Notes under the pieces: model-generated
Told to the model about the DNA's origin: nothing
Database searches by the model: none
Seen by the model: only the letters and a program-made list of their open reading frames with translations
In this document: positions 1 through 64,000 of the stretch, piece after piece
How positions within the stretch are numbered: the first letter of the stretch is position 1
How the letters are laid out: every line of letters starts with the position of its first letter
Assembly: GCF_034006445.1 (NCBI RefSeq)
Contig: NZ_JAVESS010000012.1
Coordinates: 1-64,000, forward strand
Direction of reading: 5' to 3'
Source of the DNA: Desulfovibrio sp.
GTDB taxonomy: Bacteria; Desulfobacterota; Desulfovibrionia; Desulfovibrionales; Desulfovibrionaceae
DNA length: 64,000 bases
Position numbers and translations under genes: made by a program

Positions 1-38
1 ACTACCTTAAAACACCCGTTTAGCGGCACACGCGAGTC

Positions 39-2288
39 ATGGATAACAACATAGAAAAACGCATCCAGAGCCTGCGCGACAGGCTCAGCTACCTGGTGGA
101 CATTTTCGCCGGCAAGCACAAAGACAACGCCCAGTTGCTGGAAGAAAAGCTCACCTCCTTTGCGGCCCGCGTGCGGGCTGGGGAAATTGAAGACCCCTAC
201 GCAGAGCTGGCCACGGTCGAGGACCTTTTCTCCTATGTGGAACGCCGCCTTGAAGGCAGCATTACCGCCATGGACAAGGTGCGCATCGTGCGTCACCCAC
301 AGCGTGTCTGCCTGCGTGATATCCTGGAGAACGTCTACGACAACTTCACGGAAGTCGGCGGACAGGACGAGCACAGCCTCGACCCCAGCATGCTCATCGC
401 CAGGGCCGTCATCACCCGGCGGCGCGGCAAAAAAACCTATACCCAGTCCGTCATGGTCATCGGGCAGGAAAAGGGCCACGGCGCGGAGTTCCGCAACGGC
501 GGCTCGGTGAAGCCCTGGGGCAACGCCAAGGCGCAGCAGTACATGCGCGTGGCCGAAACCGAGGGCATCCCCATTCATGCCTACATCTTCACGCCCGGCT
601 CGTATCCCATTGAGGACTACCCTGGCGCGGCACAGCAGATTGCCCGCAACATCTACTGCATGGCAGGCCTGCGGGTTCCCGTCATTGCCGTGATTTCCGA
701 GGGCGGCTCGGGCGGCGCCGAGGCCATCGGCCTTGCCGACAAAAGGCTCATGCTTTCGCACGGCTACTATTCGGTCATTTCGCCCGAAGGGGCCGCCGCC
801 ATCGAGGGACGCCTCAAGTCAGGCGAGCGCGCCACCCCCGAGCTCATTGAGCACTGCGCCCAGAACCTCAAGATCACGGCGCAGGACAACCTCAAGTTCG
901 GCTACATCGACCGCATCGTGCAGGAGCCGCCCCTGGGCGCGCGCCCCTGGCACTTCGACTTCTTCCGCAACCTGCGGCAGGAAGTTATCCGCGCTACCGA
1001 CGAGGTGGTGGTCTCCACCCGCAAAATGCCCATTTTCAAAGGCCTGGCCCTCTCACGCCTGCGCAAGCCCGACGCCAACCTGGACGAAATGTACACCCGC
1101 TGGGGGCTTTCATCCAACGCCAAGGATTGCCTGCGCGAACGGCGGCAGCAGAAGTTTCTGCGCCTTTCACGCCAGGCCGCGCGTGACCGCAGGCCCTTTG
1201 TCACCAAGCTGGCGGGAGCCGCCTGGGACTGGATCTCCAAGCCCTGGGTCAGCTTCAAGTACGACTTTTACCGCAAGCATCAAAGGCGCATCCGCACCTT
1301 TGTGGAAGAAATGGACAACGAATGGGAAGTTTTCAAGGGTCGCCTGCTGGCCCCCTGGCGCAAACTCACCCGCAAGTTGCCCAACAAGCAGGACAGCAAG
1401 GCCAAGGAACTCATGGCCCTTTCCACCTGGGCGGACGATTCGCGCCGCCTCAAGTGGAACTACATATCCCCGAGGTACAAGGTTGACCGCACGGTCACCT
1501 GCCCCAACAGCGCTTCCTACGGATGTCTTGACCTGTGGGGGCCGGATCTCTTTGCCGAGTTCGCGGGCGTGTGCAGCCATTGCGGCTACCACTTCCCGAT
1601 GGAACCGGAATGGTATGTGAGAAACGTCTTTGACGCTGGTTCGGTCTTTGAGTTCAACAGTGAAATCGAGGCGGGCAACCCGCTGGACTTCCCCGGCTTC
1701 AGCGACCGCATCAGCGACGCGCAAAAAAAGACAGGAGCCAAGAGCGGCTGCATGACCTTTGAGGCACGCATCGACAATACCAAGATGGTGGTGGCCATGC
1801 TTATGGGCACCTTCCGTGGTGGTTCCGTCGGCGCGGCCGAAGGCTACAAGTTTGTGGAAGCCGCCCAGCGTGCCGCCAAAAAGCGCTATCCCTTCCTGGC
1901 CTATGTGCACGGCACGGCTGGCATACGCATTCAGGAAGGCACCCACGGCGTCATTCAGATGCCGCGCTGCACCGTGGCCGTACGCCGCTACATTGAAGCC
2001 GGCGGCCTGTACATGGTGCTGTACGACACCAACTCCTTTGCCGGGCCTGTAGCCAGTTTTCTTGGCTGCTCGCCCTACCAGTTCGCCGTGCGTTCGTCCA
2101 ATATCGGCTTTGCCGGTCCCGGCGTCATCAAGGAGACCACTGGTATGGACATTCCGCCCAAGTACCACCGCTCGTACCGCGCCTTGTCCCGCGGCCACAT
2201 TCAGGGCATATGGGACAGAAGGCAGGTTCGGGCCAACCTGAAACAAGCTCTGCTCACCATTGGTGGCAGAAACCTGTACTACCGGTAG
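39..2288 (+). CDS. accDA: Fused acetyl-CoA carboxylase carboxyltransferase, alpha then beta (749 aa)
   Basis: This protein carries both halves of the carboxyltransferase that moves CO2 from carboxybiotin to acetyl-CoA to give malonyl-CoA for fatty acid synthesis. Residues 1-430 are AccA-like: GGSVKPWGNAKAQQYMRVAE, then EGGSGGAEAIGLADKRLML and ISPEGAAAIEG. A basic linker follows. Residues from about 480 are AccD-like, beginning with a cysteine cluster (CPNSASYGC, then CSHCGYHF) that matches the AccD zinc ribbon position, although the first pair is spaced more widely than CxxC. FAGPVASFLG and FAGPGVIKETTG are the beta-domain acyl-CoA features. E. coli has two separate subunits; fused forms are known in other bacteria. 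No biotin carboxylase gene is nearby. The 3' end of the gene has been duplicated in tandem downstream (see repeat). Confidence 0.9.
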   Translation: MDNNIEKRIQSLRDRLSYLVDIFAGKHKDNAQLLEEKLTSFAARVRAGEIEDPYAELATVEDLFSYVERRLEGSITAMDKVRIVRHPQRVCLRDILENVYDNFTEVGGQDEHSLDPSMLIARAVITRRRGKKTYTQSVMVIGQEKGHGAEFRNGGSVKPWGNAKAQQYMRVAETEGIPIHAYIFTPGSYPIEDYPGAAQQIARNIYCMAGLRVPVIAVISEGGSGGAEAIGLADKRLMLSHGYYSVISPEGAAAIEGRLKSGERATPELIEHCAQNLKITAQDNLKFGYIDRIVQEPPLGARPWHFDFFRNLRQEVIRATDEVVVSTRKMPIFKGLALSRLRKPDANLDEMYTRWGLSSNAKDCLRERRQQKFLRLSRQAARDRRPFVTKLAGAAWDWISKPWVSFKYDFYRKHQRRIRTFVEEMDNEWEVFKGRLLAPWRKLTRKLPNKQDSKAKELMALSTWADDSRRLKWNYISPRYKVDRTVTCPNSASYGCLDLWGPDLFAEFAGVCSHCGYHFPMEPEWYVRNVFDAGSVFEFNSEIEAGNPLDFPGFSDRISDAQKKTGAKSGCMTFEARIDNTKMVVAMLMGTFRGGSVGAAEGYKFVEAAQRAAKKRYPFLAYVHGTAGIRIQEGTHGVIQMPRCTVAVRRYIEAGGLYMVLYDTNSFAGPVASFLGCSPYQFAVRSSNIGFAGPGVIKETTGMDIPPKYHRSYRALSRGHIQGIWDRRQVRANLKQALLTIGGRNLYYR

Positions 2289-2536
2289 GTGGTGGAGTAG
2301 TGGTACTGATGTGTAACCAGTTGCTGTCGCCATCTCTAAGGCCCTGCGGGCCTAAGACCTGCCGCGCTCTGCTCACCATTGGTGGCAGAAACCTGTACTA
2401 CCGGTAGGTGGTGGAGTAGTGGTACTGATGTGTAACCAGTTGCTGTCGCCATCTCTAAGGCCCTGCGGGCCTAAGACCTGCCGCGCTCTGCTCACCATCG
2501 GCGGCAGAAACTTGTACTACCGGTAGGTGGTGGAAT
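2247..2536 (+). repeat. 119-bp tandem duplication of the accDA 3' end (about 2.4 copies)
   Basis: The segment beginning GCTCTGCTCACCATTGG starts at 2247, 2366 and 2485, a period of exactly 119 bp. Each copy encodes the carboxy-terminal residues ALLTIGGRNLYYR, the stop codon, and (for the first two) a trailer containing a GGCCC-TGC-GGGCC hairpin. Copies 1 and 2 are near identical. Copy 3 is shorter and differs at several bases, so it is probably the ancestral end and the other two the product of duplication. The second and third coding tails lie outside the reading frame of accDA and are not translated with it. This fills most of the gap between accDA and the next gene. Confidence 0.95.
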
Positions 2537-2627
2537 AAGGACGCGCGCCCACCAGGCACGCCACGAGAGAACCCGAACGCCCGCGCCGCCCCGGCGGCAC
2601 ACGCGCCAAGCATATAACGGACCAAGC

Positions 2628-3278
2628 ATGATTAATATATCTTCGCTGCTGGACGAAATAAAAGCCTCTCCCTACCGCGAAATCGTCATCCGCACCCCGC
2701 ATACGGGCCGGGTCACCTTCGCGGGACTCACGCAGGGCGACAAGGCCGTCGGCCCCCAGGGCCAGTGGAAGGAAAAACCCGGCACCCTCATTGCCACGCT
2801 TGAACGCGAGCGCAATCCCAAGCCCATCTGCGCCCCTGAAAAGGGTGAAGTGAGCATTGTGCACAGCAGCCTTGAGGGCCAGTTCGTGGAGGCCGGCACT
2901 CCGCTGGCGGTGCTGCGGCACATGCTGACCAAGGACGAGGTGCAGGGCATCATTCTGCAAAAGACCCTGCATCTGTTCCGTGCGCCCGAACGCGCCAAAT
3001 ACTACTTCACGCCCGATGTGGACAAAAAAATCCGCGCGGCCGACGCGCAGTCGGTGGCTGTTCGCGACGGCATGGAACTGCTCATCATGTCGCGCATGAA
3101 GCGCGAGGTCCCCCTCAACTACACGGGGCCCGACGGCGTCATTTACGCGGTCTACTTCAAGATCAACGACAACATGGACGCTGGCGCGCCCCTTCTTGGC
3201 GTGTGCCCCAAAGACCAACTGCCCGCCATTCAGGACGTGATCATGCGCGTGCAGACAGAATGGACGGAAAAAGAATAG
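2628..3278 (+). CDS. Biotinyl/lipoyl-attachment-like domain protein (216 aa)
   Basis: The middle of the protein (residues about 50-105) has the shape of a biotinyl/lipoyl hammerhead fold: GTLIATLERER, then ICAPEKGEVSIVHSSLEG and VEAGTPLAVLRHM. The usual biotinylation motif MKM is not present; the turn reads PEKGEV. The carboxy-terminal part contains a second similar half (VPLNYTGPDGVIYAVYF, DAGAPLLGV). It follows accDA on the same strand after the duplicated spacer, so a role with the carboxylase is plausible. Whether it is a real biotin carrier that uses a different lysine, or a structural relative, cannot be told from the sequence. The stop codon TAG is also the first base set of a dispersed intergenic element. 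Confidence 0.6.
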   Translation: MINISSLLDEIKASPYREIVIRTPHTGRVTFAGLTQGDKAVGPQGQWKEKPGTLIATLERERNPKPICAPEKGEVSIVHSSLEGQFVEAGTPLAVLRHMLTKDEVQGIILQKTLHLFRAPERAKYYFTPDVDKKIRAADAQSVAVRDGMELLIMSRMKREVPLNYTGPDGVIYAVYFKINDNMDAGAPLLGVCPKDQLPAIQDVIMRVQTEWTEKE

Positions 3279-3426
3279 AGCAATTTACCTTTGAAAAACG
3301 TGAATGCTCTATCGCTATACTTTCGTGCAGCGCGCCACAGCGTGGCGTGGATTCAGCCGAAAATCGCATTTTTCGGCTGAATGAAAACTTTGAAATGCTT
3401 CTCGTTTCAAAGTTGATCTGCTCTAG
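3276..3426. repeat. Dispersed intergenic element, family A, copy 1
   Basis: About 151 bp, bounded by TAGAGCAATTTA on the left and ATCTGCTCTA on the right, an imperfect terminal inverted repeat. Its interior has an ACTTTGAAATGC hairpin arm and the block GTGCAGCGCGCCACAGCG, which recurs in inverted orientation in the copy at 45792. It begins in the stop codon of the preceding gene. It fills half of the 358-bp gap between that gene and the next; the remainder shows nothing I recognise. Confidence 0.85.
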
Positions 3427-3636
3427 GGCAAGCTACCTTTAAGCAGGAGCAATTTCCCGCTGAAATTGCCGTGAAGGCTGCATGGACTGGCCTGCGCCGT
3501 GAAGGCGCAAACACAGGGTGGCTGCTCTGCGACGCGCCGCAAAGGGGCATGCCGTACCTCTTGGGGATGCACATTCCCTTGGCTGAACGGCAGACGCCCC
3601 CTCGTAACAAGCCAGCCAACAACATGGAGGGTCATC

Positions 3637-3975
3637 ATGGGCGAAGCCTTGCAAATACGTGTCACTGCCGTGACCTGGAACGAAGACCTGCTCGAAAAAC
3701 TGTGGCCTCGACTGACGGAACTGGCCTTCAGCGTGCCCATCAAGCACGAGAAACACGGCGTGCTCGAGATGGTGCGCGCCCTGCACGAGGGCCTGCAGTT
3801 CCTGCCCTGGTCCGAGGCAAGACGCAAAGCCATGGGCCCCGGCATTGAAGAGGCCGCCCGCCTCAAGCAGGCGCTGGAAAACGCCCTGGCTGACTGGCAG
3901 CCCCGTGAGGCCAATATTTTGAGTGACAAACTGGAAGACGTACTGGATACTCTGGAAAAGGCTTTTGTTGCCTGA
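3637..3975 (+). CDS. Conserved hypothetical protein (112 aa)
   Basis: A small, mostly helical acidic protein of no family I recognise. The frame is open further upstream, but ATG 3637 is preceded at good distance by a strong ribosome-binding sequence GGAGGG, and composition upstream is not protein-like. Residues include WNEDLLEKLWPRLTELAFS and a heptad-like carboxy end LSDKLEDVLDTLEKAF. It sits 40 bp before ssb on the same strand and may be cotranscribed with it. Confidence 0.7.
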   Translation: MGEALQIRVTAVTWNEDLLEKLWPRLTELAFSVPIKHEKHGVLEMVRALHEGLQFLPWSEARRKAMGPGIEEAARLKQALENALADWQPREANILSDKLEDVLDTLEKAFVA

Positions 3976-4015
3976 CGTATCTGAACGCAGCAGTCTATTA
4001 TTGGAGAGCATTCGC

Positions 4016-4549
4016 ATGCTAAATAAAGTTATGATTATCGGCCGTCTGGGCCGCGACCCCGAGTTGCGCTACACTCAGAGCGGTTCGCCCGTGGCCAGTC
4101 TCAATATTGCTACTGACGAATCCTATACAGACCGCGAGGGCAACAAGGTTGACCGCACGGAATGGCACCGCGTGTCCGTTTTTCAGCGTCAGGCTGAAAA
4201 TTGCGCCAACTACCTGACCAAGGGCAGCCTGGTCTTTGTGGAAGGCAGCCTGCAAACCCGCAAATGGCAGGATCAGCAGGGGCAGGACCGCTACACCACA
4301 GAAATCAAGGCCCAGCGTGTCCAGTTCCTTGACCGCAAGGGTGATGCCCCGCGTGAAACCGGCGGCGGCGGCCGCGGCTATGAAGAAGACTACGGCGCGC
4401 CCGCAGCTGCTCCCCGTGGCAATGCCCCGCGCGGCAGCCAGACCGGTGGCGCTCGGCAGCAGCCGCAGGGCGGCCGCAAAGGGATGGATGAGGATCTTGG
4501 CCCAGCCTTTCCCTCCGAAGCGTCCAACATGGACGACGTGCCCTTCTAG
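4016..4549 (+). CDS. ssb: Single-stranded DNA-binding protein (177 aa)
   Basis: SSB coats single-stranded DNA in replication, repair and recombination, and recruits partner proteins through its acidic tail. The amino-terminal 110 residues are the OB fold (MLNKVMIIGRLGRDPELRYT, TEWHRVSVFQRQAE, LVFVEGSLQTRKWQD). A glycine/glutamine-rich linker follows, and the protein ends in the canonical acidic tip MDDVPF. ATG 4016 was chosen over the upstream frame because a GGAGAG ribosome-binding sequence precedes it and the protein starts at the usual family position. The length is typical. Confidence 0.95.
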   Translation: MLNKVMIIGRLGRDPELRYTQSGSPVASLNIATDESYTDREGNKVDRTEWHRVSVFQRQAENCANYLTKGSLVFVEGSLQTRKWQDQQGQDRYTTEIKAQRVQFLDRKGDAPRETGGGGRGYEEDYGAPAAAPRGNAPRGSQTGGARQQPQGGRKGMDEDLGPAFPSEASNMDDVPF

Positions 4550-4674
4550 AGCATTTACCACTTGAAATGCTCGCGTACGGCAGGCAAAAGCCCGCCTACT
4601 CGCATTTCGTGGCAAGGATTTTCAGGAAAACCCTTGCAGAGCGGTTAACTCCTTTCATTCGTCAACCGCTCTAG
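4547..4674. repeat. Dispersed intergenic element, family A, copy 2
   Basis: 128 bp from TAGAGCATTTACCACTTG to ACCGCTCTAG, starting in the ssb stop codon. It contains the hairpin GGCAGGCAAAAGCCCGCC. It is close to 90 percent identical by eye to copy 3 at 4822, which lies only 150 bp further on. Confidence 0.9.
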
Positions 4675-4708
4675 GCCGAGCAGCCATTGCCGTTTGAATT
4701 GTCAGAAA

Positions 4709-4741
4709 AAGGCCGGAACCGTCAGGTTCCGGCCTTTTTCT
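4709..4741 (+). terminator. Rho-independent terminator downstream of ssb
   Basis: Stem GGCCGGAACC paired with GGTTCCGGCC around a GTCA loop, with A residues before and a T run after the stem. This ends the ssb transcript beyond the family A element and could work in both directions. Confidence 0.85.
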
Positions 4742-4769
4742 TGTGGGGCATTGTAGTGTGGAATGTTTT

Positions 4770-4809
4770 GTGGGGGAGGGACCCTTTTGCAAAAGGGTCC
4801 CTCCCCCAC
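4770..4809. repeat. GC-rich 40-bp perfect palindrome, family C, copy 1
   Basis: The arm GTGGGGGAGGGACCCTTTTG is followed immediately by its exact reverse complement, then by a CGCCCCC tail. Close relatives lie at 19505 and 58041, always between genes. It may act as a terminator or be a REP-like mobile palindrome. Confidence 0.85.
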
Positions 4810-4821
4810 GCCCCCACCTCC

Positions 4822-4948
4822 TAGAGCATTTAACACTTGAAATGCTCGCTTGCGGCAGGCAAAAGCCTGCCTTCTCGCATTTCGTGGCAATGATTTTCAA
4901 GAAAATCCTTGCAGAACAGTTAACTCATTTCATTCGTTACCTGCTCTA
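4822..4948. repeat. Dispersed intergenic element, family A, copy 3
   Basis: 127 bp from TAGAGCATTTAACACTTG to TACCTGCTCTA, nearly the same as copy 2. The rest of the long gap up to sat (4950-5521) has no gene I can support; it is more AT-rich and should hold the sat promoter. A TTGACT at 5408 is a possible -35 box but no convincing -10 partner is visible. Confidence 0.85.
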
Positions 4949-5521
4949 AAACCTTCAACACACCGCGCGGCCCTTCACGCAGTTTTCCCAACCTGCCGTC
5001 AATGCCCCCGATAATCACGCAAGACACGTCTGTACCCGTAGATTGCGAAAAAAAGCGCCATCGTCCTTTTCGCATCATGCAATGCCAGAATCAAGGTGGC
5101 GGCATCCTCAGCGTGCCCTGCTGCCGTAGTATTCTTTTTTTATGAACTTTTTATTACAATTTTAGCATGTTAGCGAATAAAACCTTGCTGCGGCTGTGGC
5201 AAAATATCATGAAAAACCGCCATGATAACTTCACCGTACACCCATGCTTTTTTTGCGCCCGAATGTGTGGGATTGCGCGTTTTTTTCCGGCTGAGGGCTT
5301 CTCTTTTTTAAAAACTTGCAGTATGATGGTATTTAAGTTTTTCGGCGGGGTTCAACGGCTTTTCGTATGTTTTTGCTGATGTTGTCAGGAAAAGTTGCGA
5401 GAGGTAGTTGACTTTTTGTTAGATTATTCACAAGATGCTGTTTGAAAGAAGCCCTTCCCATTCCGGTCAACGTGATTCCACGGGGGGAGGCTGTCATAAC
5501 TAAAACACGGAGGATTTCGCG

Positions 5522-6793
5522 ATGTCCAAATTGGTAGCTCCTCACGGCGGTAAGGGTCTGGTCTGTTGCCTGCTTGAAGGCAAGGCCCTGGAAGACGAAA
5601 AGAAAAAGGCTGCAGGCCTCAAGCAGATCGAGATTTCTTCCCGCGCCAAGGGCGACCTCATCATGATGGGCATTGGCGGCTTTTCGCCTCTGAACGGCTT
5701 CATGAACAAGGCCAACTGGAAGAGCGTGTGCGAGAAGATGACTCTCACCGACGGCACCTTCTGGCCCGTGCCTGTGACCCTGGACATCTCCGCTGACGAA
5801 GCCAAGACCATCAAGGCTGGCGAAGAAGTGGCCCTGGTCCGTAAGGGTGAAATCATGGCCACCATGAAGGTCGAAGAAGTCTATGAAATGACTGAAGCCG
5901 ACAAGAAACTGGAATGCGAACTGGTCTTCAAAGGCGAAGGCCCCGACTCTGAAAAGTTCTGGGAAGTGGCCCCCGAAGACCACCCCGGCGTGAAGATGGT
6001 TCTGGCCCAGAAAGAATTCAACATCGCTGGCCCCGTCAAAGTGCTTTCGCAGGGTGAATTCCCCGAAAAGTTCCCCGGCGTCTACATGACCCCCGCCCAG
6101 CTGCGCGCCAAGATGGACGAACGCGGCTGGCAGAAGGTTGCCGCCCTGCAGTTGCGCAACCCCATGCACCGCTCGCATGAATACCTCGCCAAGATCGGCG
6201 TTGAAGTGTGCGACGGCGTGGTCATCCACTCCCTGGTGGGTTCCCTGAAGCCCGGCGACATCCCCGCTGAAGTGCGCGTGCGCTGCATCGACACCCTGGT
6301 TGACAAGTACTTCGTGAAAGACTTCGTCATCCAGGCCGGCTACCCCCTGGACATGCGCTACGCTGGCCCGCGTGAAGCCCTGCTGCACGCCACCTTCCGC
6401 CAGAACTACGGCATCAACAACCTGCTGGTTGGCCGCGACCACGCTGGCGTGGGCGACTTCTACGGCATGTTCGAAGCCCAGGAAATCTTCCGCAAGATGC
6501 CCGCGTCTGCTGACCCCAGCAAACGCCTGCTCTGCGACCCCCTGAATATCGACTGGACCTTCTACTGCAAAAAGTGCGACGGCATGGCCAGCATGCGCAC
6601 CTGCCCGCACGGCAAAGACGATCGCGTCATCCTGTCCGGCACCAAGCTGCGCAAGATGCTCTCCGAAGGCGCGGAAGTGCCGGATCACTTCGGTCGCGAA
6701 GAAGTGCTCACCATCCTGCGCGAGTACTATTCCAGCCTTACCGAAAAAGTCGAAGTCAAGATGCAGCGTGCCGCCTCTGGTTCCACCATGTAA
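5522..6793 (+). CDS. sat: Sulfate adenylyltransferase / ATP sulfurylase (423 aa)
   Basis: This enzyme makes adenosine 5'-phosphosulfate from sulfate and ATP in the cytoplasm, the first step of dissimilatory sulfate reduction. Family motifs are all present: [12 protein letters not shown] near residue 205 (the nucleotide-binding NPxHxxH region), [28 protein letters not shown] near 305, and a carboxy-terminal cysteine set [16 protein letters not shown] that matches the zinc site of prokaryotic dissimilatory Sat. Length is normal for the homo-oligomeric type. An ACGGAGGA ribosome-binding sequence precedes the ATG. Codon use is strongly biased toward GC-ending codons, as expected of a highly expressed gene. 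It stands alone between a long leader and its own terminator. Confidence 0.97.
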
Positions 6794-6814
6794 GGACGCC
6801 GCAGTCACAACGCG

Positions 6815-6845
6815 AAAGGACGCCCGCAAGGGCGTCCTTTTGTTT
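6815..6845 (+). terminator. sat terminator
   Basis: Stem AAAGGACGCCC paired with GGGCGTCCTTT around a GCAA loop, followed by a T-rich stretch (TGTTTTG). It begins 22 bp after the sat stop codon. Confidence 0.9.
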
Positions 6846-6983
6846 TGCCGCAGCGCTGCTGGCAGGCAACGCGCCATGCCCTCTTTACGCCGTGCATCTC
6901 TCTGCGCTATGCCGCCTGCACTGCTGTAATGCCCCCCATGAATCAAGCGGCCTTTAGGGGAGTATCCTTCCGGTTTTTGCCAG

Positions 6984-7127
6984 CCCGCTGTGCCTCCCGC
7001 TGTGCCGCCCGCTGTCCCGCCCGCTGTCCCGCCCGCTGTCCCGGCCGTGGTTCCTCCCGTTGTCCCTCCCGCTGTCCCTCCCGCTGTCCCTCCCGTGGTT
7101 CCGCCCGCTGTCCCGCCCGTTGCCCTT
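6984..7127. repeat. 12-bp minisatellite, twelve imperfect units
   Basis: Twelve successive 12-bp units of the type CCCGCTGTCCCG, with variants CCCGTGGTTCCG and CCCGTTGTCCCT. Because 12 is a multiple of three, several frames on both strands stay open and look like Arg-Cys-Pro or Gly-Gln-Arg repeat proteins. I see no start signal or codon pattern to support translation. It occupies the middle of the 640-bp gap between sat and the next gene. Confidence 0.9.
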
Positions 7128-7434
7128 GGCCGCATACCCTGGGCTGCGATCTATTCGCCTCTGCGCTAACAAACTGCCATTTTTGCCGAAAAATTCCGAC
7201 GCCCCCACCCCGGCGGCCATCTGCCCCAGTATTGCAAGGTATTGCCTCCCGGAGCAGCCCGTGCTTTACCTGAGGCAAAAAAAAGCCTATAGGTAAATGA
7301 TACATTTCGGGCATAGAAGTCTTTGCTGGCTGCCATGAACGGGCGGCCCGAATGTTCCGGCGGGCGGGCCACCACTGGCCTGCGCTTTGTGCGTGCCCAG
7401 GCGGTTCCCGCTCAAACCCATCTACAGGTGGTCC

Positions 7435-8463
7435 ATGAACCGATCCCACGAAATCGTTACCGGCGCCTTGTGCCTTGCCCTGCTGGGCGCGGCATTCTGC
7501 GCATGGAGCGCCCTTGGCAACGAGGTCAATCTGTGCGTAACGGCTGGCTGCTCACTATATCAAGATACGACCCTGGCTGGCATTTCACTGTGGTGGCTTG
7601 GCGCAGGCGCTTTCGCTGTTCTGAGTTTTCTGGCCCTGCTGGGCCTTGCGCACTGGGGCCGTATTCTTGCTGCCCTGACGCTCGCGGGTGATGTGGCGCT
7701 GCTGCTGGTCATGGCCCTCACCGCCCCTTGTGTAAGCTGTCTTATCGTGGCCATTTTCTTTGCCCTTACCTATGCGAGTTTTCGCCAGGCGGCGGCCGCG
7801 CGCGGCCGCTCCGGCAAGTTGGGCCGCTCGGCGCTTGTGCTTGTCTGGGGCCTGCTTTTTATCGTCAATCTTGGCGCTGTGGCCAAATCACAGGCCAATG
7901 TCTGGGCCATTACCGACAATGCGCAGGACGCCACGGTGCACATGTATTTTTCGCCCTCCTGCTCAAGTTGCCGCGAAGGCATTGCCCGCCTTTCCGGCCA
8001 TGTGGACGTGGCCTTCTACCCCCTGGCGGAAAATGACACGGACGTCTACCGCGTGGCCCACATGCTGCGCAGGCTGAACCAGGGTGACAGCATGGCCGAA
8101 GCCCTGGCCCACGCGCAAAATGTGACCGCCCCCGGCGGCCTCGCCAACTGGAGCCTGGATATGCTCTGGCTGCGTTTCCACATGCTGCGCAACAAGTCCC
8201 ATGTTTTTCTGGCGGGCTCCCATGCCGTGCCTTTCTTTGAATATCGCGGTCTGCCCTCCATGCTGGTCAAGCAGGGGCAAAACACCGGGCAGCGTGTCCC
8301 GGCGGGTTCCTCCGCCAGCATGGGCGCGCCTGCCGGAGGCATGACGGGCGGCGGCGCTGGCGCGGCCGCGACGCAGAGACCGCAGGGCGGCGCAAGCGAC
8401 GTGCTGCCGCTGGACCCGCAAATAGCGGGACAGTGTGGCGGCCCTGTCCCCTGCCCAGAGTAG
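7435..8463 (+). CDS. VKOR-family membrane thiol oxidoreductase with thioredoxin-like domain (342 aa)
   Basis: Bacterial VKOR proteins reoxidise periplasmic disulfide-forming proteins and pass the electrons to quinone. Here residues 1-150 form about four membrane segments with the loop cysteines C34 and C39 (CVTAGC) and the quinone-side pair C99-C102 (CVSC). A thioredoxin-like domain follows a further membrane segment, with the pair C176-C179 in SPSCSSCREG. The tail from about residue 285 is Gly/Ala/Pro-rich and ends with CGGPVPC. ATG 7435 has an AGGTGG ribosome-binding sequence and starts directly at the first membrane segment; the frame is open upstream but unlikely to be used. It precedes the dsr operon but has a separate promoter region. 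Confidence 0.75.
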   Translation: MNRSHEIVTGALCLALLGAAFCAWSALGNEVNLCVTAGCSLYQDTTLAGISLWWLGAGAFAVLSFLALLGLAHWGRILAALTLAGDVALLLVMALTAPCVSCLIVAIFFALTYASFRQAAAARGRSGKLGRSALVLVWGLLFIVNLGAVAKSQANVWAITDNAQDATVHMYFSPSCSSCREGIARLSGHVDVAFYPLAENDTDVYRVAHMLRRLNQGDSMAEALAHAQNVTAPGGLANWSLDMLWLRFHMLRNKSHVFLAGSHAVPFFEYRGLPSMLVKQGQNTGQRVPAGSSASMGAPAGGMTGGGAGAAATQRPQGGASDVLPLDPQIAGQCGGPVPCPE

Positions 8464-8659
8464 ACCGGGCAGTCAGCCCCAGGCGGCATCGGAGCAGAGT
8501 CACGTTGCAGTTGTTGTAACAATAATATCGACATGGCCACCACTGGCGCAAAGGCGCCGGGCGCAGTTGGGGATGGGCAGCCATCCCATGCACGGATGCG
8601 GCTAAAGCCCACTTTGTGCAAAAAATAACGTAAGTAGTGCAGGCAAGCGGTAAAGGGGC

Positions 8660-8688
8660 TTGACGCCCTTTACTCTTCCACTTTATAT
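8660..8688 (+). promoter_or_regulatory. Probable sigma-70 promoter for the dsr operon
   Basis: TTGACG at 8660-8665 and TTATAT at 8683-8688 are separated by 17 bp. They lie 35 bp upstream of the first gene of the RsbRD-like/dsrMKJOP unit. The 259-bp gap before it shows no gene. Confidence 0.6.
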
Positions 8689-8722
8689 GAAACAGCCTTA
8701 CCCGTTAAGGCATGAGGGCGGC

Positions 8723-9256
8723 ATGAAAGCAATGGCTTTGTTCAGAGAGCACAAAAGTGAAATCGTTCGCCTTTGGGCTGAAGAGGTTTTTAACACCTAC
8801 CCATTTGAAACAACTGGTTTTTTGCGTACCCGCGAAGACCCGTTCAGCAATCCTGTCGCCAACATGACCAAGGAAGCGGCCGACGCGCTGTACGACGCCA
8901 TGTCCGGCGAACACGTTGATCCTGCCCAGACCAAGCATGCTCTGGAGCGGTTCATCAAGCTGCGCGCCGTGCAGAAATTTGCTCCAAGCCAGGGACTGGG
9001 CGTTTTTTTTCTCATGAAGCCCATTCTGCGTGAGCATCTGCTGCCCAAGTTCATGGCTCTGGGCGATGTGGCGCCCTATATGGAAGCCGAATCGCGCCTG
9101 GACAGCCTGACCCTGCTGGCCTTCGACATGTACACAGAGGCCCGCGAGGTTCTGGCCAACCTGCGCATCACAGAAATTCGCAACCAGCACGCCCAACTGG
9201 CGCGCTGGGCGCAACAGCTGGAAGGCGGTTCGCCGCATCCGGTTGACGAACGCTGA
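8723..9256 (+). CDS. RsbRD N-terminal-like domain protein heading the dsr operon (177 aa)
   Basis: A soluble, helical protein (LFREHKSEIVRLWAEEVFNTYP; LERFIKLRAVQKFAPSQGLG; LLAFDMYTEAREVLANLRI) that resembles the helical sensor domain found at the amino end of RsbR-type stressosome proteins. There is no STAS or kinase domain after it. Such a gene is known next to dsrM in other Desulfovibrio. ATG 8723 was preferred because GAGGG lies at good distance; the frame is open to 8660, but that codon overlaps the -35 box. It is 121 bp upstream of dsrM and probably shares its promoter, which suggests a sensory or assembly role for the complex. That role is inference. Confidence 0.65.
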   Translation: MKAMALFREHKSEIVRLWAEEVFNTYPFETTGFLRTREDPFSNPVANMTKEAADALYDAMSGEHVDPAQTKHALERFIKLRAVQKFAPSQGLGVFFLMKPILREHLLPKFMALGDVAPYMEAESRLDSLTLLAFDMYTEAREVLANLRITEIRNQHAQLARWAQQLEGGSPHPVDER

Positions 9257-9377
9257 AATCCACGCGCTTTCTGCCCGGCATCTTGCCCTTGCCGGGTTTT
9301 TCAGGCGTGCGGTCCAGGCATTTCTCAATATCCCGTGGTGGGCTTTTGAGGCAACTTTAGTGGAAGTGAGGTAGGGA

Positions 9378-10397
9378 ATGTTCAATTCATTACTGCTGGT
9401 GCTGCTCATAGGAGCCACCGCCTGGGCGGGAGCGGCCATAGGGCTTGCGCCTCTGTTCGGCGTTGTGTTGCCATATGTGGCAGTCGTCGTCTTCGTCGCC
9501 GGTGTTATCTGGCGCATGGTGTACTGGGCCAAATCGCCCGTGCCTTTCTGCATCCCCACCACGGGCGGGCAGGAAGTGTCGCTTGATTTCATCAAGCCCA
9601 ACCGGATCGACTGTCCCAGCAACACCTGGGACGTGGTGCGGCGCATGTTTCTGGAAGTGTTTTTCTTCCGTTCGCTGTTCCGCAACACTGTGGCCGATGT
9701 GCGCGAAAACGACCCCATCAGCAAGGGACCGCGTACCATCTATTTTTCTTCCAAGTGGCTGTGGGTTTTCGCCCTGCTGTTCCACTACTGTTTCCTGCTG
9801 GTTTTCATCCGGCACTTCCGCTTCTTTATGGAGCCCATCCCCTCCTGTATCAAGTTTCTCGAAACCATCGACGGCATCATGCAGGTGGGCTCGCCCCGCT
9901 TTTTCATGACCGGCGGTCTGGTGCTTGTGGGCGTGCTCTTTCTTCTGGGCCGCCGCATCTATGACAAGCGCCTGCGCTACATCTCGCTGTTCAACGACTA
10001 TTTTCCGCTGTGGCTCATCATTGGCATCATCAGCAGCGGCCTGTGCCTTCGGTATTTCGACAAGACCGAAATAGCCCAGGTCAAGATTTTCGTCATGGGG
10101 CTTACGCACTTTGCCCCCGTGACCACTGCCGGCATTAACGCGCTCTTCTTCACCCACCTTACTCTGGTGTGCGTACTGCTGCTCTACTTCCCCTTCTCCA
10201 AGCTCATGCACATGCCGGGCGTGTTCTTCAGCCCCACGCGCAACCTGGCCAACAATTCCCGCCGGGTTCGCCACATCAACCCCTGGAATCCGCCCAAGCA
10301 GTACTTCACCTATGCCGAGTACGAGGATACCTATCGCGACGCCATGGCTGAAGCCGGGCTGCCGCTGGATAAGCAACCCGAAAAGGCCGCCGAGTAA
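9378..10397 (+). CDS. dsrM: DsrM, cytochrome b (NarI-like) subunit (339 aa)
   Basis: DsrM is the quinone-reactive diheme cytochrome b of the DsrMKJOP membrane complex. The protein has about six hydrophobic segments, including the first at residues 1-45 and another at FALLFHYCFLLVFIRHFRFF, where paired histidines fit heme b ligation as in NarI. A second candidate pair is LTHFAPVTTAGINALFFTHL. The carboxy end is a soluble cytoplasmic tail (PWNPPKQYFTYAEYEDTYRD). It is the first of five closely spaced genes in the canonical order M-K-J-O-P. Confidence 0.93.
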   Translation: MFNSLLLVLLIGATAWAGAAIGLAPLFGVVLPYVAVVVFVAGVIWRMVYWAKSPVPFCIPTTGGQEVSLDFIKPNRIDCPSNTWDVVRRMFLEVFFFRSLFRNTVADVRENDPISKGPRTIYFSSKWLWVFALLFHYCFLLVFIRHFRFFMEPIPSCIKFLETIDGIMQVGSPRFFMTGGLVLVGVLFLLGRRIYDKRLRYISLFNDYFPLWLIIGIISSGLCLRYFDKTEIAQVKIFVMGLTHFAPVTTAGINALFFTHLTLVCVLLLYFPFSKLMHMPGVFFSPTRNLANNSRRVRHINPWNPPKQYFTYAEYEDTYRDAMAEAGLPLDKQPEKAAE

Positions 10398-10409
10398 GGA
10401 GTCTTCATC

Positions 10410-12053
10410 ATGGCAAAATTACCTACGCCGCAAATGCTTGTAGCCAGCCGCCCGGAATTTCCGGTCGAAGACTGGCTTGACGTCAAGCCGGAATTTACGC
10501 CGGGCAGCTTCTGCTATCCGGCCAAAAAAGACACCATGGAACTGTTGCACATGCCCAATCCCCACGAGTGGGATCCGTCCGCCGAGGACTGGAACCTGCC
10601 CGAAAACTGGGAACAAATCCTGTGCGACGCCTTTGCCGACAGGCTTGAAAAACACCGCTCGCTCAAGCTGTTCATGGACATCTGTGTGCGTTGCGGCGCC
10701 TGTGCCGACAAGTGCCACTTCTTCCTTGGCACCAACGATCCCAAGAACATGCCCGTGCTGCGCGCCGAGCTGCTCCGCTCGCTCTACCGCCGCGACTACA
10801 CCATGCTGGGCAAGATTCTTGGCAAGAAGGTCGGCGCCCGTGGCTGGGACGTGGCCGTAGTAAAAGAACTGTTCTACTACGCCTACCAGTGCACCGAGTG
10901 TCGCCGCTGCTCGCTCTTCTGCCCCTACGGCATCGACACGGCCGAAATCACCGCCATTGTGCGCGAACTGCTGCATGAAGTGGGCCTCGGCACCCACTGG
11001 ATCATGGATCCGGTAAAGAACTGCAGCTTCACGGGCAACCACCTTGGCATCCAGCCCCACTCCTTTGTGGAAATCGTGGAAATGCTGGCCGATGACTGCG
11101 AAACCATCACAGGCATCCGTCCCAAGACGCCCTTTAACGAAAAGGGCCATGAAATCCTGTTCATCACGCCCTCTGGCGACGTATTTGCCGACCCCGGCAT
11201 CTACACCTTCATGGGCTACCTCATGCTCTTCCACGAGCTTGATCTGGACTACACCTTCTCCACCTACGCTTCTGAAGGCGGCAACTTCGGTTCCTTCACC
11301 ACCTTCAACATGGCCAAGAAGCTCAACGCCAAGATGTACGCCGAGGCCGAACGCCTTGGCTCCAAGTGGATTCTCGGCGGCGAGTGCGGGCACATGTGGC
11401 GCGTGATCAACCAGTACATGGACACCTACAACGGCCCCGCCCCGGCCAGCATGGAAGTTCCCGTGTCGCCCATTACGGGCACGGTGTTCAAAAATGCCGC
11501 TTCCACCAAGATGGTGCACATTGCGGAATTTACGGCTGACCTCATTCATCACAACAAGCTGAATCTTGATCCCAGCCGTAATGATCATATCATCACCACC
11601 TTCCACGACAGCTGCAACCCGGCCCGTGGCATGGGCCTGCTGGACGAGCCCCGCTACGTGCTGAACGCCGTGTGCAACAACTTCCATGAAATGCCCGAAA
11701 ACACCATTCGTGAGCAAACCTTCTGCTGCGGCGCCGGTTCCGGCCTCAACACGGAAGAAATCATGGAACTGCGCATGCGCGCGGGCATGCCGCGCGGCAA
11801 CGCCCTGCGCTTTGTGCAGGAAAAGTACGGTGTCAACCACATGGCCTGCGTTTGCGCCATTGACCGCGCCACCCTGCCCCCGCTCGCCAATTACTGGGCG
11901 CCGGGCGTCAATGTGAGTGGCCTGCACGAACTGGTGGCCAACGCCCTGGTTATGAAGGGCGAATGCAAGCGCACCATGGACCTGCGTCAGGAAGACCTGC
12001 CCAATGTGGTGGACGACGAGGACGCGCCCGAAGCACAGGGGGAGGGCCAATAA
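10410..12053 (+). CDS. dsrK: DsrK, HdrD-like iron-sulfur subunit (547 aa)
   Basis: DsrK is the cytoplasmic catalytic subunit, related to heterodisulfide reductase, thought to reduce the DsrC trisulfide. Two [4Fe-4S] motifs are visible: C92-C95-C98-C102 (CVRCGACADKC) and C161-C164-C167-C171 (CTECRRCSLFC). The carboxy half has two CCG-type regions; the first is degenerate (GGECGHMW) and the second is complete (CNPARGMGLL then FCCGAGSGLN), fitting the special catalytic cluster. A GGAG ribosome-binding sequence sits before the ATG, 12 bp after dsrM. It is joined end to start with dsrJ. Confidence 0.95.
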   Translation: MAKLPTPQMLVASRPEFPVEDWLDVKPEFTPGSFCYPAKKDTMELLHMPNPHEWDPSAEDWNLPENWEQILCDAFADRLEKHRSLKLFMDICVRCGACADKCHFFLGTNDPKNMPVLRAELLRSLYRRDYTMLGKILGKKVGARGWDVAVVKELFYYAYQCTECRRCSLFCPYGIDTAEITAIVRELLHEVGLGTHWIMDPVKNCSFTGNHLGIQPHSFVEIVEMLADDCETITGIRPKTPFNEKGHEILFITPSGDVFADPGIYTFMGYLMLFHELDLDYTFSTYASEGGNFGSFTTFNMAKKLNAKMYAEAERLGSKWILGGECGHMWRVINQYMDTYNGPAPASMEVPVSPITGTVFKNAASTKMVHIAEFTADLIHHNKLNLDPSRNDHIITTFHDSCNPARGMGLLDEPRYVLNAVCNNFHEMPENTIREQTFCCGAGSGLNTEEIMELRMRAGMPRGNALRFVQEKYGVNHMACVCAIDRATLPPLANYWAPGVNVSGLHELVANALVMKGECKRTMDLRQEDLPNVVDDEDAPEAQGEGQ

Positions 12054-12434
12054 ATGTATAACGCCAAAGCAGTTATCGTTGGGATCATAGTATTTGTGGC
12101 CCTGTTCACCTCCCCTTTCTGGCTGAGCATGATGGGGAAGGATTACAAGAGCACCGGCATTGAGCTGCCCAAGGGCGAAAAGGATTGCATCGAGGACGTG
12201 CAGTTCATGCGCGACCAGCACATGCGCCTGCTCAATGAATGGCGCGACGAGGCCCTGCGCAAGGAAAACCGCGTCTATGTGGCCACCAGCGGCAAAAAGT
12301 GGAACATCAGCCTTCAGAATACCTGCTTGAAGTGCCATAATGACTACAAGGGATTCTGTGAAAAGTGCCATACGGCTAACGGCGTTGATCCCTATTGCTG
12401 GACTTGCCACATCATTCCCCAGGGGAGCAAGTAA
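12054..12434 (+). CDS. dsrJ: DsrJ, periplasmic triheme cytochrome c (126 aa)
   Basis: DsrJ exposes three c-type hemes to the periplasm. The heme-binding motifs are CLKCH at residue 91, CEKCH at 102 and CWTCH at 115. An uncleaved membrane anchor (residues 5-25, VIVGIIVFVALF) holds it in the membrane. Its start codon follows the dsrK stop directly, and its stop codon overlaps the dsrO start (TAATG), so the genes are translationally coupled. Confidence 0.96.
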   Translation: MYNAKAVIVGIIVFVALFTSPFWLSMMGKDYKSTGIELPKGEKDCIEDVQFMRDQHMRLLNEWRDEALRKENRVYVATSGKKWNISLQNTCLKCHNDYKGFCEKCHTANGVDPYCWTCHIIPQGSK

Positions 12435-13216
12435 TGAACAAGAGCAGAAGAAGCTTTCTGAAAGTGGCGGGCTTTTCGGCCTTCGCCCTTACCAGCGGCA
12501 TGGCTGCCCTGTCTGGCGTTGCCCAGGCGCAGATTGCCCCCGGCAAGTATGAGCCCGCGGCCAATGCACTGCATGCCAAGCGCTGGGCCATGGTCATCGA
12601 CACGCGCCAGTTTGCGGGCCCTGAAGACTACAAGCCCCTGAGCGACGCATGCCACGCCTTCCACAACGTACCGCAGGTTCCCGGCAACCAGGAAATCAAG
12701 TGGTTCTGGCTGGACAGCTACGCCCATGTCTTCCCTGACGACATGAACGCGCACCTGAACACGCACTCCCGCGAGTCCATGTACCCGCTGCTGTGCAACC
12801 ACTGCACCAATCCGCCCTGCGTGCGCGTGTGTCCCACACAGGCCACCTACAAGATGGAAGACGGCATTGTGGCCATGGACTACCACCGCTGCATCGGCTG
12901 CCGGTTCTGCATGGCTGGCTGTCCCTACGGCGCGCGTTCCTTCAACTTCAAAGACCCGCGCAAGTTCCTGTCCAACCCCGTGCCCAATCCCGAATACCCC
13001 ACGCGCATGATCGGCGTGGTCGAGAAGTGCACGTTCTGCGCCGAGCGCCTTGCCGTAGGCAAGCTGCCCGCCTGCGTGGAAGCGGCCAATGGCAAGATAC
13101 TTTTCGGCGACCTGGAAGACCCCAATTCAACGGTGCGCCAGGCTTTGGCCGCCAATTACAGTATTCGCCGCAAGCCCAGCCTGGGCACCCAGCCCGGCGT
13201 CTACTACCTTATCTAG
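12434..13216 (+). CDS. dsrO: DsrO, periplasmic iron-sulfur subunit with Tat signal (260 aa)
   Basis: DsrO is the periplasmic four-cluster ferredoxin-like subunit. It begins with a twin-arginine signal (SRRSFLKVAGFSAFALTSG, cleavage near AQAQ). Cysteine motifs follow: CNHCTNPPCVRVC, CIGCRFCMAGC and CTFCAERL with a later CVEA, a pattern typical of the NrfC/DmsB family. ATG 12434 overlaps the dsrJ stop; the frame is open upstream but the Tat signal fixes the start. Twelve bp separate it from dsrP. Confidence 0.95.
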   Translation: MNKSRRSFLKVAGFSAFALTSGMAALSGVAQAQIAPGKYEPAANALHAKRWAMVIDTRQFAGPEDYKPLSDACHAFHNVPQVPGNQEIKWFWLDSYAHVFPDDMNAHLNTHSRESMYPLLCNHCTNPPCVRVCPTQATYKMEDGIVAMDYHRCIGCRFCMAGCPYGARSFNFKDPRKFLSNPVPNPEYPTRMIGVVEKCTFCAERLAVGKLPACVEAANGKILFGDLEDPNSTVRQALAANYSIRRKPSLGTQPGVYYLI

Positions 13217-13228
13217 GGAGAACAGGCC

Positions 13229-14398
13229 ATGCTTGAAAAATTGCTCGACGGTCCTAAGACCTACTACATGTGGCTGATCTTCCTGCTGGTTCTTATCGCG
13301 GGTTGCGGCCTTGTGTACCTCGATCAGTTGCAGAACGGTCTCTCCGTCACCGGCCTCAGCCGTGACGTTTCGTGGGGATTGTACATTTCGCAGTTCACCT
13401 ATTTCGTGGGTGTGGCGGCCTCGGCCGTCATGCTGGTGCTGCCCACCTACTTCCATCACTACAAAAAGTTCAAACGCATGATCATCTTTGGTGAATTCAT
13501 GGCCGTCGCGGCCGTGGTCATGTGCGCGCTCTTCATCGTGGTGGACCTTGGTCAGCCCCAGCGCATGCTCAACGTCATGCTTCACCCCTCGCCCCATTCC
13601 GTCATGTTCTACGACATGATGGTGCTCATCGGGTACCTGGGTCTGAACATCATCATCGGCTGGGTCACTCTTGAGGCCGAAAGGCACGAGATTGAGCCCC
13701 CCAAATGGATCAAGCCCCTTATCTACATCTCCGTCCTGTGGGCTTTCTCCATCCATACGGTCACGGCCTTCCTGTACGCGGGCATTCCCGGCCGCCATTA
13801 CTGGCTCACCGCCATTATGGCCGCCCGCTTCCTGTCCTCGGCCTTCTGCTCCGGTCCTGCCATCCTGCTCCTGCTGATGATGGTGCTGCGCCGCCTGACG
13901 GGCTTCGAGCCCGGCAAGGAAGCCGTAAAGACCCTGACCATCATCATTGTGTACGCCATGTGCATCAACGTGTTCTTCTATCTGCTGGAAATCTTCACCG
14001 CCTTCTACAGCGGCGTTCCCGGACATGAAGAACCCATCCACTTCCTCTTCTTCGGGCATGACGGTCATCTGCCCTGGGTGAGCTACTGGATGTGGGGCGC
14101 TGTTATCATGGCCTTCGCTTCTCTGGCCCTGCTCATTCCGCCCAAGCTGCGCGAAAACCCCTGTCTGCTGCCCATCGCCCTCATCATGCTGGTGCTGGCC
14201 TCCTGGATCGACAAGGGTCTTGGCCTGCTGGTGGCCGGTTTCACGCCCAACATGTTTGAAGCCTTTACGCCCTACATGCCCAGCGCCAAGGAAATTGCCG
14301 TGGCTCTCGGCGTCTACGGCGTCGGCGCTCTGGTGCTTTCGCTGCTCTGGCGTATAGCCCTTGGCGTCAAGATGGAAGTGAACCACATGAACGACTAG
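13229..14398 (+). CDS. dsrP: DsrP, NrfD-family integral membrane subunit (389 aa)
   Basis: DsrP is the second quinone-interacting membrane subunit of the complex and partner of DsrO. About ten hydrophobic helices span the protein, e.g. MWLIFLLVLIAGCGLVYL, FVGVAASAVMLVLPTYF and LPIALIMLVLASWIDKGLGL. NrfD/PsrC-type proteins share this layout and bind no cofactor. A GGGAG ribosome-binding sequence precedes the ATG. It is the last gene of the operon, followed by a strong terminator. Confidence 0.94.
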   Translation: MLEKLLDGPKTYYMWLIFLLVLIAGCGLVYLDQLQNGLSVTGLSRDVSWGLYISQFTYFVGVAASAVMLVLPTYFHHYKKFKRMIIFGEFMAVAAVVMCALFIVVDLGQPQRMLNVMLHPSPHSVMFYDMMVLIGYLGLNIIIGWVTLEAERHEIEPPKWIKPLIYISVLWAFSIHTVTAFLYAGIPGRHYWLTAIMAARFLSSAFCSGPAILLLLMMVLRRLTGFEPGKEAVKTLTIIIVYAMCINVFFYLLEIFTAFYSGVPGHEEPIHFLFFGHDGHLPWVSYWMWGAVIMAFASLALLIPPKLRENPCLLPIALIMLVLASWIDKGLGLLVAGFTPNMFEAFTPYMPSAKEIAVALGVYGVGALVLSLLWRIALGVKMEVNHMND

Positions 14399-14451
14399 GT
14401 TGACCGCGAGGTTGACCGCGAGGTCGGCCTACGGTGAAAAAAACCGTTGCC

Positions 14452-14483
14452 AAAGCCCCCGTGTTCGCACGGGGGCTTTCCTA
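14452..14483 (+). terminator. dsr operon terminator
   Basis: Perfect stem AAAGCCCCCGTG with CACGGGGGCTTT around a TTCG loop, then TCC. Before it, TTGACCGCGAGG occurs twice in tandem (14400-14423). Confidence 0.9.
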
Positions 14484-14517
14484 TATTAGCCAATTGTGAT
14501 AAAATTCTCTTATCAGA

Positions 14518-14705
14518 GCTTGTGCGCCTTGACTGCGCCGGGTCGCCTGCGTGGCCCACAGGCGTGAAAGAGCCTGTGCTGGTCCCCCCTGTCTGGCGCA
14601 TACGCCAGTGGCGACAGGGGCGACGGCGGCAGACAGGGGCGTCGGTGGCACGCCGCAAAGCAGCCCTCCGTCAGGATGCAGCACACGGCGCAACTATAAA
14701 TTTAC
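14518..14705 (+). ncRNA. Highly structured leader, possible divergent cobalamin riboswitch
   Basis: Several nested stems lie here: CACAGGC/GCCTGTG around GTGAAAGA; CCCCTGTC/GACAGGGG enclosing TGGCG-CATA-CGCCA; and CGACG/CGTCG. The order GCGTGAAAGAGCCT, GCTGGTCCC and later CCGTCAGGATGC is like the cobalamin riboswitch core (GGUGnnAAnnCC, CnGnCCC and the B12 box with GUCAGGAU), but the CGCAACUGU element is incomplete. A covariance model is needed. The gene downstream is not an obvious B12 gene. The rest of the 505-bp gap shows no gene. Confidence 0.35.
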
Positions 14706-14903
14706 AGCGCCATCCGGTCGGGGAGACCCTCAACACAAAGTTGAAATCGGACAGAACGTTGCACAAACTCAGGGGCATGTCAGCGTCAAAGCCGCAGGTA
14801 TGTGGCCAAATCCATAAGCTCAACAAGGCGGCATGCTTGACTTTCATTGCCCCCCAAAGGCATAGTACAGACCATTGCCATCATTATTTGCAAGGAGATC
14901 ACG

Positions 14904-16235
14904 ATGCAGCAAGCGCTTAAAGACGCCATAACCATTTGCAAAACTTTTTTGCGCAACGGCTATGACGCGCATGTCATCAATGCTCCCTTGCAGGAACATC
15001 TGCTCCAGAAGGTTGACCATCTGGCCGTGGACATTGCCTGCGAGCCGGACATGGACACCCTGTTCAAGCTTTTTCCCAAAGCCACGCCCACATCCGAAAA
15101 TCGGGCACTGGCCGTTATGGAAGAAAACGGCGTCACATTCCGTTTTTATCCTCTTGAAGTGGCTGCGGCCGGACACCCCGAACTGTCGCTGGTCAGGATC
15201 ACGCCCACGATGATCGCACTCTTGAGCCCGGAAGAGCGCCTCAAGCTGCGCCTCACCGGCTTCAATGCGCCCGAACCCAGCGGCGACGTGTATGACGGTT
15301 TTGAAGACATCAAGAGCGGAGCCATCTGCCTCGCGGGCCTGCCGGACGAAACCCTGCGCCACAACTATCTGCTGGCTGTTCGCGCCCTGCGTTTTGCCGC
15401 CAACTTTGACCTGCCCATTGAGCCCAACACCTGGCTGGCCATTATCCGCGCCTCCAGCCGCGTGCTTGATTACGTGCCCGCCACCGACATCATGGATGAA
15501 TGGCGCAAGGTTGCCGCCGAAAACATGTACCGCTTCGTCCGCCTGCTGTTTGACGCCCATATCCTTCAGGGGCTCATCCCCGAAGTGGCGTCACTCTCCT
15601 GCCTGACGCAGATGCGCAACAAGGAAGGCGACACCGAAAACGTGTTCGAACACACGCTTGAATGTATGAAGTGCTATCCTGAAGAGGATTTTCACTACGA
15701 CTGGCTGGGCACCATGGCCATGCTGTTTCACGATGTGGGCAAGCTCTACACCGGCGAATACTATGACGGCCTGTGGACCTACTACCAGCACCACCGCGTC
15801 GGCGCCAAGGTCACGCGCAAGATACTGCGCCGCCTGCACTTTACCCAGGAAGACATCGACCTTTTGTGCAACCTTGTGCGCAATCACATGCGTTTCCACT
15901 TCATGATGACGGACAGGGGCATACGCCGTTTCAAGGCGCTGGACGATTACCCCCGGCTTATCGCCATGGCCCGGGCCGACCTCAAGGCTCGCGACGGCAT
16001 CCCCACTTCGTTCAACCACAATATGAAGTATCTGGACCGCGCGGAAACGCCGGAACAGATGCTGGAACCCCTGCTCAACGGCAATGAGATCATGAGCGAG
16101 ACAAAGCTGTCGCCCGGCCCGCAGGTGGGGGTTATTCGTGATGCCCTGCTCAAGGCGCAGATTGCCGGAGAGGTCACGGATCTGGATTCAGCAGTGCTTT
16201 TTGTGCGGGACTACGCGCGGAAGTCTGTAGGGTAG
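14904..16235 (+). CDS. HD-domain protein with degenerate tRNA-nucleotidyltransferase-like N-terminus (443 aa)
   Basis: The central part from about residue 245 is a metal-dependent phosphohydrolase (HD) domain: FEHTLECM, then FHDVGK with the signature His-Asp, HHRVGAK and NLVRNHMRFH. Upstream, LRHNYLLAVRALRFAANFDLPIE and WRKVAAENMYRFVRLLFD match the helical arms of CCA-adding and poly(A) polymerases, but the amino-terminal catalytic motifs (GGxVRD and the DxD pair) are absent; only HLAVDIA recalls it. It is therefore probably a phosphohydrolase evolved from the CCA-enzyme family and not itself a CCA enzyme. ATG 14904 has an AAGGAG ribosome-binding sequence. Confidence 0.7.
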   Translation: MQQALKDAITICKTFLRNGYDAHVINAPLQEHLLQKVDHLAVDIACEPDMDTLFKLFPKATPTSENRALAVMEENGVTFRFYPLEVAAAGHPELSLVRITPTMIALLSPEERLKLRLTGFNAPEPSGDVYDGFEDIKSGAICLAGLPDETLRHNYLLAVRALRFAANFDLPIEPNTWLAIIRASSRVLDYVPATDIMDEWRKVAAENMYRFVRLLFDAHILQGLIPEVASLSCLTQMRNKEGDTENVFEHTLECMKCYPEEDFHYDWLGTMAMLFHDVGKLYTGEYYDGLWTYYQHHRVGAKVTRKILRRLHFTQEDIDLLCNLVRNHMRFHFMMTDRGIRRFKALDDYPRLIAMARADLKARDGIPTSFNHNMKYLDRAETPEQMLEPLLNGNEIMSETKLSPGPQVGVIRDALLKAQIAGEVTDLDSAVLFVRDYARKSVG

Positions 16236-16280
16236 TGGTTGGGGTTGATTTGACGCTGGTTTGGACTGTGTGACTGTTGG

Positions 16281-16317
16281 GGCCGTCTCTGAAATATGGG
16301 GCGGCCTTTTTTTTTTT
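16281..16317 (+). terminator. Terminator after the HD-domain gene
   Basis: Inverted arms GGCCG and CGGCC around a 16-base loop, followed by eleven T residues. Confidence 0.7.
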
Positions 16318-16436
16318 GGTTTGATGTTTCACGTGCGGCTAAGTGGTGGCGGTTCTGGTTTGCTTTTGAGTTTTTGGGCCTGTCGCATAATTGAAATGTA
16401 TGTGCCCTGCGGGCACGGCGGCTTTTCTTTATTTTA

Positions 16437-16682
16437 GTTTGGGCCGCCTCCGGCGTGGGCAGATGGGGGCCTGTTAGGGGCTGCCGCCCCTCCGAGGCCC
16501 CCTCTGCACTCCCCCCGGACGACCCCGCTGGGCTTGTCGTACATCTCCACTCCCACGGGTTAGCCCTTTAGGGCTTTCCATATTCCTCCATTCCGCAAGG
16601 GCTGCGCGGCTTCTGCTTCGGGAGCTTCCTCGCTTCGCTCGGCGATCTCCCTGCGCGCCGCGCAATGCCAGTGTCCGCTTTT
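16437..16682 (-). repeat. Inverted diverged copy of the 377-bp array unit
   Basis: Read on the minus strand, this stretch follows the array unit downstream: CACTGGCATTGCGCGGCG, the AGGGAGATCGCCGAGCGAAG block, GGAGTGCAGAGGGGGCCTC and CGGAGGCGGCCCAAAC. The centre is diverged. With the array it forms a large inverted repeat. Confidence 0.75.
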
Positions 16683-16809
16683 GCTTTGAGAGGGAAAGGT
16701 GATGCGGCTCAGGTTGCTGCTCGTTCGGCAAAATAGCTATAGCGGTAAAAATCATTACGCGAGTCTGTGAATACCGCTCACCACGCAAACGACCAAAGCA
16801 GAAGAGACG

Positions 16810-16875
16810 CAAAGGGTTTGTGCCCGCCAGGTGTCATCCAAGCCTCTCAAAACTAGAGTCAAGGCACAAACCCTT
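16810..16875. repeat. 13-bp inverted repeat between the inverted and direct array copies
   Basis: AAGGGTTTGTGCC on the left and GGCACAAACCCTT on the right, separated by about 40 bases. It marks the turning point between the inverted copy and the direct array. Confidence 0.7.
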
Positions 16876-16892
16876 CACCGCAACGTGTCTTT

Positions 16893-17960
16893 ACACACAA
16901 CGTGCCTTCCTCCAACAATAATACACCGCCATCCAAGGCCCCTCACAGCCAATGAGACGCCCTCACGATCTCTATCCTACGCGATGGCGCACACTGGCAT
17001 TGCGCGGCGCGCAGGGAGATCGCCGAGCGCAGCGAGGAAGCTCCCGAAGCGACAGCCGCGCGGCCCTCGCCAATCTGCGGTGGTTGGAAAGCTCAGGGGG
17101 GGTAAACGGGGGGAGTGCAGAGGGGGCCTCGCCAGGGGGCGCAGCCCCCTTCACAGGCCCCTTCTGCCCCCGCCGGAGGCGGCCCAAACAACATAAAAGG
17201 AAAAGCCGCCATGCCCGCAGGGCACATGCACTTCAACCAAGTGACAGGCCAAAATAAAAAACAACGCTCCACACACAACGTGCCTTCCTCCAACAATAAT
17301 ACACCGCCATCCAAGGCCCCTCACAGCCAATGAGACGCCCTCACGATCTCTATCCTACGCGAAGGCGCACACTGGCATTGCGCGGCGCGCAGGGAGATCG
17401 CCGAGCGCAGCGAGGAAGCTCCCGAAGCGACAGCCGCGCAGCCCTCGCCAATCTGTGGTGGTTGGAAAGCCCAGGGGGGTAAACGGGGGGAGTGCAGAGG
17501 GGGCCTCGCCAGGGGGCGCAGCCCCCTTCACAGGCCCCTTCTGCCCCCGCCGGAGGCGGCCCAAACAACATAAAAGGAAAAGCCGCCATGTCCGCAGGAC
17601 ACATGCACTTCAACCAAGTGACAGGCCAAAATAAAAAACAACGCCCCATACACAACGTGCCTTCCTCCAACAATAATACACCGCCATCCAAGGCCCCTCA
17701 CAGCCAATGAGACGCCCTCACGATCTCTATCCTAAGCGAAGGCGCACACTGGCATTGCGCGGCGCGCAGGGAGATCGCCGAGCGAAGCGAGGAAGCTCCC
17801 GAAGCGACAGCCGCGCAGCCCTCGCCAATCTGCGGTGGTTGGAAAGCCCAGGGGGGTAAACGGGGGGAGTGCAGAGGGGGCCTCGCCAGGGGGCGCAGCC
17901 CCCTTCACAGGCCCCTTCTGCCCCCGCCGGAGGCGGCCCAAACAACATAAATAGAAAAGC
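16893..17960 (+). repeat. 377/378-bp tandem array, two full and one partial unit
   Basis: Units begin near 16893, 17271 and 17648 and differ at only a few positions; the one-base length difference is a G-run (7 versus 6). Each unit contains several short hairpins (GGGGGCGCAGCCCCC; CCGCCGGAGGCGG) and a fixed A-rich tail with CCAAACAACATAAA. Open frames in it repeat with the unit on both strands, lack start signals and end inside the repeat, so I treat it as non-coding. It takes up most of the 2.16-kb gap between the HD-domain gene and rlmN. Confidence 0.92.
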
Positions 17961-18019
17961 CCTCGTGTCCGCAGGACACAACAGCCACCTCTCAAAGGAC
18001 AAACCTCGCATACTGCCAC

Positions 18020-18205
18020 GCCGGAGACGGCCCAAACAACATAAAGAAAAAAAGCCTCCGTCCCCGCAGGGCACAAAAGCCACCTTTCAAAGGACAAGCC
18101 CTGTTTTGCTTTCTCTTGAAGCCTTGCCGCGAACGTTTCGCCTCCCCGCTGGAGGCGGCCCAAACAACATAAAGAAAAAAAACCTCCGTCCCCGCAGGGC
18201 ACATG
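18020..18205 (+). repeat. Two short truncated repeats of the array tail
   Basis: The module GGCCCAAACAACATAAAGAA followed by AAAAxCCTCCGTCCCCGCAGGGCAC occurs twice, near 18029 and 18157, 128 bp apart. It is the tail of the 377-bp unit without its body. Confidence 0.75.
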
Positions 18206-18398
18206 CACTTCAATCAAGCGACTGGCCAAAAAACTTAAAAGCACGCAGGAAGCACCGCCCACCGCGAAGGCGGCCCCTTCAACAAATCCCCTTGTGCTCT
18301 TTTCCTCCTCCCGGTAAACAAAAGGCGGGCCTTCACGCACAAGGCGAGGCCGTAACACCAACCAGCAGCCAGGACGCCCCCGGCCCCGGCAGGACAGC

Positions 18399-19487
18399 AT
18401 GATCAACCTTCTCAATCTCACCCTTCCCGAACTGGAAGCATGGACGCAGACAGAACTGGGCGAACCCAAGTTCCGCGCCATGCAGATCTGGCAATGGATA
18501 TGGCAGCGCATGGCCCGTGATTTCGACATCATGACCAACATTTCCCGGCCCTGCCGCGAACGCATGGCCGCCAAAGCCTGCATCGTCTGGCCGGAAGTCA
18601 CCGCTGTGGAAGAAAGCCAGGACGGAACCACCAAGTTTTTGCTGCGCCTTGAAGACGGCGCGCAGGTGGAGACCGTCCTCATCCCCTCGGATTCACGTGA
18701 AGGCGTGCGCCGCTGGACTCAATGCCTTTCCTGTCAGGTGGGCTGCGCCATGGGCTGTACCTTCTGCTCCACAGGGCAGATGGGCTTTGAGCGCAACATG
18801 ACCATGGCCGAAATTCTCGGCCAGATTCTCGTTGCCCGCGAACATCTGGGCGACACACGCCTGCACTGGCCCATGCTGCGCAACATCGTTTTTATGGGCA
18901 TGGGCGAACCCCTGCTGAATTTTAGCGAAGTCATGCGTTCATTGCAGAGCCTCAACAGCGACAAGGGACTGAACTTTTCACCGCGCCGCATCACGGTGTC
19001 CACCTGCGGCATTGAAAAAAACCTCAAGGAACTGGGCGAATGCGGCCTGGCTTTTCTGGCGGTTTCGCTGCACGCGCCCAATCAGGAGCTGCGCGCCCGC
19101 ATCATGCCCAAGGCCGCCCGCTGGCCCCTGGATCGCCTCATGTCCACGCTCCAGTCCTACTCGCTCAACACGCGGGAACGCATCACCTTTGAGTACCTGC
19201 TGCTCGGCGGCGTCAACGACGGGCTGGAGCACGCGCGGGAACTGGTGCCCCTGGTCAATTCCGTCAAAGGCAAGCTGAATCTCATTGTGTACAATGCCGC
19301 TGAAGGCTCGCCCTACGCCGCGCCCAGCCATGAGCGCGTGCTGGCTTTTGAGAAATATCTCTGGGATCGCGGCGTCACGGCCATCCTGCGCAAAAGCAAG
19401 GGACAGGACATCAAGGCGGCCTGCGGCCAGCTCAAGGCCGCCAGACAAAAGGAACAATTGGACGAGAGTGGGGTTGATTACGAATAA
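18399..19487 (+). CDS. rlmN: Dual-specificity RNA methyltransferase RlmN (362 aa)
   Basis: RlmN is a radical-SAM enzyme that methylates C2 of A2503 in 23S rRNA and A37 in some tRNAs. The radical-SAM cysteines are C116, C120 and C123 (CAMGCTFC). Family features include WRWxW-like QIWQWIWQRMARDFD, FMGMGEPLLNF, STCGIEKNLKEL, HAPNQELRARIMP and a carboxy-terminal DIKAACGQL whose cysteine (about residue 341) is in the place of the catalytic methyl-carrying cysteine. The start is weakly supported by a GGCAGGAC sequence upstream. It stands alone after the repeat array. Confidence 0.95.
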   Translation: MINLLNLTLPELEAWTQTELGEPKFRAMQIWQWIWQRMARDFDIMTNISRPCRERMAAKACIVWPEVTAVEESQDGTTKFLLRLEDGAQVETVLIPSDSREGVRRWTQCLSCQVGCAMGCTFCSTGQMGFERNMTMAEILGQILVAREHLGDTRLHWPMLRNIVFMGMGEPLLNFSEVMRSLQSLNSDKGLNFSPRRITVSTCGIEKNLKELGECGLAFLAVSLHAPNQELRARIMPKAARWPLDRLMSTLQSYSLNTRERITFEYLLLGGVNDGLEHARELVPLVNSVKGKLNLIVYNAAEGSPYAAPSHERVLAFEKYLWDRGVTAILRKSKGQDIKAACGQLKAARQKEQLDESGVDYE

Positions 19488-19504
19488 AATGAGTACGCTG
19501 CTTT

Positions 19505-19545
19505 GTGGGGGAGGGACCCTTTTGCATAAGGGTCTCCTCCCCCAC
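19505..19545. repeat. GC-rich palindrome, family C, copy 2
   Basis: GTGGGGGAGGGACCCTTTTG followed by an imperfect reverse complement ending CTCCTCCCCCAC, then CGCCCC. It lies 18 bp after rlmN and may terminate it. Confidence 0.8.
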
Positions 19546-19663
19546 GCCCCCTCCCCCTAAAACCTTTATTGCAGTGTAGCATATATCCACAAGGTGGTTT
19601 CTGATCTGGAGAGGGGGCGACAGAAACAGTGTCTTCCAGATAGCACGCCCAAGATACAAAAAA

Positions 19664-19694
19664 GGCGGCCCGACTTTCAAAGCCGGGCCGCCTT
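19664..19694. terminator. Bidirectional terminator between rlmN and iorB
   Basis: Stem GGCGGCCCG/CGGGCCGCC with an inner CTTT/AAAG extension, A run on the left and TT on the right. rlmN and iorB converge here. Confidence 0.75.
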
Positions 19695-19706
19695 ATCATT
19701 TATAAT

Positions 19707-19857
19707 CTAGAGCAGATTAACTTTGAGAATATACATTCTCAAAGTTTAAGACACGCTCACTTCGGCGTTTAACCGCGCAGATAAACTGCGCTTACGCCTC
19801 CGTAGCGAACGTCTGCTCACGCAGCCGTCAGAGCAATTTAAAAGCTAAATTGCTCTA
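19707..19857. repeat. Dispersed intergenic element, family A, copy 4
   Basis: About 150 bp from TCTAGAGCAGATTAACTTTG to AAATTGCTCTA. Its ends match the other copies while the interior is mostly different, with hairpins at CTTTGAGAA/TTCTCAAAG and GCAATTTA/TAAATTGC. Confidence 0.8.
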
Positions 19858-19858
19858 A

Positions 19859-20006
19859 GGAAGCATTAAAGAGCCTCCTGGAAACGCGCAGTTATTTTGT
19901 TTGGCAAGGCGCAATCTTTTTTTGAAGCAGGAGTGGACTCTTCCGTCCTCGACTGTTTCAAAAAAAGGGAAGCAACGCCGCCAAACGGAATAAATCAGCG
20001 TTTCCC
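19859..20006. repeat. Dispersed intergenic element, family B, copy 1
   Basis: About 148 bp from GGAAGCATTAAAGAGCC to AGCGTTTCCC. It contains GAGCCTCCTGGAAACGCG, TTTGGCAAGGCGC and GGACTCTTCCGTCCTCGACT, all shared with the copy at 61282. GGAAACGCG and the terminal GCGTTTCC form an inverted repeat. Confidence 0.85.
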
Positions 20007-20021
20007 TAAAAACCGACGCTA

Positions 20022-20630
20022 TCAGCCCTTGAGGGCCTTCTTGCCAAGTTCCAGAGCGTGCAGGTTCACTTCCTGAAGCTTGGCCGGCAGGAACTTTTTA
20101 ATGGCCGCTTCAAGCGCGTCAACGCCAAAGGGCAAAACGCCCGATGCGCAAACGGCGCTCAAAAGCACGGTATTGCCGCTCTGCACGGAGCCTGCCTGTA
20201 TTCCCAGTTCACGACAGGGAATGAAATGGCACAGCCCCGCCACTTCGCGCACGCTGGCTTCAATGCGGCTCATGGCGGGATAGTCGGCCTTGCCCAGCGA
20301 CACGCTTAACGGCGGCATGGGATCGCTGCTGGAAAATACCGCGCCGCCCTTTTTGAGATAGGGCAGGCCGCGCAGGGTTTCCAAAGGTTCAAAGCCAAGC
20401 ATGACGTCGGCCTCGCCCAGGTCCAGCTTGGGCGAACGCCAGCCGCCGAGCAGCATGACCGATTCAACCACGCCACCCCGCTGGGCCATGCCGTGCACCT
20501 CGCCAGCCACAACGTCCAGCCCGGCTTCAAGAGCCGTACGGGCCAGCAGGGTCGTGGCGGTCAGGGTACCCTGCCCGCCCACACCAGTAAAATACACGCG
20601 CATGCGCTTCTGGTTGTTCTGCATAGTCAT
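20022..20630 (-). CDS. iorB: Indolepyruvate ferredoxin oxidoreductase, beta subunit (202 aa)
   Basis: IorB is the gamma/beta-type partner of IorA in the cytoplasmic oxidative decarboxylation of aryl pyruvates to acyl-CoA. The amino end MRVYFTGVGGQGTLTATTLLA is the characteristic GxGGQG nucleotide-fold motif, followed by GEVHGMAQRGGVVESVMLLG. It follows iorA directly. GTG 20639, adjacent to the iorA stop, is also in frame, but ATG 20630 has GGTGAG just upstream and is chosen. Confidence 0.92.
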   Translation of the reverse strand: MTMQNNQKRMRVYFTGVGGQGTLTATTLLARTALEAGLDVVAGEVHGMAQRGGVVESVMLLGGWRSPKLDLGEADVMLGFEPLETLRGLPYLKKGGAVFSSSDPMPPLSVSLGKADYPAMSRIEASVREVAGLCHFIPCRELGIQAGSVQSGNTVLLSAVCASGVLPFGVDALEAAIKKFLPAKLQEVNLHALELGKKALKG

Positions 20631-20639
20631 TGTTCTCAC

Positions 20640-22496
20640 CTATCCCTGACGCTTGCGCGCCTTGAAGGCCCCGGGGGCCACCTGCAAACATACCATGCAG
20701 CCCGTGCAAAGGGTCGCGTCCACGGCCAGATTGTCCCCACTGCGGTAAAAGGCGGGGCAGGCAAGCTGCTCAAGGCAGCGCATGGCCTCAGGCCCCTGCT
20801 GCGCCACCTCCGCCACCTGGGGCGAGGTCTTTTTGAGCTGGCGGCGGGCATACAGCACGCAGGGCTCTTCGGTGATGAGCACACGTACGCCGGGCTTGCT
20901 CTTCATTTCTTCCAGAGTCTTGGTCAGAGCCTTGATGTTGAAGGCCCGCACCTTGGCAACCTCGGTCACGCCCATGCCGCGCACAATGGTCTCTATGTCC
21001 ATGTGGCTGCTCATGCCGCCGAGCACATCCTGCAGCATGCCGGGGTTGGGCTGGTGCCCCGTCATGGCCGTGGTGCCGTTGTCCAGAATGACCATGAGCA
21101 CGTTGTGCTGGTTGAACACAGCGTTGGCCAGCCCGGTCATGCCGGAATGGAAAAAGGTGGAGTCGCCGATAAAGGCGATGACCGGCTTTTCGGAGGCGCG
21201 GGCAAAACCGCTGCCCGCCGAGATGGACGAACCCATGCAGACAAGAAAATCTGCTGTGCGCAGGGGCGGCAGAAGCCCCAGGGTGTAGCAGCCGATGTCG
21301 CTGGAGTAGTAGGCGTCGTCGCCGAAAACCTGGCGCACCGTGTAGTACACGGCCCTGTGCGAACAGCCGGGGCAAAGGTTGGGCGGACGGCCCGGCAGAT
21401 CCGACTCGGCGCTGCGCGGTTCCTGCACGTTACAGGAAACCCCCAGCCACTGCGCGAGATCGCGCGTGACAAGGGTGGTGGAGTACTCGCCCTGATGCGT
21501 GAGAATGTCGTTCTTGCCGTCAATGACCACAGTCAGCCCGCGCTTCTGCGCCAGGGCGCGGATGTCCTGCTCCAGCAGGTCTTCCCCTTCCTCCAGCACC
21601 AGCACGCGCTTGCACTGGTTCAGGAAGGTGCAGATTTTTTCTTCCGGCAGGGGCCAGGTCATGCCCAGTTCCAGCACACGCACGCGGTCTGTCCAGTCAT
21701 TGGAGGCAAGCGCGTCGGCCAGATAGTTGCGCGAAACGCCGCTGACAATGATGCCCAGATCCGTGGGCGCTGAGGGTTCGGTAACCGTATTGAAGGGGCT
21801 TTGCTCCGCAATCTGGCGGGCGCGGGCCACAATTTCGTCCAGCGCCACATGCCGCCTGCGCGCCACGGCGGGCACGGGCACGAAACGCGCAGGATCGCGG
21901 CGGAAGTCCACCTTGGGCTGCGGCGCGGGCAGATCGTCAAAATCCACCGGGCCGCGCATGTGACTGATGCGCGTAGTGGTGCGCAGCAGCACGGGTTGCT
22001 CAAGCTGGCGGGCAAGGCTGAAGGCCGCGCGGGTCATGTCCTTGGCTTCCTGGGCCGAGGCAGGCTCGAAACAGGGCAGCATGGCAAAGCGCGCGTAATA
22101 GCGGTTGTCCTGCTCGTTCTGGCTGGAGTGGCAGCCGGGGTCGTCAGCGGTGAGCACCACCAGCCCGCCGGGCAGGCCAGTGTACACGGCCGTGAACAAC
22201 GGGTCGGCGGCCACGTTGAGGCCCACGTGCTTCATGGTCACAAGACTCAGAGCGCCGCCCAGGGCAGCACCCGCCGCCACTTCCATGGCGACCTTCTCGT
22301 TGACGGAATACTCCAGCCGGTAGCGCCCTTCGCCGCCGATGCGGTGAAATGTGTCCGGCACTTCGGATGAAGGTGTGCCCGGATAACAGGTGACGATGTG
22401 CACGCCCGCCTCAAGGGCGCCGCGCACTATGGCCTCATTGCCCAACAACAAATGACGCTCACCGTGAGCGCCGTGCAACAGGGGGTTGTTGCTCAT
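20640..22496 (-). CDS. iorA: Indolepyruvate ferredoxin oxidoreductase, alpha subunit, reduced ferredoxin domain (618 aa)
   Basis: IorA binds thiamine diphosphate and passes electrons from aryl pyruvates through iron-sulfur clusters to ferredoxin. The pyrimidine domain is at the amino end (VTCYPGTPSSEVPDTFH). The TPP-binding part includes CPGCSHRAVYY and IGDSTFFHSGMTGLANAVFN. The carboxy-terminal ferredoxin domain usually holds two [4Fe-4S] clusters. Here only LACP and CTGCMVC remain, and the expected last cysteine is alanine (CLQVAPGAF), so one cluster can be built and the other is lost. A GGGAGGA ribosome-binding sequence precedes the start. Confidence 0.94.
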   Translation of the reverse strand: MSNNPLLHGAHGERHLLLGNEAIVRGALEAGVHIVTCYPGTPSSEVPDTFHRIGGEGRYRLEYSVNEKVAMEVAAGAALGGALSLVTMKHVGLNVAADPLFTAVYTGLPGGLVVLTADDPGCHSSQNEQDNRYYARFAMLPCFEPASAQEAKDMTRAAFSLARQLEQPVLLRTTTRISHMRGPVDFDDLPAPQPKVDFRRDPARFVPVPAVARRRHVALDEIVARARQIAEQSPFNTVTEPSAPTDLGIIVSGVSRNYLADALASNDWTDRVRVLELGMTWPLPEEKICTFLNQCKRVLVLEEGEDLLEQDIRALAQKRGLTVVIDGKNDILTHQGEYSTTLVTRDLAQWLGVSCNVQEPRSAESDLPGRPPNLCPGCSHRAVYYTVRQVFGDDAYYSSDIGCYTLGLLPPLRTADFLVCMGSSISAGSGFARASEKPVIAFIGDSTFFHSGMTGLANAVFNQHNVLMVILDNGTTAMTGHQPNPGMLQDVLGGMSSHMDIETIVRGMGVTEVAKVRAFNIKALTKTLEEMKSKPGVRVLITEEPCVLYARRQLKKTSPQVAEVAQQGPEAMRCLEQLACPAFYRSGDNLAVDATLCTGCMVCLQVAPGAFKARKRQG

Positions 22497-22572
22497 GCTT
22501 CCTCCCGGCTCCGACGCGTGGCGCGCGGGCCGCTTCTGCTAAATGCAAGGTGCGCCCGGTGGCGCGCTTTTA

Positions 22573-22614
22573 TTGCACAACAACCCGCAGTGCTGTGCAT
22601 GCTGCGGGTTGTTG
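22573..22614 (-). terminator. Hairpin downstream of the YfgM-like gene
   Basis: Stem ACAACAACCCGCAG / CTGCGGGTTGTTGT (14 bp) around an 11-base loop. It lies between the end of the 22625 gene and the iorA start on the same strand. There is no clear T run, so it is an uncertain terminator. Confidence 0.6.
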
Positions 22615-22624
22615 TATGAAATCG

Positions 22625-23395
22625 TTACGGCTTTGCCTGTTCTGGCTGCGCGGTTTTTTGACCGCCCTTGTCCGCATCCGAAGCGGCCTTGGCGACCGGA
22701 GCGCTGGGCGCGGCTTCCGCAGCGGCCAGCTTGGGGTCAAGTTCGGCAGCGCGGGCGCGCAAATAGCTGCTGTTGACGCCGTCAGTCTCACGGGCCAGGG
22801 CCAGATAGGTACGGGCCGCCAGTTCATTTTGACCGGCGGCAATGGCGGCTTCAGCCATCATCTGCCGTAGCTGCGGAGCGTTGGCCGCGCCGGGCTGGGT
22901 GTTTTGCAGCCCTTGCAGCAGGGTCAGGGCTTCGGCGTTTTTGCCAGCCTTGAGCAGGGCTCCGGCCTCGCCAAGAGAGGCGGACAGGCTGAAAGCGCCG
23001 TCAGTGCTTTTGGCGGCCTTGGCGTAAGCCTGGGCGGCGGTGGCATAATCGCCGTTTTCAAGGGCGCTGTGCGCCAGGGCCATATAGGCGGCAAAACGGG
23101 TGGAAGAGGGGGCGCCCTCCGCCAGTTGCGAAAGAGCCTTGACCTGATCCGCGCCCTGATTCTGTATGAGGGTGCGCGCCAGGGCGTCGCGGGCTTCTTC
23201 CGCCCGGGAGTCGCCGTGCCAGTTATAGATGCCGGTACCAATGAGCACCAGAAGAAACAGCACCAGCACGCCAGCGATAAGACCGGCATGACGCAGCATG
23301 AATTGCAGAAGAGGCGCACTCTCCTGGCTTACTTCCAGTTGCAGGTCACGCAGCAGGGGCGCGTCGTCCGCGCCTTGATTCTTTTGCGGATTCAT
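22625..23395 (-). CDS. YfgM-like membrane-anchored TPR protein (256 aa)
   Basis: One membrane helix at residues 37-57 (AGLIAGVLVLFLLVLIGTGI) follows a short cytoplasmic segment. The rest is a helical repeat domain of alanine-rich TPR-like units (YMALAHSALENGDYATAAQAY; ALLKAGKNAEALTLLQGL; ARTYLALARETDGVNSSYL), and a low-complexity Ala/Lys/Pro tail ends the protein. The layout matches the YfgM family, which in E. coli associates with the SecYEG translocon and periplasmic chaperones. That role is inferred from layout only. It is divergent from proA. Confidence 0.6.
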   Translation of the reverse strand: MNPQKNQGADDAPLLRDLQLEVSQESAPLLQFMLRHAGLIAGVLVLFLLVLIGTGIYNWHGDSRAEEARDALARTLIQNQGADQVKALSQLAEGAPSSTRFAAYMALAHSALENGDYATAAQAYAKAAKSTDGAFSLSASLGEAGALLKAGKNAEALTLLQGLQNTQPGAANAPQLRQMMAEAAIAAGQNELAARTYLALARETDGVNSSYLRARAAELDPKLAAAEAAPSAPVAKAASDADKGGQKTAQPEQAKP

Positions 23396-23579
23396 GTATC
23401 AAAAACTCCTTAGGGGCGAGATCGCCGCCATTTCCGGCGTGCAAGCAGAGCGCGCACGTTGAGGACGGACTCAGGACGGAAGTCTTCTTCATAGGCCACA
23501 AACGGTCCTTCTGTCAAAACAAATATCCCCGGCCAGGACCGCAAATGCGCGCCCACAGCCGCTGTTACAAGGAGTTCGC

Positions 23580-24851
23580 ATGACGCCATCGGAAAAAATG
23601 GCGCGCCTTGGCGCGCAGGCTAAAAACGCGGCGCGCGCCATGACCAGGGCTACGCCCGATTCCAAAAACAGGGCTCTGCTGGGGCTGGCCGAAATTTTGC
23701 GCGAGCGCGAGGCGGACATTCTGGCCGCCAACGCCCGTGACGTCGAAGCCGCAAGGAGCGCCGGGCAGGACTCCGCCCGCCTTGACCGCCTCACGCTCAC
23801 CCCCATCATTATGGAAGAGATGCGCGCGGCCTGCGCCCACGTCGCCAACCTGCCCGATCCGGTGGGCGCTACCGAAAGCCAGTGGCAGCGCCCCAACGGC
23901 CTGCTGGTGGGCAAGATGCGCATTCCCCTCGGCGTCATCGCCATGATTTACGAGGCCCGCCCCAATGTCACCATTGACGCGGCCATTTTGTGCATCAAGG
24001 CTGGCAATGCCGTCATCCTGCGCGGCGGCAGTGAAGCCCTGCACTCCAACACGGCTCTGGCACAGGCGCTTCAGGACGCCATGGTGCAGGCTGGTCTGCC
24101 CGCCGAAGCCGCACAGCTTGTGACCGTGCCGGGGCATGAGGCCGTCAACGCCCTGTGCAAGCTTGACCAGTACATTGACGTCATCATCCCCCGTGGGGGC
24201 GAAGGGCTTGTGCGCGCCGTGACCGAGGCCGCCACCATGCCCGTGCTCAAGCATTTCAAGGGCGTGTGCCACGCCTATATCGAGCCGGACGCCGACCTTG
24301 AGAAGGCTCTGGACATCGTGTTCAACGGCAAGGTGCAGCGCCCCGGCGTGTGCAACGCGCTGGAATGCCTGCTGGTTCACAAGGACGTGGCCGCGCGCTT
24401 TCTGCCCATGGTGGCGGAAAAGCTCGGCGCCGCCGGTGTGGAATTTCGCGCCGACGCCACTGCCCTGCCGCTTATGGGCAAGGCTCCCGCAGGCAGCGTC
24501 GTGCCCCAGAAACCCGAGGATCTCGGGCAGGAGTTCCACAACCTCATCCTTGCCGTGCGCGTGGTTAAGGATATGGACGAAGCCCTGGATCACATTGCCC
24601 GCTACGGCTCCAATCACACGGAAATCATCTGCACCAACGACCACGCCAAGGCCATGCGCTTTCTGCGCGAGGCCGACGCCTCCATGGTGGCCGTCAATGC
24701 GTCCAGCCGCTTCAACGATGGCGGCCAGCTGGGCCTTGGGGCGGAAATCGGCATCTCCACCTCCAAGCTGCACGCATACGGGGCCATGGGGGTGGAAGAA
24801 CTGACCACCACCAAGTTTGTGGTGCTTGGCCAGGGGCAGGTGCGGCAGTAG
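23580..24851 (+). CDS. proA: Gamma-glutamyl phosphate reductase (423 aa)
   Basis: ProA reduces gamma-glutamyl phosphate to glutamate semialdehyde with NADPH in proline biosynthesis. It is an aldehyde-dehydrogenase fold enzyme. Visible motifs are IPLGVIAMIYEARPNVTIDA, AGNAVILRGGSEALHSN and the catalytic cysteine C258 in RPGVCNALE. The carboxy end GRFG-like NASSRFNDGGQLGLGAEIGI is typical. An AAGGAG ribosome-binding sequence precedes the ATG. Its stop codon overlaps the GTG start of nadD, forming an operon of three genes. Confidence 0.96.
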   Translation: MTPSEKMARLGAQAKNAARAMTRATPDSKNRALLGLAEILREREADILAANARDVEAARSAGQDSARLDRLTLTPIIMEEMRAACAHVANLPDPVGATESQWQRPNGLLVGKMRIPLGVIAMIYEARPNVTIDAAILCIKAGNAVILRGGSEALHSNTALAQALQDAMVQAGLPAEAAQLVTVPGHEAVNALCKLDQYIDVIIPRGGEGLVRAVTEAATMPVLKHFKGVCHAYIEPDADLEKALDIVFNGKVQRPGVCNALECLLVHKDVAARFLPMVAEKLGAAGVEFRADATALPLMGKAPAGSVVPQKPEDLGQEFHNLILAVRVVKDMDEALDHIARYGSNHTEIICTNDHAKAMRFLREADASMVAVNASSRFNDGGQLGLGAEIGISTSKLHAYGAMGVEELTTTKFVVLGQGQVRQ

Positions 24852-25666
24852 TGACGGCGAACCTCGGCTCACACGAGACGGCGGCCGGTTCGGGTTCCGA
24901 TGGTTCGGGTTCCGGCGCGGCGGCTCCCCATGCCACAGTTTCCGGCGGGGCGGTTTCCCGCGTGGGGGCAGGCCCGCGCGGCCGGGCCATTTTGGGCGGC
25001 AGCTTCAATCCCCCGCATGTGGGGCATCTGCGTCTGGCCATTGAGGCCGCCGAAGCCCTGACCCCCCTGGTGACCGGCGTGGATCTCGTGCCCTGCGCCG
25101 TGCCGCCGCACAAAACCATGACAGGCATGCTGCCCTTTGATCTGCGCGCCCGCATGGTTGAAGCCAGCATCACCGACCTGCCCTTTCTGCGTTGCAACAG
25201 GCTTGAAGGGCAACGGCAGGGGCCATCCTATACATGGGACACGTTGTTGGCCTATCGTGAGGTCGAGCCGCAAACAGAACTGTATTTCATCCTGGGCAGC
25301 CCGGACTTTGCCCTGCTGCCCACCTGGCACAGGGGGCTGGAACTGCCGGGCCTGTGCAACTTTGTTGTGGTGCCGCGCGACGGGCAGGCCGCGCGGGACG
25401 TGATCGCCACGGCGCAGCGGCTGTGGCCCGAAGCCCGCGAGCGCGCCCCCCTTGTGGGCGACGGCCCCTGTATGGGCCTGCCCGGCGGCGGGCTGGCGCA
25501 TTTTCTGCCCTTGCCCTGGCTGGACGTGAGCGCGTCGCGCCTGCGCAGCTTGTGGCTGGCAGGCCGGAGGGTGGATTTTCTGCTGCCTCGGGCGGCTTTT
25601 GAAATTCTGAAGCAGAGCGAGAAAACCGTACAGGCACACTGGCGACAGACGGAGCCGACATGCTGA
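24851..25666 (+). CDS. nadD: Nicotinate-nucleotide adenylyltransferase (271 aa)
   Basis: NadD joins nicotinate mononucleotide and ATP to give deamido-NAD. The nucleotidyl-transfer motif is GGSFNPPHVGH (about residues 48-58) and the second, SxTxxR-like, is VSASRLR near the carboxy end. The GTG start shares bases with the proA stop codon (TAGTG). This gives a 45-residue Gly/Ser/Ala-rich extension before the normal beginning of the fold (RAILGG), so a later start such as GTG 24964 is possible. The last bases overlap the next gene. Confidence 0.9.
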   Translation: MTANLGSHETAAGSGSDGSGSGAAAPHATVSGGAVSRVGAGPRGRAILGGSFNPPHVGHLRLAIEAAEALTPLVTGVDLVPCAVPPHKTMTGMLPFDLRARMVEASITDLPFLRCNRLEGQRQGPSYTWDTLLAYREVEPQTELYFILGSPDFALLPTWHRGLELPGLCNFVVVPRDGQAARDVIATAQRLWPEARERAPLVGDGPCMGLPGGGLAHFLPLPWLDVSASRLRSLWLAGRRVDFLLPRAAFEILKQSEKTVQAHWRQTEPTC

Positions 25667-26478
25667 CAACCGCGCCCAAGGACATACGCGAAAATGTGGC
25701 AAGAGCCCTAGGGTATCTGCGCAAGGATGAGGTGGAGCGTTCGCTCCTGGTCATGTGCGAGGCTCTGCGGCGCATGGCCGAGGTCAAGATGCTGCGCTCG
25801 GCCCGGACGGAACTGGACAGCCAGGTCAATGATTTTCTGTCCACGCTGGTGCACCATCCGTGCATGCAGCCACTGCTGGACCCGGCCCGGACGGGCAATC
25901 CCAAAAACATTCCCTTTCAACAGGGCAAGGAAGCGGCACTGGCCACAGTGATGGACGGCCTTGCCAAGATTCTGCAAAAAGAATCCGAAAATTGCGTTCA
26001 GGCAGAAGCCACAGCCCGTAGGGCAAGAAAAAAACATCTCATTGATACCGGCCTGCAATTTATACGCGAAGGGCAGACCGCCAAGGGGCGCGCCTTTCTC
26101 AAGCGTGTGATTGAAGAATTCCGTCAGGAAGACGGCATCCGCGTTCAGGTGGCCCAGATTTTTGCCGCCGCAGGTCTGCATCAGGAAGCCGCCGAAACAT
26201 ATGAAGAAGCCATTGCCAAACAACAGCGCGACCCTGCCGCCTATACTGGTGCGGTAGCCTCCTGGATGGAACTGCTCGAATATGAAAAGGCCGAGGCCGT
26301 CTACAGGGCGGTACTGCGAACCTTTGGCGGGCACCCTTCCACCTATGGCAAGATGGCGAAGCTGTATCTCGTCTGGCACAAGCGCCAGAAGGCAGAAGAA
26401 ATGGCCCTGCGCGCACTGCACGATGACCCGGAACAGGCGGACGCTCTGGAAGTGATGACCGCGCTGGAACGCAGGTAG
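25660..26478 (+). CDS. TPR-repeat protein of unknown function (272 aa)
   Basis: Helical repeats fill the carboxy half (LIDTGLQFIREGQTAKGRAFL, AAETYEEAIAKQQRDPAAY, EKAEAVYRAVLRTFGGHPSTY, KAEEMALRALHDDPEQADAL), with an amino-terminal helical domain of its own. It has no signal peptide or membrane segment. The start codon overlaps the nadD stop by seven bases, so it is the third gene of the proA-nadD operon. Its role is unknown. Confidence 0.75.
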   Translation: MLTTAPKDIRENVARALGYLRKDEVERSLLVMCEALRRMAEVKMLRSARTELDSQVNDFLSTLVHHPCMQPLLDPARTGNPKNIPFQQGKEAALATVMDGLAKILQKESENCVQAEATARRARKKHLIDTGLQFIREGQTAKGRAFLKRVIEEFRQEDGIRVQVAQIFAAAGLHQEAAETYEEAIAKQQRDPAAYTGAVASWMELLEYEKAEAVYRAVLRTFGGHPSTYGKMAKLYLVWHKRQKAEEMALRALHDDPEQADALEVMTALERR

Positions 26479-26563
26479 TCCACTATAACGCCTGGCCATT
26501 GCCATTCAAAAAAAGATGCGCTATAGACAGCCTTCCGGTCGCGGGCGCAACGCCCTGACCTGC

Positions 26564-26657
26564 GGAGAGGTAGCGAAGCTGGCCGTAACGCGCTCGACTC
26601 GAAATCGAGTTGTCCCTTAATCGGGGCACGTGGGTTCGAATCCCACCCTCTCCGCCA
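26564..26657 (+). tRNA. tRNA-Ser (anticodon CGA), integration target
   Basis: The acceptor arms GGAGAGG and CCTCTCC pair, the discriminator is G and CCA is encoded. The anticodon stem TCGACTCGAAATCGA carries the anticodon CGA, followed by a long variable arm typical of class II tRNA-Ser, then GTGGGTTCGAATCCCAC as the T arm. The last 25 bases are repeated downstream as att copies. Confidence 0.95.
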
Positions 26658-26659
26658 TT
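26635..26659 (+). other. att copy 1 (within the tRNA-Ser 3' end)
   Basis: 25-bp direct repeat running from TTCGAATCCCAC to CTCCGCCATT, comprising the T loop, T and acceptor stem 3' strands, CCA and two further bases. Perfect copies lie at 43840 and 52014. The integrase begins 190 bp downstream, the normal arrangement for a tRNA-targeting element. Confidence 0.95.
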
Positions 26660-26682
26660 TTTATGTTTCTTACAGTCCAATA

Positions 26683-26724
26683 AAGTCCGGAAAGCAAGCA
26701 ATAAAGCAGCTTTCCGGACTTTTT
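26683..26724 (+). terminator. Terminator downstream of tRNA-Ser
   Basis: Arms AAGTCCGGAAAG and CTTTCCGGACTT around a 15-base loop, then T residues. It lies inside the island side of the junction, so the element restores a terminator for the tRNA. Confidence 0.8.
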
Positions 26725-26848
26725 CTTTCCAGCGACGTCCAGCGAATATATACACAATCCATCTTGTGCGGGTATATAACCGGGGTAGATAAAAACTTGC
26801 AAAAATTTTATATACCCAAGGAAAGAAACCCTGAAAAAAGGATGGAAT

Positions 26849-28141
26849 ATGAAGACGATAACGCCATCTACCCGAAGATCTACCCCGATTGTTTCGCACA
26901 CATTTTTAACCAACCTGAAGGCGACTGGCGAGGTGCAAAGAGTGCCGGTTGGCGAGTCGCTTTACCTCCAGATCTCCGCCAAAGGCAAAAAGACCTGGTA
27001 CCTCAGATACGACACCCTCACTCCTGACGGAAAGCGCAAACAGAATATTGTCAGCCTGGGCCAGTTTCCCAAAATGGGGATCAAAGAAGCTCGAGCCGAA
27101 GCTGAATCAAGAAGAGACCTGTCGAAAGAAGAAAACGCGAACCTGGTACAAGTGCGCAAAGAAGAGCTCATCAGAAAAGCCCAGGCCAGCGTCGTCCACA
27201 CCTTTCAAAATGTGGCCGAGTCCTGGCTCAATTTGAAAATGGCGGAATGGGAAGGACGTTCGGGCAAGCAAAACCGGGGACGCCTTGCCGCCAACGTCTA
27301 TCCCGTCATTGGCGATCTATCGATTGACAAAATTACGGTCAATGACATCGAGCACGCACTGAAACACGTTATTTCACGAGGCTCGCTTGAAGTTGCCCGG
27401 CGTGTGCATACTTTGATCGTCAGCGTTTTCAAATACGCTCTGGCTAAAGGCTTAATCCAGAATCCGGATATCATCGTCAGGCTGAGCTGGTACAAAGAGC
27501 AAATGCCCAAACGGAAGAAAAAGAGCCTGTATTCTGAAGAGCTTGGCCCGGAAGATGTTGGCCAACTGCTGCGAAGCTTAGAGGAACACAGAACCCGTTG
27601 GACCATTCCCGTTGCCACGGCCATGCAACTGGCCCCCTATTGCGCAGTACGCCCCTCCGAACTCCTGGAAGCGAAATGGAGCGAGTTCAACCTTGATGCG
27701 GCAGAATGGGTTATCCCGGCTGAACGCATGAAAAAGGGCCTGCCTCATCTTGTGCCGCTGCCGCGCCAGGCTGTTGCACTTTTCAAAAAAATGTACGCGT
27801 TTTCCGGCCAACAAGAGCTGGTGTTTCCGTCCACCTCTACCAAAGGCAAGGGCAAAGCCGTCAGCAGCATGGCCCTGATTCAGGCTTTTAGGAAAATGGG
27901 CTATACTGCGGAAAATGGAAACAGATTTGTGACCCACGCCTTCCGTGGCCTGTTCTCCACCACGGCCTACAACATCCTCGGCGCGTCATCCCTGGCTGTG
28001 GAACTGCAACTCGCCCACGTCGAGCAAAACAAGGTCAAAGCGGCTTACCACAAGACAAGCATGCGTACCGCCTTGGCAGAGCGCCGGGCACTGCTCCAAC
28101 AATATGCAGATTACCTGGATGAGTTGAGGGCGAAGGCTTAA
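26849..28141 (+). CDS. Tyrosine recombinase, P4-type tRNA integrase (430 aa)
   Basis: The integrase cuts and joins DNA between att sites. The amino-terminal 110 residues are the arm-binding domain seen in P4-like integrases (GESLYLQISAKGKKTWYLRY, SLGQFPKMGIKEAR). The core domain precedes the catalytic part, in which the required residues are present: R268 (CAVRPSELL), Lys near 294 (MKKGLPHLVPL), H363 and R366 (HAFRG), H390 (LAHVEQ) and the nucleophile Y400 (AAYHK). The protein looks complete and active. It lies 190 bp after att copy 1 and points into the island. Confidence 0.95.
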   Translation: MKTITPSTRRSTPIVSHTFLTNLKATGEVQRVPVGESLYLQISAKGKKTWYLRYDTLTPDGKRKQNIVSLGQFPKMGIKEARAEAESRRDLSKEENANLVQVRKEELIRKAQASVVHTFQNVAESWLNLKMAEWEGRSGKQNRGRLAANVYPVIGDLSIDKITVNDIEHALKHVISRGSLEVARRVHTLIVSVFKYALAKGLIQNPDIIVRLSWYKEQMPKRKKKSLYSEELGPEDVGQLLRSLEEHRTRWTIPVATAMQLAPYCAVRPSELLEAKWSEFNLDAAEWVIPAERMKKGLPHLVPLPRQAVALFKKMYAFSGQQELVFPSTSTKGKGKAVSSMALIQAFRKMGYTAENGNRFVTHAFRGLFSTTAYNILGASSLAVELQLAHVEQNKVKAAYHKTSMRTALAERRALLQQYADYLDELRAKA

Positions 28142-28185
28142 AGAGTATGTAATGTTTGTTTAAGAACTATGCTATAGAGGTGATT

Positions 28186-30030
28186 ATGCCAACACCAAAA
28201 GATCTTCTTGAAGAGCTTGAGCGCCTTGAAAATTCCATTCTTGAAAACATGCAACGCGCCATTCCTGAAGAAGAACAAGACAAGAGCCTATTTTTTATCG
28301 AACTCATCAGAACATATGACTACTGGTTTCTTCTAAATGATTTATTTCCTGAGGATAAACGACTATCCGCATGGGCTTTGCATGTAATGCAGTGTTCCTG
28401 GCCCCGTGTTGTCAAATCACTGTATGGATCTCTAAAAAAACTTAAAGGATTTCCAGCTGCTCAGTGGACTCCAATCCTTAAGCAATATGAAATGAATTAC
28501 CTGCATGGTGCTGGCTATTCAGCGATATTGGACAGGTTTCAAGAGGAATATAAAGCTGGGCTACTTGATATCGTAAAAAATGAACAAAGTGAGTGGCATG
28601 TCAATGCACGCCCAGGAACAGAAATTCAATTTATGGACCAATATGATTTAAGTTATATGAATGATTTTTATTATAAACCATATGAATATAAAAAATCTTA
28701 CTTTAAAAAATGGGCTCCACATGTAGAGGGCAGCATTGATGACCTGATTAAAGACTTTGAATACGGAGCTCTGCTGAGGCGAGATAGAATTTATAAAGAT
28801 GCCAAGGCTCTTGCAGGTGAATTCAGAGAGGCGATATTTCCTTATCCCGTAAGATGGGGAAACATACTAGGCTACAATGCGTCTGACAATATTTGTTTAA
28901 CAATGTTTGAACAGGCATATGATCAAGTCAGGAAATGGATGCATGATGCAGGTGTAGATAGTAATTGTATATTGTTTGACGATATAAGCGCGCTGGATTT
29001 ATCAATTGTCGTTGCGCAATTAGTTGCAACACATATGATTCATTCTAGATTTATATTTTATGCAATGGAGAAAAAAGATTTCAGTATAGACATAGATTTC
29101 AGCATAACAATTTGGTCAATATCAGACGACATTATCAACGGGACAAGATTTCTATATGGTATTGAACCAAAAAAAATTCAAAAAATATTGAATATTATTA
29201 CGCTAAATGATCGAACATACGATATCGTTGCAAATGGCAAAAACTTTGATATGCCGCTTCTAGTTGATATGGGAAATGGGCTATACATAAGACCAATATC
29301 ATCATTAGGTAAAAATCCGTTTGGATTTATCAAACGAGTTTTGGCAAAGAATGAAGCGAAGGCATACAATCTACTGATTAAGCATCAGGAAAAAATGCTC
29401 CGGGACGATATTTACAGATTTTTTGGTGGAAACAGGTTTCAATGTCTTGATAGTAATATAAAGCTTAAAGCTCCATCTGGAAAAATACTGACAGATGTGG
29501 ATGCTTCCATATTTGACGTTATAACAAATACTTTGGCTGTATTTCAGCTCAAATGGCAGGACTATAGAACGACTAGTGTTCAGGAACTGCGAAGCAAGGC
29601 AAAAAATCTATCAGAAGAAACAGACAAATGGGCATATAATGTTGAAAAGTGGTTCAAGACTGTGAGCTCTGAGCAGGCAACGCGTACGTTCAAGATAAAA
29701 AGCAAATCTGATTATGTAATAGTGTTATTTTTTGTTGTATCAAGAGAAGTATCTTATATAGAAGGGTATGGCTACTATCCCAAGCACCCATCTATCGCCA
29801 TTGCAAATTATCCATATTTTTCGCGACTAAGAACAGAAATTGGACCTCATGCAAATACTTTTTTGCTCATGCATAAAGCAATCTCAGAAAAGCGTGCCGA
29901 CATCAGCAAGATAAAAGCTGAGCCTGTATCATTTGAACTTGAAAATCATAAATTTATTTGTGATCGGTACTGGTTTAGCATGTCTAACCAGCATGAGAAG
30001 GGAGATGATGGCGACTTGCCGTCTTCATAG
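28186..30030 (+). CDS. Unknown island protein with PD-(D/E)XK-like motif (614 aa)
   Basis: I do not recognise the family. The gene is clearly AT-richer than the backbone, which suggests transfer. The start is ATG 28186 with GAGGTG before it. Near residue 440 there is a run KILTDVDASIFDVITN followed by TLAVFQLKWQDY, the pattern of an acidic residue then Q-x-K seen in the active sites of PD-(D/E)XK nucleases, and it follows KAPSGK as usual for the strand before. The rest is mostly helical, with no signal peptide or membrane segment. It lies 44 bp after the integrase. I infer a nuclease-like role in conflict, uncertain. Confidence 0.5.
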   Translation: MPTPKDLLEELERLENSILENMQRAIPEEEQDKSLFFIELIRTYDYWFLLNDLFPEDKRLSAWALHVMQCSWPRVVKSLYGSLKKLKGFPAAQWTPILKQYEMNYLHGAGYSAILDRFQEEYKAGLLDIVKNEQSEWHVNARPGTEIQFMDQYDLSYMNDFYYKPYEYKKSYFKKWAPHVEGSIDDLIKDFEYGALLRRDRIYKDAKALAGEFREAIFPYPVRWGNILGYNASDNICLTMFEQAYDQVRKWMHDAGVDSNCILFDDISALDLSIVVAQLVATHMIHSRFIFYAMEKKDFSIDIDFSITIWSISDDIINGTRFLYGIEPKKIQKILNIITLNDRTYDIVANGKNFDMPLLVDMGNGLYIRPISSLGKNPFGFIKRVLAKNEAKAYNLLIKHQEKMLRDDIYRFFGGNRFQCLDSNIKLKAPSGKILTDVDASIFDVITNTLAVFQLKWQDYRTTSVQELRSKAKNLSEETDKWAYNVEKWFKTVSSEQATRTFKIKSKSDYVIVLFFVVSREVSYIEGYGYYPKHPSIAIANYPYFSRLRTEIGPHANTFLLMHKAISEKRADISKIKAEPVSFELENHKFICDRYWFSMSNQHEKGDDGDLPSS

Positions 30031-30209
30031 CGAGCTGAATATTTTTGAAGTTAATATTAAAAATCTGTCAACACTTTTTTGTCCACACAGTACAGCCCTG
30101 TGCAATGTAGTACCTTTTCAAACAACGCTTTTTTGAAGCCGATATAGTCCGCTAAAAAAGTCATGATACGTTTCCTGTAAGAGTCAAAGACCATTCAGGA
30201 GGTGTAACT

Positions 30210-30431
30210 ATGACTACCATGACCACAGTCCCGACCGTCGGATTTCTCCGTCTTCCCCAAATCTTACAACTTGTCCCCATCAGCAAAAGCGCATGGTGGG
30301 AAGGCTGCAAAACTGGCCGCTTCCCCAAACCCGTCAAACTCGGCCCGCGCACAACTGCCTGGAAGGCGGAGGACATAGCGGAGTTGGTGAACATGCTAGG
30401 AAAGCAAGAAAAAACAAGCGATAAAGTGTAA
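30210..30431 (+). CDS. AlpA-family DNA-binding regulator (73 aa)
   Basis: A small MerR-like winged-helix protein: FLRLPQILQLVPISKSAWWE and KTGRFPKPVKLGPRTTAW match the AlpA signature (recognition helix then GRFPxPxKLGxRxxxWxxxDI). In P4-like elements such proteins promote excision or switch on the integrase. A GGAGGT ribosome-binding sequence precedes the ATG. It has its own strong terminator. Confidence 0.9.
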   Translation: MTTMTTVPTVGFLRLPQILQLVPISKSAWWEGCKTGRFPKPVKLGPRTTAWKAEDIAELVNMLGKQEKTSDKV

Positions 30432-30438
30432 GCATAAA

Positions 30439-30487
30439 CAACAAAGCACAGGGATGACAGCCAGCACTGTGTCCCTGTGCTTTGTTG
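30439..30487. terminator. Bidirectional terminator between alpA-like gene and defence cluster
   Basis: 16-bp perfect stem CAACAAAGCACAGGGA / TCCCTGTGCTTTGTTG with a 17-base loop. The alpA-like gene and the AIPR gene converge on either side. Confidence 0.75.
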
Positions 30488-30607
30488 TTGCATTGTGTTG
30501 CCTTCAAAAATACAAAATTATAATAATACCTTTTGAGTTTATTACAAATTCAATGTCATCTACTAAGCATTGTTCACTGTCTTGTCTTGTAGTTGCACTA
30601 AAATTCT

Positions 30608-32680
30608 CTACCCAATAGTAATCCCCTCGCACTTTGCCTTCTCAAGTATTTCTACCAAAATACGGCATTGCTTTTCGGACGGAATCTTTGAAGGAAGCTG
30701 TGTCGCTACAGCAAGAATTCCGTATTCTTTCTCAGAAAGAAGCTTTTTTGCAGACAGCTCGTTCATGATACGCTGCCAGTGTGGTGCTGGAATGCTGACC
30801 ACCAGCTTCTGTGCTGCTATTCCATCATCTACCAATTGTACCTTCACGGCATTCCGATTCTGTTCTTTTTCCTCTTCTCTGGAGACAAGCAGGCTCCGGA
30901 AATTTTCCGACTGTCTTGCTTCAAGGGTCGAAATGTCATCTTTCAGAGTACTCCAACAGATATCTTTCTTGAACCACTCCGAGTCTCGGGGAAGGTTATC
31001 CGAGGGCTGGGTTATGTGGTCATTGATAAAGGAAGCACACGCGGCGATTGCTTCTCGTAAGGCATCTGGGATATCCTGTTGAATCCAAACTAGGGCAAAC
31101 GGGATGGCCTTTTTGTGGCGATGGGCAAGTTCTCCCAAGCAGGCAAGACTGTAATAAACAATATAGGAGCGTAGACTTCCGCCTGGCCTGTACCAGGGTT
31201 GGGCCGAAACAATGCGTTCTGTTTCACGAAATATTATGGCTCTGGCTACAATGCGTTTGAAATACTGCTCATTAAAATCCTCTGGCGATACATCCCATGT
31301 TTTTCCGATTCTGGTAGCATATTGAGCAAAGTTTTTTTGGCGTCCCTTGCTCACATACTTGGGGTGCTCATCCCAGACATTTTCATATTTTGCCAAATCT
31401 TCCTTGGTAAATAGCTGATTCTTCGGGAAAATTGCTTTAAACTTTCGCTGTTCTGCAAGAGTAAGCTTGCTTTGCGCTTCTGCGTATTGCCCACGTGCTC
31501 TTTCATAAAACCACCTGGTTTCTCTCTGGGCTCCGGAATGAGCCGGAGCCAATACCCGGCGTGAAAATTCCTCCATTCTGAGGTGGAATGGGGAATTGGA
31601 GAAGAAGTCTGCTGCTTTGACAGGGTTTTGCGTGTTGGCATATTCGGAAATTTTGGGGACGATTTCTTCGCTTTTTTCCGGATCAATAACTGACAGTTTC
31701 ATCTGGACAAAGACCTGATCCAGAGATGCCTTGTCTTTTCTTTGCGTATGAAAAAGAGATGCTGTTGTCTGACCACCGTTCACGATCTGGAGGTCTCGTA
31801 TCCTGGTTATGACAAGGCTTTCTTTTCCCTGATCGACATCAACCTCTTGAGCGGTTGCAGTTATCCCGTTGTTGTAAGCAAAAAACATGGTAGGCGAGTT
31901 GAGAATGGTTTCGCGAATGCCCTTGTTTACGTTACCCCGTGCCTGAAGGAATGTTCTGACGTTTTGCTCCAATAAACGGCTGTCATAGTCTCCATACAGT
32001 TTTGCAAGAACGTTTCCCGGCAGGGCCGCAAGGTAGGAACGGTAGTTGTCCGCTTGCAGGTCTACACGAAGACACGGGAGGCCATGTCCGAACATTTGCA
32101 GAAAATCGAGGTCCAGAGGCTCCTTACGACCGCGAGCACTGTATTGTCGGTAAAGGCGTGCCATGTCCCATACATGGTAAAAAATTGGTTTGTCGCAGAC
32201 GACTTCAGACTCAAGCTCTTTTACTCGTTCACTGAGGGCTCGTTCGGATAACAAAAACAGATTGATTTTTCTGAGACTGCCCAATCGGTCTTCAATCTGT
32301 CTGGCTAAAGAATACTCTGGCGAAGTAACTTCTAGCTCTTGCCAAAGTCGCTTTTTGCCACTTGATTCGAAAAAATTGACAAGCCGGCGGAAAATGGCCG
32401 TTATATCTGTCTGGGTCAGGGAAAGTAGCTCCATCCTCGATTCATAGTCGGCAATAAAAAGAGACAGAGTTCCTTCCTCGTCAAACCAGTAGCCATCGAC
32501 GCGCATCCCTCGCGGGGCCCGATAGTGACAAAATTCAACGTCTTCCACAAAGCCTGTTTCAGCCAGATCCTTGACGAAAAAATCGACAAACTCTTGCAAA
32601 TGGAAGTTGTTGTTGGCGGCTCCACCAGCGAAAATTTCCTGTCTGAACTCATGAAAAAAGTCCTGTAGAGACATTTCCAT
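30608..32680 (-). CDS. AIPR-family protein, abortive-infection phage resistance (690 aa)
   Basis: The protein contains the AIPR core in its middle: FLQARGNVNKGIRETI, MFFAYNNGITATAQ and DLQIVNGGQTTASLF, then VQMKLSVID and EYANTQNPVKAADF. AIPR proteins are implicated in phage defence in lactococci and are often found as the last gene of restriction-like clusters. The amino-terminal 200 residues are helical and unknown. Its start follows the stop codon of the gene before (TAGATG), showing tight coupling. The gene points toward the integrase side and ends at the shared terminator. Confidence 0.88.
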   Translation of the reverse strand: MEMSLQDFFHEFRQEIFAGGAANNNFHLQEFVDFFVKDLAETGFVEDVEFCHYRAPRGMRVDGYWFDEEGTLSLFIADYESRMELLSLTQTDITAIFRRLVNFFESSGKKRLWQELEVTSPEYSLARQIEDRLGSLRKINLFLLSERALSERVKELESEVVCDKPIFYHVWDMARLYRQYSARGRKEPLDLDFLQMFGHGLPCLRVDLQADNYRSYLAALPGNVLAKLYGDYDSRLLEQNVRTFLQARGNVNKGIRETILNSPTMFFAYNNGITATAQEVDVDQGKESLVITRIRDLQIVNGGQTTASLFHTQRKDKASLDQVFVQMKLSVIDPEKSEEIVPKISEYANTQNPVKAADFFSNSPFHLRMEEFSRRVLAPAHSGAQRETRWFYERARGQYAEAQSKLTLAEQRKFKAIFPKNQLFTKEDLAKYENVWDEHPKYVSKGRQKNFAQYATRIGKTWDVSPEDFNEQYFKRIVARAIIFRETERIVSAQPWYRPGGSLRSYIVYYSLACLGELAHRHKKAIPFALVWIQQDIPDALREAIAACASFINDHITQPSDNLPRDSEWFKKDICWSTLKDDISTLEARQSENFRSLLVSREEEKEQNRNAVKVQLVDDGIAAQKLVVSIPAPHWQRIMNELSAKKLLSEKEYGILAVATQLPSKIPSEKQCRILVEILEKAKCEGITIG

Positions 32681-33649
32681 CTAGAGCGCCTCCAAGAGAG
32701 TTTCAAAGGCACAGGAAAACGGTTCTATTTTTTCCAACTCAAGCTGGTATGATACTGATCTGACTCCGGCAGGTAACATGGAGCGAACCACCTTGGGGAA
32801 GTCTTTTTCGACAAGGTAGGCCTTCTTGTTAGTTGTTACCAATTTGGGGGTTTCATACTCGTGATGGGGGGCATACCCGTTTGCTGCAAGCTTGCTGTCA
32901 AAGCTTTCCAGGCTTTCTCTCTGTAACAGGTCACGAATATGTGTCACAAGCGCATTGAGCGACAAAGCTACATGGTTGTCCCGAGACTCTTGAAGAGTCA
33001 GAGTGAGAAGGTAGAGTTTTTCTTCAATAGACTCCAGTTGATCTTCGGAGGAAATCCGTACTGTGCTACGATCGGAGCTGGAGAGCGCTTTCACTTCAAC
33101 GGCCCTTCCTGAATAGATAAAGTCTTGATGTACCCATTCCGGACCTGTCCACGCCATCACTGCTGAGGCAGGATTCAAACCGACCTCAAGCAGCTTGTTC
33201 AAAAAGACAAGTTCGGCAAAAAGGCCACGGTATTCCTGAATGGTTAAGAGTCGAGAATTTTGTCCGGACAAAAAGGTTCGCCATCGCTTCAAGTGCTGCA
33301 TGGCCACAGAAATTGCTACATCCGGACGGTGCACTTCTATGAGGCTATGGAACAGGCTTTTGCACAAAGCATGAAAAAGATCGCAGTCAACTTGCCTGTC
33401 GAGAGTTAAGACCAACAATTGACAGTCCGTTGCAGGATCTTGGCGGAGGTCTGTGTCCACGCCTTTCACGGTAATCTTTTCTTGCACGAAAAGATTGCGG
33501 TGATCGCCTGTCAGTGAAATCAAAAAGAGAAGTTTTCCCTGAACATCCTTTCCCCAATAGGCAGGAATTACACTTCCATCAGGAATGAGTCTGACATTAT
33601 AGTCTCTCTCCGGTGTTGCAATCTCGTCCCACGGTAAGGAATTACTCAT
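32681..33649 (-). CDS. PD-(D/E)XK motif protein, DUF4420 type (322 aa)
   Basis: Residues 150-200 hold EYRGLFAELVFLNKLLEVG and HQDFIYSGRAVEVKALSSS, in which the D and E-x-K residues (QDF, VEVKA) form the nuclease-like site. Such proteins are known as partners of Z1 ATPases. ATG 33649 has a strong GAGGAGG ribosome-binding sequence and overlaps the end of the Z1 gene by eight bases; the frame extends to GTG 33685 but that is unlikely. It is probably the cutting subunit of the cluster (inference). Confidence 0.85.
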   Translation of the reverse strand: MSNSLPWDEIATPERDYNVRLIPDGSVIPAYWGKDVQGKLLFLISLTGDHRNLFVQEKITVKGVDTDLRQDPATDCQLLVLTLDRQVDCDLFHALCKSLFHSLIEVHRPDVAISVAMQHLKRWRTFLSGQNSRLLTIQEYRGLFAELVFLNKLLEVGLNPASAVMAWTGPEWVHQDFIYSGRAVEVKALSSSDRSTVRISSEDQLESIEEKLYLLTLTLQESRDNHVALSLNALVTHIRDLLQRESLESFDSKLAANGYAPHHEYETPKLVTTNKKAYLVEKDFPKVVRSMLPAGVRSVSYQLELEKIEPFSCAFETLLEAL

Positions 33650-36299
33650 CGAAATCCTCCTCGTCTTCCGGATTGTCCAATACACCCTGCATATTCTGAA
33701 CCCAGACCCTGTTTGCAGCTATCTCAACGGTGTGCGAGTAGTCTCCAAAGGGGAAGCTGATACCAAATGCCGGTACGCGCCGATACGCAACATCCGGAAA
33801 TTCCAGTATGTGCACCATCAGTAGCGGCTTGTTCCTCACTTCACGATAGTGCACGTCAGACGGTTTGCCACTCATTTTTTGATCTTGCTCATTGTATTCT
33901 TGGGCCAGCAAACGCGCTTTCTCTATCTGCTCTGGCGTAAGTCCCAGTTTTTCATCCCCACGGCTGGCAACTCGATTTTTGGCTGTTCGCCATGCCGTTC
34001 CTTCCCAAGGTTTTGCTGTACGCTTTTGAGCTCCCAGCTTGTATTGGCTTCCCTCTTCTCCATTATCTTTGAGAGAAACAAAAACTACATCGCCTTTGGG
34101 GTGCAGGTCGGAGATTTCATGCAGGTATAACGTTGCGGCATATTTGGCATCGGCCATGTCTGGATGGGCTTCAAATTTCTCCAGAAAATCTTCGATTACT
34201 GCAACATTAACATCCTTGGCCCACCATCCTTTCTCTGTCGGAACAATCTGAGCGGCAAGACCATTTGTCCAAAACTCTTCAATCAAATTTTCGTTTTTGA
34301 TGTTTGTTCTGTTGTCCGTAGGCAAGATATAACTTTCAACAAGTCTGCCACTCAGATTTTGTCGAATTTTTATCTTGGCGGCACTTAGCATTTTGTTTGC
34401 TGCAGTGATCAAAAGCTTTTCCGGGTGAGTTTCCACGTAAAGGCCAAACTGACGAGGAGTAAGACCATCCCTACGCATCTTCCTTATCTGTTGCCGTAGT
34501 TCTTCTGTTTTTTCGGCAATATGCCCATACCAATCTATGGAATCTGGTGACAAATACACTCGGCACAGATCTTCATAGCCAGGCCGATAACCAAACCATC
34601 TCCCCATCTGCATCAATGTATCGTACATGCGCGTGTTTCGATACATATAGCTCATCCAAAGTCCTTCCAGAGTCAACCCTCGTGACAGGCTCAAGCCTCC
34701 AATGGCCACGGCTGTCAGTCCGTGCCCATCTTTTTCGTATTTCTTGTAATCGAGTACTTCATCGGACTTACTGTTTATAACAAAGAACTTCAAAGTATCG
34801 AATGCCGAAAGCAGGTTTGCTTTTACATCATCCCAGTCTACGCCGCATTCTATAAACTCAGAATCATAAGCTTCACGTAATGCCTGCATGTATTTATTTC
34901 TTGATGAGATATCTTCCGGCATTGCATAGTTTGCTTTTACTGCTTCTCTTAGCTTTTTTTCGTGAAGCGCAAGAATATTTTTAACCGTCCGCTGGACGGC
35001 AACAAACCTGGACACATTGACTAGCATGGAGCAATGTTTGTTGTTTTGTCCTCGGCAGTTTCTGATAGTTTTGCCAACAATGAATTGGTTGAATGCCTTG
35101 TACAGGCTTGGCGGAAGCTCTGTAAGCGGGATATCTTTTTTATGTGTCAGCGGCAGGTAGTCTTCACAATCTCGAATCTCGCGCAATATTTTACTACTGC
35201 TTTCGTCTTCAAGGAAAACCTTGTCGGGACCAAAATAGGTGTTGGGAGCATCCAGAGAATAGATAAAATCTTTCGGGAACAGTTCTTCCCGAACATCCTG
35301 GTCGTACGCCTCCGGGTTGATAAAAATATTGGCAAAAGGAGTTGCGGTGTATCCTACATAACAGGATTTGGCGAAAAGATTCAAAATTTGACGTAACCAC
35401 GCGTTTGTTTTTGTTGGATCAAGCTCCGGCTTGTTTGTGTTGATCGAAGCATTGTCCGCCTCGTCGTCGATCATCAACATCGGGACATCGGTTATCTGCC
35501 CATTTTTCGAATTCAGCTCTTTCAGCCATTTGTGCAGTGCCTGGAGTGTAGTTACGTTCTTTTTGATCACCAGAACAATGGGCTTGCTGAAGTCATTCAG
35601 TTTCCAGCCACTTTTCTCGGCAGTATTCTTGTTGAAGTCTTCGTTGATGTTGGTAAGCGTGGCCGGGTGGGGGAAGTCGGAAGAAAATCTGCCTACGCCA
35701 ACAATGACTCGGTTGCCAGGGTCGCTGGACCGCCCGATAAACCCTTCGTCCATCCGTTCCTGGGTTTGCTTGCGCAAATTGTTATGGATACCGGCAATAA
35801 CAATAATAAATTTGTAACCTGCATCGGCAGCTCTGGCCACCAGCCCCATGTAGTTTGCGGTTTTTCCCGACTGGACGTGTCCTATAACTAGGCCCCGGCG
35901 GTCCCATGCCCCTTCACTCAAGGGATCTTGCAGATGACCAAGGATGCGTCCGCCAGTATCACTCAGGGCTTGTACGACCTGTGGTGCCCAGCCCTCCTGG
36001 CGTAAATATTTTTCATAGGCTTCGGAATATATCCAGGAGATGCTTCTTTTCAGCATCCATTCTTCGTCATGAGGAGTCTCTGTATCTACAATGGAGACGC
36101 CCTGTCCCATACGCGAGTCGATTGCCACTAGCGCCTGTTCCACAACGTTTGCAATGTCTCCAACAAAACCGGAAAGTTGAGCAAGTATTTTGGCTTTTTC
36201 TTCTACCTCCTCCCTTGTGGGGGGAGGCGTTTTGTCTCCAAGAAGAGAGATAAGAGAACTGGCGAGTTGTTTTTCTTTTTCCAATGCCGAATTACTCAT
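33642..36299 (-). CDS. Z1-domain superfamily II helicase-like ATPase (885 aa)
   Basis: A large P-loop ATPase. The Walker A motif GHVQSGKTANY is at about residue 142, the Walker B region MLMIDDEADN at about 277, motif III-like GYTATPFAN at 318. The Z1 domain follows in the second half: GGLSLSRGLTLEGLWMSY and LMQMGRWFGYRPGY, near 540-570, which correspond to helicase motifs V and VI. The start is ATG 36299 with GGAGGGG before it, overlapping the end of the MutL-like gene. The Z1 family is known mainly from restriction-like clusters; it is thought to act as a DNA translocase or helicase. Confidence 0.92.
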   Translation of the reverse strand: MSNSALEKEKQLASSLISLLGDKTPPPTREEVEEKAKILAQLSGFVGDIANVVEQALVAIDSRMGQGVSIVDTETPHDEEWMLKRSISWIYSEAYEKYLRQEGWAPQVVQALSDTGGRILGHLQDPLSEGAWDRRGLVIGHVQSGKTANYMGLVARAADAGYKFIIVIAGIHNNLRKQTQERMDEGFIGRSSDPGNRVIVGVGRFSSDFPHPATLTNINEDFNKNTAEKSGWKLNDFSKPIVLVIKKNVTTLQALHKWLKELNSKNGQITDVPMLMIDDEADNASINTNKPELDPTKTNAWLRQILNLFAKSCYVGYTATPFANIFINPEAYDQDVREELFPKDFIYSLDAPNTYFGPDKVFLEDESSSKILREIRDCEDYLPLTHKKDIPLTELPPSLYKAFNQFIVGKTIRNCRGQNNKHCSMLVNVSRFVAVQRTVKNILALHEKKLREAVKANYAMPEDISSRNKYMQALREAYDSEFIECGVDWDDVKANLLSAFDTLKFFVINSKSDEVLDYKKYEKDGHGLTAVAIGGLSLSRGLTLEGLWMSYMYRNTRMYDTLMQMGRWFGYRPGYEDLCRVYLSPDSIDWYGHIAEKTEELRQQIRKMRRDGLTPRQFGLYVETHPEKLLITAANKMLSAAKIKIRQNLSGRLVESYILPTDNRTNIKNENLIEEFWTNGLAAQIVPTEKGWWAKDVNVAVIEDFLEKFEAHPDMADAKYAATLYLHEISDLHPKGDVVFVSLKDNGEEGSQYKLGAQKRTAKPWEGTAWRTAKNRVASRGDEKLGLTPEQIEKARLLAQEYNEQDQKMSGKPSDVHYREVRNKPLLMVHILEFPDVAYRRVPAFGISFPFGDYSHTVEIAANRVWVQNMQGVLDNPEDEEDFDE

Positions 36300-37773
36300 A
36301 ACACCCCTCCCGGATGTATTTTTCAACAAGATCCGTTCTGCCATCCACCAGACGCAAAGACTGGACAACCTCCAGGAACTTTTCTCGCTCCAGTGGATCC
36401 GTTCCAAAAAGAGCAAAATGTACTTCCTTCAGCTTGGCCAAGCTCTCTTCATCAGACAAAGAACTCATATCCAGTTTTCTTGGATGCATGGAGAAATCGG
36501 AATAGATCATTTCTACAGGGACAGAAGACCCCACTGCTTCCAACAAAACTTCCAATATTCTGTTTTCGGCATCCGAAAATTTTGACTTCAAGGTTGCGAT
36601 AAGGGCATGATCTCTATTCAGGGCATAGCGGATGGAGCCGTTTTGTTCTGCGAATCTCTCCCAGATGGGAGCTTTGGTTTCGCTGAACAGCTTTTGTCCT
36701 CGCCCACGATGTATTCTTGTGCTGCTTTCGGAAATTTGGGGAAGTATTTGCCTCAAGCGCTCACGCACAAGGTATGGCGGCCTTACGGTTGATTTTTTGA
36801 TATCTATGGTCCAGGCGTCATCCAGAGTGTTGGAAAAATCGATCTGAACTCTGGCCAATTTGCTTGTTTCGCCTTTGGGAATAAGGCGAAACCAATCACC
36901 CCATGCCATCAGCCGTCCGTTTCTGTAAACGTAAGCTCCCTGATTGGAGAGAAATTCACTACGGCTTTGGTAGTAAGCTTCTTCACGTGCTGACAGGCGA
37001 GAATGATGAGGGAGGATATAAGCTTGAAGATATACTTCTTCGGCTCCAAGGTGAACGGTTTCCGGGGGAAGAAGTTGTGAACCGCTTTTTCTGCAAAAAG
37101 GGTCAAAGCCTTCGACGGGATGCCCGTTGATGCTTAGTGAGAGGCGCTTTCTTCCTCTTATTTCACCATCAAGGAAACGGTGAAATACGAGAGCCAGGTG
37201 CTTTTCCAGGATATCGAGCTTTTCATTAACCACTTCATCGTGATTATCTTTTTGGCTTTCATCAAAAAGTCGATCCAGCTTTCTCCATAACACTAAGGTT
37301 CCATTGCTGCCCAACTGGTTGATGAAAGGGACATCTGCAATGTCTGTTTCTTCGAGTACGGATATCAGCCAATCGTCAGTTTCTTTGACAAGGTCGAGAT
37401 CCCATTCGGCTCCACACCATTGGCCATCCTGGACACTGACAACAGTAAGTTTGAGACATTGAGAAAAAGAGGCCGTTTTGAGGCCAAGGCCAAACCTGCC
37501 AAGGTCCATCTTATTTCTTTTTTGTTCCGGCCCAAGAGCGCCATGTCTCATCGCAACAAGCAGATCCTCTTCGTTCATACCACAACCATTGTCCCAGATA
37601 GCAAGAATGGGGATATCCGAGGACACGTCACAGATAATACCCACTTCGGTGGCTTCGGCAGAAATACTGTTGTCCACAATATCTGCTACAGCAGTTTCAA
37701 GCGAATACCCGAGATCGCGCAATGACGTCGACATGGAGTGCGCACTGGGAGGAAGTGGATGCATTCTGGCCAT
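36292..37773 (-). CDS. MutL/MORC-like GHKL ATPase of a restriction cluster (493 aa)
   Basis: The GHKL ATP-binding fold is clear: the N box ETAVADIVDNSISA (about residues 26-39), G1 motif IWDNGCGMNEEDL and G2 motif DLGRFGLGLKTASF. A transducer domain follows with LSINGHPVEGFDPFC and a conserved lysine region. No endonuclease domain of MutL type is present. Prokaryotic MutL homologues of this sort lie in gene clusters with methylase, Z1 and PD-(D/E)XK proteins, and are thought to be ancestors of eukaryotic MORC proteins. ATP-driven dimerisation on DNA is presumed. Confidence 0.9.
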   Translation of the reverse strand: MARMHPLPPSAHSMSTSLRDLGYSLETAVADIVDNSISAEATEVGIICDVSSDIPILAIWDNGCGMNEEDLLVAMRHGALGPEQKRNKMDLGRFGLGLKTASFSQCLKLTVVSVQDGQWCGAEWDLDLVKETDDWLISVLEETDIADVPFINQLGSNGTLVLWRKLDRLFDESQKDNHDEVVNEKLDILEKHLALVFHRFLDGEIRGRKRLSLSINGHPVEGFDPFCRKSGSQLLPPETVHLGAEEVYLQAYILPHHSRLSAREEAYYQSRSEFLSNQGAYVYRNGRLMAWGDWFRLIPKGETSKLARVQIDFSNTLDDAWTIDIKKSTVRPPYLVRERLRQILPQISESSTRIHRGRGQKLFSETKAPIWERFAEQNGSIRYALNRDHALIATLKSKFSDAENRILEVLLEAVGSSVPVEMIYSDFSMHPRKLDMSSLSDEESLAKLKEVHFALFGTDPLEREKFLEVVQSLRLVDGRTDLVEKYIREGCYE

Positions 37774-37829
37774 TGGACAACGCTCCGTACTAATTAGAGA
37801 TTGCCTCCGGAGAGGGGGTGGAGATTATG

Positions 37830-39389
37830 CTAATAATTCCCCGCTCCATGAGTAAATTTCAATACTGCCCATACCTTTTCAGCTATTTGACGCGCCAGCA
37901 ACGGGGGGACAGCGTTCCCGACCTGTACGTATTGTGCTGTCCGTGGGCCTTCAAAAAAATAATTGTCGGGAAACGTTTGAAGCCGTGCTGCTTCACGTAC
38001 CGTCAGGCTGCGGCATTGCGTCGGGTCCGGATGGATAAACGAATGTCCGTCTTTGGCCAGATGGCTTGTAATAGTTGTCGAGGGGCGAGCTTCCAATTGG
38101 GCTTTGAACCTGTCATCAAAATGCCCGCTGTCCCAATTGGCATGCTCCGGAGGCAAGCCAGGGAAATCGAAGTCTTTGGCGGCAAGAGGATTTTTACCTT
38201 TGGCACGCGCAAAGGCCGCCACATATGCATACCTCCGCAAATCGCTGGCCATATGAGAGCGTGTTTCATGATTTAGCCAACCGCCAAGTTCTGTATCTCG
38301 CAACCATTCATGTAAAGCGGTTCCACGAGTAGGAAGATGAGCATAGTCTCCAGGGATCCATTGCCCCCCCCGGGAAAGAGTTCTCTGCTCAACATCTTTC
38401 GCGGTGAGGTGAAGCAGTTGTGCAAGACGATGGCTCTTGGCTTCACTCGCATGTTGGGACATAGATGTGCAGGCTTCGATAACAATATTTTTCCAGACAT
38501 CTATGGAGTCCATTTGGCGGGAGATGCCACTTCTCAGTGAAGGCATATCCCCTATGGCATCCCAAACTGTATTTGACAGTGAAGGCTGCAACTTGGGCAA
38601 AGAAAATGTAATATCTTCTCGAACTCCCACCAATATTACCCGGTGCCGCGCTTGAGGCACTCCATATTTCTCACACTGGACAATAAATTTTTTCAGATCG
38701 AGATCAGATGCATTCATGCCAGGTTCGTAACACGTGTCTGCAACCAGAGAATGTATGGTGTAATTGTAGTTTTCGACACTACGCTCACTCTTTCCCGGGC
38801 GTGCCAAATCTTCAAGAATACGATGGATGATATGTTTATGATCTAATTGGCAAGAGAGAAGTCCCCTGACATTCTCCATAACAAATACTGATGGTCGAAA
38901 TTGTCTGATCACATTTAGATATTCTTGATACAAATAATGGCGAGGGTCCTTTACGTTGTTGGCACCTGAGCGAACACGTCCAACGACGGAGTATGCCTGG
39001 CAAGGAGGGCCTCCAATTAAAACCCAATGTTCGTCGTTAGGAATCAATTTGGCAATCCGCTCATAGAGAAAAATATTGTCTTTGGGTTCACCCAATTCAA
39101 GTAAAAGAGCCTCCGAACCGGCCTCATCCCAGAGGTCTTCATCCTTAGATGCCACTGGAGAATTGGTTGACCCCTTGTAGTACGCATATAGAGTATCCAA
39201 CGGCCTTCCATGTCGTCTTAGCAATCGTGAATACGCGCGAAGCTTCAGAGTGCGTTGGGCAAATTTGTCTTTTTCGACGGATACGACTATTTTAAAAGGG
39301 TATGCACCATTCACCCGGAGAGAAGAAAAACCTTCTCCCAAACCTCCGGGCCCTGCAAATAAATCAACTATTTTTGTAGTCTGCATCAA
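37830..39389 (-). CDS. C5 cytosine-specific DNA methyltransferase (519 aa)
   Basis: This enzyme methylates cytosine and protects host DNA from the clustered nuclease. Canonical motifs in order: I VDLFAGPGGLGEGF, IV IGGPPCQAYS with catalytic Cys near residue 130, VI FVMENVRGLL, VIII ARHRVILVGVRED, IX and X RSLTVREAARLQTFPDNYFF and YVQVGNAVPPLLA. The long gap between motifs VIII and IX is the target-recognition part. A 36-bp spacer separates it from the divergent vsr gene, so their promoters must overlap or face each other. It is the first gene of the five-gene minus-strand unit. Confidence 0.95.
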   Translation of the reverse strand: MMQTTKIVDLFAGPGGLGEGFSSLRVNGAYPFKIVVSVEKDKFAQRTLKLRAYSRLLRRHGRPLDTLYAYYKGSTNSPVASKDEDLWDEAGSEALLLELGEPKDNIFLYERIAKLIPNDEHWVLIGGPPCQAYSVVGRVRSGANNVKDPRHYLYQEYLNVIRQFRPSVFVMENVRGLLSCQLDHKHIIHRILEDLARPGKSERSVENYNYTIHSLVADTCYEPGMNASDLDLKKFIVQCEKYGVPQARHRVILVGVREDITFSLPKLQPSLSNTVWDAIGDMPSLRSGISRQMDSIDVWKNIVIEACTSMSQHASEAKSHRLAQLLHLTAKDVEQRTLSRGGQWIPGDYAHLPTRGTALHEWLRDTELGGWLNHETRSHMASDLRRYAYVAAFARAKGKNPLAAKDFDFPGLPPEHANWDSGHFDDRFKAQLEARPSTTITSHLAKDGHSFIHPDPTQCRSLTVREAARLQTFPDNYFFEGPRTAQYVQVGNAVPPLLARQIAEKVWAVLKFTHGAGNY

Positions 39390-39424
39390 CTAATTCCTAT
39401 CATAGTTTTACCCAAAGAGAATAC

Positions 39425-39883
39425 ATGGATGTCGTTTCCCCCGCAACTCGTTCTCGCATGATGGCCGGAATCCGTTCATCAGACACCAAGCCGGAGCTTG
39501 CTCTGAGAAGGAATCTGCACGCACGGGGTTTTCGTTATAGATTGAAGACCAAAATATTGGGCTATACTCCAGATGTAGTGTTACGTAAATATAAAGTGGT
39601 AATCTTTGTCCACGGATGCTTTTGGCACAGGCACAAACAATGCAAGTACACAACAATCCCAAAAACAAATATCCAAAAGTGGAAGACAAAATTTGCTGAA
39701 AATGAAGGCAGAGATTTGCGTGTTGAAACTATATTATTGGCATCTGGATGGCGGGTAGCAATAATCTGGGAGTGTTGGCTAAAAAGAAAGATGGATTTGG
39801 ACTGGCTTTATGAATGGATCGTCAGTCCTGCAGCAAACTATGTTTCATGGCCCAGCCCAGAAGCATTGCAGGATACAAAATAG
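39425..39883 (+). CDS. vsr: Very short patch repair endonuclease Vsr (152 aa)
   Basis: Vsr nicks at T:G mismatches that arise when 5-methylcytosine deaminates, and normally accompanies a C5 methylase. The match is strong: RSRMMAGIRSSDTKPELALRR at the start, then TPDVVLRKYKVVIFVHGCFW with the catalytic Asp, followed by HRH and W near KTNIQKWKTKFAEN, and GWRVAIIWECWL. Length is typical. It is divergent from the methylase, on the plus strand. Confidence 0.95.
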   Translation: MDVVSPATRSRMMAGIRSSDTKPELALRRNLHARGFRYRLKTKILGYTPDVVLRKYKVVIFVHGCFWHRHKQCKYTTIPKTNIQKWKTKFAENEGRDLRVETILLASGWRVAIIWECWLKRKMDLDWLYEWIVSPAANYVSWPSPEALQDTK

Positions 39884-39981
39884 TCGAGCAACGACGTGCG
39901 GGAATACAAGACTTGTTTGCCATGTTTGATATAAGGCAAACCGCCACCTCGACTCCTCTGCGTCTTCAGCGTTGCTGCCGA
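39838..39981 (-). pseudogene. HTH excisionase-like gene fragment cut by the IS3 element
   Basis: Reading into the element, the remaining 47 or so residues are LSQSAATLKTQRSRGGGLPY followed by IKHGKQVLYSRTSLLDYF. The pattern GGG-PPYIK-GK-VLY-R-DLL is that of the small helix-turn-helix proteins found with integrases (excisionase/AlpA relatives). The first third is missing because the IS ends at 39982. Its stop overlaps the vsr end on the other strand. Confidence 0.65.
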
Positions 39982-40012
39982 CTGAGATAGGTCGTCAATT
40001 TCGTACGCCATG

Positions 40013-40893
40013 TTAAGCGGCAACCGGCAGTTTTGGTTTCATCATCCTGCTTCTGACAAACGCCGCTGGTGAGAGATAGCCAAGTGCTGCCTGACGTCTT
40101 TGTCGATTATAAAAAACCTCAATATACTCACTTATATCCGTAATGGCTTCAGCCTGTGAGCTATAGCTTTTGCGATGGACCAACTCATTTTTCAACAAGC
40201 CCCAGAAGCTTTCCATGGGTGCGTTGTCGTAACAATCCCCTTTTTTGCTCATGGAGCAGACCAGACCGTATGAGCGGAGTTTTTCTTGGTAGGCTGCGTG
40301 CAATACTGGCTGCCGCGATCCGAATGCAGAATCAGTCCCACAGGCGGGCGATGCAAGCGCGCCGCCTTCGTTAATGCAGCCAAGACAAGTCCGGTGTCCA
40401 TACGTTCGGCCATGCTGAAGCCGACAATTTCCCGACTGTGTAAATCCTTGATTCCGGCAAGATATACCCAGCCCTGCCGTGTGGGGATATAGGTTATGTC
40501 ACTCACCCACACGCGGTTGTGTTCGCCCGGCGCGAAGTTACGGTTTAAAAGATTGGGAGCGACCGGCAGCGCGTGATTTGATTCCATGGTGCGGATAACC
40601 CGCCGTTTGCGCTTACAGACGAGGCCCAGTTTGCGGCGTAGCCGCTTGACCTTCCAGAGGCTGACGGCACAGCCGCTTGCTACGAGTTCCCGGTGCAACC
40701 GTTCCGCGCCGTATGTGCCGCGTGTTCTCTGGTGGGCAGCCAGAACATCGGCCTCCAGGCGAGTTGTCTTACGTGATGGGGCCGCGTAGCGTTTGAGCCA
40801 GGCATAGTATCCACTGACAGATGCGTGCAAAACCAGGCAAACAAACCGGACGGGATATAGGTGTCGCAAAGCGCTGACTGCGGCGTACCTCAC
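40013..40893 (-). pseudogene. IS3-family transposase orfB, frameshifted
   Basis: The first part contains the RNase-H-like integrase core of DDE transposases: HNRVWVSDITYIPTRQGWVY with the first Asp, and LHSDRGSQYCT with the second. The normal continuation (HAAYQEKLRSYGLVCSMSKK, then GDCYDNAPMESFWG with the final Glu) is present but in another frame. So one or a few bases have been lost near 40290-40303. Otherwise the protein is complete. OrfB lies in the -1 frame relative to orfA and would be made by frameshifting at the A7 run at 40923-40929. Confidence 0.88.
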
Positions 40894-41186
40894 AGCGACT
40901 CCTTGGCAAAGTACGCCGCCGCTTTTTTTAGAATGTCGCGCTCCATACGCAGCAGGGCGTTTTCTTTCTTCAGTCGCGCCAACTCCGCATCCTGCTCATT
41001 CACGCCCGGCTTCAAGGCGAACTCGTGCTTGTCCTGTCGGTAATGCGTAACCCAATTCGCCAAGGTTTTCATTGGAATAGATAACCTTCGCGCTGTTTCC
41101 GTTACGCCAAAACCATCATCAACCGCCATGGTGACGGCTTGCTGCCTCAATTCCTGTGAATAACGTCCCCGTGGTGCTTTCGTCAT
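40890..41186 (-). CDS. IS3-family transposase orfA (98 aa)
   Basis: A DNA-binding subunit with a helix-turn-helix (RYSQELRQQAVTMAVDDG, then GVTETARRLSIPMKTLANWV) and a leucine-zipper-like carboxy part (ELARLKKENALLRMERDILKK). The coding strand has a CTA-AAA-AAA-G run near its end, a typical -1 slippery site, and the -1 frame stays open into orfB. It is intact. Confidence 0.9.
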   Translation of the reverse strand: MTKAPRGRYSQELRQQAVTMAVDDGFGVTETARRLSIPMKTLANWVTHYRQDKHEFALKPGVNEQDAELARLKKENALLRMERDILKKAAAYFAKESL

Positions 41187-41241
41187 AGAACCTCCTCAAT
41201 GGATATGAACTATGGCGTCCGTTTTTTCCAGCCTATCTCAG

Positions 41242-42113
41242 CTGGGAAAAATAATTATAGTGAAGACCAGTTCTTTGCGGCCTTACATGAAATTCACGTT
41301 TTTACTTATTTAACACTATGCGGAAAACCAAGCGTTGATTATGAACCAAAACAGGGAGGGGATTCTAGAAAAAAGAATCCAGAATACTGTATTAAGAATA
41401 GATTTATGATTCCCGGCAAAGTCCCTGGTGAGATGTTATACGCTGAAGAGGATTATATTTTTGATGTTGAAGTGAAAAGTATTGTTGGGCAACTTGATGA
41501 AATGATTGATCCGAAAAAATCATTTATAATACCAAGCATGGCAATCGAATACAGCAAGAGGGAAGATCTAATAATTTTATGTAGTGAACTTGAGTTGCAG
41601 GTTGAATTGCCGAATATTATTCAACTAAAAGATTTTTTGAATAGTGCTGCAAGTAAATTTACGTCGGCATTGCATAAAAATCATTTCAATATTTTACATA
41701 TTAACTGGACGCATAGAGAAATTCCTCACTTAAATTACATAGAACCGCTTTCGCTTCTTGATAACCCTATAAACGGACTATTACGCTACAAGGATATTGG
41801 AAAAAAATTTAAAATATCAAATGATGTTTTTGAAAAAATATCTGCTATTTTCATTTACAGCTATCCCAAACAAGCTCTCATGTTTGGCGATATTCGCTGG
41901 GTATTTTCCAACAAGCAGTGCGCAACGTTGTTCAATCAAAACCTTACTCAAGAGCAAAAGTCAAAATTAGCTCGCATTCTATCTATGGATCCATCCGCGA
42001 ATCCACAAATACAACCATTTTTGTTCTACTCACCAGAGACACATCCTAAGTCGTTAACATATGCAGAGTTCGAAAAAATAGGACAGGTTATAGAGCAAAT
42101 ACACCTAAAATAA
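41242..42113 (+). pseudogene. 5'-truncated gene of a PD-(D/E)XK-like protein
   Basis: The AT-rich gene is cut at its front by the IS right end; translation resumes at AGKNNYSEDQFFAALHEIHV. It contains YEPKQGGDSRKKNPEYCI followed by YIFDVEVKSIVG, with a D-x-E-x-K arrangement like PD-(D/E)XK nucleases, and LIILCSELELQVELPNIIQL. An open frame begins in the IS end at 41199, but that start is not natural. I do not recognise the family beyond the motif. Confidence 0.6.
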
Positions 42114-42161
42114 TTTAAAAAGTCTGACGGGGCCCGCCTTGGTGCGTATACTTGTTGCCGC

Positions 42162-42596
42162 CTACCCTTGGTCCAAGGAAAAAGAAAAATCGGTGTCATA
42201 TATTGCGGCGGACCCCCTGTACAATTCATTCCCAAACGCCCTGACATATTTGATGGTTCCATCTCTGATGTAATCAAAGATGCGGAAAAAGAGTTCCTGC
42301 TTGATATAAAGAAATAGTTCAAACGTCCCATTTTTGCGTTTTTGCAAAAGACCACCAGTACGTTTATCACTGCCTGCGTCATGTAGCGTGAGTATCACGA
42401 TGGTTTCCAGAGCAATTTTACGTGTTCCACTCAAGATGATGGTCCCTTCAAAAGCAACACTGTTGAAATCATCCGCAGAGATTTCACGCTTGCCCTCCTT
42501 CCTTGGGGTGCGAAAAGCAAAATATGCCTCGACTACGGCTGGTTTTAGCTCAATGTAATATTCGATGTTGGGAGAATTTTTTAACGCTCTACCCAT
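42162..42596 (-). CDS. Hypothetical protein (144 aa)
   Basis: No family is recognised. The protein is a mixture of beta-like segments (AFEGTIILSGTRKIALETIVIL, FELFLYIKQELFFRIFDYIRD). Composition is intermediate between the island and backbone. It is on the minus strand and its start overlaps the last bases of the gene upstream; no strong ribosome-binding site is visible. Confidence 0.5.
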   Translation of the reverse strand: MGRALKNSPNIEYYIELKPAVVEAYFAFRTPRKEGKREISADDFNSVAFEGTIILSGTRKIALETIVILTLHDAGSDKRTGGLLQKRKNGTFELFLYIKQELFFRIFDYIRDGTIKYVRAFGNELYRGSAAIYDTDFSFSLDQG

Positions 42597-42928
42597 AGGC
42601 TACTTCCCCATAAACTTGTGCCGCATCCGAGCTTCCAGTGCCTTGCACTGGAAGCTCGGATGCGGCCTTTTTGGCGGGCGAAACGCTTGGCGGTTCTTTC
42701 TTGGCTGGAGAGCGGCCAGTATTGGCGACCATCCTTGCCCATGGCCCAGACATCACTGAGCTGCTTTACAGACTCAGGCAGGTTGCCGTCTTCATCATCC
42801 AGCGGAGTGGAGGCCAGCGCTGTGCGTTGATGAGCACGCCAACGGCGATGCCAGATCTGTTTATCGTCCCGCTCGCTACGGCAGGTTGTCCATCCCATGA
42901 TCGGGGTTTTGCGTGTGCTACGGCTCAT
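42581..42928 (-). CDS. Hypothetical protein running through a palindrome (115 aa)
   Basis: A basic protein (STRKTPIMGWTTCRSERDDK, DVWAMGKDGRQYWPLSSQER) whose last 30 residues are encoded by a palindrome and its flank, so the natural end may be earlier or the gene may have been altered by insertion of the palindrome. Its start lies 11 bp after the toxin gene stop, so it is the third gene of the same unit. No function is known to me. Confidence 0.5.
   Translation of the reverse strand: MSRSTRKTPIMGWTTCRSERDDKQIWHRRWRAHQRTALASTPLDDEDGNLPESVKQLSDVWAMGKDGRQYWPLSSQERTAKRFARQKGRIRASSARHWKLGCGTSLWGSSLWVER
42621..42665. repeat. Perfect 20-bp inverted repeat with 5-base loop
   Basis: The arm CCGCATCCGAGCTTCCAGTG and its exact reverse complement are separated by CCTTG. 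On the plus strand the sequence after it has a run of five T residues, so it may work as a terminator for the truncated gene upstream, or it may be a mobile palindrome. Confidence 0.8.
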
Positions 42929-42938
42929 GGCGATCTCT

Positions 42939-43247
42939 TTAGCTGCCAGCTTCGTAATATCCGGCTTCTTTCTGATGTTTCAGCGCCAGAATGTAAACCG
43001 AGTTGCCCAGCACTTCGTAGACCAGTACGTATCCGGCACCACCGAAGGGGATGAGCAGTTCCCGGTATTCCGGTTCCATGTCATCGGCAGGACGGCCAGC
43101 ATTGGGAAACTGCTCAAGAAGTAGCACTTTTTCCCGAATGGCCTTGATTGCGCCAATGGCAGCCTCTTCGCTTTTGTCCGCCAGGAACAGGTAAGCCTTC
43201 TCCAACCCGGCAGTGGCATTGTCCGTCCAATGAACTAGATATGACAT
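42939..43247 (-). CDS. ParE/RelE-family toxin (102 aa)
   Basis: A small toxin of the RelE/ParE fold: MSYLVHWTDNATAGLEKAYL, RPADDMEPEYRELLIPFGGA and YVLVYEVLGNSVYILALKHQ. The usual R-Y...H-Q order of the carboxy end is present. Members block translation or DNA gyrase when free of antitoxin; which of the two is unclear. It overlaps the antitoxin gene by 13 bases. Confidence 0.88.
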   Translation of the reverse strand: MSYLVHWTDNATAGLEKAYLFLADKSEEAAIGAIKAIREKVLLLEQFPNAGRPADDMEPEYRELLIPFGGAGYVLVYEVLGNSVYILALKHQKEAGYYEAGS

Positions 43248-43528
43248 TTGGGCATGGGCACCTTTTCGCCCTGAATGATCTTATCCATCCATTCGACAAC
43301 TTCGGCGTTTGTCAGATGCAGGCCGGTTTGCATATAATGCTCATGTGCGGCCTTGGCTTCATGGCGCAAAGCTTCCCGTTTTTCCTCCCGCTCGACATAG
43401 TTCTCTATGGCTTGCAGCATAATGGCGTGGGCGGATTGGTTCCGGGCGTCAGCAAGGCTTTTAATTCGCTCGCGCAGGGGATTGGGGAGTTTTACAGAAG
43501 CAGGCGTTGTTGCTATATTTTGTTGCAT
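43235..43528 (-). CDS. Ribbon-helix-helix antitoxin, ParD/CopG-like (97 aa)
   Basis: The amino end (ATTPASVKLPNPLRERIKSL and SAHAIMLQAIENYV) is a ribbon-helix-helix DNA-binding domain, followed by an acidic toxin-binding tail. It lies just upstream of and overlaps the toxin gene, the standard arrangement of a toxin-antitoxin operon. It probably represses its own promoter. Confidence 0.87.
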   Translation of the reverse strand: MQQNIATTPASVKLPNPLRERIKSLADARNQSAHAIMLQAIENYVEREEKREALRHEAKAAHEHYMQTGLHLTNAEVVEWMDKIIQGEKVPMPKCHI

Positions 43529-43533
43529 GGCTT

Positions 43534-43577
43534 GTACCTCTGAGTAGAACTCTTAACTACTTTGAACTACCTGTCAA
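43534..43577 (-). promoter_or_regulatory. Candidate promoter/operator of the toxin-antitoxin operon
   Basis: TTGACA on the minus strand (43572-43577) is followed by repeated TAGTT/AACTA elements, good candidates for the binding sites of the ribbon-helix-helix antitoxin. The -10 box is not clear (AAGAGT at 17-bp spacing). Confidence 0.4.
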
Positions 43578-43839
43578 TACCGATAATCTACAGCACGATA
43601 ATGAAAAGGGTATTTATCTTAACCAAACAGAAGTTTATACTCTTTTTAGGCCTCACGGCATAATGGTCTTCATAGGGCAGTAACAAATTTTCTTGGACGA
43701 CTGAAAACCCGCAAATCCTTGTGTGGCGGGATTCGAATCCACACACTCAAAAGTTTTGTGTATACTTTTGGGTATAAAAAAGAGCGTTTTGAAAATAAAA
43801 AATATTTTTAATAATTATTTCAAATAATTATACTTTTAA

Positions 43840-43864
43840 TTCGAATCCCACCCTCTCCGCCATT
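43840..43864 (+). other. att copy 2, junction between island segments 1 and 2
   Basis: Identical over 25 bp to the 3' end of tRNA-Ser. It ends segment 1 (17.2 kb) and starts segment 2. The DNA before it, 43529-43839, is AT-rich and shows no gene besides the toxin-antitoxin promoter. Confidence 0.95.
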
Positions 43865-44153
43865 AATACATAATAAAAACGGCGTGTTGCTTTAGATAGC
43901 ACCACGCCGTTTTCGCGTTCAAAAAGGACATATTTTTAGCGAGCACATGGCCATGTACATACCGTTGTACACACTTTTGCTCAAACCTCTGTGGAAATGT
44001 GCTGCTGTTGCAACAGGCATTGTTAATCAGTCGCCCCTTAAAAACAAACAACCATTTGAAATGCGTTGAAATATTACTAAATACTGTAGCGTTTTCAACG
44101 GGGAATGTAATAAAAGATGTAAAAATCCGTTTGAAACGGAGCGTAAATTTCGC

Positions 44154-44497
44154 ATGAAACCAAAGAGTCCGCCCAGCCACAAGCAGACCCATTTGCTTTA
44201 CCAAGACCTGCTTGAGCAGCTGAATCCCAAAGATCCGCTGCTTCTTTTGGCGGGAAAACTGTCTTAAGAACTGTTTGAACGGGAGTTCGCTCCGCTATAC
44301 GCAAAGCGTGCAAAGACTTTGGGCACCGCAGTGCCATTGAACCGGTCATCGGACACTTGAAAAGCGACGTTCGCCTGGCACGCAACTATCTCAAAGGCAC
44401 AATTGGCGATGCGATAAACCTGCTTATGTCCGCTACCGCCTTCAACTGCGCAAAATGGATGAAGGCTGTGGTCCAAAGTCTATTTTTGTACTCGTAG
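44154..44497 (+). pseudogene. IS5-family transposase remnant, internally deleted
   Basis: The amino end is MKPKSPPSHKQTHLLYQDLL then EQLNPKDPLLLLAGKLS, followed by a TAA stop and, in the same frame, ELFEREFAPLYAKRAK. In another frame the carboxy end continues as FGHRSAIEPVIGHLKSDVRL and NYLKGTIGDAINLLMSATAF, stop at 44495. The middle with most catalytic residues is missing. Three separate lesions (stop, deletion, frameshift) make it dead. Confidence 0.85.
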
Positions 44498-44734
44498 TAC
44501 TATGCAAATTCATTCGCAGGGATGACGACCACATGCCTACAGCGGCGTAAAGCCATTTGTTAAGGGCCGACTACTTAAAATGCGACTTTGTGCGGGGTTT
44601 CTTTGATCTGCATGATGGGTGGGATAGGGCCGCCCGCATTGTGCAATGCCGACATTGCGGTGTCTCTGACGGACTGCGAAGGGGGAGTGTCGGGGCGAGG
44701 GGGTGATTTTGAGCAAGATGGGTTGTTTTTAGAG

Positions 44735-44880
44735 CGTTACGAGTTCCTGCTGTCTATGCTGGACGACGAGACGTTTATGACGTTATAGGAAGTCTATGTG
44801 GCTATCGAAAACTGGTGCCAGCACTGCAACTACCGTAAGCCGCATCGCTCCCTTAACGGTATGCCTCCCGTGTCATTGAC
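44735..44880 (+). pseudogene. IS3-family transposase carboxy-terminal remnant
   Basis: YEFLLSMLDDETFMTL, an amber stop, then EVYVAIENWCQHCNYRKPHR and SLNGMPPVSL: the last part of an IS3-type orfB (ENW..YN..RPH.SL). It is a different element from the one at 39982. The remaining DNA of the 690-bp gap to the next gene shows nothing further. Confidence 0.75.
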
Positions 44881-45188
44881 AGTTTTTATCCCTCCCTCAA
44901 TAGGAGAAATGGGCCCACTCTCACCTCCGACAGCATTATCGGCCTTACAGGCGGCAGAAACAGAACCACAAAGAATCTACCACTAGCACTTAGCCTGGTA
45001 CAAAAAAAGGAGGCTGGTCAAATTTCGCAAAATAAATATGGTAATATCGCCATCTCATCTTAAAAAAGGCTTTTTTACTTTTCTCAATTGCAATACGGTT
45101 GTGCTTTCTTTGTAATTGAAAATTGCCATGCAAATTGCACCTGTGTTAGAATTACATAAATACAGCTGTTGCTGAAAAGGAGATTTCA

Positions 45189-45782
45189 ATGCGGTTGAGT
45201 CCCCATATCGCGAAATTTTTTTTTGTCATGGCTAATCTTGCTGTTATAATCATTGGCAGCAATCTTGCCATGGCAGAAGAAAATAAAATTATTGTCTATG
45301 GAACAGATTCTTGCCCAATTACAAAACGATATACACAGGCACTGGATGAATTGCATGTGCCTTATGAGTATAAAATAATTACAGATTCGAAAAACCAAGA
45401 TGAAATGTGGTTGAAACTCACTAACGCTGGGTATTCCAGACAGTCAGTGGATCTGCCTGTACTACAGTACCAAGGAGAAGTAGCATCAAGGCCCACTCTT
45501 TCTCATGTAATTCAGCCATACTTGAGTCCAGATTTTCTTCCTCAGCAATATAAAATTGTGGTATATGGCCCAAATTCTGGACGGACGGCGGCATTGCTCA
45601 AGGATTTAACTGTATTAAAAATTAATTTTGAATACAAAGATATTTCTCAGCCTAAAGAAAATGCGGAAATGTTTAAGTTTGTACCTGGAAAATCTGTATA
45701 TCCACCGGTAGTAGTTGTGAATAAAAAAGTGCTAACCAATCCCATGATAACCTCGGTATTATTAGCCCTTAAGCCACAATAA
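45189..45782 (+). CDS. Exported double glutaredoxin-like protein (197 aa)
   Basis: A signal peptide occupies residues 1-30 (FVMANLAVIIIGSNLAMAEE). Two glutaredoxin-fold repeats follow: KIIVYGTDSCPITKRYTQAL at about 33 and KIVVYGPNSGRTAALLKDLT at about 118. In the first the active site is C-P-I-T instead of CPxC; in the second both cysteines are gone. The first retains the DLPVLQYQGE cis-proline region, the second YPPVVVVNKK. It might act as a monothiol carrier or binding protein in the periplasm. The gene is AT-rich. A possible promoter is TTGCAC/TAAATA upstream, uncertain. Confidence 0.65.
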   Translation: MRLSPHIAKFFFVMANLAVIIIGSNLAMAEENKIIVYGTDSCPITKRYTQALDELHVPYEYKIITDSKNQDEMWLKLTNAGYSRQSVDLPVLQYQGEVASRPTLSHVIQPYLSPDFLPQQYKIVVYGPNSGRTAALLKDLTVLKINFEYKDISQPKENAEMFKFVPGKSVYPPVVVVNKKVLTNPMITSVLLALKPQ

Positions 45783-45791
45783 AAAGCGCTA

Positions 45792-45942
45792 CTAGATCAG
45801 ATTAACTTTGAAATGCTTCGCATTTCAAAGTTTGCACTCAGCCGAAAGTGTGATTCTCAACTGAATCCACGCCACGTTGTGGCGCGCTGCACTTTCGTGC
45901 AGCGTTAGATCATTTACACCTTTTCAAAGTTAAAATGCTCTA
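45792..45942. repeat. Dispersed intergenic element, family A, copy 5
   Basis: From CTAGATCAGATTAACTTTG to AAAATGCTCTA. The interior has the TGGCGCGCTGCACTTTCGTG block of copy 1 in the other orientation. It lies 10 bp after the glutaredoxin-like gene inside island segment 2. The rest of the 325-bp gap shows a C-rich run (46061-46070) but no gene. Confidence 0.8.
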
Positions 45943-46107
45943 ACTGTAGAATATAAAAACAACAGCCCCAAAGCCGCACGCCAACACAGTGCTTTGGGGC
46001 TGTTTGCAATACTCATACAGATGGGTTTGAGGAGACACAGTAGACAAGGCGACGCTCGATCCCCCCCCCCACGCAACAGAAAGTCTGTTATCACCCAAGA
46101 TGCTTTC

Positions 46108-46974
46108 CTACTCTGAGTCTGCACGCTCCTGAAGCGAACGCAACAAGGCGTCCGCGGGCGGATAGACTTGGCGCAACTGACTGGCCTGCAACATAGCCTC
46201 AAAACCCCATTTGCCATTGTCCTGCCTGGAGAGCCAAGTAATATAAAGAAGCGCCTTGAGCTTGTCAGTAGCCTTCAGGTCTTGAATTTCCTTTGGCATG
46301 CCGGGCAGGGCAGATTTGGCAACCACAACAAGGGATTGCGTTGCCTTATGGCCACCCCCATGCACCTCAAGCACATAGTTTCCCGGCGTAGGGTTTGCCC
46401 CTTCAAGTACAGTCGACGGCTGCGCCAGATTGTTTTTTTGAATCAAGACAGCCGCATCCTGAGAATGAATTAGTCGTATGCTGTAGGGTGCGGCTCCGCC
46501 GTGCCAGATGACGGGCCAGTCTTGATGACCAATACTAACGACCTGCTCGTGAGGCCTGAATACCGGAACAACAAGGGCCGGAGCCTGGCCACGAGTCACC
46601 AGTATGACTTGTTGTGATTGCTTGCGAGCCCCCATGCCAGCAAGCCAATGCATTATGTTGCTTATTACGGAGGGCTGCTCCGCCTTAATGGATATAAGGC
46701 CGTATTGTGGGGCATTGGCTTTATTGATGGTCAATTGCTCAGCCCGCCCACTAAGGTCAACCGTTACAGTCGTTTCGGGCGCAGTGACCGTAATTCTATC
46801 GCCCTGAAAAATAAGCATTCCCACTTCGGGCGACAATGATTCTTGCCCTCGCAGTATTCGCACAGAGTGGGCAGAGCCATTGATACCGGATACTAGCCCC
46901 ACAGGATAACTTTCTGCACGAAGGTTCAGGGGAAACAGCAGTACAAGTGCGGCCACCATATAGAGGCGTAACAT
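46108..46974 (-). CDS. Secreted FecR-like protein of the CHAT cassette (288 aa)
   Basis: A signal peptide (residues 1-20, MVAALVLLFPLNLRAES) is followed by a beta-rich domain like FecR: GLVSGINGSAHSVRILRG, GMLIFQGDRITVTAPETTVT, VDLSGRAEQLTINKANAP. In FecR-type proteins the periplasmic domain carries a signal across the membrane; here there is no transmembrane helix after the signal sequence. The carboxy half is helical (IQDLKATDKLKALLYITWLS). It starts two bases after the CHASE2 gene ends, so it is cotranscribed with it. Assignment to FecR rests on pattern only. Confidence 0.6.
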   Translation of the reverse strand: MLRLYMVAALVLLFPLNLRAESYPVGLVSGINGSAHSVRILRGQESLSPEVGMLIFQGDRITVTAPETTVTVDLSGRAEQLTINKANAPQYGLISIKAEQPSVISNIMHWLAGMGARKQSQQVILVTRGQAPALVVPVFRPHEQVVSIGHQDWPVIWHGGAAPYSIRLIHSQDAAVLIQKNNLAQPSTVLEGANPTPGNYVLEVHGGGHKATQSLVVVAKSALPGMPKEIQDLKATDKLKALLYITWLSRQDNGKWGFEAMLQASQLRQVYPPADALLRSLQERADSE

Positions 46975-46976
46975 AG

Positions 46977-48452
46977 CTATTGACCTTTGTTTTGGTTATG
47001 GTGAGCATTTTCCTTTTCTGAAATTTTTCTCATTATCTTGAGAATTGGTATTGTGACAAGAAAAATTACAAAATCGAAAAAGTATCCTTGTCGATAGGCC
47101 CAAAAAACCAAAGGTAAACCCATTATTGCAAACAACCAAGACAGTATTTCTCCCCATAGATGATTGAGATACAGAAAACAGCATGCGGACAAGACGATTA
47201 ACCCTATGCAAAACAGTACCCTGACTGGCCACGGTAGAGAATGCTGCACGCCATAGGTGAAAAGTGAGCGGAGTGAGTTGAGGATGATGACAGCCCCGGG
47301 CAAGGGACCTAGTGTTGTTTCATGAATATCAAAGCTGTCGTCAAAACTTGCACCGATTATTACAATTCTGCCGTGCAGCATGTCGTTCAAAAAAGGTTGC
47401 ACGTTGCCCGAACAAAGTGAATGAGCGGGCAGTGTGATAAGGAGGGGCCTTGCCTGTGCTCCGTCAATAATTTGAGGGGGCGCTGTGCCCGGCTTCATGG
47501 AATAAAAAATCCGATTTTCCTGTCCATCTTCATCAAGGGAAAAGACCTGCTCACCTACGACCAGAGAATTGCGCCTGCCCCCGTCCGGGCTGGAGCAAAA
47601 GCCCTCGGCGTCTTGTAACTGGGCTGTCATTTCCTCCAATAAATTCCCATTTGGGCCACGCGATTGCAGCGCGTAGGCCAACAGCTGCACAGAAGGTAAA
47701 AGCGCCGTTTTGTTATCTTGGGCAGCGCACACCGCGATCTTCCAGCGCCGAATACTGTGGCTGTCGTCTCGCAAAAATATGGGAAAGGCCCAATACAACC
47801 TGTCGGACTCAGCCACAGTCTTATCCAGAAAACTCTGCCGCACAGTTGGGGGCTTGTTTGGATCAGCACTTTTGCGCAGCGATTTGACAAGAATGATTGG
47901 TGGCCCTGCGGGCAGCTGTGCCAAGGTTTTTTGGAGCTCGCCGTCACGCTCTGGGGCCTCCTGATTGGAGCGGGCAAGGTCAACATCCACAATGACCAGG
48001 CTGGGTTGCGCTGCGGCTATGGTTTTTATGAGGCAGGCCAGCTTGTCTCTTGGGGTTAAAAACGGCTCGCCCCAGGAACGGTAAGTGTTTTCGTCCATAT
48101 CAACAAAAGCATATAAGTGTTCGAGCTTGCCCGAACCTTCTCCACTGTCGCTATGGGTGCCAAAATCCATGGCAATAACCCAGTCTTGAATTCTTTCCAC
48201 CTTTGCCTGCATCCATAAATTCAGGGGAGTACTGCTCAAGATCAACAGGCTGCTTGCTCCAAGCAGGGTGGCGGCCAGCAAGTAGCGTTTATTCTTGCCA
48301 AGTTCTGACCAGCGCGTCTTTATACATTCTGGCGCGAACCTGTTCACGACTTTTGAAATCAGCCCGATCAGTACTGTTAAAGGAAAGGTGTCCTCGATGA
48401 CCTTTCCTAAAGGGTACACCTTGTTCCATAGCTGTTTTAACCTGTTCGACAT
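46977..48452 (-). CDS. CHASE2-domain membrane protein (491 aa)
   Basis: CHASE2 is an extracytoplasmic sensory domain. A membrane helix near residue 55 (YLLAATLLGASSLLILSSTP) leads into the domain: VERIQDWVIAMDFG, LYAFVDMDENTYRSWGE, SLVIVDVDLARSN, GRIVIIGASFDDSFDIHETT and PGAVIILNSLRSLFTYG. Three more hydrophobic segments end the protein (VRVLFCIGLIVLSACCFLYL onward), the usual order for CHASE2 proteins. No kinase or cyclase output domain follows, so it must signal through its partners. ATG 48452 has CGGAG before it; GTG 48485 is an in-frame alternative. Confidence 0.85.
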   Translation of the reverse strand: MSNRLKQLWNKVYPLGKVIEDTFPLTVLIGLISKVVNRFAPECIKTRWSELGKNKRYLLAATLLGASSLLILSSTPLNLWMQAKVERIQDWVIAMDFGTHSDSGEGSGKLEHLYAFVDMDENTYRSWGEPFLTPRDKLACLIKTIAAAQPSLVIVDVDLARSNQEAPERDGELQKTLAQLPAGPPIILVKSLRKSADPNKPPTVRQSFLDKTVAESDRLYWAFPIFLRDDSHSIRRWKIAVCAAQDNKTALLPSVQLLAYALQSRGPNGNLLEEMTAQLQDAEGFCSSPDGGRRNSLVVGEQVFSLDEDGQENRIFYSMKPGTAPPQIIDGAQARPLLITLPAHSLCSGNVQPFLNDMLHGRIVIIGASFDDSFDIHETTLGPLPGAVIILNSLRSLFTYGVQHSLPWPVRVLFCIGLIVLSACCFLYLNHLWGEILSWLFAIMGLPLVFWAYRQGYFFDFVIFLVTIPILKIMRKISEKENAHHNQNKGQ

Positions 48453-48583
48453 GGCTGATTTTCTCCGTGCAAATAAGCCAAACACCTAAAGTGAACATCT
48501 CTATCCAGGTTAAAAGCGACTGCAAACTTTTTTCCATCGATGGCTGGAATGCAGCATTCACAAAAATTAGGGCATGGATGCAA

Positions 48584-51493
48584 CTATTTATCGCCAATAT
48601 AAATAAAAGCTCCCCAGTACAATGGATTATCAGAATTGAACCGTTTTCTTGTTATATCGCGCTCTTTCAATGCCGCATGTCGCAGGGCCTGGGCCTTGGG
48701 CATGCCCTTTGCCAGATTGTCATAAAAAAATTCCATCAGTTCCTGCGTTTCCTTATCGGGCACAGACCACATGCTCATGACCATTCCCTTGGCACCAGCC
48801 TGGGTAATGGCCCGGCGCAGCCCAAAAACCCCTTCGCCTGTTTTTACGTCGCCAAGCCCCGTTTGGCAGGCAGATAGCACGACAATTTCCGTGCCGTTGA
48901 TGGGCATAGTCAAGAATTTTTCTGCGGTGACAATGCCATCAATTCCCATACCCTTGAGGGCGGTGTTGGCCCCCGCCAATGCAATGCCTGAACGCGCCAG
49001 GGGATTTTCGTAGTGCCGGGCAGGGTCGGAAGTCAAACCTGAAAACGAAGAAAACTGGCTCAAAACCTCTGGCCCACGAGAATTCAGAGTGTCTTGCATT
49101 TCCTGATCCGAAAGAAAAAAACCGTGAGTGGCCAGATGTAGATAACGCGGGGCCGGACCCTTTTGAAGTTCGCTCTCCACCGCGTCTGCCCCGACACGAA
49201 GGCGGGCATTTTCGCCAATCATTTTGGCCACGGCCTCTGCTTCTACCCGGGTGGCGGGCAAAGGGTTCAATGTCAATGCCCGCAGATCGGCTGAGCGCTG
49301 AAAGGTGCGGCCTGGTTGGGTAGCTTCTGCCATGTGGCCGGATGCGGCGTTGGACGCGCTGGTAGCGTGGGCATCCATGTCAAAGTCCGGGTCACCCAGA
49401 ACGAGGGAGCGTCCCTTGGCTGCGGGGACGTCGTCCATAGCCACAAGGTCACGACCAGAGCAGACATAGTTGAACGTATACTTTTCGATCAGCAAGCGGT
49501 TATTGCTGTCTCGCAGAATTTCAAAGGGGATGAGGTTCAAAACCCCGTCTGGGGATATGAATATGTTTTTGGCATTCCCGATGCCTGTTGCCAGTGGTGC
49601 AAACACTAGCCTGTTCAGCCTGTGGCCAAACAGGGCGATAGCTTCTGGATTCTGCCCGTCTTGCAGGGCAAGGCGCAGTGCTGCTACGGCCTGCTCAATG
49701 GGCGTAGCCTCACCCAGATCAATGAGAGTCAGACTATCAGGGTTGCCTGCTGGCAGCACAAAGGCGATATAGTGTGAAGGCTTCCAGCTTTCACAGATGT
49801 CCGCGGCCTTGAAATCATAGATATCGATCTTGGCAAAATCCACCAGGGTCGAACCGGCAGGAAGAGCCTTTGCAACTGTTGCCGCATCTACTTGGCGCCG
49901 TTTGCGGTCACGGGCATAGTTTTGGCTGCACTTTGCCAATTCTGCTTCTATATCCGCCTGCTCTTTTTTGAGTTCTGCCAAACGAGCCTGATGAGCCTCA
50001 GCCGACCCCTCTCTTGGCCCCATAAAGGTAAGTTCCGTGACCTCGGTACAAAGTTGCGCGAGTCTTTCAAACAAAATTTTGCCCTGTGGATCACCTGCTT
50101 GAATCAGGGCTTCACGAAACTGCCGCTGGGCTTCGAGGGCCGCGCCTTTACGTTTGAGCCAAACTGCAAAAGCATGATCCCTCGCCGCTCTGTTTGTGGG
50201 GACCTGAGTGGCGACAACTGTCATGTACACGTCAAACCAAACACGCATATTAGACAAAAAAGCAATTTTTTGGGCTTCTGATATCATGCCCATGACCTGA
50301 TCAATGAGTTCTTTTTCGATGTCTAGTCCACGTTGCATGAGAGGGAGGGCTTGATCCTGCTTGTCCTGAGCTACCAGCGCGGTTGCCAGGTTAAGTAGAT
50401 TGCTTGCGACCTGTGGATGTTCTGATCCCAGTTTTTTTTCACTGATCTCCAGGGCGGTTCTATAAAAATATTCTGCCTTGCTTGCTTCACCCATCCGCCT
50501 ATAAAGCACTCCAAGGTTGCCTTGGATCATTGCAAAATCTGGATGATTTGGCCCAAGAGCTTTTTTCTGAATTTCTAAAGCCCGCAGATAAAAGACTTCG
50601 GCTTCTGCGTATTCGCCTAGATCGCAGTGTAAAACTCCTAGCAAACCCAAGTAGTTCGCCAATTCAGGATGCCACGGATCAAGTTTGCTTTCAGCGATTG
50701 CCAAGGCGCGCTCCATCAGTTGTAAGGCATCGGAATATGCATACTTCCTCACGTAGATCACTGCCAAAGCACTAAGAGATGGTGCGAGGGTAAGATGATC
50801 TGGGCCGAGCTTCTTTTCACGTATCAGTATTGCACGTTTAACTATCGCCTCAGCTTTTTCATATGCGCTTACTTTGCAATATACATTGCCCAGATTTCCT
50901 AATGTAGTAGCAATTTCAGGATCTTCAGGATTCAGCTTTTCAGTGATCGACAATGAGTGTTGGAGGAATATTTCGGCTTTGTCATAGCGGGCAATTCCCG
51001 TATATAATAGTCCAAGATTGTTCAAAATAGTGGCAGCTATCATATTGTCCGGGCCAAAATTTTTTTCATTTATTTCTAGTGCCCGTTGCATCAGGGGCTC
51101 GGCCTTAAAAAATTCTCCTTCGGCAAGATACGCCTCAGAAAGCAATATTAGTGTGGACACAACCTCTTTTGGTTTGGATTGGTCGTTCATTTCCTGAAGG
51201 GCTAGGGCTTGTTCACAACACTCTACTGCTTGTTTATAGTCGCCAGCAGCGATGTATAGCCGTGCCAATACGTCGGACGACAAGGCTACCCAAGGATGTT
51301 GCTTGCCCAATTTTTTCTCGAATTTCGCCCTATTTTTTTTAATCATCTCTATGGCATCTGCATGCCTTCCTGCATCATATAGTTTTTTTGCTCTTAGCTC
51401 CATAACTTCGAAATCATTTCTAGCCGTTATAACAACAAAATATGAAAAATATGAAACAATTACTATGGCAATAATTAAAAGTATCCGCCGCAT
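48584..51493 (-). CDS. TPR-CHAT protease, membrane-anchored (969 aa)
   Basis: An uncleaved signal anchor is at residues 3-23 (RILLIIAIVIVSYFSYFVVI). About eight 42-residue kinesin-light-chain-type TPRs follow (e.g. HPELANYLGLLGVLHCDLGE, AEVFYLRALEIQKKALGPNH). The carboxy 330 residues are a CHAT peptidase domain, of the caspase/separase clan: the catalytic histidine H790 in LHLATHGFFLS and cysteine C876 in VLSACQTGLGD are both present, followed by GVFGLRRAITQAGAKGMVMS and MWSVPD. So it is likely an active cysteine protease, with the protease most probably outside the cytoplasm. It is the first gene of a minus-strand unit with CHASE2 and FecR-like genes. Confidence 0.9.
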   Translation of the reverse strand: MRRILLIIAIVIVSYFSYFVVITARNDFEVMELRAKKLYDAGRHADAIEMIKKNRAKFEKKLGKQHPWVALSSDVLARLYIAAGDYKQAVECCEQALALQEMNDQSKPKEVVSTLILLSEAYLAEGEFFKAEPLMQRALEINEKNFGPDNMIAATILNNLGLLYTGIARYDKAEIFLQHSLSITEKLNPEDPEIATTLGNLGNVYCKVSAYEKAEAIVKRAILIREKKLGPDHLTLAPSLSALAVIYVRKYAYSDALQLMERALAIAESKLDPWHPELANYLGLLGVLHCDLGEYAEAEVFYLRALEIQKKALGPNHPDFAMIQGNLGVLYRRMGEASKAEYFYRTALEISEKKLGSEHPQVASNLLNLATALVAQDKQDQALPLMQRGLDIEKELIDQVMGMISEAQKIAFLSNMRVWFDVYMTVVATQVPTNRAARDHAFAVWLKRKGAALEAQRQFREALIQAGDPQGKILFERLAQLCTEVTELTFMGPREGSAEAHQARLAELKKEQADIEAELAKCSQNYARDRKRRQVDAATVAKALPAGSTLVDFAKIDIYDFKAADICESWKPSHYIAFVLPAGNPDSLTLIDLGEATPIEQAVAALRLALQDGQNPEAIALFGHRLNRLVFAPLATGIGNAKNIFISPDGVLNLIPFEILRDSNNRLLIEKYTFNYVCSGRDLVAMDDVPAAKGRSLVLGDPDFDMDAHATSASNAASGHMAEATQPGRTFQRSADLRALTLNPLPATRVEAEAVAKMIGENARLRVGADAVESELQKGPAPRYLHLATHGFFLSDQEMQDTLNSRGPEVLSQFSSFSGLTSDPARHYENPLARSGIALAGANTALKGMGIDGIVTAEKFLTMPINGTEIVVLSACQTGLGDVKTGEGVFGLRRAITQAGAKGMVMSMWSVPDKETQELMEFFYDNLAKGMPKAQALRHAALKERDITRKRFNSDNPLYWGAFIYIGDK

Positions 51494-51745
51494 GATTTGC
51501 TCTCCGCATCAGGGTTGAAGGCATAGCGACTGTAACAAACAAACTACATCGATGAATATGCTGATTGATGTTAGGAATCGTAACCAACCTACCATTTTTC
51601 ATAAAGCAAAAATTTTCTGGCCCTTCCATGTTGCCAGAGGGTTCAACAGTGTTGCCTCCATCGCCAATGTGAGTACCAGCGGGCCTCAAACTTGGCGATG
51701 ATGCCATTACACTTATCAAGCAAGCGTTGTGCTGCTGAGGTGATA

Positions 51746-51895
51746 ATGACGACTCCAGCACACCGGCGCCATGACACTTCAGATGAGGCATGGAAAAAGC
51801 CTGAGCCCCATTTGCCAGGGAGACAAGGAAGTTCGGGTGGGATTGCGCAGGACAACAGACAATTTATCGACGCAGTGTTCTGGGTTATGCGTACC
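51746..51895 (+). pseudogene. IS5-family transposase amino-terminal fragment
   Basis: MTTPAHRRHDTSDEAWKKPE then PHLPGRQGSSGGIAQDNRQF and IDAVFWVMRT match the amino end of IS5-family (IS427-type) transposases; the sequence diverges abruptly after RT. This is a different subfamily from the remnant at 44154. The rest of the gap 51494-52013 has no gene I can support. Confidence 0.8.
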
Positions 51896-52013
51896 CAGGA
51901 TATTCACTCGGTCCCTGTTCAATTAAAAGGGATACAAATATCTGGATATGAAACCGTATATGATCTTTTTTCACAAAATATTTATATTGATATTTAAGGC
52001 AGTTGCTCTATTT

Positions 52014-52038
52014 TTCGAATCCCACCCTCTCCGCCATT
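52014..52038 (+). other. att copy 3, right end of island segment 2
   Basis: Third perfect copy of the 25-bp tRNA-Ser end. The chromosome backbone probably resumes at 52039. The next 230 bp are AT-rich without a gene. Confidence 0.95.
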
Positions 52039-52273
52039 AATAAATAACTACAGGCTGTTATGCTCAACTGCATGACAGCCTGTTTTTTATGGCTTGAGGC
52101 TTGTGGTTCGATTTGCGGTTCGATTGATAAATTATTGCCTTTCAAACCATTATTGCGCAAATTATAGCGATTTCAGAAGTATTATCACTGTCCAACAGAA
52201 TTCACAGGAGGAGCAACAAAGGCGATGCTCTTTTATCAAAACGACACTACTAACGGCTCATAATGATACAATT

Positions 52274-53110
52274 CTACTTTAGAATTTTTAGCTTTTCTTT
52301 AGCATCAAGAATGTATTTTTCAAATTTATCTCTCAATCCGTTCACATATCTATCAGGCAAAACATAGCAAAGATGGCTACGGCCTGCACGACGCTTTGAA
52401 GACATTTTGTAGGCGCAAAATTCAATATTTTTCTGTTTAATGGGGTTGGCGTAGATACAAAGTTCCCCTTCCTCATAAATGTAGCTTACCACCCTATCCG
52501 CAACAACTTTCTTTACCCCTAATTCATGAAGCCTCGATTCTGCCCACTGAAGTTGTTCGCTATCCCGATGCGGAGCCCACCCCCAACCAATTTCATCAAT
52601 TAATTTAGAGTTCTCATGGGGAGAAACAATATATAGCGTCTCATTAGCCCGACGAGCTTCCAAAACTTTGGCAGATTCTTCTCTTTCGAGTCTTTCCTTT
52701 TCGGCAAACATACGATCCCAGTGATCCACAGCCAAATGCCGGATTTGCTCAACAACAGGGCATTTCTTTGTATTACCTTCTCCAGCGATGTGACGCCGCA
52801 AGCCCTCTGGAAGCGCATACCCTTCTTCGTAAGGCGCATCACTTCCTTCTCCACAAAGAGGGCAGTACGCTCTTTCCCTTCCATATACGGGATGATACGG
52901 AATAATTTCAACATATTCCAAGAGTTTTTCCGCAATCAGATTTTCCCAATGGTACGTATCTTCCCTTGATTTACAATTATAATATGATGTTAGCAGTTTA
53001 TGAAGATTCTCCGGCATCAAATGCAAAATAACGTACCGTGCCGTCAATAGTTCATTCTGTAATCTCTCTATTGTTTGTTCAGCGGTGCTTTCCCACGAGT
53101 GCCTTTTCAT
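52274..53110 (-). CDS. Hypothetical protein with possible zinc site (278 aa)
   Basis: No family recognised. A possible zinc site is CPLCGEGSD (about residues 82-90) and a later HIAGEGNTKKCPV, which together make a C-x2-C...H...C pattern. The remainder is helical with charged segments (RMFAEKERLEREESAKVLEA). ATG 53110 has GGAGAGG before it; the frame is open upstream but not plausible. AT-richer than the core, so it may also belong to transferred DNA. Confidence 0.6.
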   Translation of the reverse strand: MKRHSWESTAEQTIERLQNELLTARYVILHLMPENLHKLLTSYYNCKSREDTYHWENLIAEKLLEYVEIIPYHPVYGRERAYCPLCGEGSDAPYEEGYALPEGLRRHIAGEGNTKKCPVVEQIRHLAVDHWDRMFAEKERLEREESAKVLEARRANETLYIVSPHENSKLIDEIGWGWAPHRDSEQLQWAESRLHELGVKKVVADRVVSYIYEEGELCIYANPIKQKNIEFCAYKMSSKRRAGRSHLCYVLPDRYVNGLRDKFEKYILDAKEKLKILK

Positions 53111-53744
53111 TTTCCTCTCCAGCTTAAAAATAATAACTTTACTTATAAAAATATCCCCTAAAAGTATAAACTGCAACTGATGTAGCGCCCCCCTGGCACC
53201 CACCACTCAGGAGAGGGGCTATTTCTTTAGGACTACAGCAGACGCCGCCGTAGGCCGCAGCCCCCAAAGACCCCACAGCCCCGGCAGAAGTGGCTTACCG
53301 TGATTGCGCCATTGCCTGTTTTCCCCGCAGATGCGGTTTACCGTCAAACACCTCGCCCTCACCGCGCCCTGTTTCGCCATCACGCCACCTGCGAGGCCAT
53401 TTGCGAAGTCTCGCCGCCAACTCTTGCTTTCGCGCATTGGGTAGCGCGCGATATTTTTGTTCGTTTTTTTATCTATTCTTTTGACTCTGGCAATAATGCA
53501 TTCTATAGTACGCTCCAAACAATTATCCCCCCCAGCTATGCGGTATTTTAAGACGCCTCGCTCAGGATAATTTATTATGCTTGACAAATCTTATCTGCAT
53601 TACAACACAACTATTTTTTCTTTTGCCCAGACTTTTATAAGGAGTCGCCTTTGTAACAATTTATATTCTGCTATGCACACCTACAGTGTATTTTATTGAA
53701 GCAATGACATAATTTCGATATGCCTAAAGCATAAGGAGTGGTAG

Positions 53745-55775
53745 ATGCGTTTGAGCCTTACCCACAAATATGTCGGTTCTCTGTTTTCAGCCCTCATTAC
53801 CTGTTGCGCTGTTGTTTTGTTTGTATCCATCTACTACATGAAAAAGCCGATACATGAAGAATTGCGCAACAGCATACACCGCATGCAGAATATTGTTCAT
53901 TCCTCCAATGAGATGACCATACAGCGCTTTGCCCAAAATGCCGCCCTTATTGCCGACAACGAGCACCTGGGTCGCGCCATGGCTGTCAAGGATCATGACG
54001 AAGTGTTCACTCTTGCTGAAAAGGCCATGAAGATGGCCAATTCAGACTTTATGTCTGTGACGGATGCCCAGGGCATCGTTCTTTCGCGGGGGCATGCCAA
54101 GGGCAAATACGGCGACAGCATCGCCAATCAGGAAACCGTCGCCAAAGCCATGAGGGGCGAGCCTGCGCAGGCTGTGGTGACAGGCCCGCTCAATCCCTTC
54201 ACCTTGCGCGCATCGCAGCCTGTTTTTTACGAAGGACGCCTGGTGGGAACCATATCCATCGGCGTATCGCTCACCACCCCTGATTATCTGGACTGGCTCA
54301 GCCAGCTTGCTGGAGCCGCCGTCACCATCTTCAAGGGGGATACGCGCGTCATGACAACCATTCTTTTGGACAACAAGCGTGCCGTGGGTACAAAACTTGA
54401 GGCCCCGAACGTCACTGACGCCGTGCTTGAGCGTGGCGAAACGGTTTTTGTGCACGACAACATCCTTGGTGTTCCGTATCAGTCCGCATATTGGCCGGTG
54501 ACGGCTGCCGATGGAAAAATTGTGGGCATGTGGTTTACCGGAGCGCCCATAAGCGAACTGAAAAAGCTTGAAAATGAAGCTGTGTTTACGGCCATCACCG
54601 TGGCCGCCGCTTTGCTGCTGGTGCAACTGGCCATTTCAGTCTTCGTCGGCTTGCGTGTCAGCGCGCCGATGCGCAAAATTACAAAATATGCCCTTGACGT
54701 GGCCGACGGTAAACAGGACAGCGTGCTGACGGTGCGCGGTTCTGACGACATGGGCCTGCTGGCCGATGCCTTGCGCGGCATGGAAAAAAATCTGCGCACG
54801 CTGGTGATTGAAACAACGGAAAAAGCCAAAGAAGCCGAAAAAATCGGCGAAACCTGCCGCAAAGCCATGCAGGAAGCCGAACAGGCCAAGGTAAGGGCGG
54901 AGCAAGCCAAACGTGACGGCATGTCAAGCGCGGCGGCGCATATTGAAGAAGTTACCTCCAAACTCAGCCATTCTGTTTCAGACATTGCCGAGCAGGTGGA
55001 AAATACCGATATCGCCCTGAGCCGGGCAGTGTCAAAGCTTGCCGAAATAGCGTCTGCCATGGATGAGATGAATTCCACGGTGCTTGCTGTTGCCCACAAT
55101 GCTGGCGGCGCTGCGGACATTTCAGATGCGGCGCGCAAACTGGCAGAAGCAGGCTCCAGCGTGGTTTCGCAGGCCGTATCCAGCATCCAGCAGGTGCAGC
55201 AGCAATCGCTGGGCCTCAAGGGCGGCATGACCCAGCTTGACGAGCATGCCAGGGCCATCAGCCGCATCATGGGCGTCATTTCCGACATAGCCGACCAGAC
55301 AAACCTGCTGGCCCTCAATGCGGCCATTGAAGCTGCCCGCGCAGGCGATGCCGGCCGGGGATTTGCCGTCGTGGCTGACGAGGTGCGCAAGCTGGCGGAA
55401 AAAACCATGACATCCACCACAGATGTGGCCGAGGCCATTCGGGCTATCCAGTCCAGTGCGGCGCAAAGCATTCAGCAGGTTGACGAAGCAGTGAACAATA
55501 TCGCTGTAGCCACGGAATATTCCAATAAATCCGGCCAGTCTCTGCATGAGATCGTGGGCATGGTGGACAAGACAGCTGACGAAGTGCGCGCCATCGCCAC
55601 AGCCAGCGAACAGCAGTCCGCCGTGAGCGACGAGATCAACAAGTCCATTAGCGATGTGAACTATCTGACCGGCAATACGTCAGAATCCATGAAGGTGGCC
55701 ATGCATGAGATTGATGCCCTGCGCCAGCAGACGCAGAGCCTTATGGATCTGGTGGAAAGCCTGAAAAAATCCTGA
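53745..55775 (+). CDS. Methyl-accepting chemotaxis protein with single-cache-like sensor (676 aa)
   Basis: A chemoreceptor that passes a periplasmic ligand signal to CheA. TM1 is at residues 10-30; the sensor domain (residues 40-280) shows a cache-type pattern ([37 protein letters not shown]). TM2 is near 285-305 ([20 protein letters not shown]). HAMP follows ([20 protein letters not shown]). The cytoplasmic coiled coil has the conserved tip [20 protein letters not shown] at about residue 512. No CheB/R docking pentapeptide is visible at the carboxy end (LVESLKKS). The 634-bp gap before it has no gene I can support. Confidence 0.95.
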
Positions 55776-55837
55776 TCGGCTGCCTGATTGCGGCATTCTT
55801 ATAAAAGTGGAATGCCGCCATTGGCTCAAACCTGCAT

Positions 55838-55904
55838 ATGCCCCCATCGGAGCAGACAACGCATGGCCAACCCGGCTGAACGTTGTGCCCGATGGGGGCA
55901 TTTT
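55838..55904 (+). terminator. Terminator after the chemoreceptor gene
   Basis: ATGCCCCCATCGG pairs with CCGATGGGGGCAT, with a long 38-base loop, followed by TTTT. The remaining DNA up to ggt (to 56259) shows nothing clear. Confidence 0.7.
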
Positions 55905-56259
55905 GTGGTTGGCAGAAAAGGCTTTTACAGCATTGCACTCACGCAGAAAACGGTCGGCGATACCCTGAAAAAGATATTCTGGGCTGGGGGCGGGCCATGA
56001 GAAGGCACGTCCATTATTGCTCACGTGGATTGCTTACAAAACCCCAAACAGCAATTTTCCGCGCGCATCTCGCTCCACCATGGGCAGGAAACCCTGCAAC
56101 AAAAACGTTTCAGCGACGCGAATACAATACAAAATTGTCTTGCATTGCGACGCTAGAATCTTTCAACACACTACAAATAAACACTATTTCAAATGGAATA
56201 AATAATGCACTTGTTCGAGACAGCGTTACGCAATCATCCAGTTCGAGAAGGAGTACCAG

Positions 56260-58017
56260 ATGTTCATGAGTTTTCTGTCTCTGGCAAAACGCAAGACATT
56301 GCCGATCATGCTGGCCTGTGGCCTGCTGTCGCCGGCCACCACAAGCCCTGCGCAAGACGTGCCCCAGTATACGGCCACCATCTCAGCCGCCACAAACCCG
56401 CTAAGCACGCGGGGCATTGTCACCTCGCCCAACTACCTTGCCTCCCAGGCCGGACTGGAGATCCTGCGCAAAGGCGGAACCGCTGTAGACGCAGCCATTG
56501 CCACGGCCTCCACACTGGCGGTGGTCTATCCGCAGATGTGCACACTGGGCGGCGACAACTTCTGGTTGATCTACAATGCCAAAACCGGTGAACTGAAGGC
56601 CCTGAACGCCAGCGGCCGCTCCGGCGAAAAAGCCACCATTGATTTTTACAAGTCCAAGGGTGTCTCCAAAATTCCTTCACGCGGCTATCTGGCAGCCAAC
56701 ACTGTTCCCGGCGTTGTCTCGGGCTGGGGCGCGGCGTACGAATACAGCAAGGGCAACATGAAGAGTTCCCTGCGCTGGAAAGACCTGCTGGCCTCGGCCA
56801 TTGACTATGCCGACAAGGGCTTTCCTGTCAGCACCTCGCTGGCGTTCTGGAGCAAGATCAACACCAATCCTGCCGACTCTGAATTTCGTAACCTGCAGCG
56901 GTTTGACGCCTTCCGCAAAACCTATCTGCACCCTGACGGCAGCCCGTACACGGTGGGCCAGGTCATGCGTCTGCCCGAACTGGCTGGCACGCTGCGCCAA
57001 CTTGCCGACAAAGGCTCCAAAGAATTTTACACGGGCGACATTGCCAAGCGTATTGTGGCAGATTTGCAGACCAACGGCGGCTTGCTGACGCTCAGCGACT
57101 TTGCGGCGCACAAGGCGGATTGGGTAAAGCCCATCTACGCCGATTACCGGGGCTACAAGGCGGCGAACTTCCCCCCCAACACCCAGGGCATGGCTTCGCT
57201 GGAAATCCTGAACGTGCTGAACAATTTTGACATCAAGGCCATGGGCGAAGGCACGGCAGACTATTATCATGCCGTGATTGAAGCCACAAAAGAAGCCTTT
57301 GCCGACCGCGACAAATACCTTTCTGACCCTGACTTTGTTAAGATTCCTCTGGATTATCTGCTGTCTGCCCAGCATGGCAAAGAGCAGGCCGCGCGCATCC
57401 GTATGGACAAGGCCGCTGAAAAGGTGACGCCCCTTGACCCCAAGGGCGACACCATCTGGCTTGGCGTTGTGGACTCTGAAGGCAATGCCGTTTCACTGAT
57501 CCAGAGCATCTATCACGACTTCGGATCGGGCATTGTCGCGGGCGGCACGGGCGTGCTGCTGCAGAACCGGGGCAGCTTCTTTTCGCTTGATCCAAACCAC
57601 GTGAACCATCTTGAGCCACGCAAGCGTACGTTCCATACGCTCAACCCCGCCATGCTGCTCAAAAACGGCAAACCCTTTCTGGTTTACGGCACCATGGGCG
57701 GCGAAGGCCAACCCCAGACCCAGGCCGCCATTGTCACCCGCGTGGTCGATTTCGGCATGACGCCGCAAGAGGCCATATCCGCGCCACGCTGGCTCTATGG
57801 CCGCACCTGGGGCGCTGCTTCCAATGACCTCAAGCTTGAGGGGCGGATCCCCAAAAATGTCGTGGATGAGCTGCAACGTCGCGGCCATCCTGTGCGCTCG
57901 GTCGAGGACTACACCGACACCATGGGGCATGCCGGGGCCATTCTTGTGGATCAGGCCAGCGGCGTGCTTCAGGGCGCGACCGACCCCCGTGGCGACGGGC
58001 TTGCCGCTGCGTATTAG
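56260..58017 (+). CDS. ggt: Gamma-glutamyltranspeptidase, periplasmic (585 aa)
   Basis: Ggt hydrolyses or transfers the gamma-glutamyl group of glutathione and related compounds in the periplasm; the precursor cuts itself before a threonine. The signal peptide is residues 1-30. Family motifs: SQAGLEILRKGGTAVDAAIA, the ALNASGRSGEKA region and the cleavage site before T398 in KGDTIWLGVVDSEGNAVSLI (the usual motif has TTH-like; here TIW), GTMGGEGQPQTQ and APRWLYG. AAGGAG lies before the ATG; a second ATG six bases on is possible. Confidence 0.9.
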   Translation: MFMSFLSLAKRKTLPIMLACGLLSPATTSPAQDVPQYTATISAATNPLSTRGIVTSPNYLASQAGLEILRKGGTAVDAAIATASTLAVVYPQMCTLGGDNFWLIYNAKTGELKALNASGRSGEKATIDFYKSKGVSKIPSRGYLAANTVPGVVSGWGAAYEYSKGNMKSSLRWKDLLASAIDYADKGFPVSTSLAFWSKINTNPADSEFRNLQRFDAFRKTYLHPDGSPYTVGQVMRLPELAGTLRQLADKGSKEFYTGDIAKRIVADLQTNGGLLTLSDFAAHKADWVKPIYADYRGYKAANFPPNTQGMASLEILNVLNNFDIKAMGEGTADYYHAVIEATKEAFADRDKYLSDPDFVKIPLDYLLSAQHGKEQAARIRMDKAAEKVTPLDPKGDTIWLGVVDSEGNAVSLIQSIYHDFGSGIVAGGTGVLLQNRGSFFSLDPNHVNHLEPRKRTFHTLNPAMLLKNGKPFLVYGTMGGEGQPQTQAAIVTRVVDFGMTPQEAISAPRWLYGRTWGAASNDLKLEGRIPKNVVDELQRRGHPVRSVEDYTDTMGHAGAILVDQASGVLQGATDPRGDGLAAAY

Positions 58018-58040
58018 GGCGCTGTCCCTTTGAAATGCCT

Positions 58041-58084
58041 TGTGCGGGAGAAGACCCTTTTGCAAAGGGGTCTCCTCCCGCACA
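58041..58084. repeat. GC-rich palindrome, family C, copy 3
   Basis: TGTGCGGGAGAAGACCCTTT then TGCAAAGGGG and TCTCCTCCCGCACA, 24 bp after the ggt stop. It probably terminates ggt. Confidence 0.8.
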
Positions 58085-58181
58085 AACTTCAACATGTATA
58101 AGACACTTAAATCACAACACAAAATATCGTCCGCGTTGAGGGCAGCGCCGTTGGCTGTTGTGCCGCTGCCCCCTCTCATAA

Positions 58182-58982
58182 TTACTGCTCAATCTGGCGC
58201 AGCAGGTTTTCCATAAAGGCATCCAGCTTGTGCTGCGCGTCCTGATCCAGACCCAGCACACTGGCGGAATGCAACTGCTTTTCGCTCAATTGATCAATCA
58301 CGGGCAGGGCTACACGGCGTTCCGGCAAATGTTCCAGAGCGGGAAGATTTACGGCCTGCCCGGCGCTGGCCCGGTTAAGAATCAGCGTCTGCCTGTTCAG
58401 GCCAAGATCCGCAGCCATGCGCGACACTTGCCCCGCTGTCTGCAGTGAACGCATGCTCGGCTCCGAAACCACAAGCAGGTGGTCCACATGCGCCACCGTG
58501 CCGCGACCAAGGTGCTCCACCCCGGCTTCCATATCCACGAGAACCCAGTCATTGCGCTCCAGCACCAGATGCGCCAGCAAGGCCTTGAGCAGGGCGCTGG
58601 CTTCACAGGCGCAGCCGCCATTGGCCGACGTGAGCGCCCCCATAACCAGCAGGCGCTTTTCGCCCACGGGCCTGTCGCCCAGGGGCGGCCCGCAGACCTT
58701 CAAGGGGGCGGAAAGTATTTCAGGCAAATCGCTGACATGCGGGTTCAGCATCATCATGCCGCCCTGCCCCGCTGGCCGTATGCGCTCCTGCACAAGCTCG
58801 GGCCGCTGGCTCAGAGCAATGGGCAGTGCGGCCATGTCCAGCCCGCAGGCCTGCCCAAGGGACAAAGCCGTGTCCGCATCCACCAGCCACACGTTATGCC
58901 CCTGGCGCGCGAGGTAATCGCCAAGCCAGGCCGTCATGGTGGTCTTGCCCACGCCCCCCTTGCCGGAAACAGCAATCTTCAT
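58182..58982 (-). CDS. cooC: CooC-type nickel-insertion ATPase (266 aa)
   Basis: CooC is the P-loop ATPase that puts nickel into the C-cluster of CO dehydrogenase. The deviant Walker A GKGGVGKTT is at residues 7-15. VDADTALSL is the second switch region, and VDMEAGVEHLGRG follows. A CAC motif (GGCACEASALL) is in the region where CooC dimers bind a metal. ATG 58982 has GGAG before it; upstream codons are not needed. It is 118 bp after cooS on the same strand. Confidence 0.92.
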   Translation of the reverse strand: MKIAVSGKGGVGKTTMTAWLGDYLARQGHNVWLVDADTALSLGQACGLDMAALPIALSQRPELVQERIRPAGQGGMMMLNPHVSDLPEILSAPLKVCGPPLGDRPVGEKRLLVMGALTSANGGCACEASALLKALLAHLVLERNDWVLVDMEAGVEHLGRGTVAHVDHLLVVSEPSMRSLQTAGQVSRMAADLGLNRQTLILNRASAGQAVNLPALEHLPERRVALPVIDQLSEKQLHSASVLGLDQDAQHKLDAFMENLLRQIEQ

Positions 58983-59100
58983 AACAACTCCTGAAACAGT
59001 TTGGCGTGAAAGAACCCGGCGCATCGTCAACAGGCTTGCTGACCGTGGCGGCAAAAGTTCGCGCCTTGGCCGCCACGGCGCAATGTCGGATTGTAGTGTC

Positions 59101-60996
59101 TTACGCTTTCAGGCCAAGCGCCAGACGCTTGCTTGTGATGCGCTGGTTCAGCAGATCCGCCGCCTTCACCGGGTCAGATTCCACCACAAAGGATGCGCCC
59201 ACCAGACCTTCCAGACCGTTCAGGGCTATATCCGTCACCAACTCCGAACCCAGAATATTGGGCGGCAGGCCCAGATGCGTGTAGACGCCGCTGGCCACGG
59301 CATACAGGCCAATGGCCGCTGCCTTTTCAGAGTACCATTCCGGCGCGGAGGCCACCACGGGCAGATCCGAAATATCCACGCCAAGGCTGTTGGCAATCAG
59401 CGCGCACAGCTGCATGATGCGGGCATTGTCCACACAGCTGCCCATATGCAGCACGGGCGGTATGCCCAGCGCACCGCACAGGCTGCGCAGCCCCGGCCCG
59501 GCCATTTGGGCCCCCTCGGGCATCAGCAGCCCGGCCTTGCCCGCCGCCGTGGTCACGCAGCCTGTCACTAGCACCAGGATGTCGTTCTTGATGAGTTCCT
59601 TGATGATGCCCACATTGGCCGAGTCCTGCTTGACCTTGGGGTTGTTGCAGCCCACCACCGCCGCAAAGCCGCGCACGGTTCCCGCCTTGACGGCGTCCAG
59701 CAGGGGTTCGAGCGAACCGCCCAGGGCTTCAAGAATGGCCTCGTTGGAAAATCCGGTCATGATGTCCACCGGCTCCACGGGAATGTCCACCCGGCCGGGA
59801 TCGCGCTCGGCAAAAGCGTCAATGGCCATGTTCAGGATTTTGTGCGCCTCTTCGCGCGCGTTCTCTGGCGTAAAATTCATGTGAATGGCCCCGGTAAAGC
59901 GGGCCTTGGCGGCAGTATCAATAAAGCGGGTGTGGTAACAGGCCGAAATCTGCACAAGGCTCGGCATGATGCACTGGTAGTCCACCACCACGGCTTCCAC
60001 CGCGCCGGTCACAATGGCCAGCTCGGTCATCAGATGGTTGCCCGCCATGGGGATGCCCTGACGCATGAGCAGTTCGTTGCCCGTACAGCACAGACCGGCC
60101 ACGGTGATGCCTTGTGCCCCGGCCTTTTTGGCGCGTTCGACCATTTCCGGCTCACGGGCGGCCATAAGTATCATTTCGGAAACAACAGGGTTGTGCCCGT
60201 GTACCAGGATGTTGACGGTGTCCTTTTTGATGACGCCCAGGTTCACCGTGGACTTGCGCGGAGTGGGAGTACCAAAAAGGATGTCGCACAGCTCGGTGGC
60301 GATCATTGACCCGGCCCATCCGTCGGACAAGGCGCAACGGGCTGCGTGCAGCATGGTGTTGGGCGCGTCATTGTCGCAGCCCATATGGGTGCGGTGCATC
60401 ATTTCGGCAATTTCGCGGTCAACGCCGCGCGGCATAATGTTCAGCTTATTCCAGATTTCCTTGCGCTTGGCAGGAACTCGCGACACAAAGTTCACTGCTT
60501 TGCGTCTGCTGCCGAAATCACTGTAACAGGCGTCCACCACATCGGCGGCCACGTCGTTCATGGCGCGGCCTTCAACGGCTATGCCCAGTTCCGCCGCGAT
60601 GCGCAGCAGTTTGGCCGCATCGCGGATCTGGTAATCCGCTGCCTTGCCTTCCACCACGGCCTCAAGGGTTTCTATGACGTCCCGGCCATGATCGGAATGC
60701 CCGGCAGAACCTCCGGCAATAAAACGCCCGAAGTTGCGTGCCACGATGACGTCCGCATCTGCCCCGCACACCCCGCGTGAGAGCTTGCCGCCGGGTTCGG
60801 CCTTGGCGCTGATGCGGCACGGCCCCATGACGCAGTTACGGCAGGTTGTGCCGAGCTCGCAAAACCGACAGTGCGGCGTCTGCTGCGCCAGCCTGTCCCA
60901 TGCGGTTTCGACGCCGTCTTTGCGCGCCTTTTCCAGCATGTGTTTGGCGTCATCCCAAATGGACATTTCGTTAATGTCTAACAGCTTGTCTTTCAT
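59101..60996 (-). CDS. cooS: Anaerobic carbon monoxide dehydrogenase catalytic subunit (631 aa)
   Basis: CooS oxidises CO to CO2 with a Ni-Fe-S active site. The amino end has the cysteines of clusters D and B: C43, C46, C51, C54, C59 (CRFCELGTTCRNCVMGPC). Later GHNPVVSEMILMAARE, GICCTGNE-like AGLCCTGNELLMRQGI, GCNNPKVKQD and VTGCVTTAAGKAGL and HMGSCVDNARIMQL hold C-cluster ligands. ATG 60996 with GAGGAC before it gives the normal length. Cytoplasmic dimer. The reductant goes to ferredoxin; no cooF or hydrogenase gene is in the window. Confidence 0.96.
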   Translation of the reverse strand: MKDKLLDINEMSIWDDAKHMLEKARKDGVETAWDRLAQQTPHCRFCELGTTCRNCVMGPCRISAKAEPGGKLSRGVCGADADVIVARNFGRFIAGGSAGHSDHGRDVIETLEAVVEGKAADYQIRDAAKLLRIAAELGIAVEGRAMNDVAADVVDACYSDFGSRRKAVNFVSRVPAKRKEIWNKLNIMPRGVDREIAEMMHRTHMGCDNDAPNTMLHAARCALSDGWAGSMIATELCDILFGTPTPRKSTVNLGVIKKDTVNILVHGHNPVVSEMILMAAREPEMVERAKKAGAQGITVAGLCCTGNELLMRQGIPMAGNHLMTELAIVTGAVEAVVVDYQCIMPSLVQISACYHTRFIDTAAKARFTGAIHMNFTPENAREEAHKILNMAIDAFAERDPGRVDIPVEPVDIMTGFSNEAILEALGGSLEPLLDAVKAGTVRGFAAVVGCNNPKVKQDSANVGIIKELIKNDILVLVTGCVTTAAGKAGLLMPEGAQMAGPGLRSLCGALGIPPVLHMGSCVDNARIMQLCALIANSLGVDISDLPVVASAPEWYSEKAAAIGLYAVASGVYTHLGLPPNILGSELVTDIALNGLEGLVGASFVVESDPVKAADLLNQRITSKRLALGLKA

Positions 60997-61090
60997 ACTG
61001 TCCTCGCTCACGCTGAGTGTTGCTGCCGTCAGGCAGGGCACGCAGAGGCATGCCTTTGATACCAACATAGCATTGCGCAAGGAATTCGTC

Positions 61091-61106
61091 TGTCAGCTAC
61101 CCGACA
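61091..61106. promoter_or_regulatory. CooA-binding palindrome upstream of cooS
   Basis: TGTCAGCTACCCGACA matches the CooA operator TGTCA-N6-CGACA known from Rhodospirillum rubrum exactly. The centre is 103 bp before the cooS start codon. On the minus strand TGCTATG at 61066-61072 is a candidate -10 box. Confidence 0.75.
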
Positions 61107-61281
61107 AAGGGAGCAATCCTTTTCAAATGGGCCGCCACATCGCATCAGCGGGAAAAATAACGAGACGGATGTCTGGCTGCGAAACAAAAAAACGCAAGGC
61201 AGGCGCGCCCTGCGGCATATCTGTTTTTCGGTTCTGCGCGCCGCCGCTCAGACTGATACGTTCAGGGGCGGAAAGACGTAA

Positions 61282-61433
61282 GGAAGCACTGAGTAAAGAG
61301 CCTCCTGGAAACGCGCTGGTATTTCGTTTGGCAAGGCGCGATCTTTTTTCAAACAGGTGTGGACTCTTCCGTCCTCGACTGTTTCGAAAAAAGTGAAGCA
61401 GCCCCGCCAAGCGGAATAACTGCGCGTTTCCTT
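61282..61433. repeat. Dispersed intergenic element, family B, copy 2
   Basis: From GGAAGCACTGAGTAAAGAGC to GCGCGTTTCCTT, sharing most of its sequence with 19859-20006. Its last bases overlap the cooA stop codon. Confidence 0.85.
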
Positions 61434-62130
61434 AATGCAGCAGTTCGCGCAAGCGGTTTTCGTCCAGGATGCGGTACAGGCCGCGCTGCTCTTTTTGCAG
61501 GATGCCCAGACGGGTAAAGTCGGTGAGCAAGGTGGAGATGGTCTGGCGTGACGTGCCGAGCGTCTGCGCCAGCATTTCGCCGGAGAGGGGCAGCCGGATA
61601 AGCCGCTCCTTTGAGCTGCCTTCACTTGAGCTACCTTCATTTTCGTGGGCAAGATCCATGAGCAGCCGCGCCAGCCGCACGGTCACGTCGCGCAGGGCGA
61701 GGCCGTCGATAATGCTGAAACAGCTTTTCAGCATACCGCCCAGCACCCGCACAATGGGCACGGTAAATTCGGGTATGGTCATCATGCACCGGTTGAACGT
61801 GGGCGTATCAAGCAGCAGAAGAACGGCGTCTTCCAGCACCTGCACAAAGGCGTTGGAGTGGCTCACGTAGAGGTCGCCGGGCTTGAGAAAGGCAATGGTA
61901 AACTCCCTGTCGCCATAGGAAAGATAGATGCGCACCAGCCCGGATTTGACTATGAAGACAAAATTGCCCTTCTGCTTTTTGTCCGGCTCCTGCTCCGCAA
62001 GGTCGTCGTCATATTGGGGTGCGAAAATAATGGCCTGCCGGGCATAGCGTCTTTCATGAAAGGCAGACAGCAGGGGGGCCAGTTCCGGCCGGGCCAATTC
62101 GTCAAGCAGATTGATATTGCTGAATTTCAT
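61432..62130 (-). CDS. cooA: CooA-like CO-sensing transcription factor, CRP/FNR family (232 aa)
   Basis: CooA is a heme protein that binds DNA when CO binds its heme. The effector domain has a beta roll (FVFIVKSGLVRIYLSYGDRE) and H91 in GDLYVSHSNAFV is in the place of the CooA heme ligand His77. The usual proline at position 2 is lacking (MKFSN). The HTH is LSGEMLAQTLGTSRQTISTL. ATG 62130 follows AAGGGGG. It is encoded upstream of cooS in the same direction, with family B and the CooA box between. Confidence 0.85.
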   Translation of the reverse strand: MKFSNINLLDELARPELAPLLSAFHERRYARQAIIFAPQYDDDLAEQEPDKKQKGNFVFIVKSGLVRIYLSYGDREFTIAFLKPGDLYVSHSNAFVQVLEDAVLLLLDTPTFNRCMMTIPEFTVPIVRVLGGMLKSCFSIIDGLALRDVTVRLARLLMDLAHENEGSSSEGSSKERLIRLPLSGEMLAQTLGTSRQTISTLLTDFTRLGILQKEQRGLYRILDENRLRELLH

Positions 62131-62471
62131 GCAGCCCCCTTTTGTTCTTCGCCCTGTTTGCCATGAGTAGGCGCTGCCACGGTTTTCATGCCTTGCCTCA
62201 ACCGGAATTGTTGCCGCCCCTGCTCGCAACCCGAAGAGGGCGGACACACCATGCGGACGCCAGGACAGCGAATATTTGGTCAGCAAACACCTGGGCAGCA
62301 GATACCAAGAGAATAGACGCTGCACGAAGAGTGTCAACACAAAGAGGCATGCCGGCCTGTCTATGCCAGCATGCCCCTGTGTGAGTAAATCCGGAAATGC
62401 GCCACGCCACGGGAATAGTACGCGCTGAGGGCGTCGCCGACTTCATGCCTATACAATACCACCCCGGCAAG

Positions 62472-62535
62472 ACTCCGCTCTGGCGCTGCTCCGCTCAGGT
62501 ACTGCTCCGCTCAGGTACTGCTCCGCTCCGGCGCT
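62472..62535. repeat. Four 16-bp tandem repeats at the end of the sigma-54 activator gene
   Basis: Units like GCTCCGCTCAGGTACT begin at 62472, 62488, 62504 and 62520; the inner two are identical and the outer two diverge together (GGCGCT end). The gene stop codon lies at the edge. The rest of the gap to cooA (62131-62471) shows no gene. Confidence 0.85.
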
Positions 62536-64000
62536 ACGAGACGCCGCGCGCCTCTGATCCAGGCGTCAGCGCCACCGGCCTTGAACCTGTTATGCTGGGG
62601 GGCAGATACTTTTTGAAGTCAATATCGTATTTTTTCATTTTATAATAAATAATACGGTATGTTATATTCAAATCCCGCGCGGCCTGGTGAATGTTGCCCC
62701 CGGCTTTGGCCAGGGCGGCGACAATGAGCTCGCGCTCCACATTGGCCACGGTTTCCGTCAGGCCCATAGTGCCCGTCGTCCATATGGGCGTGCCGCCCTT
62801 TGCCCCCTGGAGCATGCCCGGCAAATGGTGCGAGCGCAGCACGGCGTCGTCGCAGATAAGCACCGCCCTTTCCAGCACGTTTCGCAGCTCGCGCACGTTG
62901 CCGGGCCAGTGGTAGGCAAGCAGCATATCAATGGCCGGGGTTGAGACGCGCCGCACAGGCCGCCCGTATTCCTTGCTGAACATCTCGATAAAGTGCTCGA
63001 CCATGGGCAAAATGTCTTCCGGCCTTTCCCGCAGGGGCGGAATGAACACAGGAAAGACATTGATGCGGTAGTACAGGTCTTCACGAAACAGTCCCTGCTC
63101 CACCAGTTCTTCCAGCGGGCGGTTGGTGGCGCAGACCAGGCGCACATCCACCTTGATGCGCCGCTCGTCGCCCAGGGGCTGAATCTCGCCTTCCTGCAAG
63201 GCCCGCAGCACCTTGGCCTGGGCTATGGCCGACAGATCACCCACCTCATCCAGAAAAAGCGTGCCCCCGTCGGCCTGACGGAACAGGCCCGCCCTGTTCT
63301 GCACGGCTCCGGTAAAGGCCCCCTTGCGCCAACCGAACAGTTCGCCTTCGATAAGCTCCGACGGCAGGGCCGCGCAGTTGAGCATAACCAGCGGTTTATT
63401 GCGCCGGGGGCTGGCCGCGTGCAGTGCCTGCGCCATGAGTTCCTTGCCCACGCCGGATTCGCCCCGCAGCAGCACCGTGGCCTTGCCCGCCCCGGCCTGC
63501 GTCAGGCGTCGCAACACGTGATGCATGCTTTTTGACCGGGCGATGATGGATGATGGCAGTCCGTTGGCCAGGGGTTCGTCAGCAAGTATGCAGGCGTGCC
63601 TTCTGCTCAGCTCTTCCTGCAGCCAGGCTACCTGCCTGCCCACCAGGATGGCCACTGTCTGCAAAAAACGGCAGCGCAAATCCAGTTCGTCCTGGGGCGC
63701 TGTGGGCGTATCGGCACTGAGGATGCCCACCACCTCGGACTTGTCGCCGTTTTCCACATGCACAGGCACGCAGATAAAGGCCAGGCGGGCCATTTCTTCT
63801 TCACTGCGGCCGAACATGCGGTTCTTGAAATCCGCCCGTCCGCGCATACAGGACACAATGATGGGATGCCCCTCGGCAAAGACCTGCCCCGTGATGCCCG
63901 ACCCCGGCGCATAGGCCGCCTCCGGGGAGTCGGCCTGATCGTAGGACAGAGACAGCCGCAACTCGCCGCTGTCCGGGTCCTGCACCACGATGTGCGGCCT
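62534..64000 (-). CDS. Sigma-54-dependent activator, GAF-AAA-Fis, 5' end outside window
   Basis: A NifA-like activator. The visible amino end belongs to a GAF domain (VQDPDSGELRLSLSYDQADS, then APGSGITGQVFAEGHPIIV), which continues outside the window. The AAA+ domain has Walker A GESGVGKE, the sigma-54 contact loop KGAFTGAVQ, Walker B GGTLFLDEVGDL and the arginine finger region FREDLYYRINVFPVFIPPLR. The carboxy end is a Fis-type HTH (LAKAGGNIHQAARDLNITYR). It lies upstream of cooA in the same direction but no sigma-54 promoter (TGGCAC-N5-TTGCA) is evident in the nearby gap. Confidence 0.9.
   Translation of the reverse strand, partial: RPHIVVQDPDSGELRLSLSYDQADSPEAAYAPGSGITGQVFAEGHPIIVSCMRGRADFKNRMFGRSEEEMARLAFICVPVHVENGDKSEVVGILSADTPTAPQDELDLRCRFLQTVAILVGRQVAWLQEELSRRHACILADEPLANGLPSSIIARSKSMHHVLRRLTQAGAGKATVLLRGESGVGKELMAQALHAASPRRNKPLVMLNCAALPSELIEGELFGWRKGAFTGAVQNRAGLFRQADGGTLFLDEVGDLSAIAQAKVLRALQEGEIQPLGDERRIKVDVRLVCATNRPLEELVEQGLFREDLYYRINVFPVFIPPLRERPEDILPMVEHFIEMFSKEYGRPVRRVSTPAIDMLLAYHWPGNVRELRNVLERAVLICDDAVLRSHHLPGMLQGAKGGTPIWTTGTMGLTETVANVERELIVAALAKAGGNIHQAARDLNITYRIIYYKMKKYDIDFKKYLPPSITGSRPVALTPGSEARGVS

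Follow-up and report, generated by a model that had tools for sequence, protein, structure and literature searches.

A mobile segment of a Desulfovibrio genome unites an exported TPR-CHAT protease with an output-less CHASE2 protein and a secreted FecR-like protein

Three adjacent genes on the minus strand of a Desulfovibrio sp. contig (NZ_JAVESS010000012.1), at positions 46108-51493 of the window, encode a TPR-CHAT protease, a CHASE2 protein that lacks an output domain and a secreted FecR-like protein. The window is the whole stretch of 64,000 nucleotides that was analysed, and all positions refer to it. What sets this locus apart is that a mobile segment joins an exported TPR-CHAT to both a FecR-like protein and a CHASE2 that lacks an output. 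The chances are about even that the trio forms one envelope signalling module gained by lateral transfer, with a periplasmic CHAT protease taking the place of the usual cytoplasmic output of CHASE2. A preliminary description of this DNA had placed three open reading frames here in a single direction, and their coordinates and strand are borne out by an ORF check. The genes follow each other in this order:

51493-48584, minus strand: TPR-CHAT protease of 969 aa (Pfam, alignment, AlphaFold, hydrophobicity), with an N-terminal hydrophobic anchor at about residues 4-22, a TPR superhelix at about 35-460 and the CHAT domain at 623-968
48485-46977, minus strand: CHASE2 protein of 502 aa with no output domain (Pfam, hydrophobic segments), after a gap of 98 bp
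46974-46108, minus strand: secreted FecR-like protein of 288 aa with a signal peptide, starting after a gap of 2 bp past the CHASE2 stop codon

The CHAT gene and the CHASE2 gene are the only ones of their kind in the genome and lie side by side. Export or membrane signals are seen in all three proteins, which supports, at this locus, the envelope-facing topology that had been proposed.

The CHAT domain of the protease belongs to PF12770 (3.9e-71, 240 bits against a curated cut-off of 24 in Pfam) and is accompanied by many TPRs. The catalytic dyad had been assigned to H790 and C876; both positions are correct and both residues are unchanged in five aligned homologs. The N-terminus, MRRILLIIAIVIVSYFSYFVVITARND, carries an anchor oriented N-in, C-out according to the positive-inside rule, and anchors, signal peptides or lipobox-like starts are also present in the CHAT relatives. 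Given this anchor and the export-type starts of the relatives, a periplasmic location of the CHAT domain is a reading consistent with the sequences. In the AlphaFold model the TPRs are confident and the pLDDT is below 50 over most of the CHAT domain, and a sequence search of the PDB returns TPR matches only. The closest CHAT relative (49% identity) is a second copy in Solidesulfovibrio aerotolerans, whose neighbour is a sulfatase and not CHASE2.

To our knowledge, no ligand is known for CHASE2, a sensor domain common in bacteria whose signalling usually targets a cytoplasmic domain. The domain found here belongs to PF05226 (4.6e-16, 59.6 bits against a cut-off of 26.3 in Pfam) and is extracytoplasmic, flanked by a single hydrophobic segment on the N-terminal side and several on the C-terminal side, with peaks near 68-90 and 415-485. 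Pfam finds nothing past the CHASE2 domain; the protein stops soon after the last hydrophobic segment, and, as had been claimed, the cytoplasmic output domain that marks a CHASE2 signalling receptor is absent. Nothing significant is returned by a sequence search of the PDB with this protein.

The FecR-like label of the third protein is tentative. The protein has no direct match in Pfam, PF04773 included, but a profile made from it and its S. aerotolerans homolog reaches two proteins that carry PF04773, which is an indirect link to FecR. Its AlphaFold model is beta-rich with a helical C-terminus and has a low confidence (mean pLDDT 54). In 199 genomes of the family, full-length matches to the profile occur only in the own genome and in S. 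aerotolerans, with two weak partial matches besides; in 395 genomes of the phylum, the own protein and one weak match are found, and the 16 sampled genomes of the genus give no match outside the own genome. Hits of a separate, local FecR profile for L068, L075 and L085 were rejected as circular, that profile having been built from the same five proteins that were scored, and those proteins are FecR-like by eye only.

The trio is placed in a tract marked by a 25-bp repeat, TTCGAATCCCACCCTCTCCGCCATT, with three identical copies, the first of which coincides with the end of a tRNA gene:

26635-26659, plus strand: att copy 1, 3' end of tRNA-Ser(CGA) (tRNA at 26564-26657)
26849-28141, plus strand: phage-type integrase of the tRNA-proximal segment (class by sequence character)
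43840-43864, plus strand: att copy 2, junction of two tandem segments (sequence identity)
44154-44510, plus strand: frameshifted debris resembling a transposase, past att copy 2 and ahead of the trio (by eye)
45189-45782, plus strand: exported glutaredoxin-like protein in the att segment of the trio, with two Grx-like halves and a CPIT motif in the first
51692-51997, plus strand: N-terminal remnant of an IS4/5-family transposase (E 2.3e-7, under the curated threshold), separating the trio from att copy 3
52014-52038, plus strand: att copy 3, outer end of the trio segment (sequence identity)

Three att copies imply two tandem segments, and the trio lies between copies 2 and 3, in the segment 43865-52013 (8.2 kb). 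The description of the trio as att-flanked is thus upheld, with the integrase only in the preceding segment; none is recognised in 43865-52013. The cargo of the trio segment consists of the trio, the glutaredoxin-like gene on the opposite strand and the transposase debris, of which a 37-aa piece at 44154-44510 has no Pfam match. The glutaredoxin-like protein is weakly related to the UXX-star selenoprotein families but has Cys instead. Conceivably it could hold a catalytic cysteine in the periplasm in its reduced state, and its gene was not found at the S. aerotolerans trio locus. The first segment (17 kb) contains, together with the integrase, an MZA defence system (30608-37773; MzaB, C, D and E by PADLOC), a cytosine methyltransferase (37830-39389), a short Vsr-type endonuclease-like ORF (39425-39883, by eye) and an IS3-like element (by eye). 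A toxin of the ParE type, paired with an RHH-domain protein (42939-43528), adjoins att copy 2 in this segment. Two further island ORFs, at 28156-30030 (624 aa) and 41199-42113 (304 aa), have no Pfam or NCBIfam match.

The composition of the trio is foreign to its surroundings, with a GC of 0.496 versus 0.594 outside the island and a GC3 of 0.49-0.54 versus 0.65-0.81 in four flanking genes. Of the features expected of a tRNA-targeted integrative element, the tRNA-end repeats and the foreign composition are present, and the integrase is found in the adjacent segment only. The att repeats, the composition and the transposase debris agree with the mobility claimed for this locus, and lateral acquisition is the best reading of the trio segment from its sequence. 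The tRNA-Ser gene is an integration hot spot, since another genome (G593:C1, near 784000; L200) carries the same integrase at the same tRNA-Ser, split by an IS and with different cargo, and a further genome (G587) has a pair of att copies at a distance of 13 kb. The att-distal chromosomal flank, which holds an MCP gene, shows no synteny in the relatives examined, and for this reason the empty site was not recovered.

The search for the trio in other genomes, which the preliminary description had called for, finds it in full in a genome taken as S. aerotolerans DSM 16695 (G097, locus L065). The gene order differs there (CHASE2, FecR-like, CHAT), and the proteins are 36, 38 and 35% identical to those of the own locus. 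This copy is likewise AT-rich (GC 0.53 versus 0.64 in the rest of the contig stretch) and adjoins, where the contig ends, a transposase of the IS5 type that is read in two frames. Among the 14 genomes of the S. aerotolerans genus a match is found in that species only (1/14); in the own genus the trio is present in 1/16 sampled genomes and CHAT in just one other. Consequently, the trio is sporadic in both genera. No trio was found on plasmids, searched with CHAT and CHASE2, or in the viral and phage sets, searched with CHAT, where the viral contigs gave no relative and the phages TPR matches only.

Looser relatives of the protease are far more common. A single-sequence CHAT search of the genome contigs found nothing and an alignment-based search was needed. 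In the best 79 distinct loci of 560 confirmed CHAT relatives from the scan of named genomes, together with the family loci, the exported TPR-CHAT is widespread and mostly stands without a CHASE2 neighbour. The searches turned up no characterisation of this broad family, and we know of no role for its members. The proposal of a general enrichment in islands is not supported, given this breadth and the finding of an integrase homolog at only one among about 100 loci (phmmer with the integrase of the window, a low-sensitivity test). At two loci (L067 in G075 and L075 in G106), a lipoprotein-like TPR-CHAT lies beside exported YdbL-like and large AsmA/YdbH-like proteins, named by sequence character.

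CHASE2 lies near CHAT far more often than a rough chance estimate predicts. CHASE2 is found at 5 kb or less from CHAT in 5/14 family genomes inspected (G000, G097, G106, G074 and G088), with about 0.34 pairs expected by chance (P about 3e-5, a rough Poisson estimate for randomly placed genes, taking each genome to have two CHASE2 genes). The CHASE2 partner is output-less in four cases: the own locus, S. aerotolerans, G106 (L075), where it accompanies a small exported protein and a lipoprotein-like CHAT is encoded convergently, and G415 (L085), where an exported CHAT is followed by an output-less CHASE2 of 482 aa and then by an exported protein on the other strand. In four others it carries a cyclase or SpoIIE output: G088 (L081), with a CHASE2-cyclase 6 bp after CHAT; G074 (L082), with CHAT, a DUF4384 protein and a CHASE2-SpoIIE; and L089 and L095, with a CHASE2-cyclase near the CHAT. 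That enrichment and the presence of the same three genes together in S. aerotolerans speak against the three genes being chance neighbours, that is, island cargo with no shared function. The transposase debris in 43865-52013, the 98-bp gap between CHAT and CHASE2 and the gene order unlike that of S. aerotolerans would fit such an origin, but it is already disfavoured and appears very improbable.

CHAT and CHASE2 are also combined in cyanobacterial fusions. At L111 a CHAT-CHASE2 fusion precedes an exported TPR-CHAT by 17 bp, and DUF928 comes next, in place of the FecR-like gene of the trio; at L138 a similar fusion lies about 5 kb away. In both fusions, unlike the trio, CHAT precedes the membrane span of CHASE2 and is therefore probably cytoplasmic. 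The exported TPR-CHATs of Desulfobacterota, Cyanobacteria and Myxococcota ('CHAT domain-containing tetratricopeptide repeat protein') share with the protease described here the signal or anchor, the kinesin-light-chain-like TPRs and the C-terminal CHAT; they differ in that most have neither a CHASE2 nor a FecR-like neighbour.

In the proposed signalling module, an N-terminal anchor would tether the CHAT protease to the inner membrane so that the TPRs and the catalytic domain face the periplasm. Sensing or gating would fall to the periplasmic CHASE2 domain and, as a co-sensor, the secreted FecR-like protein. Because this CHASE2 lacks a kinase, cyclase or phosphatase on the cytoplasmic side, the signal would not be relayed inward; instead, CHAT would deliver the output by cleaving at least one envelope protein in the periplasm. 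For the output-less form, the simplest candidate for the output is CHAT, which would face the same compartment as the sensor domain. We infer the interaction of the three proteins, the role of CHAT as output rather than input and the cleavage of periplasmic substrates. The module is supported by the adjacency of CHAT and CHASE2 and their uniqueness in the genome, the recurrence of the trio, the enriched CHASE2-CHAT adjacency, the fusions, the export or lipoprotein signals of the relatives and the invariant dyad. The pairing of FecR and CHASE2 is, in addition, documented in the BiofilmReg operon of Burkholderia contaminans, which comprises a response regulator, a LysM-FecR protein and a CHASE2 histidine kinase (PMC5192318). 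On the other hand, most exported TPR-CHATs lack a CHASE2 neighbour, so that CHAT can work without CHASE2, the closest CHAT relative adjoins a sulfatase and the CHAT domain is poorly modelled.

The BiofilmReg operon resembles the trio in the secreted FecR-domain protein adjoining a CHASE2 membrane protein (PMC5192318). It differs in the kinase on CHASE2, the response regulator and the LysM on the FecR protein, none of which is recognised at or beside the trio, where a protease is found instead. CHASE2-FecR modules serve as sensors in other bacteria (PMC5192318), and CHAT could instead be an input that processes or activates the FecR-like protein, CHASE2 or another exported protein, in a module that would regulate envelope physiology via host partners and not by protease output. 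The occurrence of CHAT next to CHASE2 proteins that bear their own cytoplasmic output is in line with this role, but the CHASE2 of the trio has no output domain and the genome has no other CHASE2; we regard it as unlikely.

Two other CHAT proteins offer further comparisons. Craspase (type III-E CRISPR, Csx29) also joins TPRs to a CHAT protease, whose gating by a partner is known there and would be analogous in the trio. Craspase is, however, cytoplasmic, RNA-guided and partnered by Cas7-11, whereas the protease of the trio has an export anchor and no Cas7-11 (gRAMP)-type gene is recognised among the surrounding ORFs. HetF of Anabaena is likewise a membrane protein with CHAT and TPR, but its CHAT is N-terminal (aa 1-555), followed by the TM and then the TPR (PMC8406250).

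CHAT proteases act as effectors in conflict systems such as Craspase and the DGR-linked conflict proteins (PMC10907252), and the preliminary description had suggested a defence or cell-suicide circuit. In such an anti-phage circuit, the envelope sensor would detect infection or envelope damage and CHAT would kill or arrest the cell from the periplasmic side. Its main support is the tandem arrangement with the MZA defence island at the same tRNA, together with the mobile and sporadic character of an accessory locus present in so few genomes of either genus. Against it stand the cytoplasmic location of the defence CHATs found in the literature, the lack of a specific PADLOC model, the viral and phage results given above and the rarity of integrases near the exported TPR-CHAT clade. 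The coupling of CHASE2 to a cyclase or phosphatase in relatives also counts against it, and points to signalling no less than to suicide. Such a circuit seems improbable. In its more specific form, a mobile caspase-like switch for immunity or suicide in the periplasm, in which the output-less CHASE2 and the secreted partner gate a membrane-tethered CHAT, killing the cell or blocking invaders from outside the cytoplasm, it is distinctly improbable.

PADLOC 2.0.0 has no specific model for the trio; its matches are a generic TPR one and a marginal one to CHAT (E 0.0009), with none to the CHASE2 and FecR-like proteins. Within open-access papers, a body of literature without preprints and with few subscription journals, none combines the term CHASE2 with CHAT domain or CHAT protease and no paper found describes the trio, in agreement with the initial view that this three-part arrangement is uncharacterised.

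The signalling module remains the preferred reading. As a compact mobile set of an output-less CHASE2, one CHAT protease and one secreted partner, the trio is a minimal system in which to address the ligand of CHASE2 and the role of the TPR-CHATs. If the protease is the output, the trio would represent a bacterial signalling route that operates by proteolysis on the periplasmic side of the membrane.
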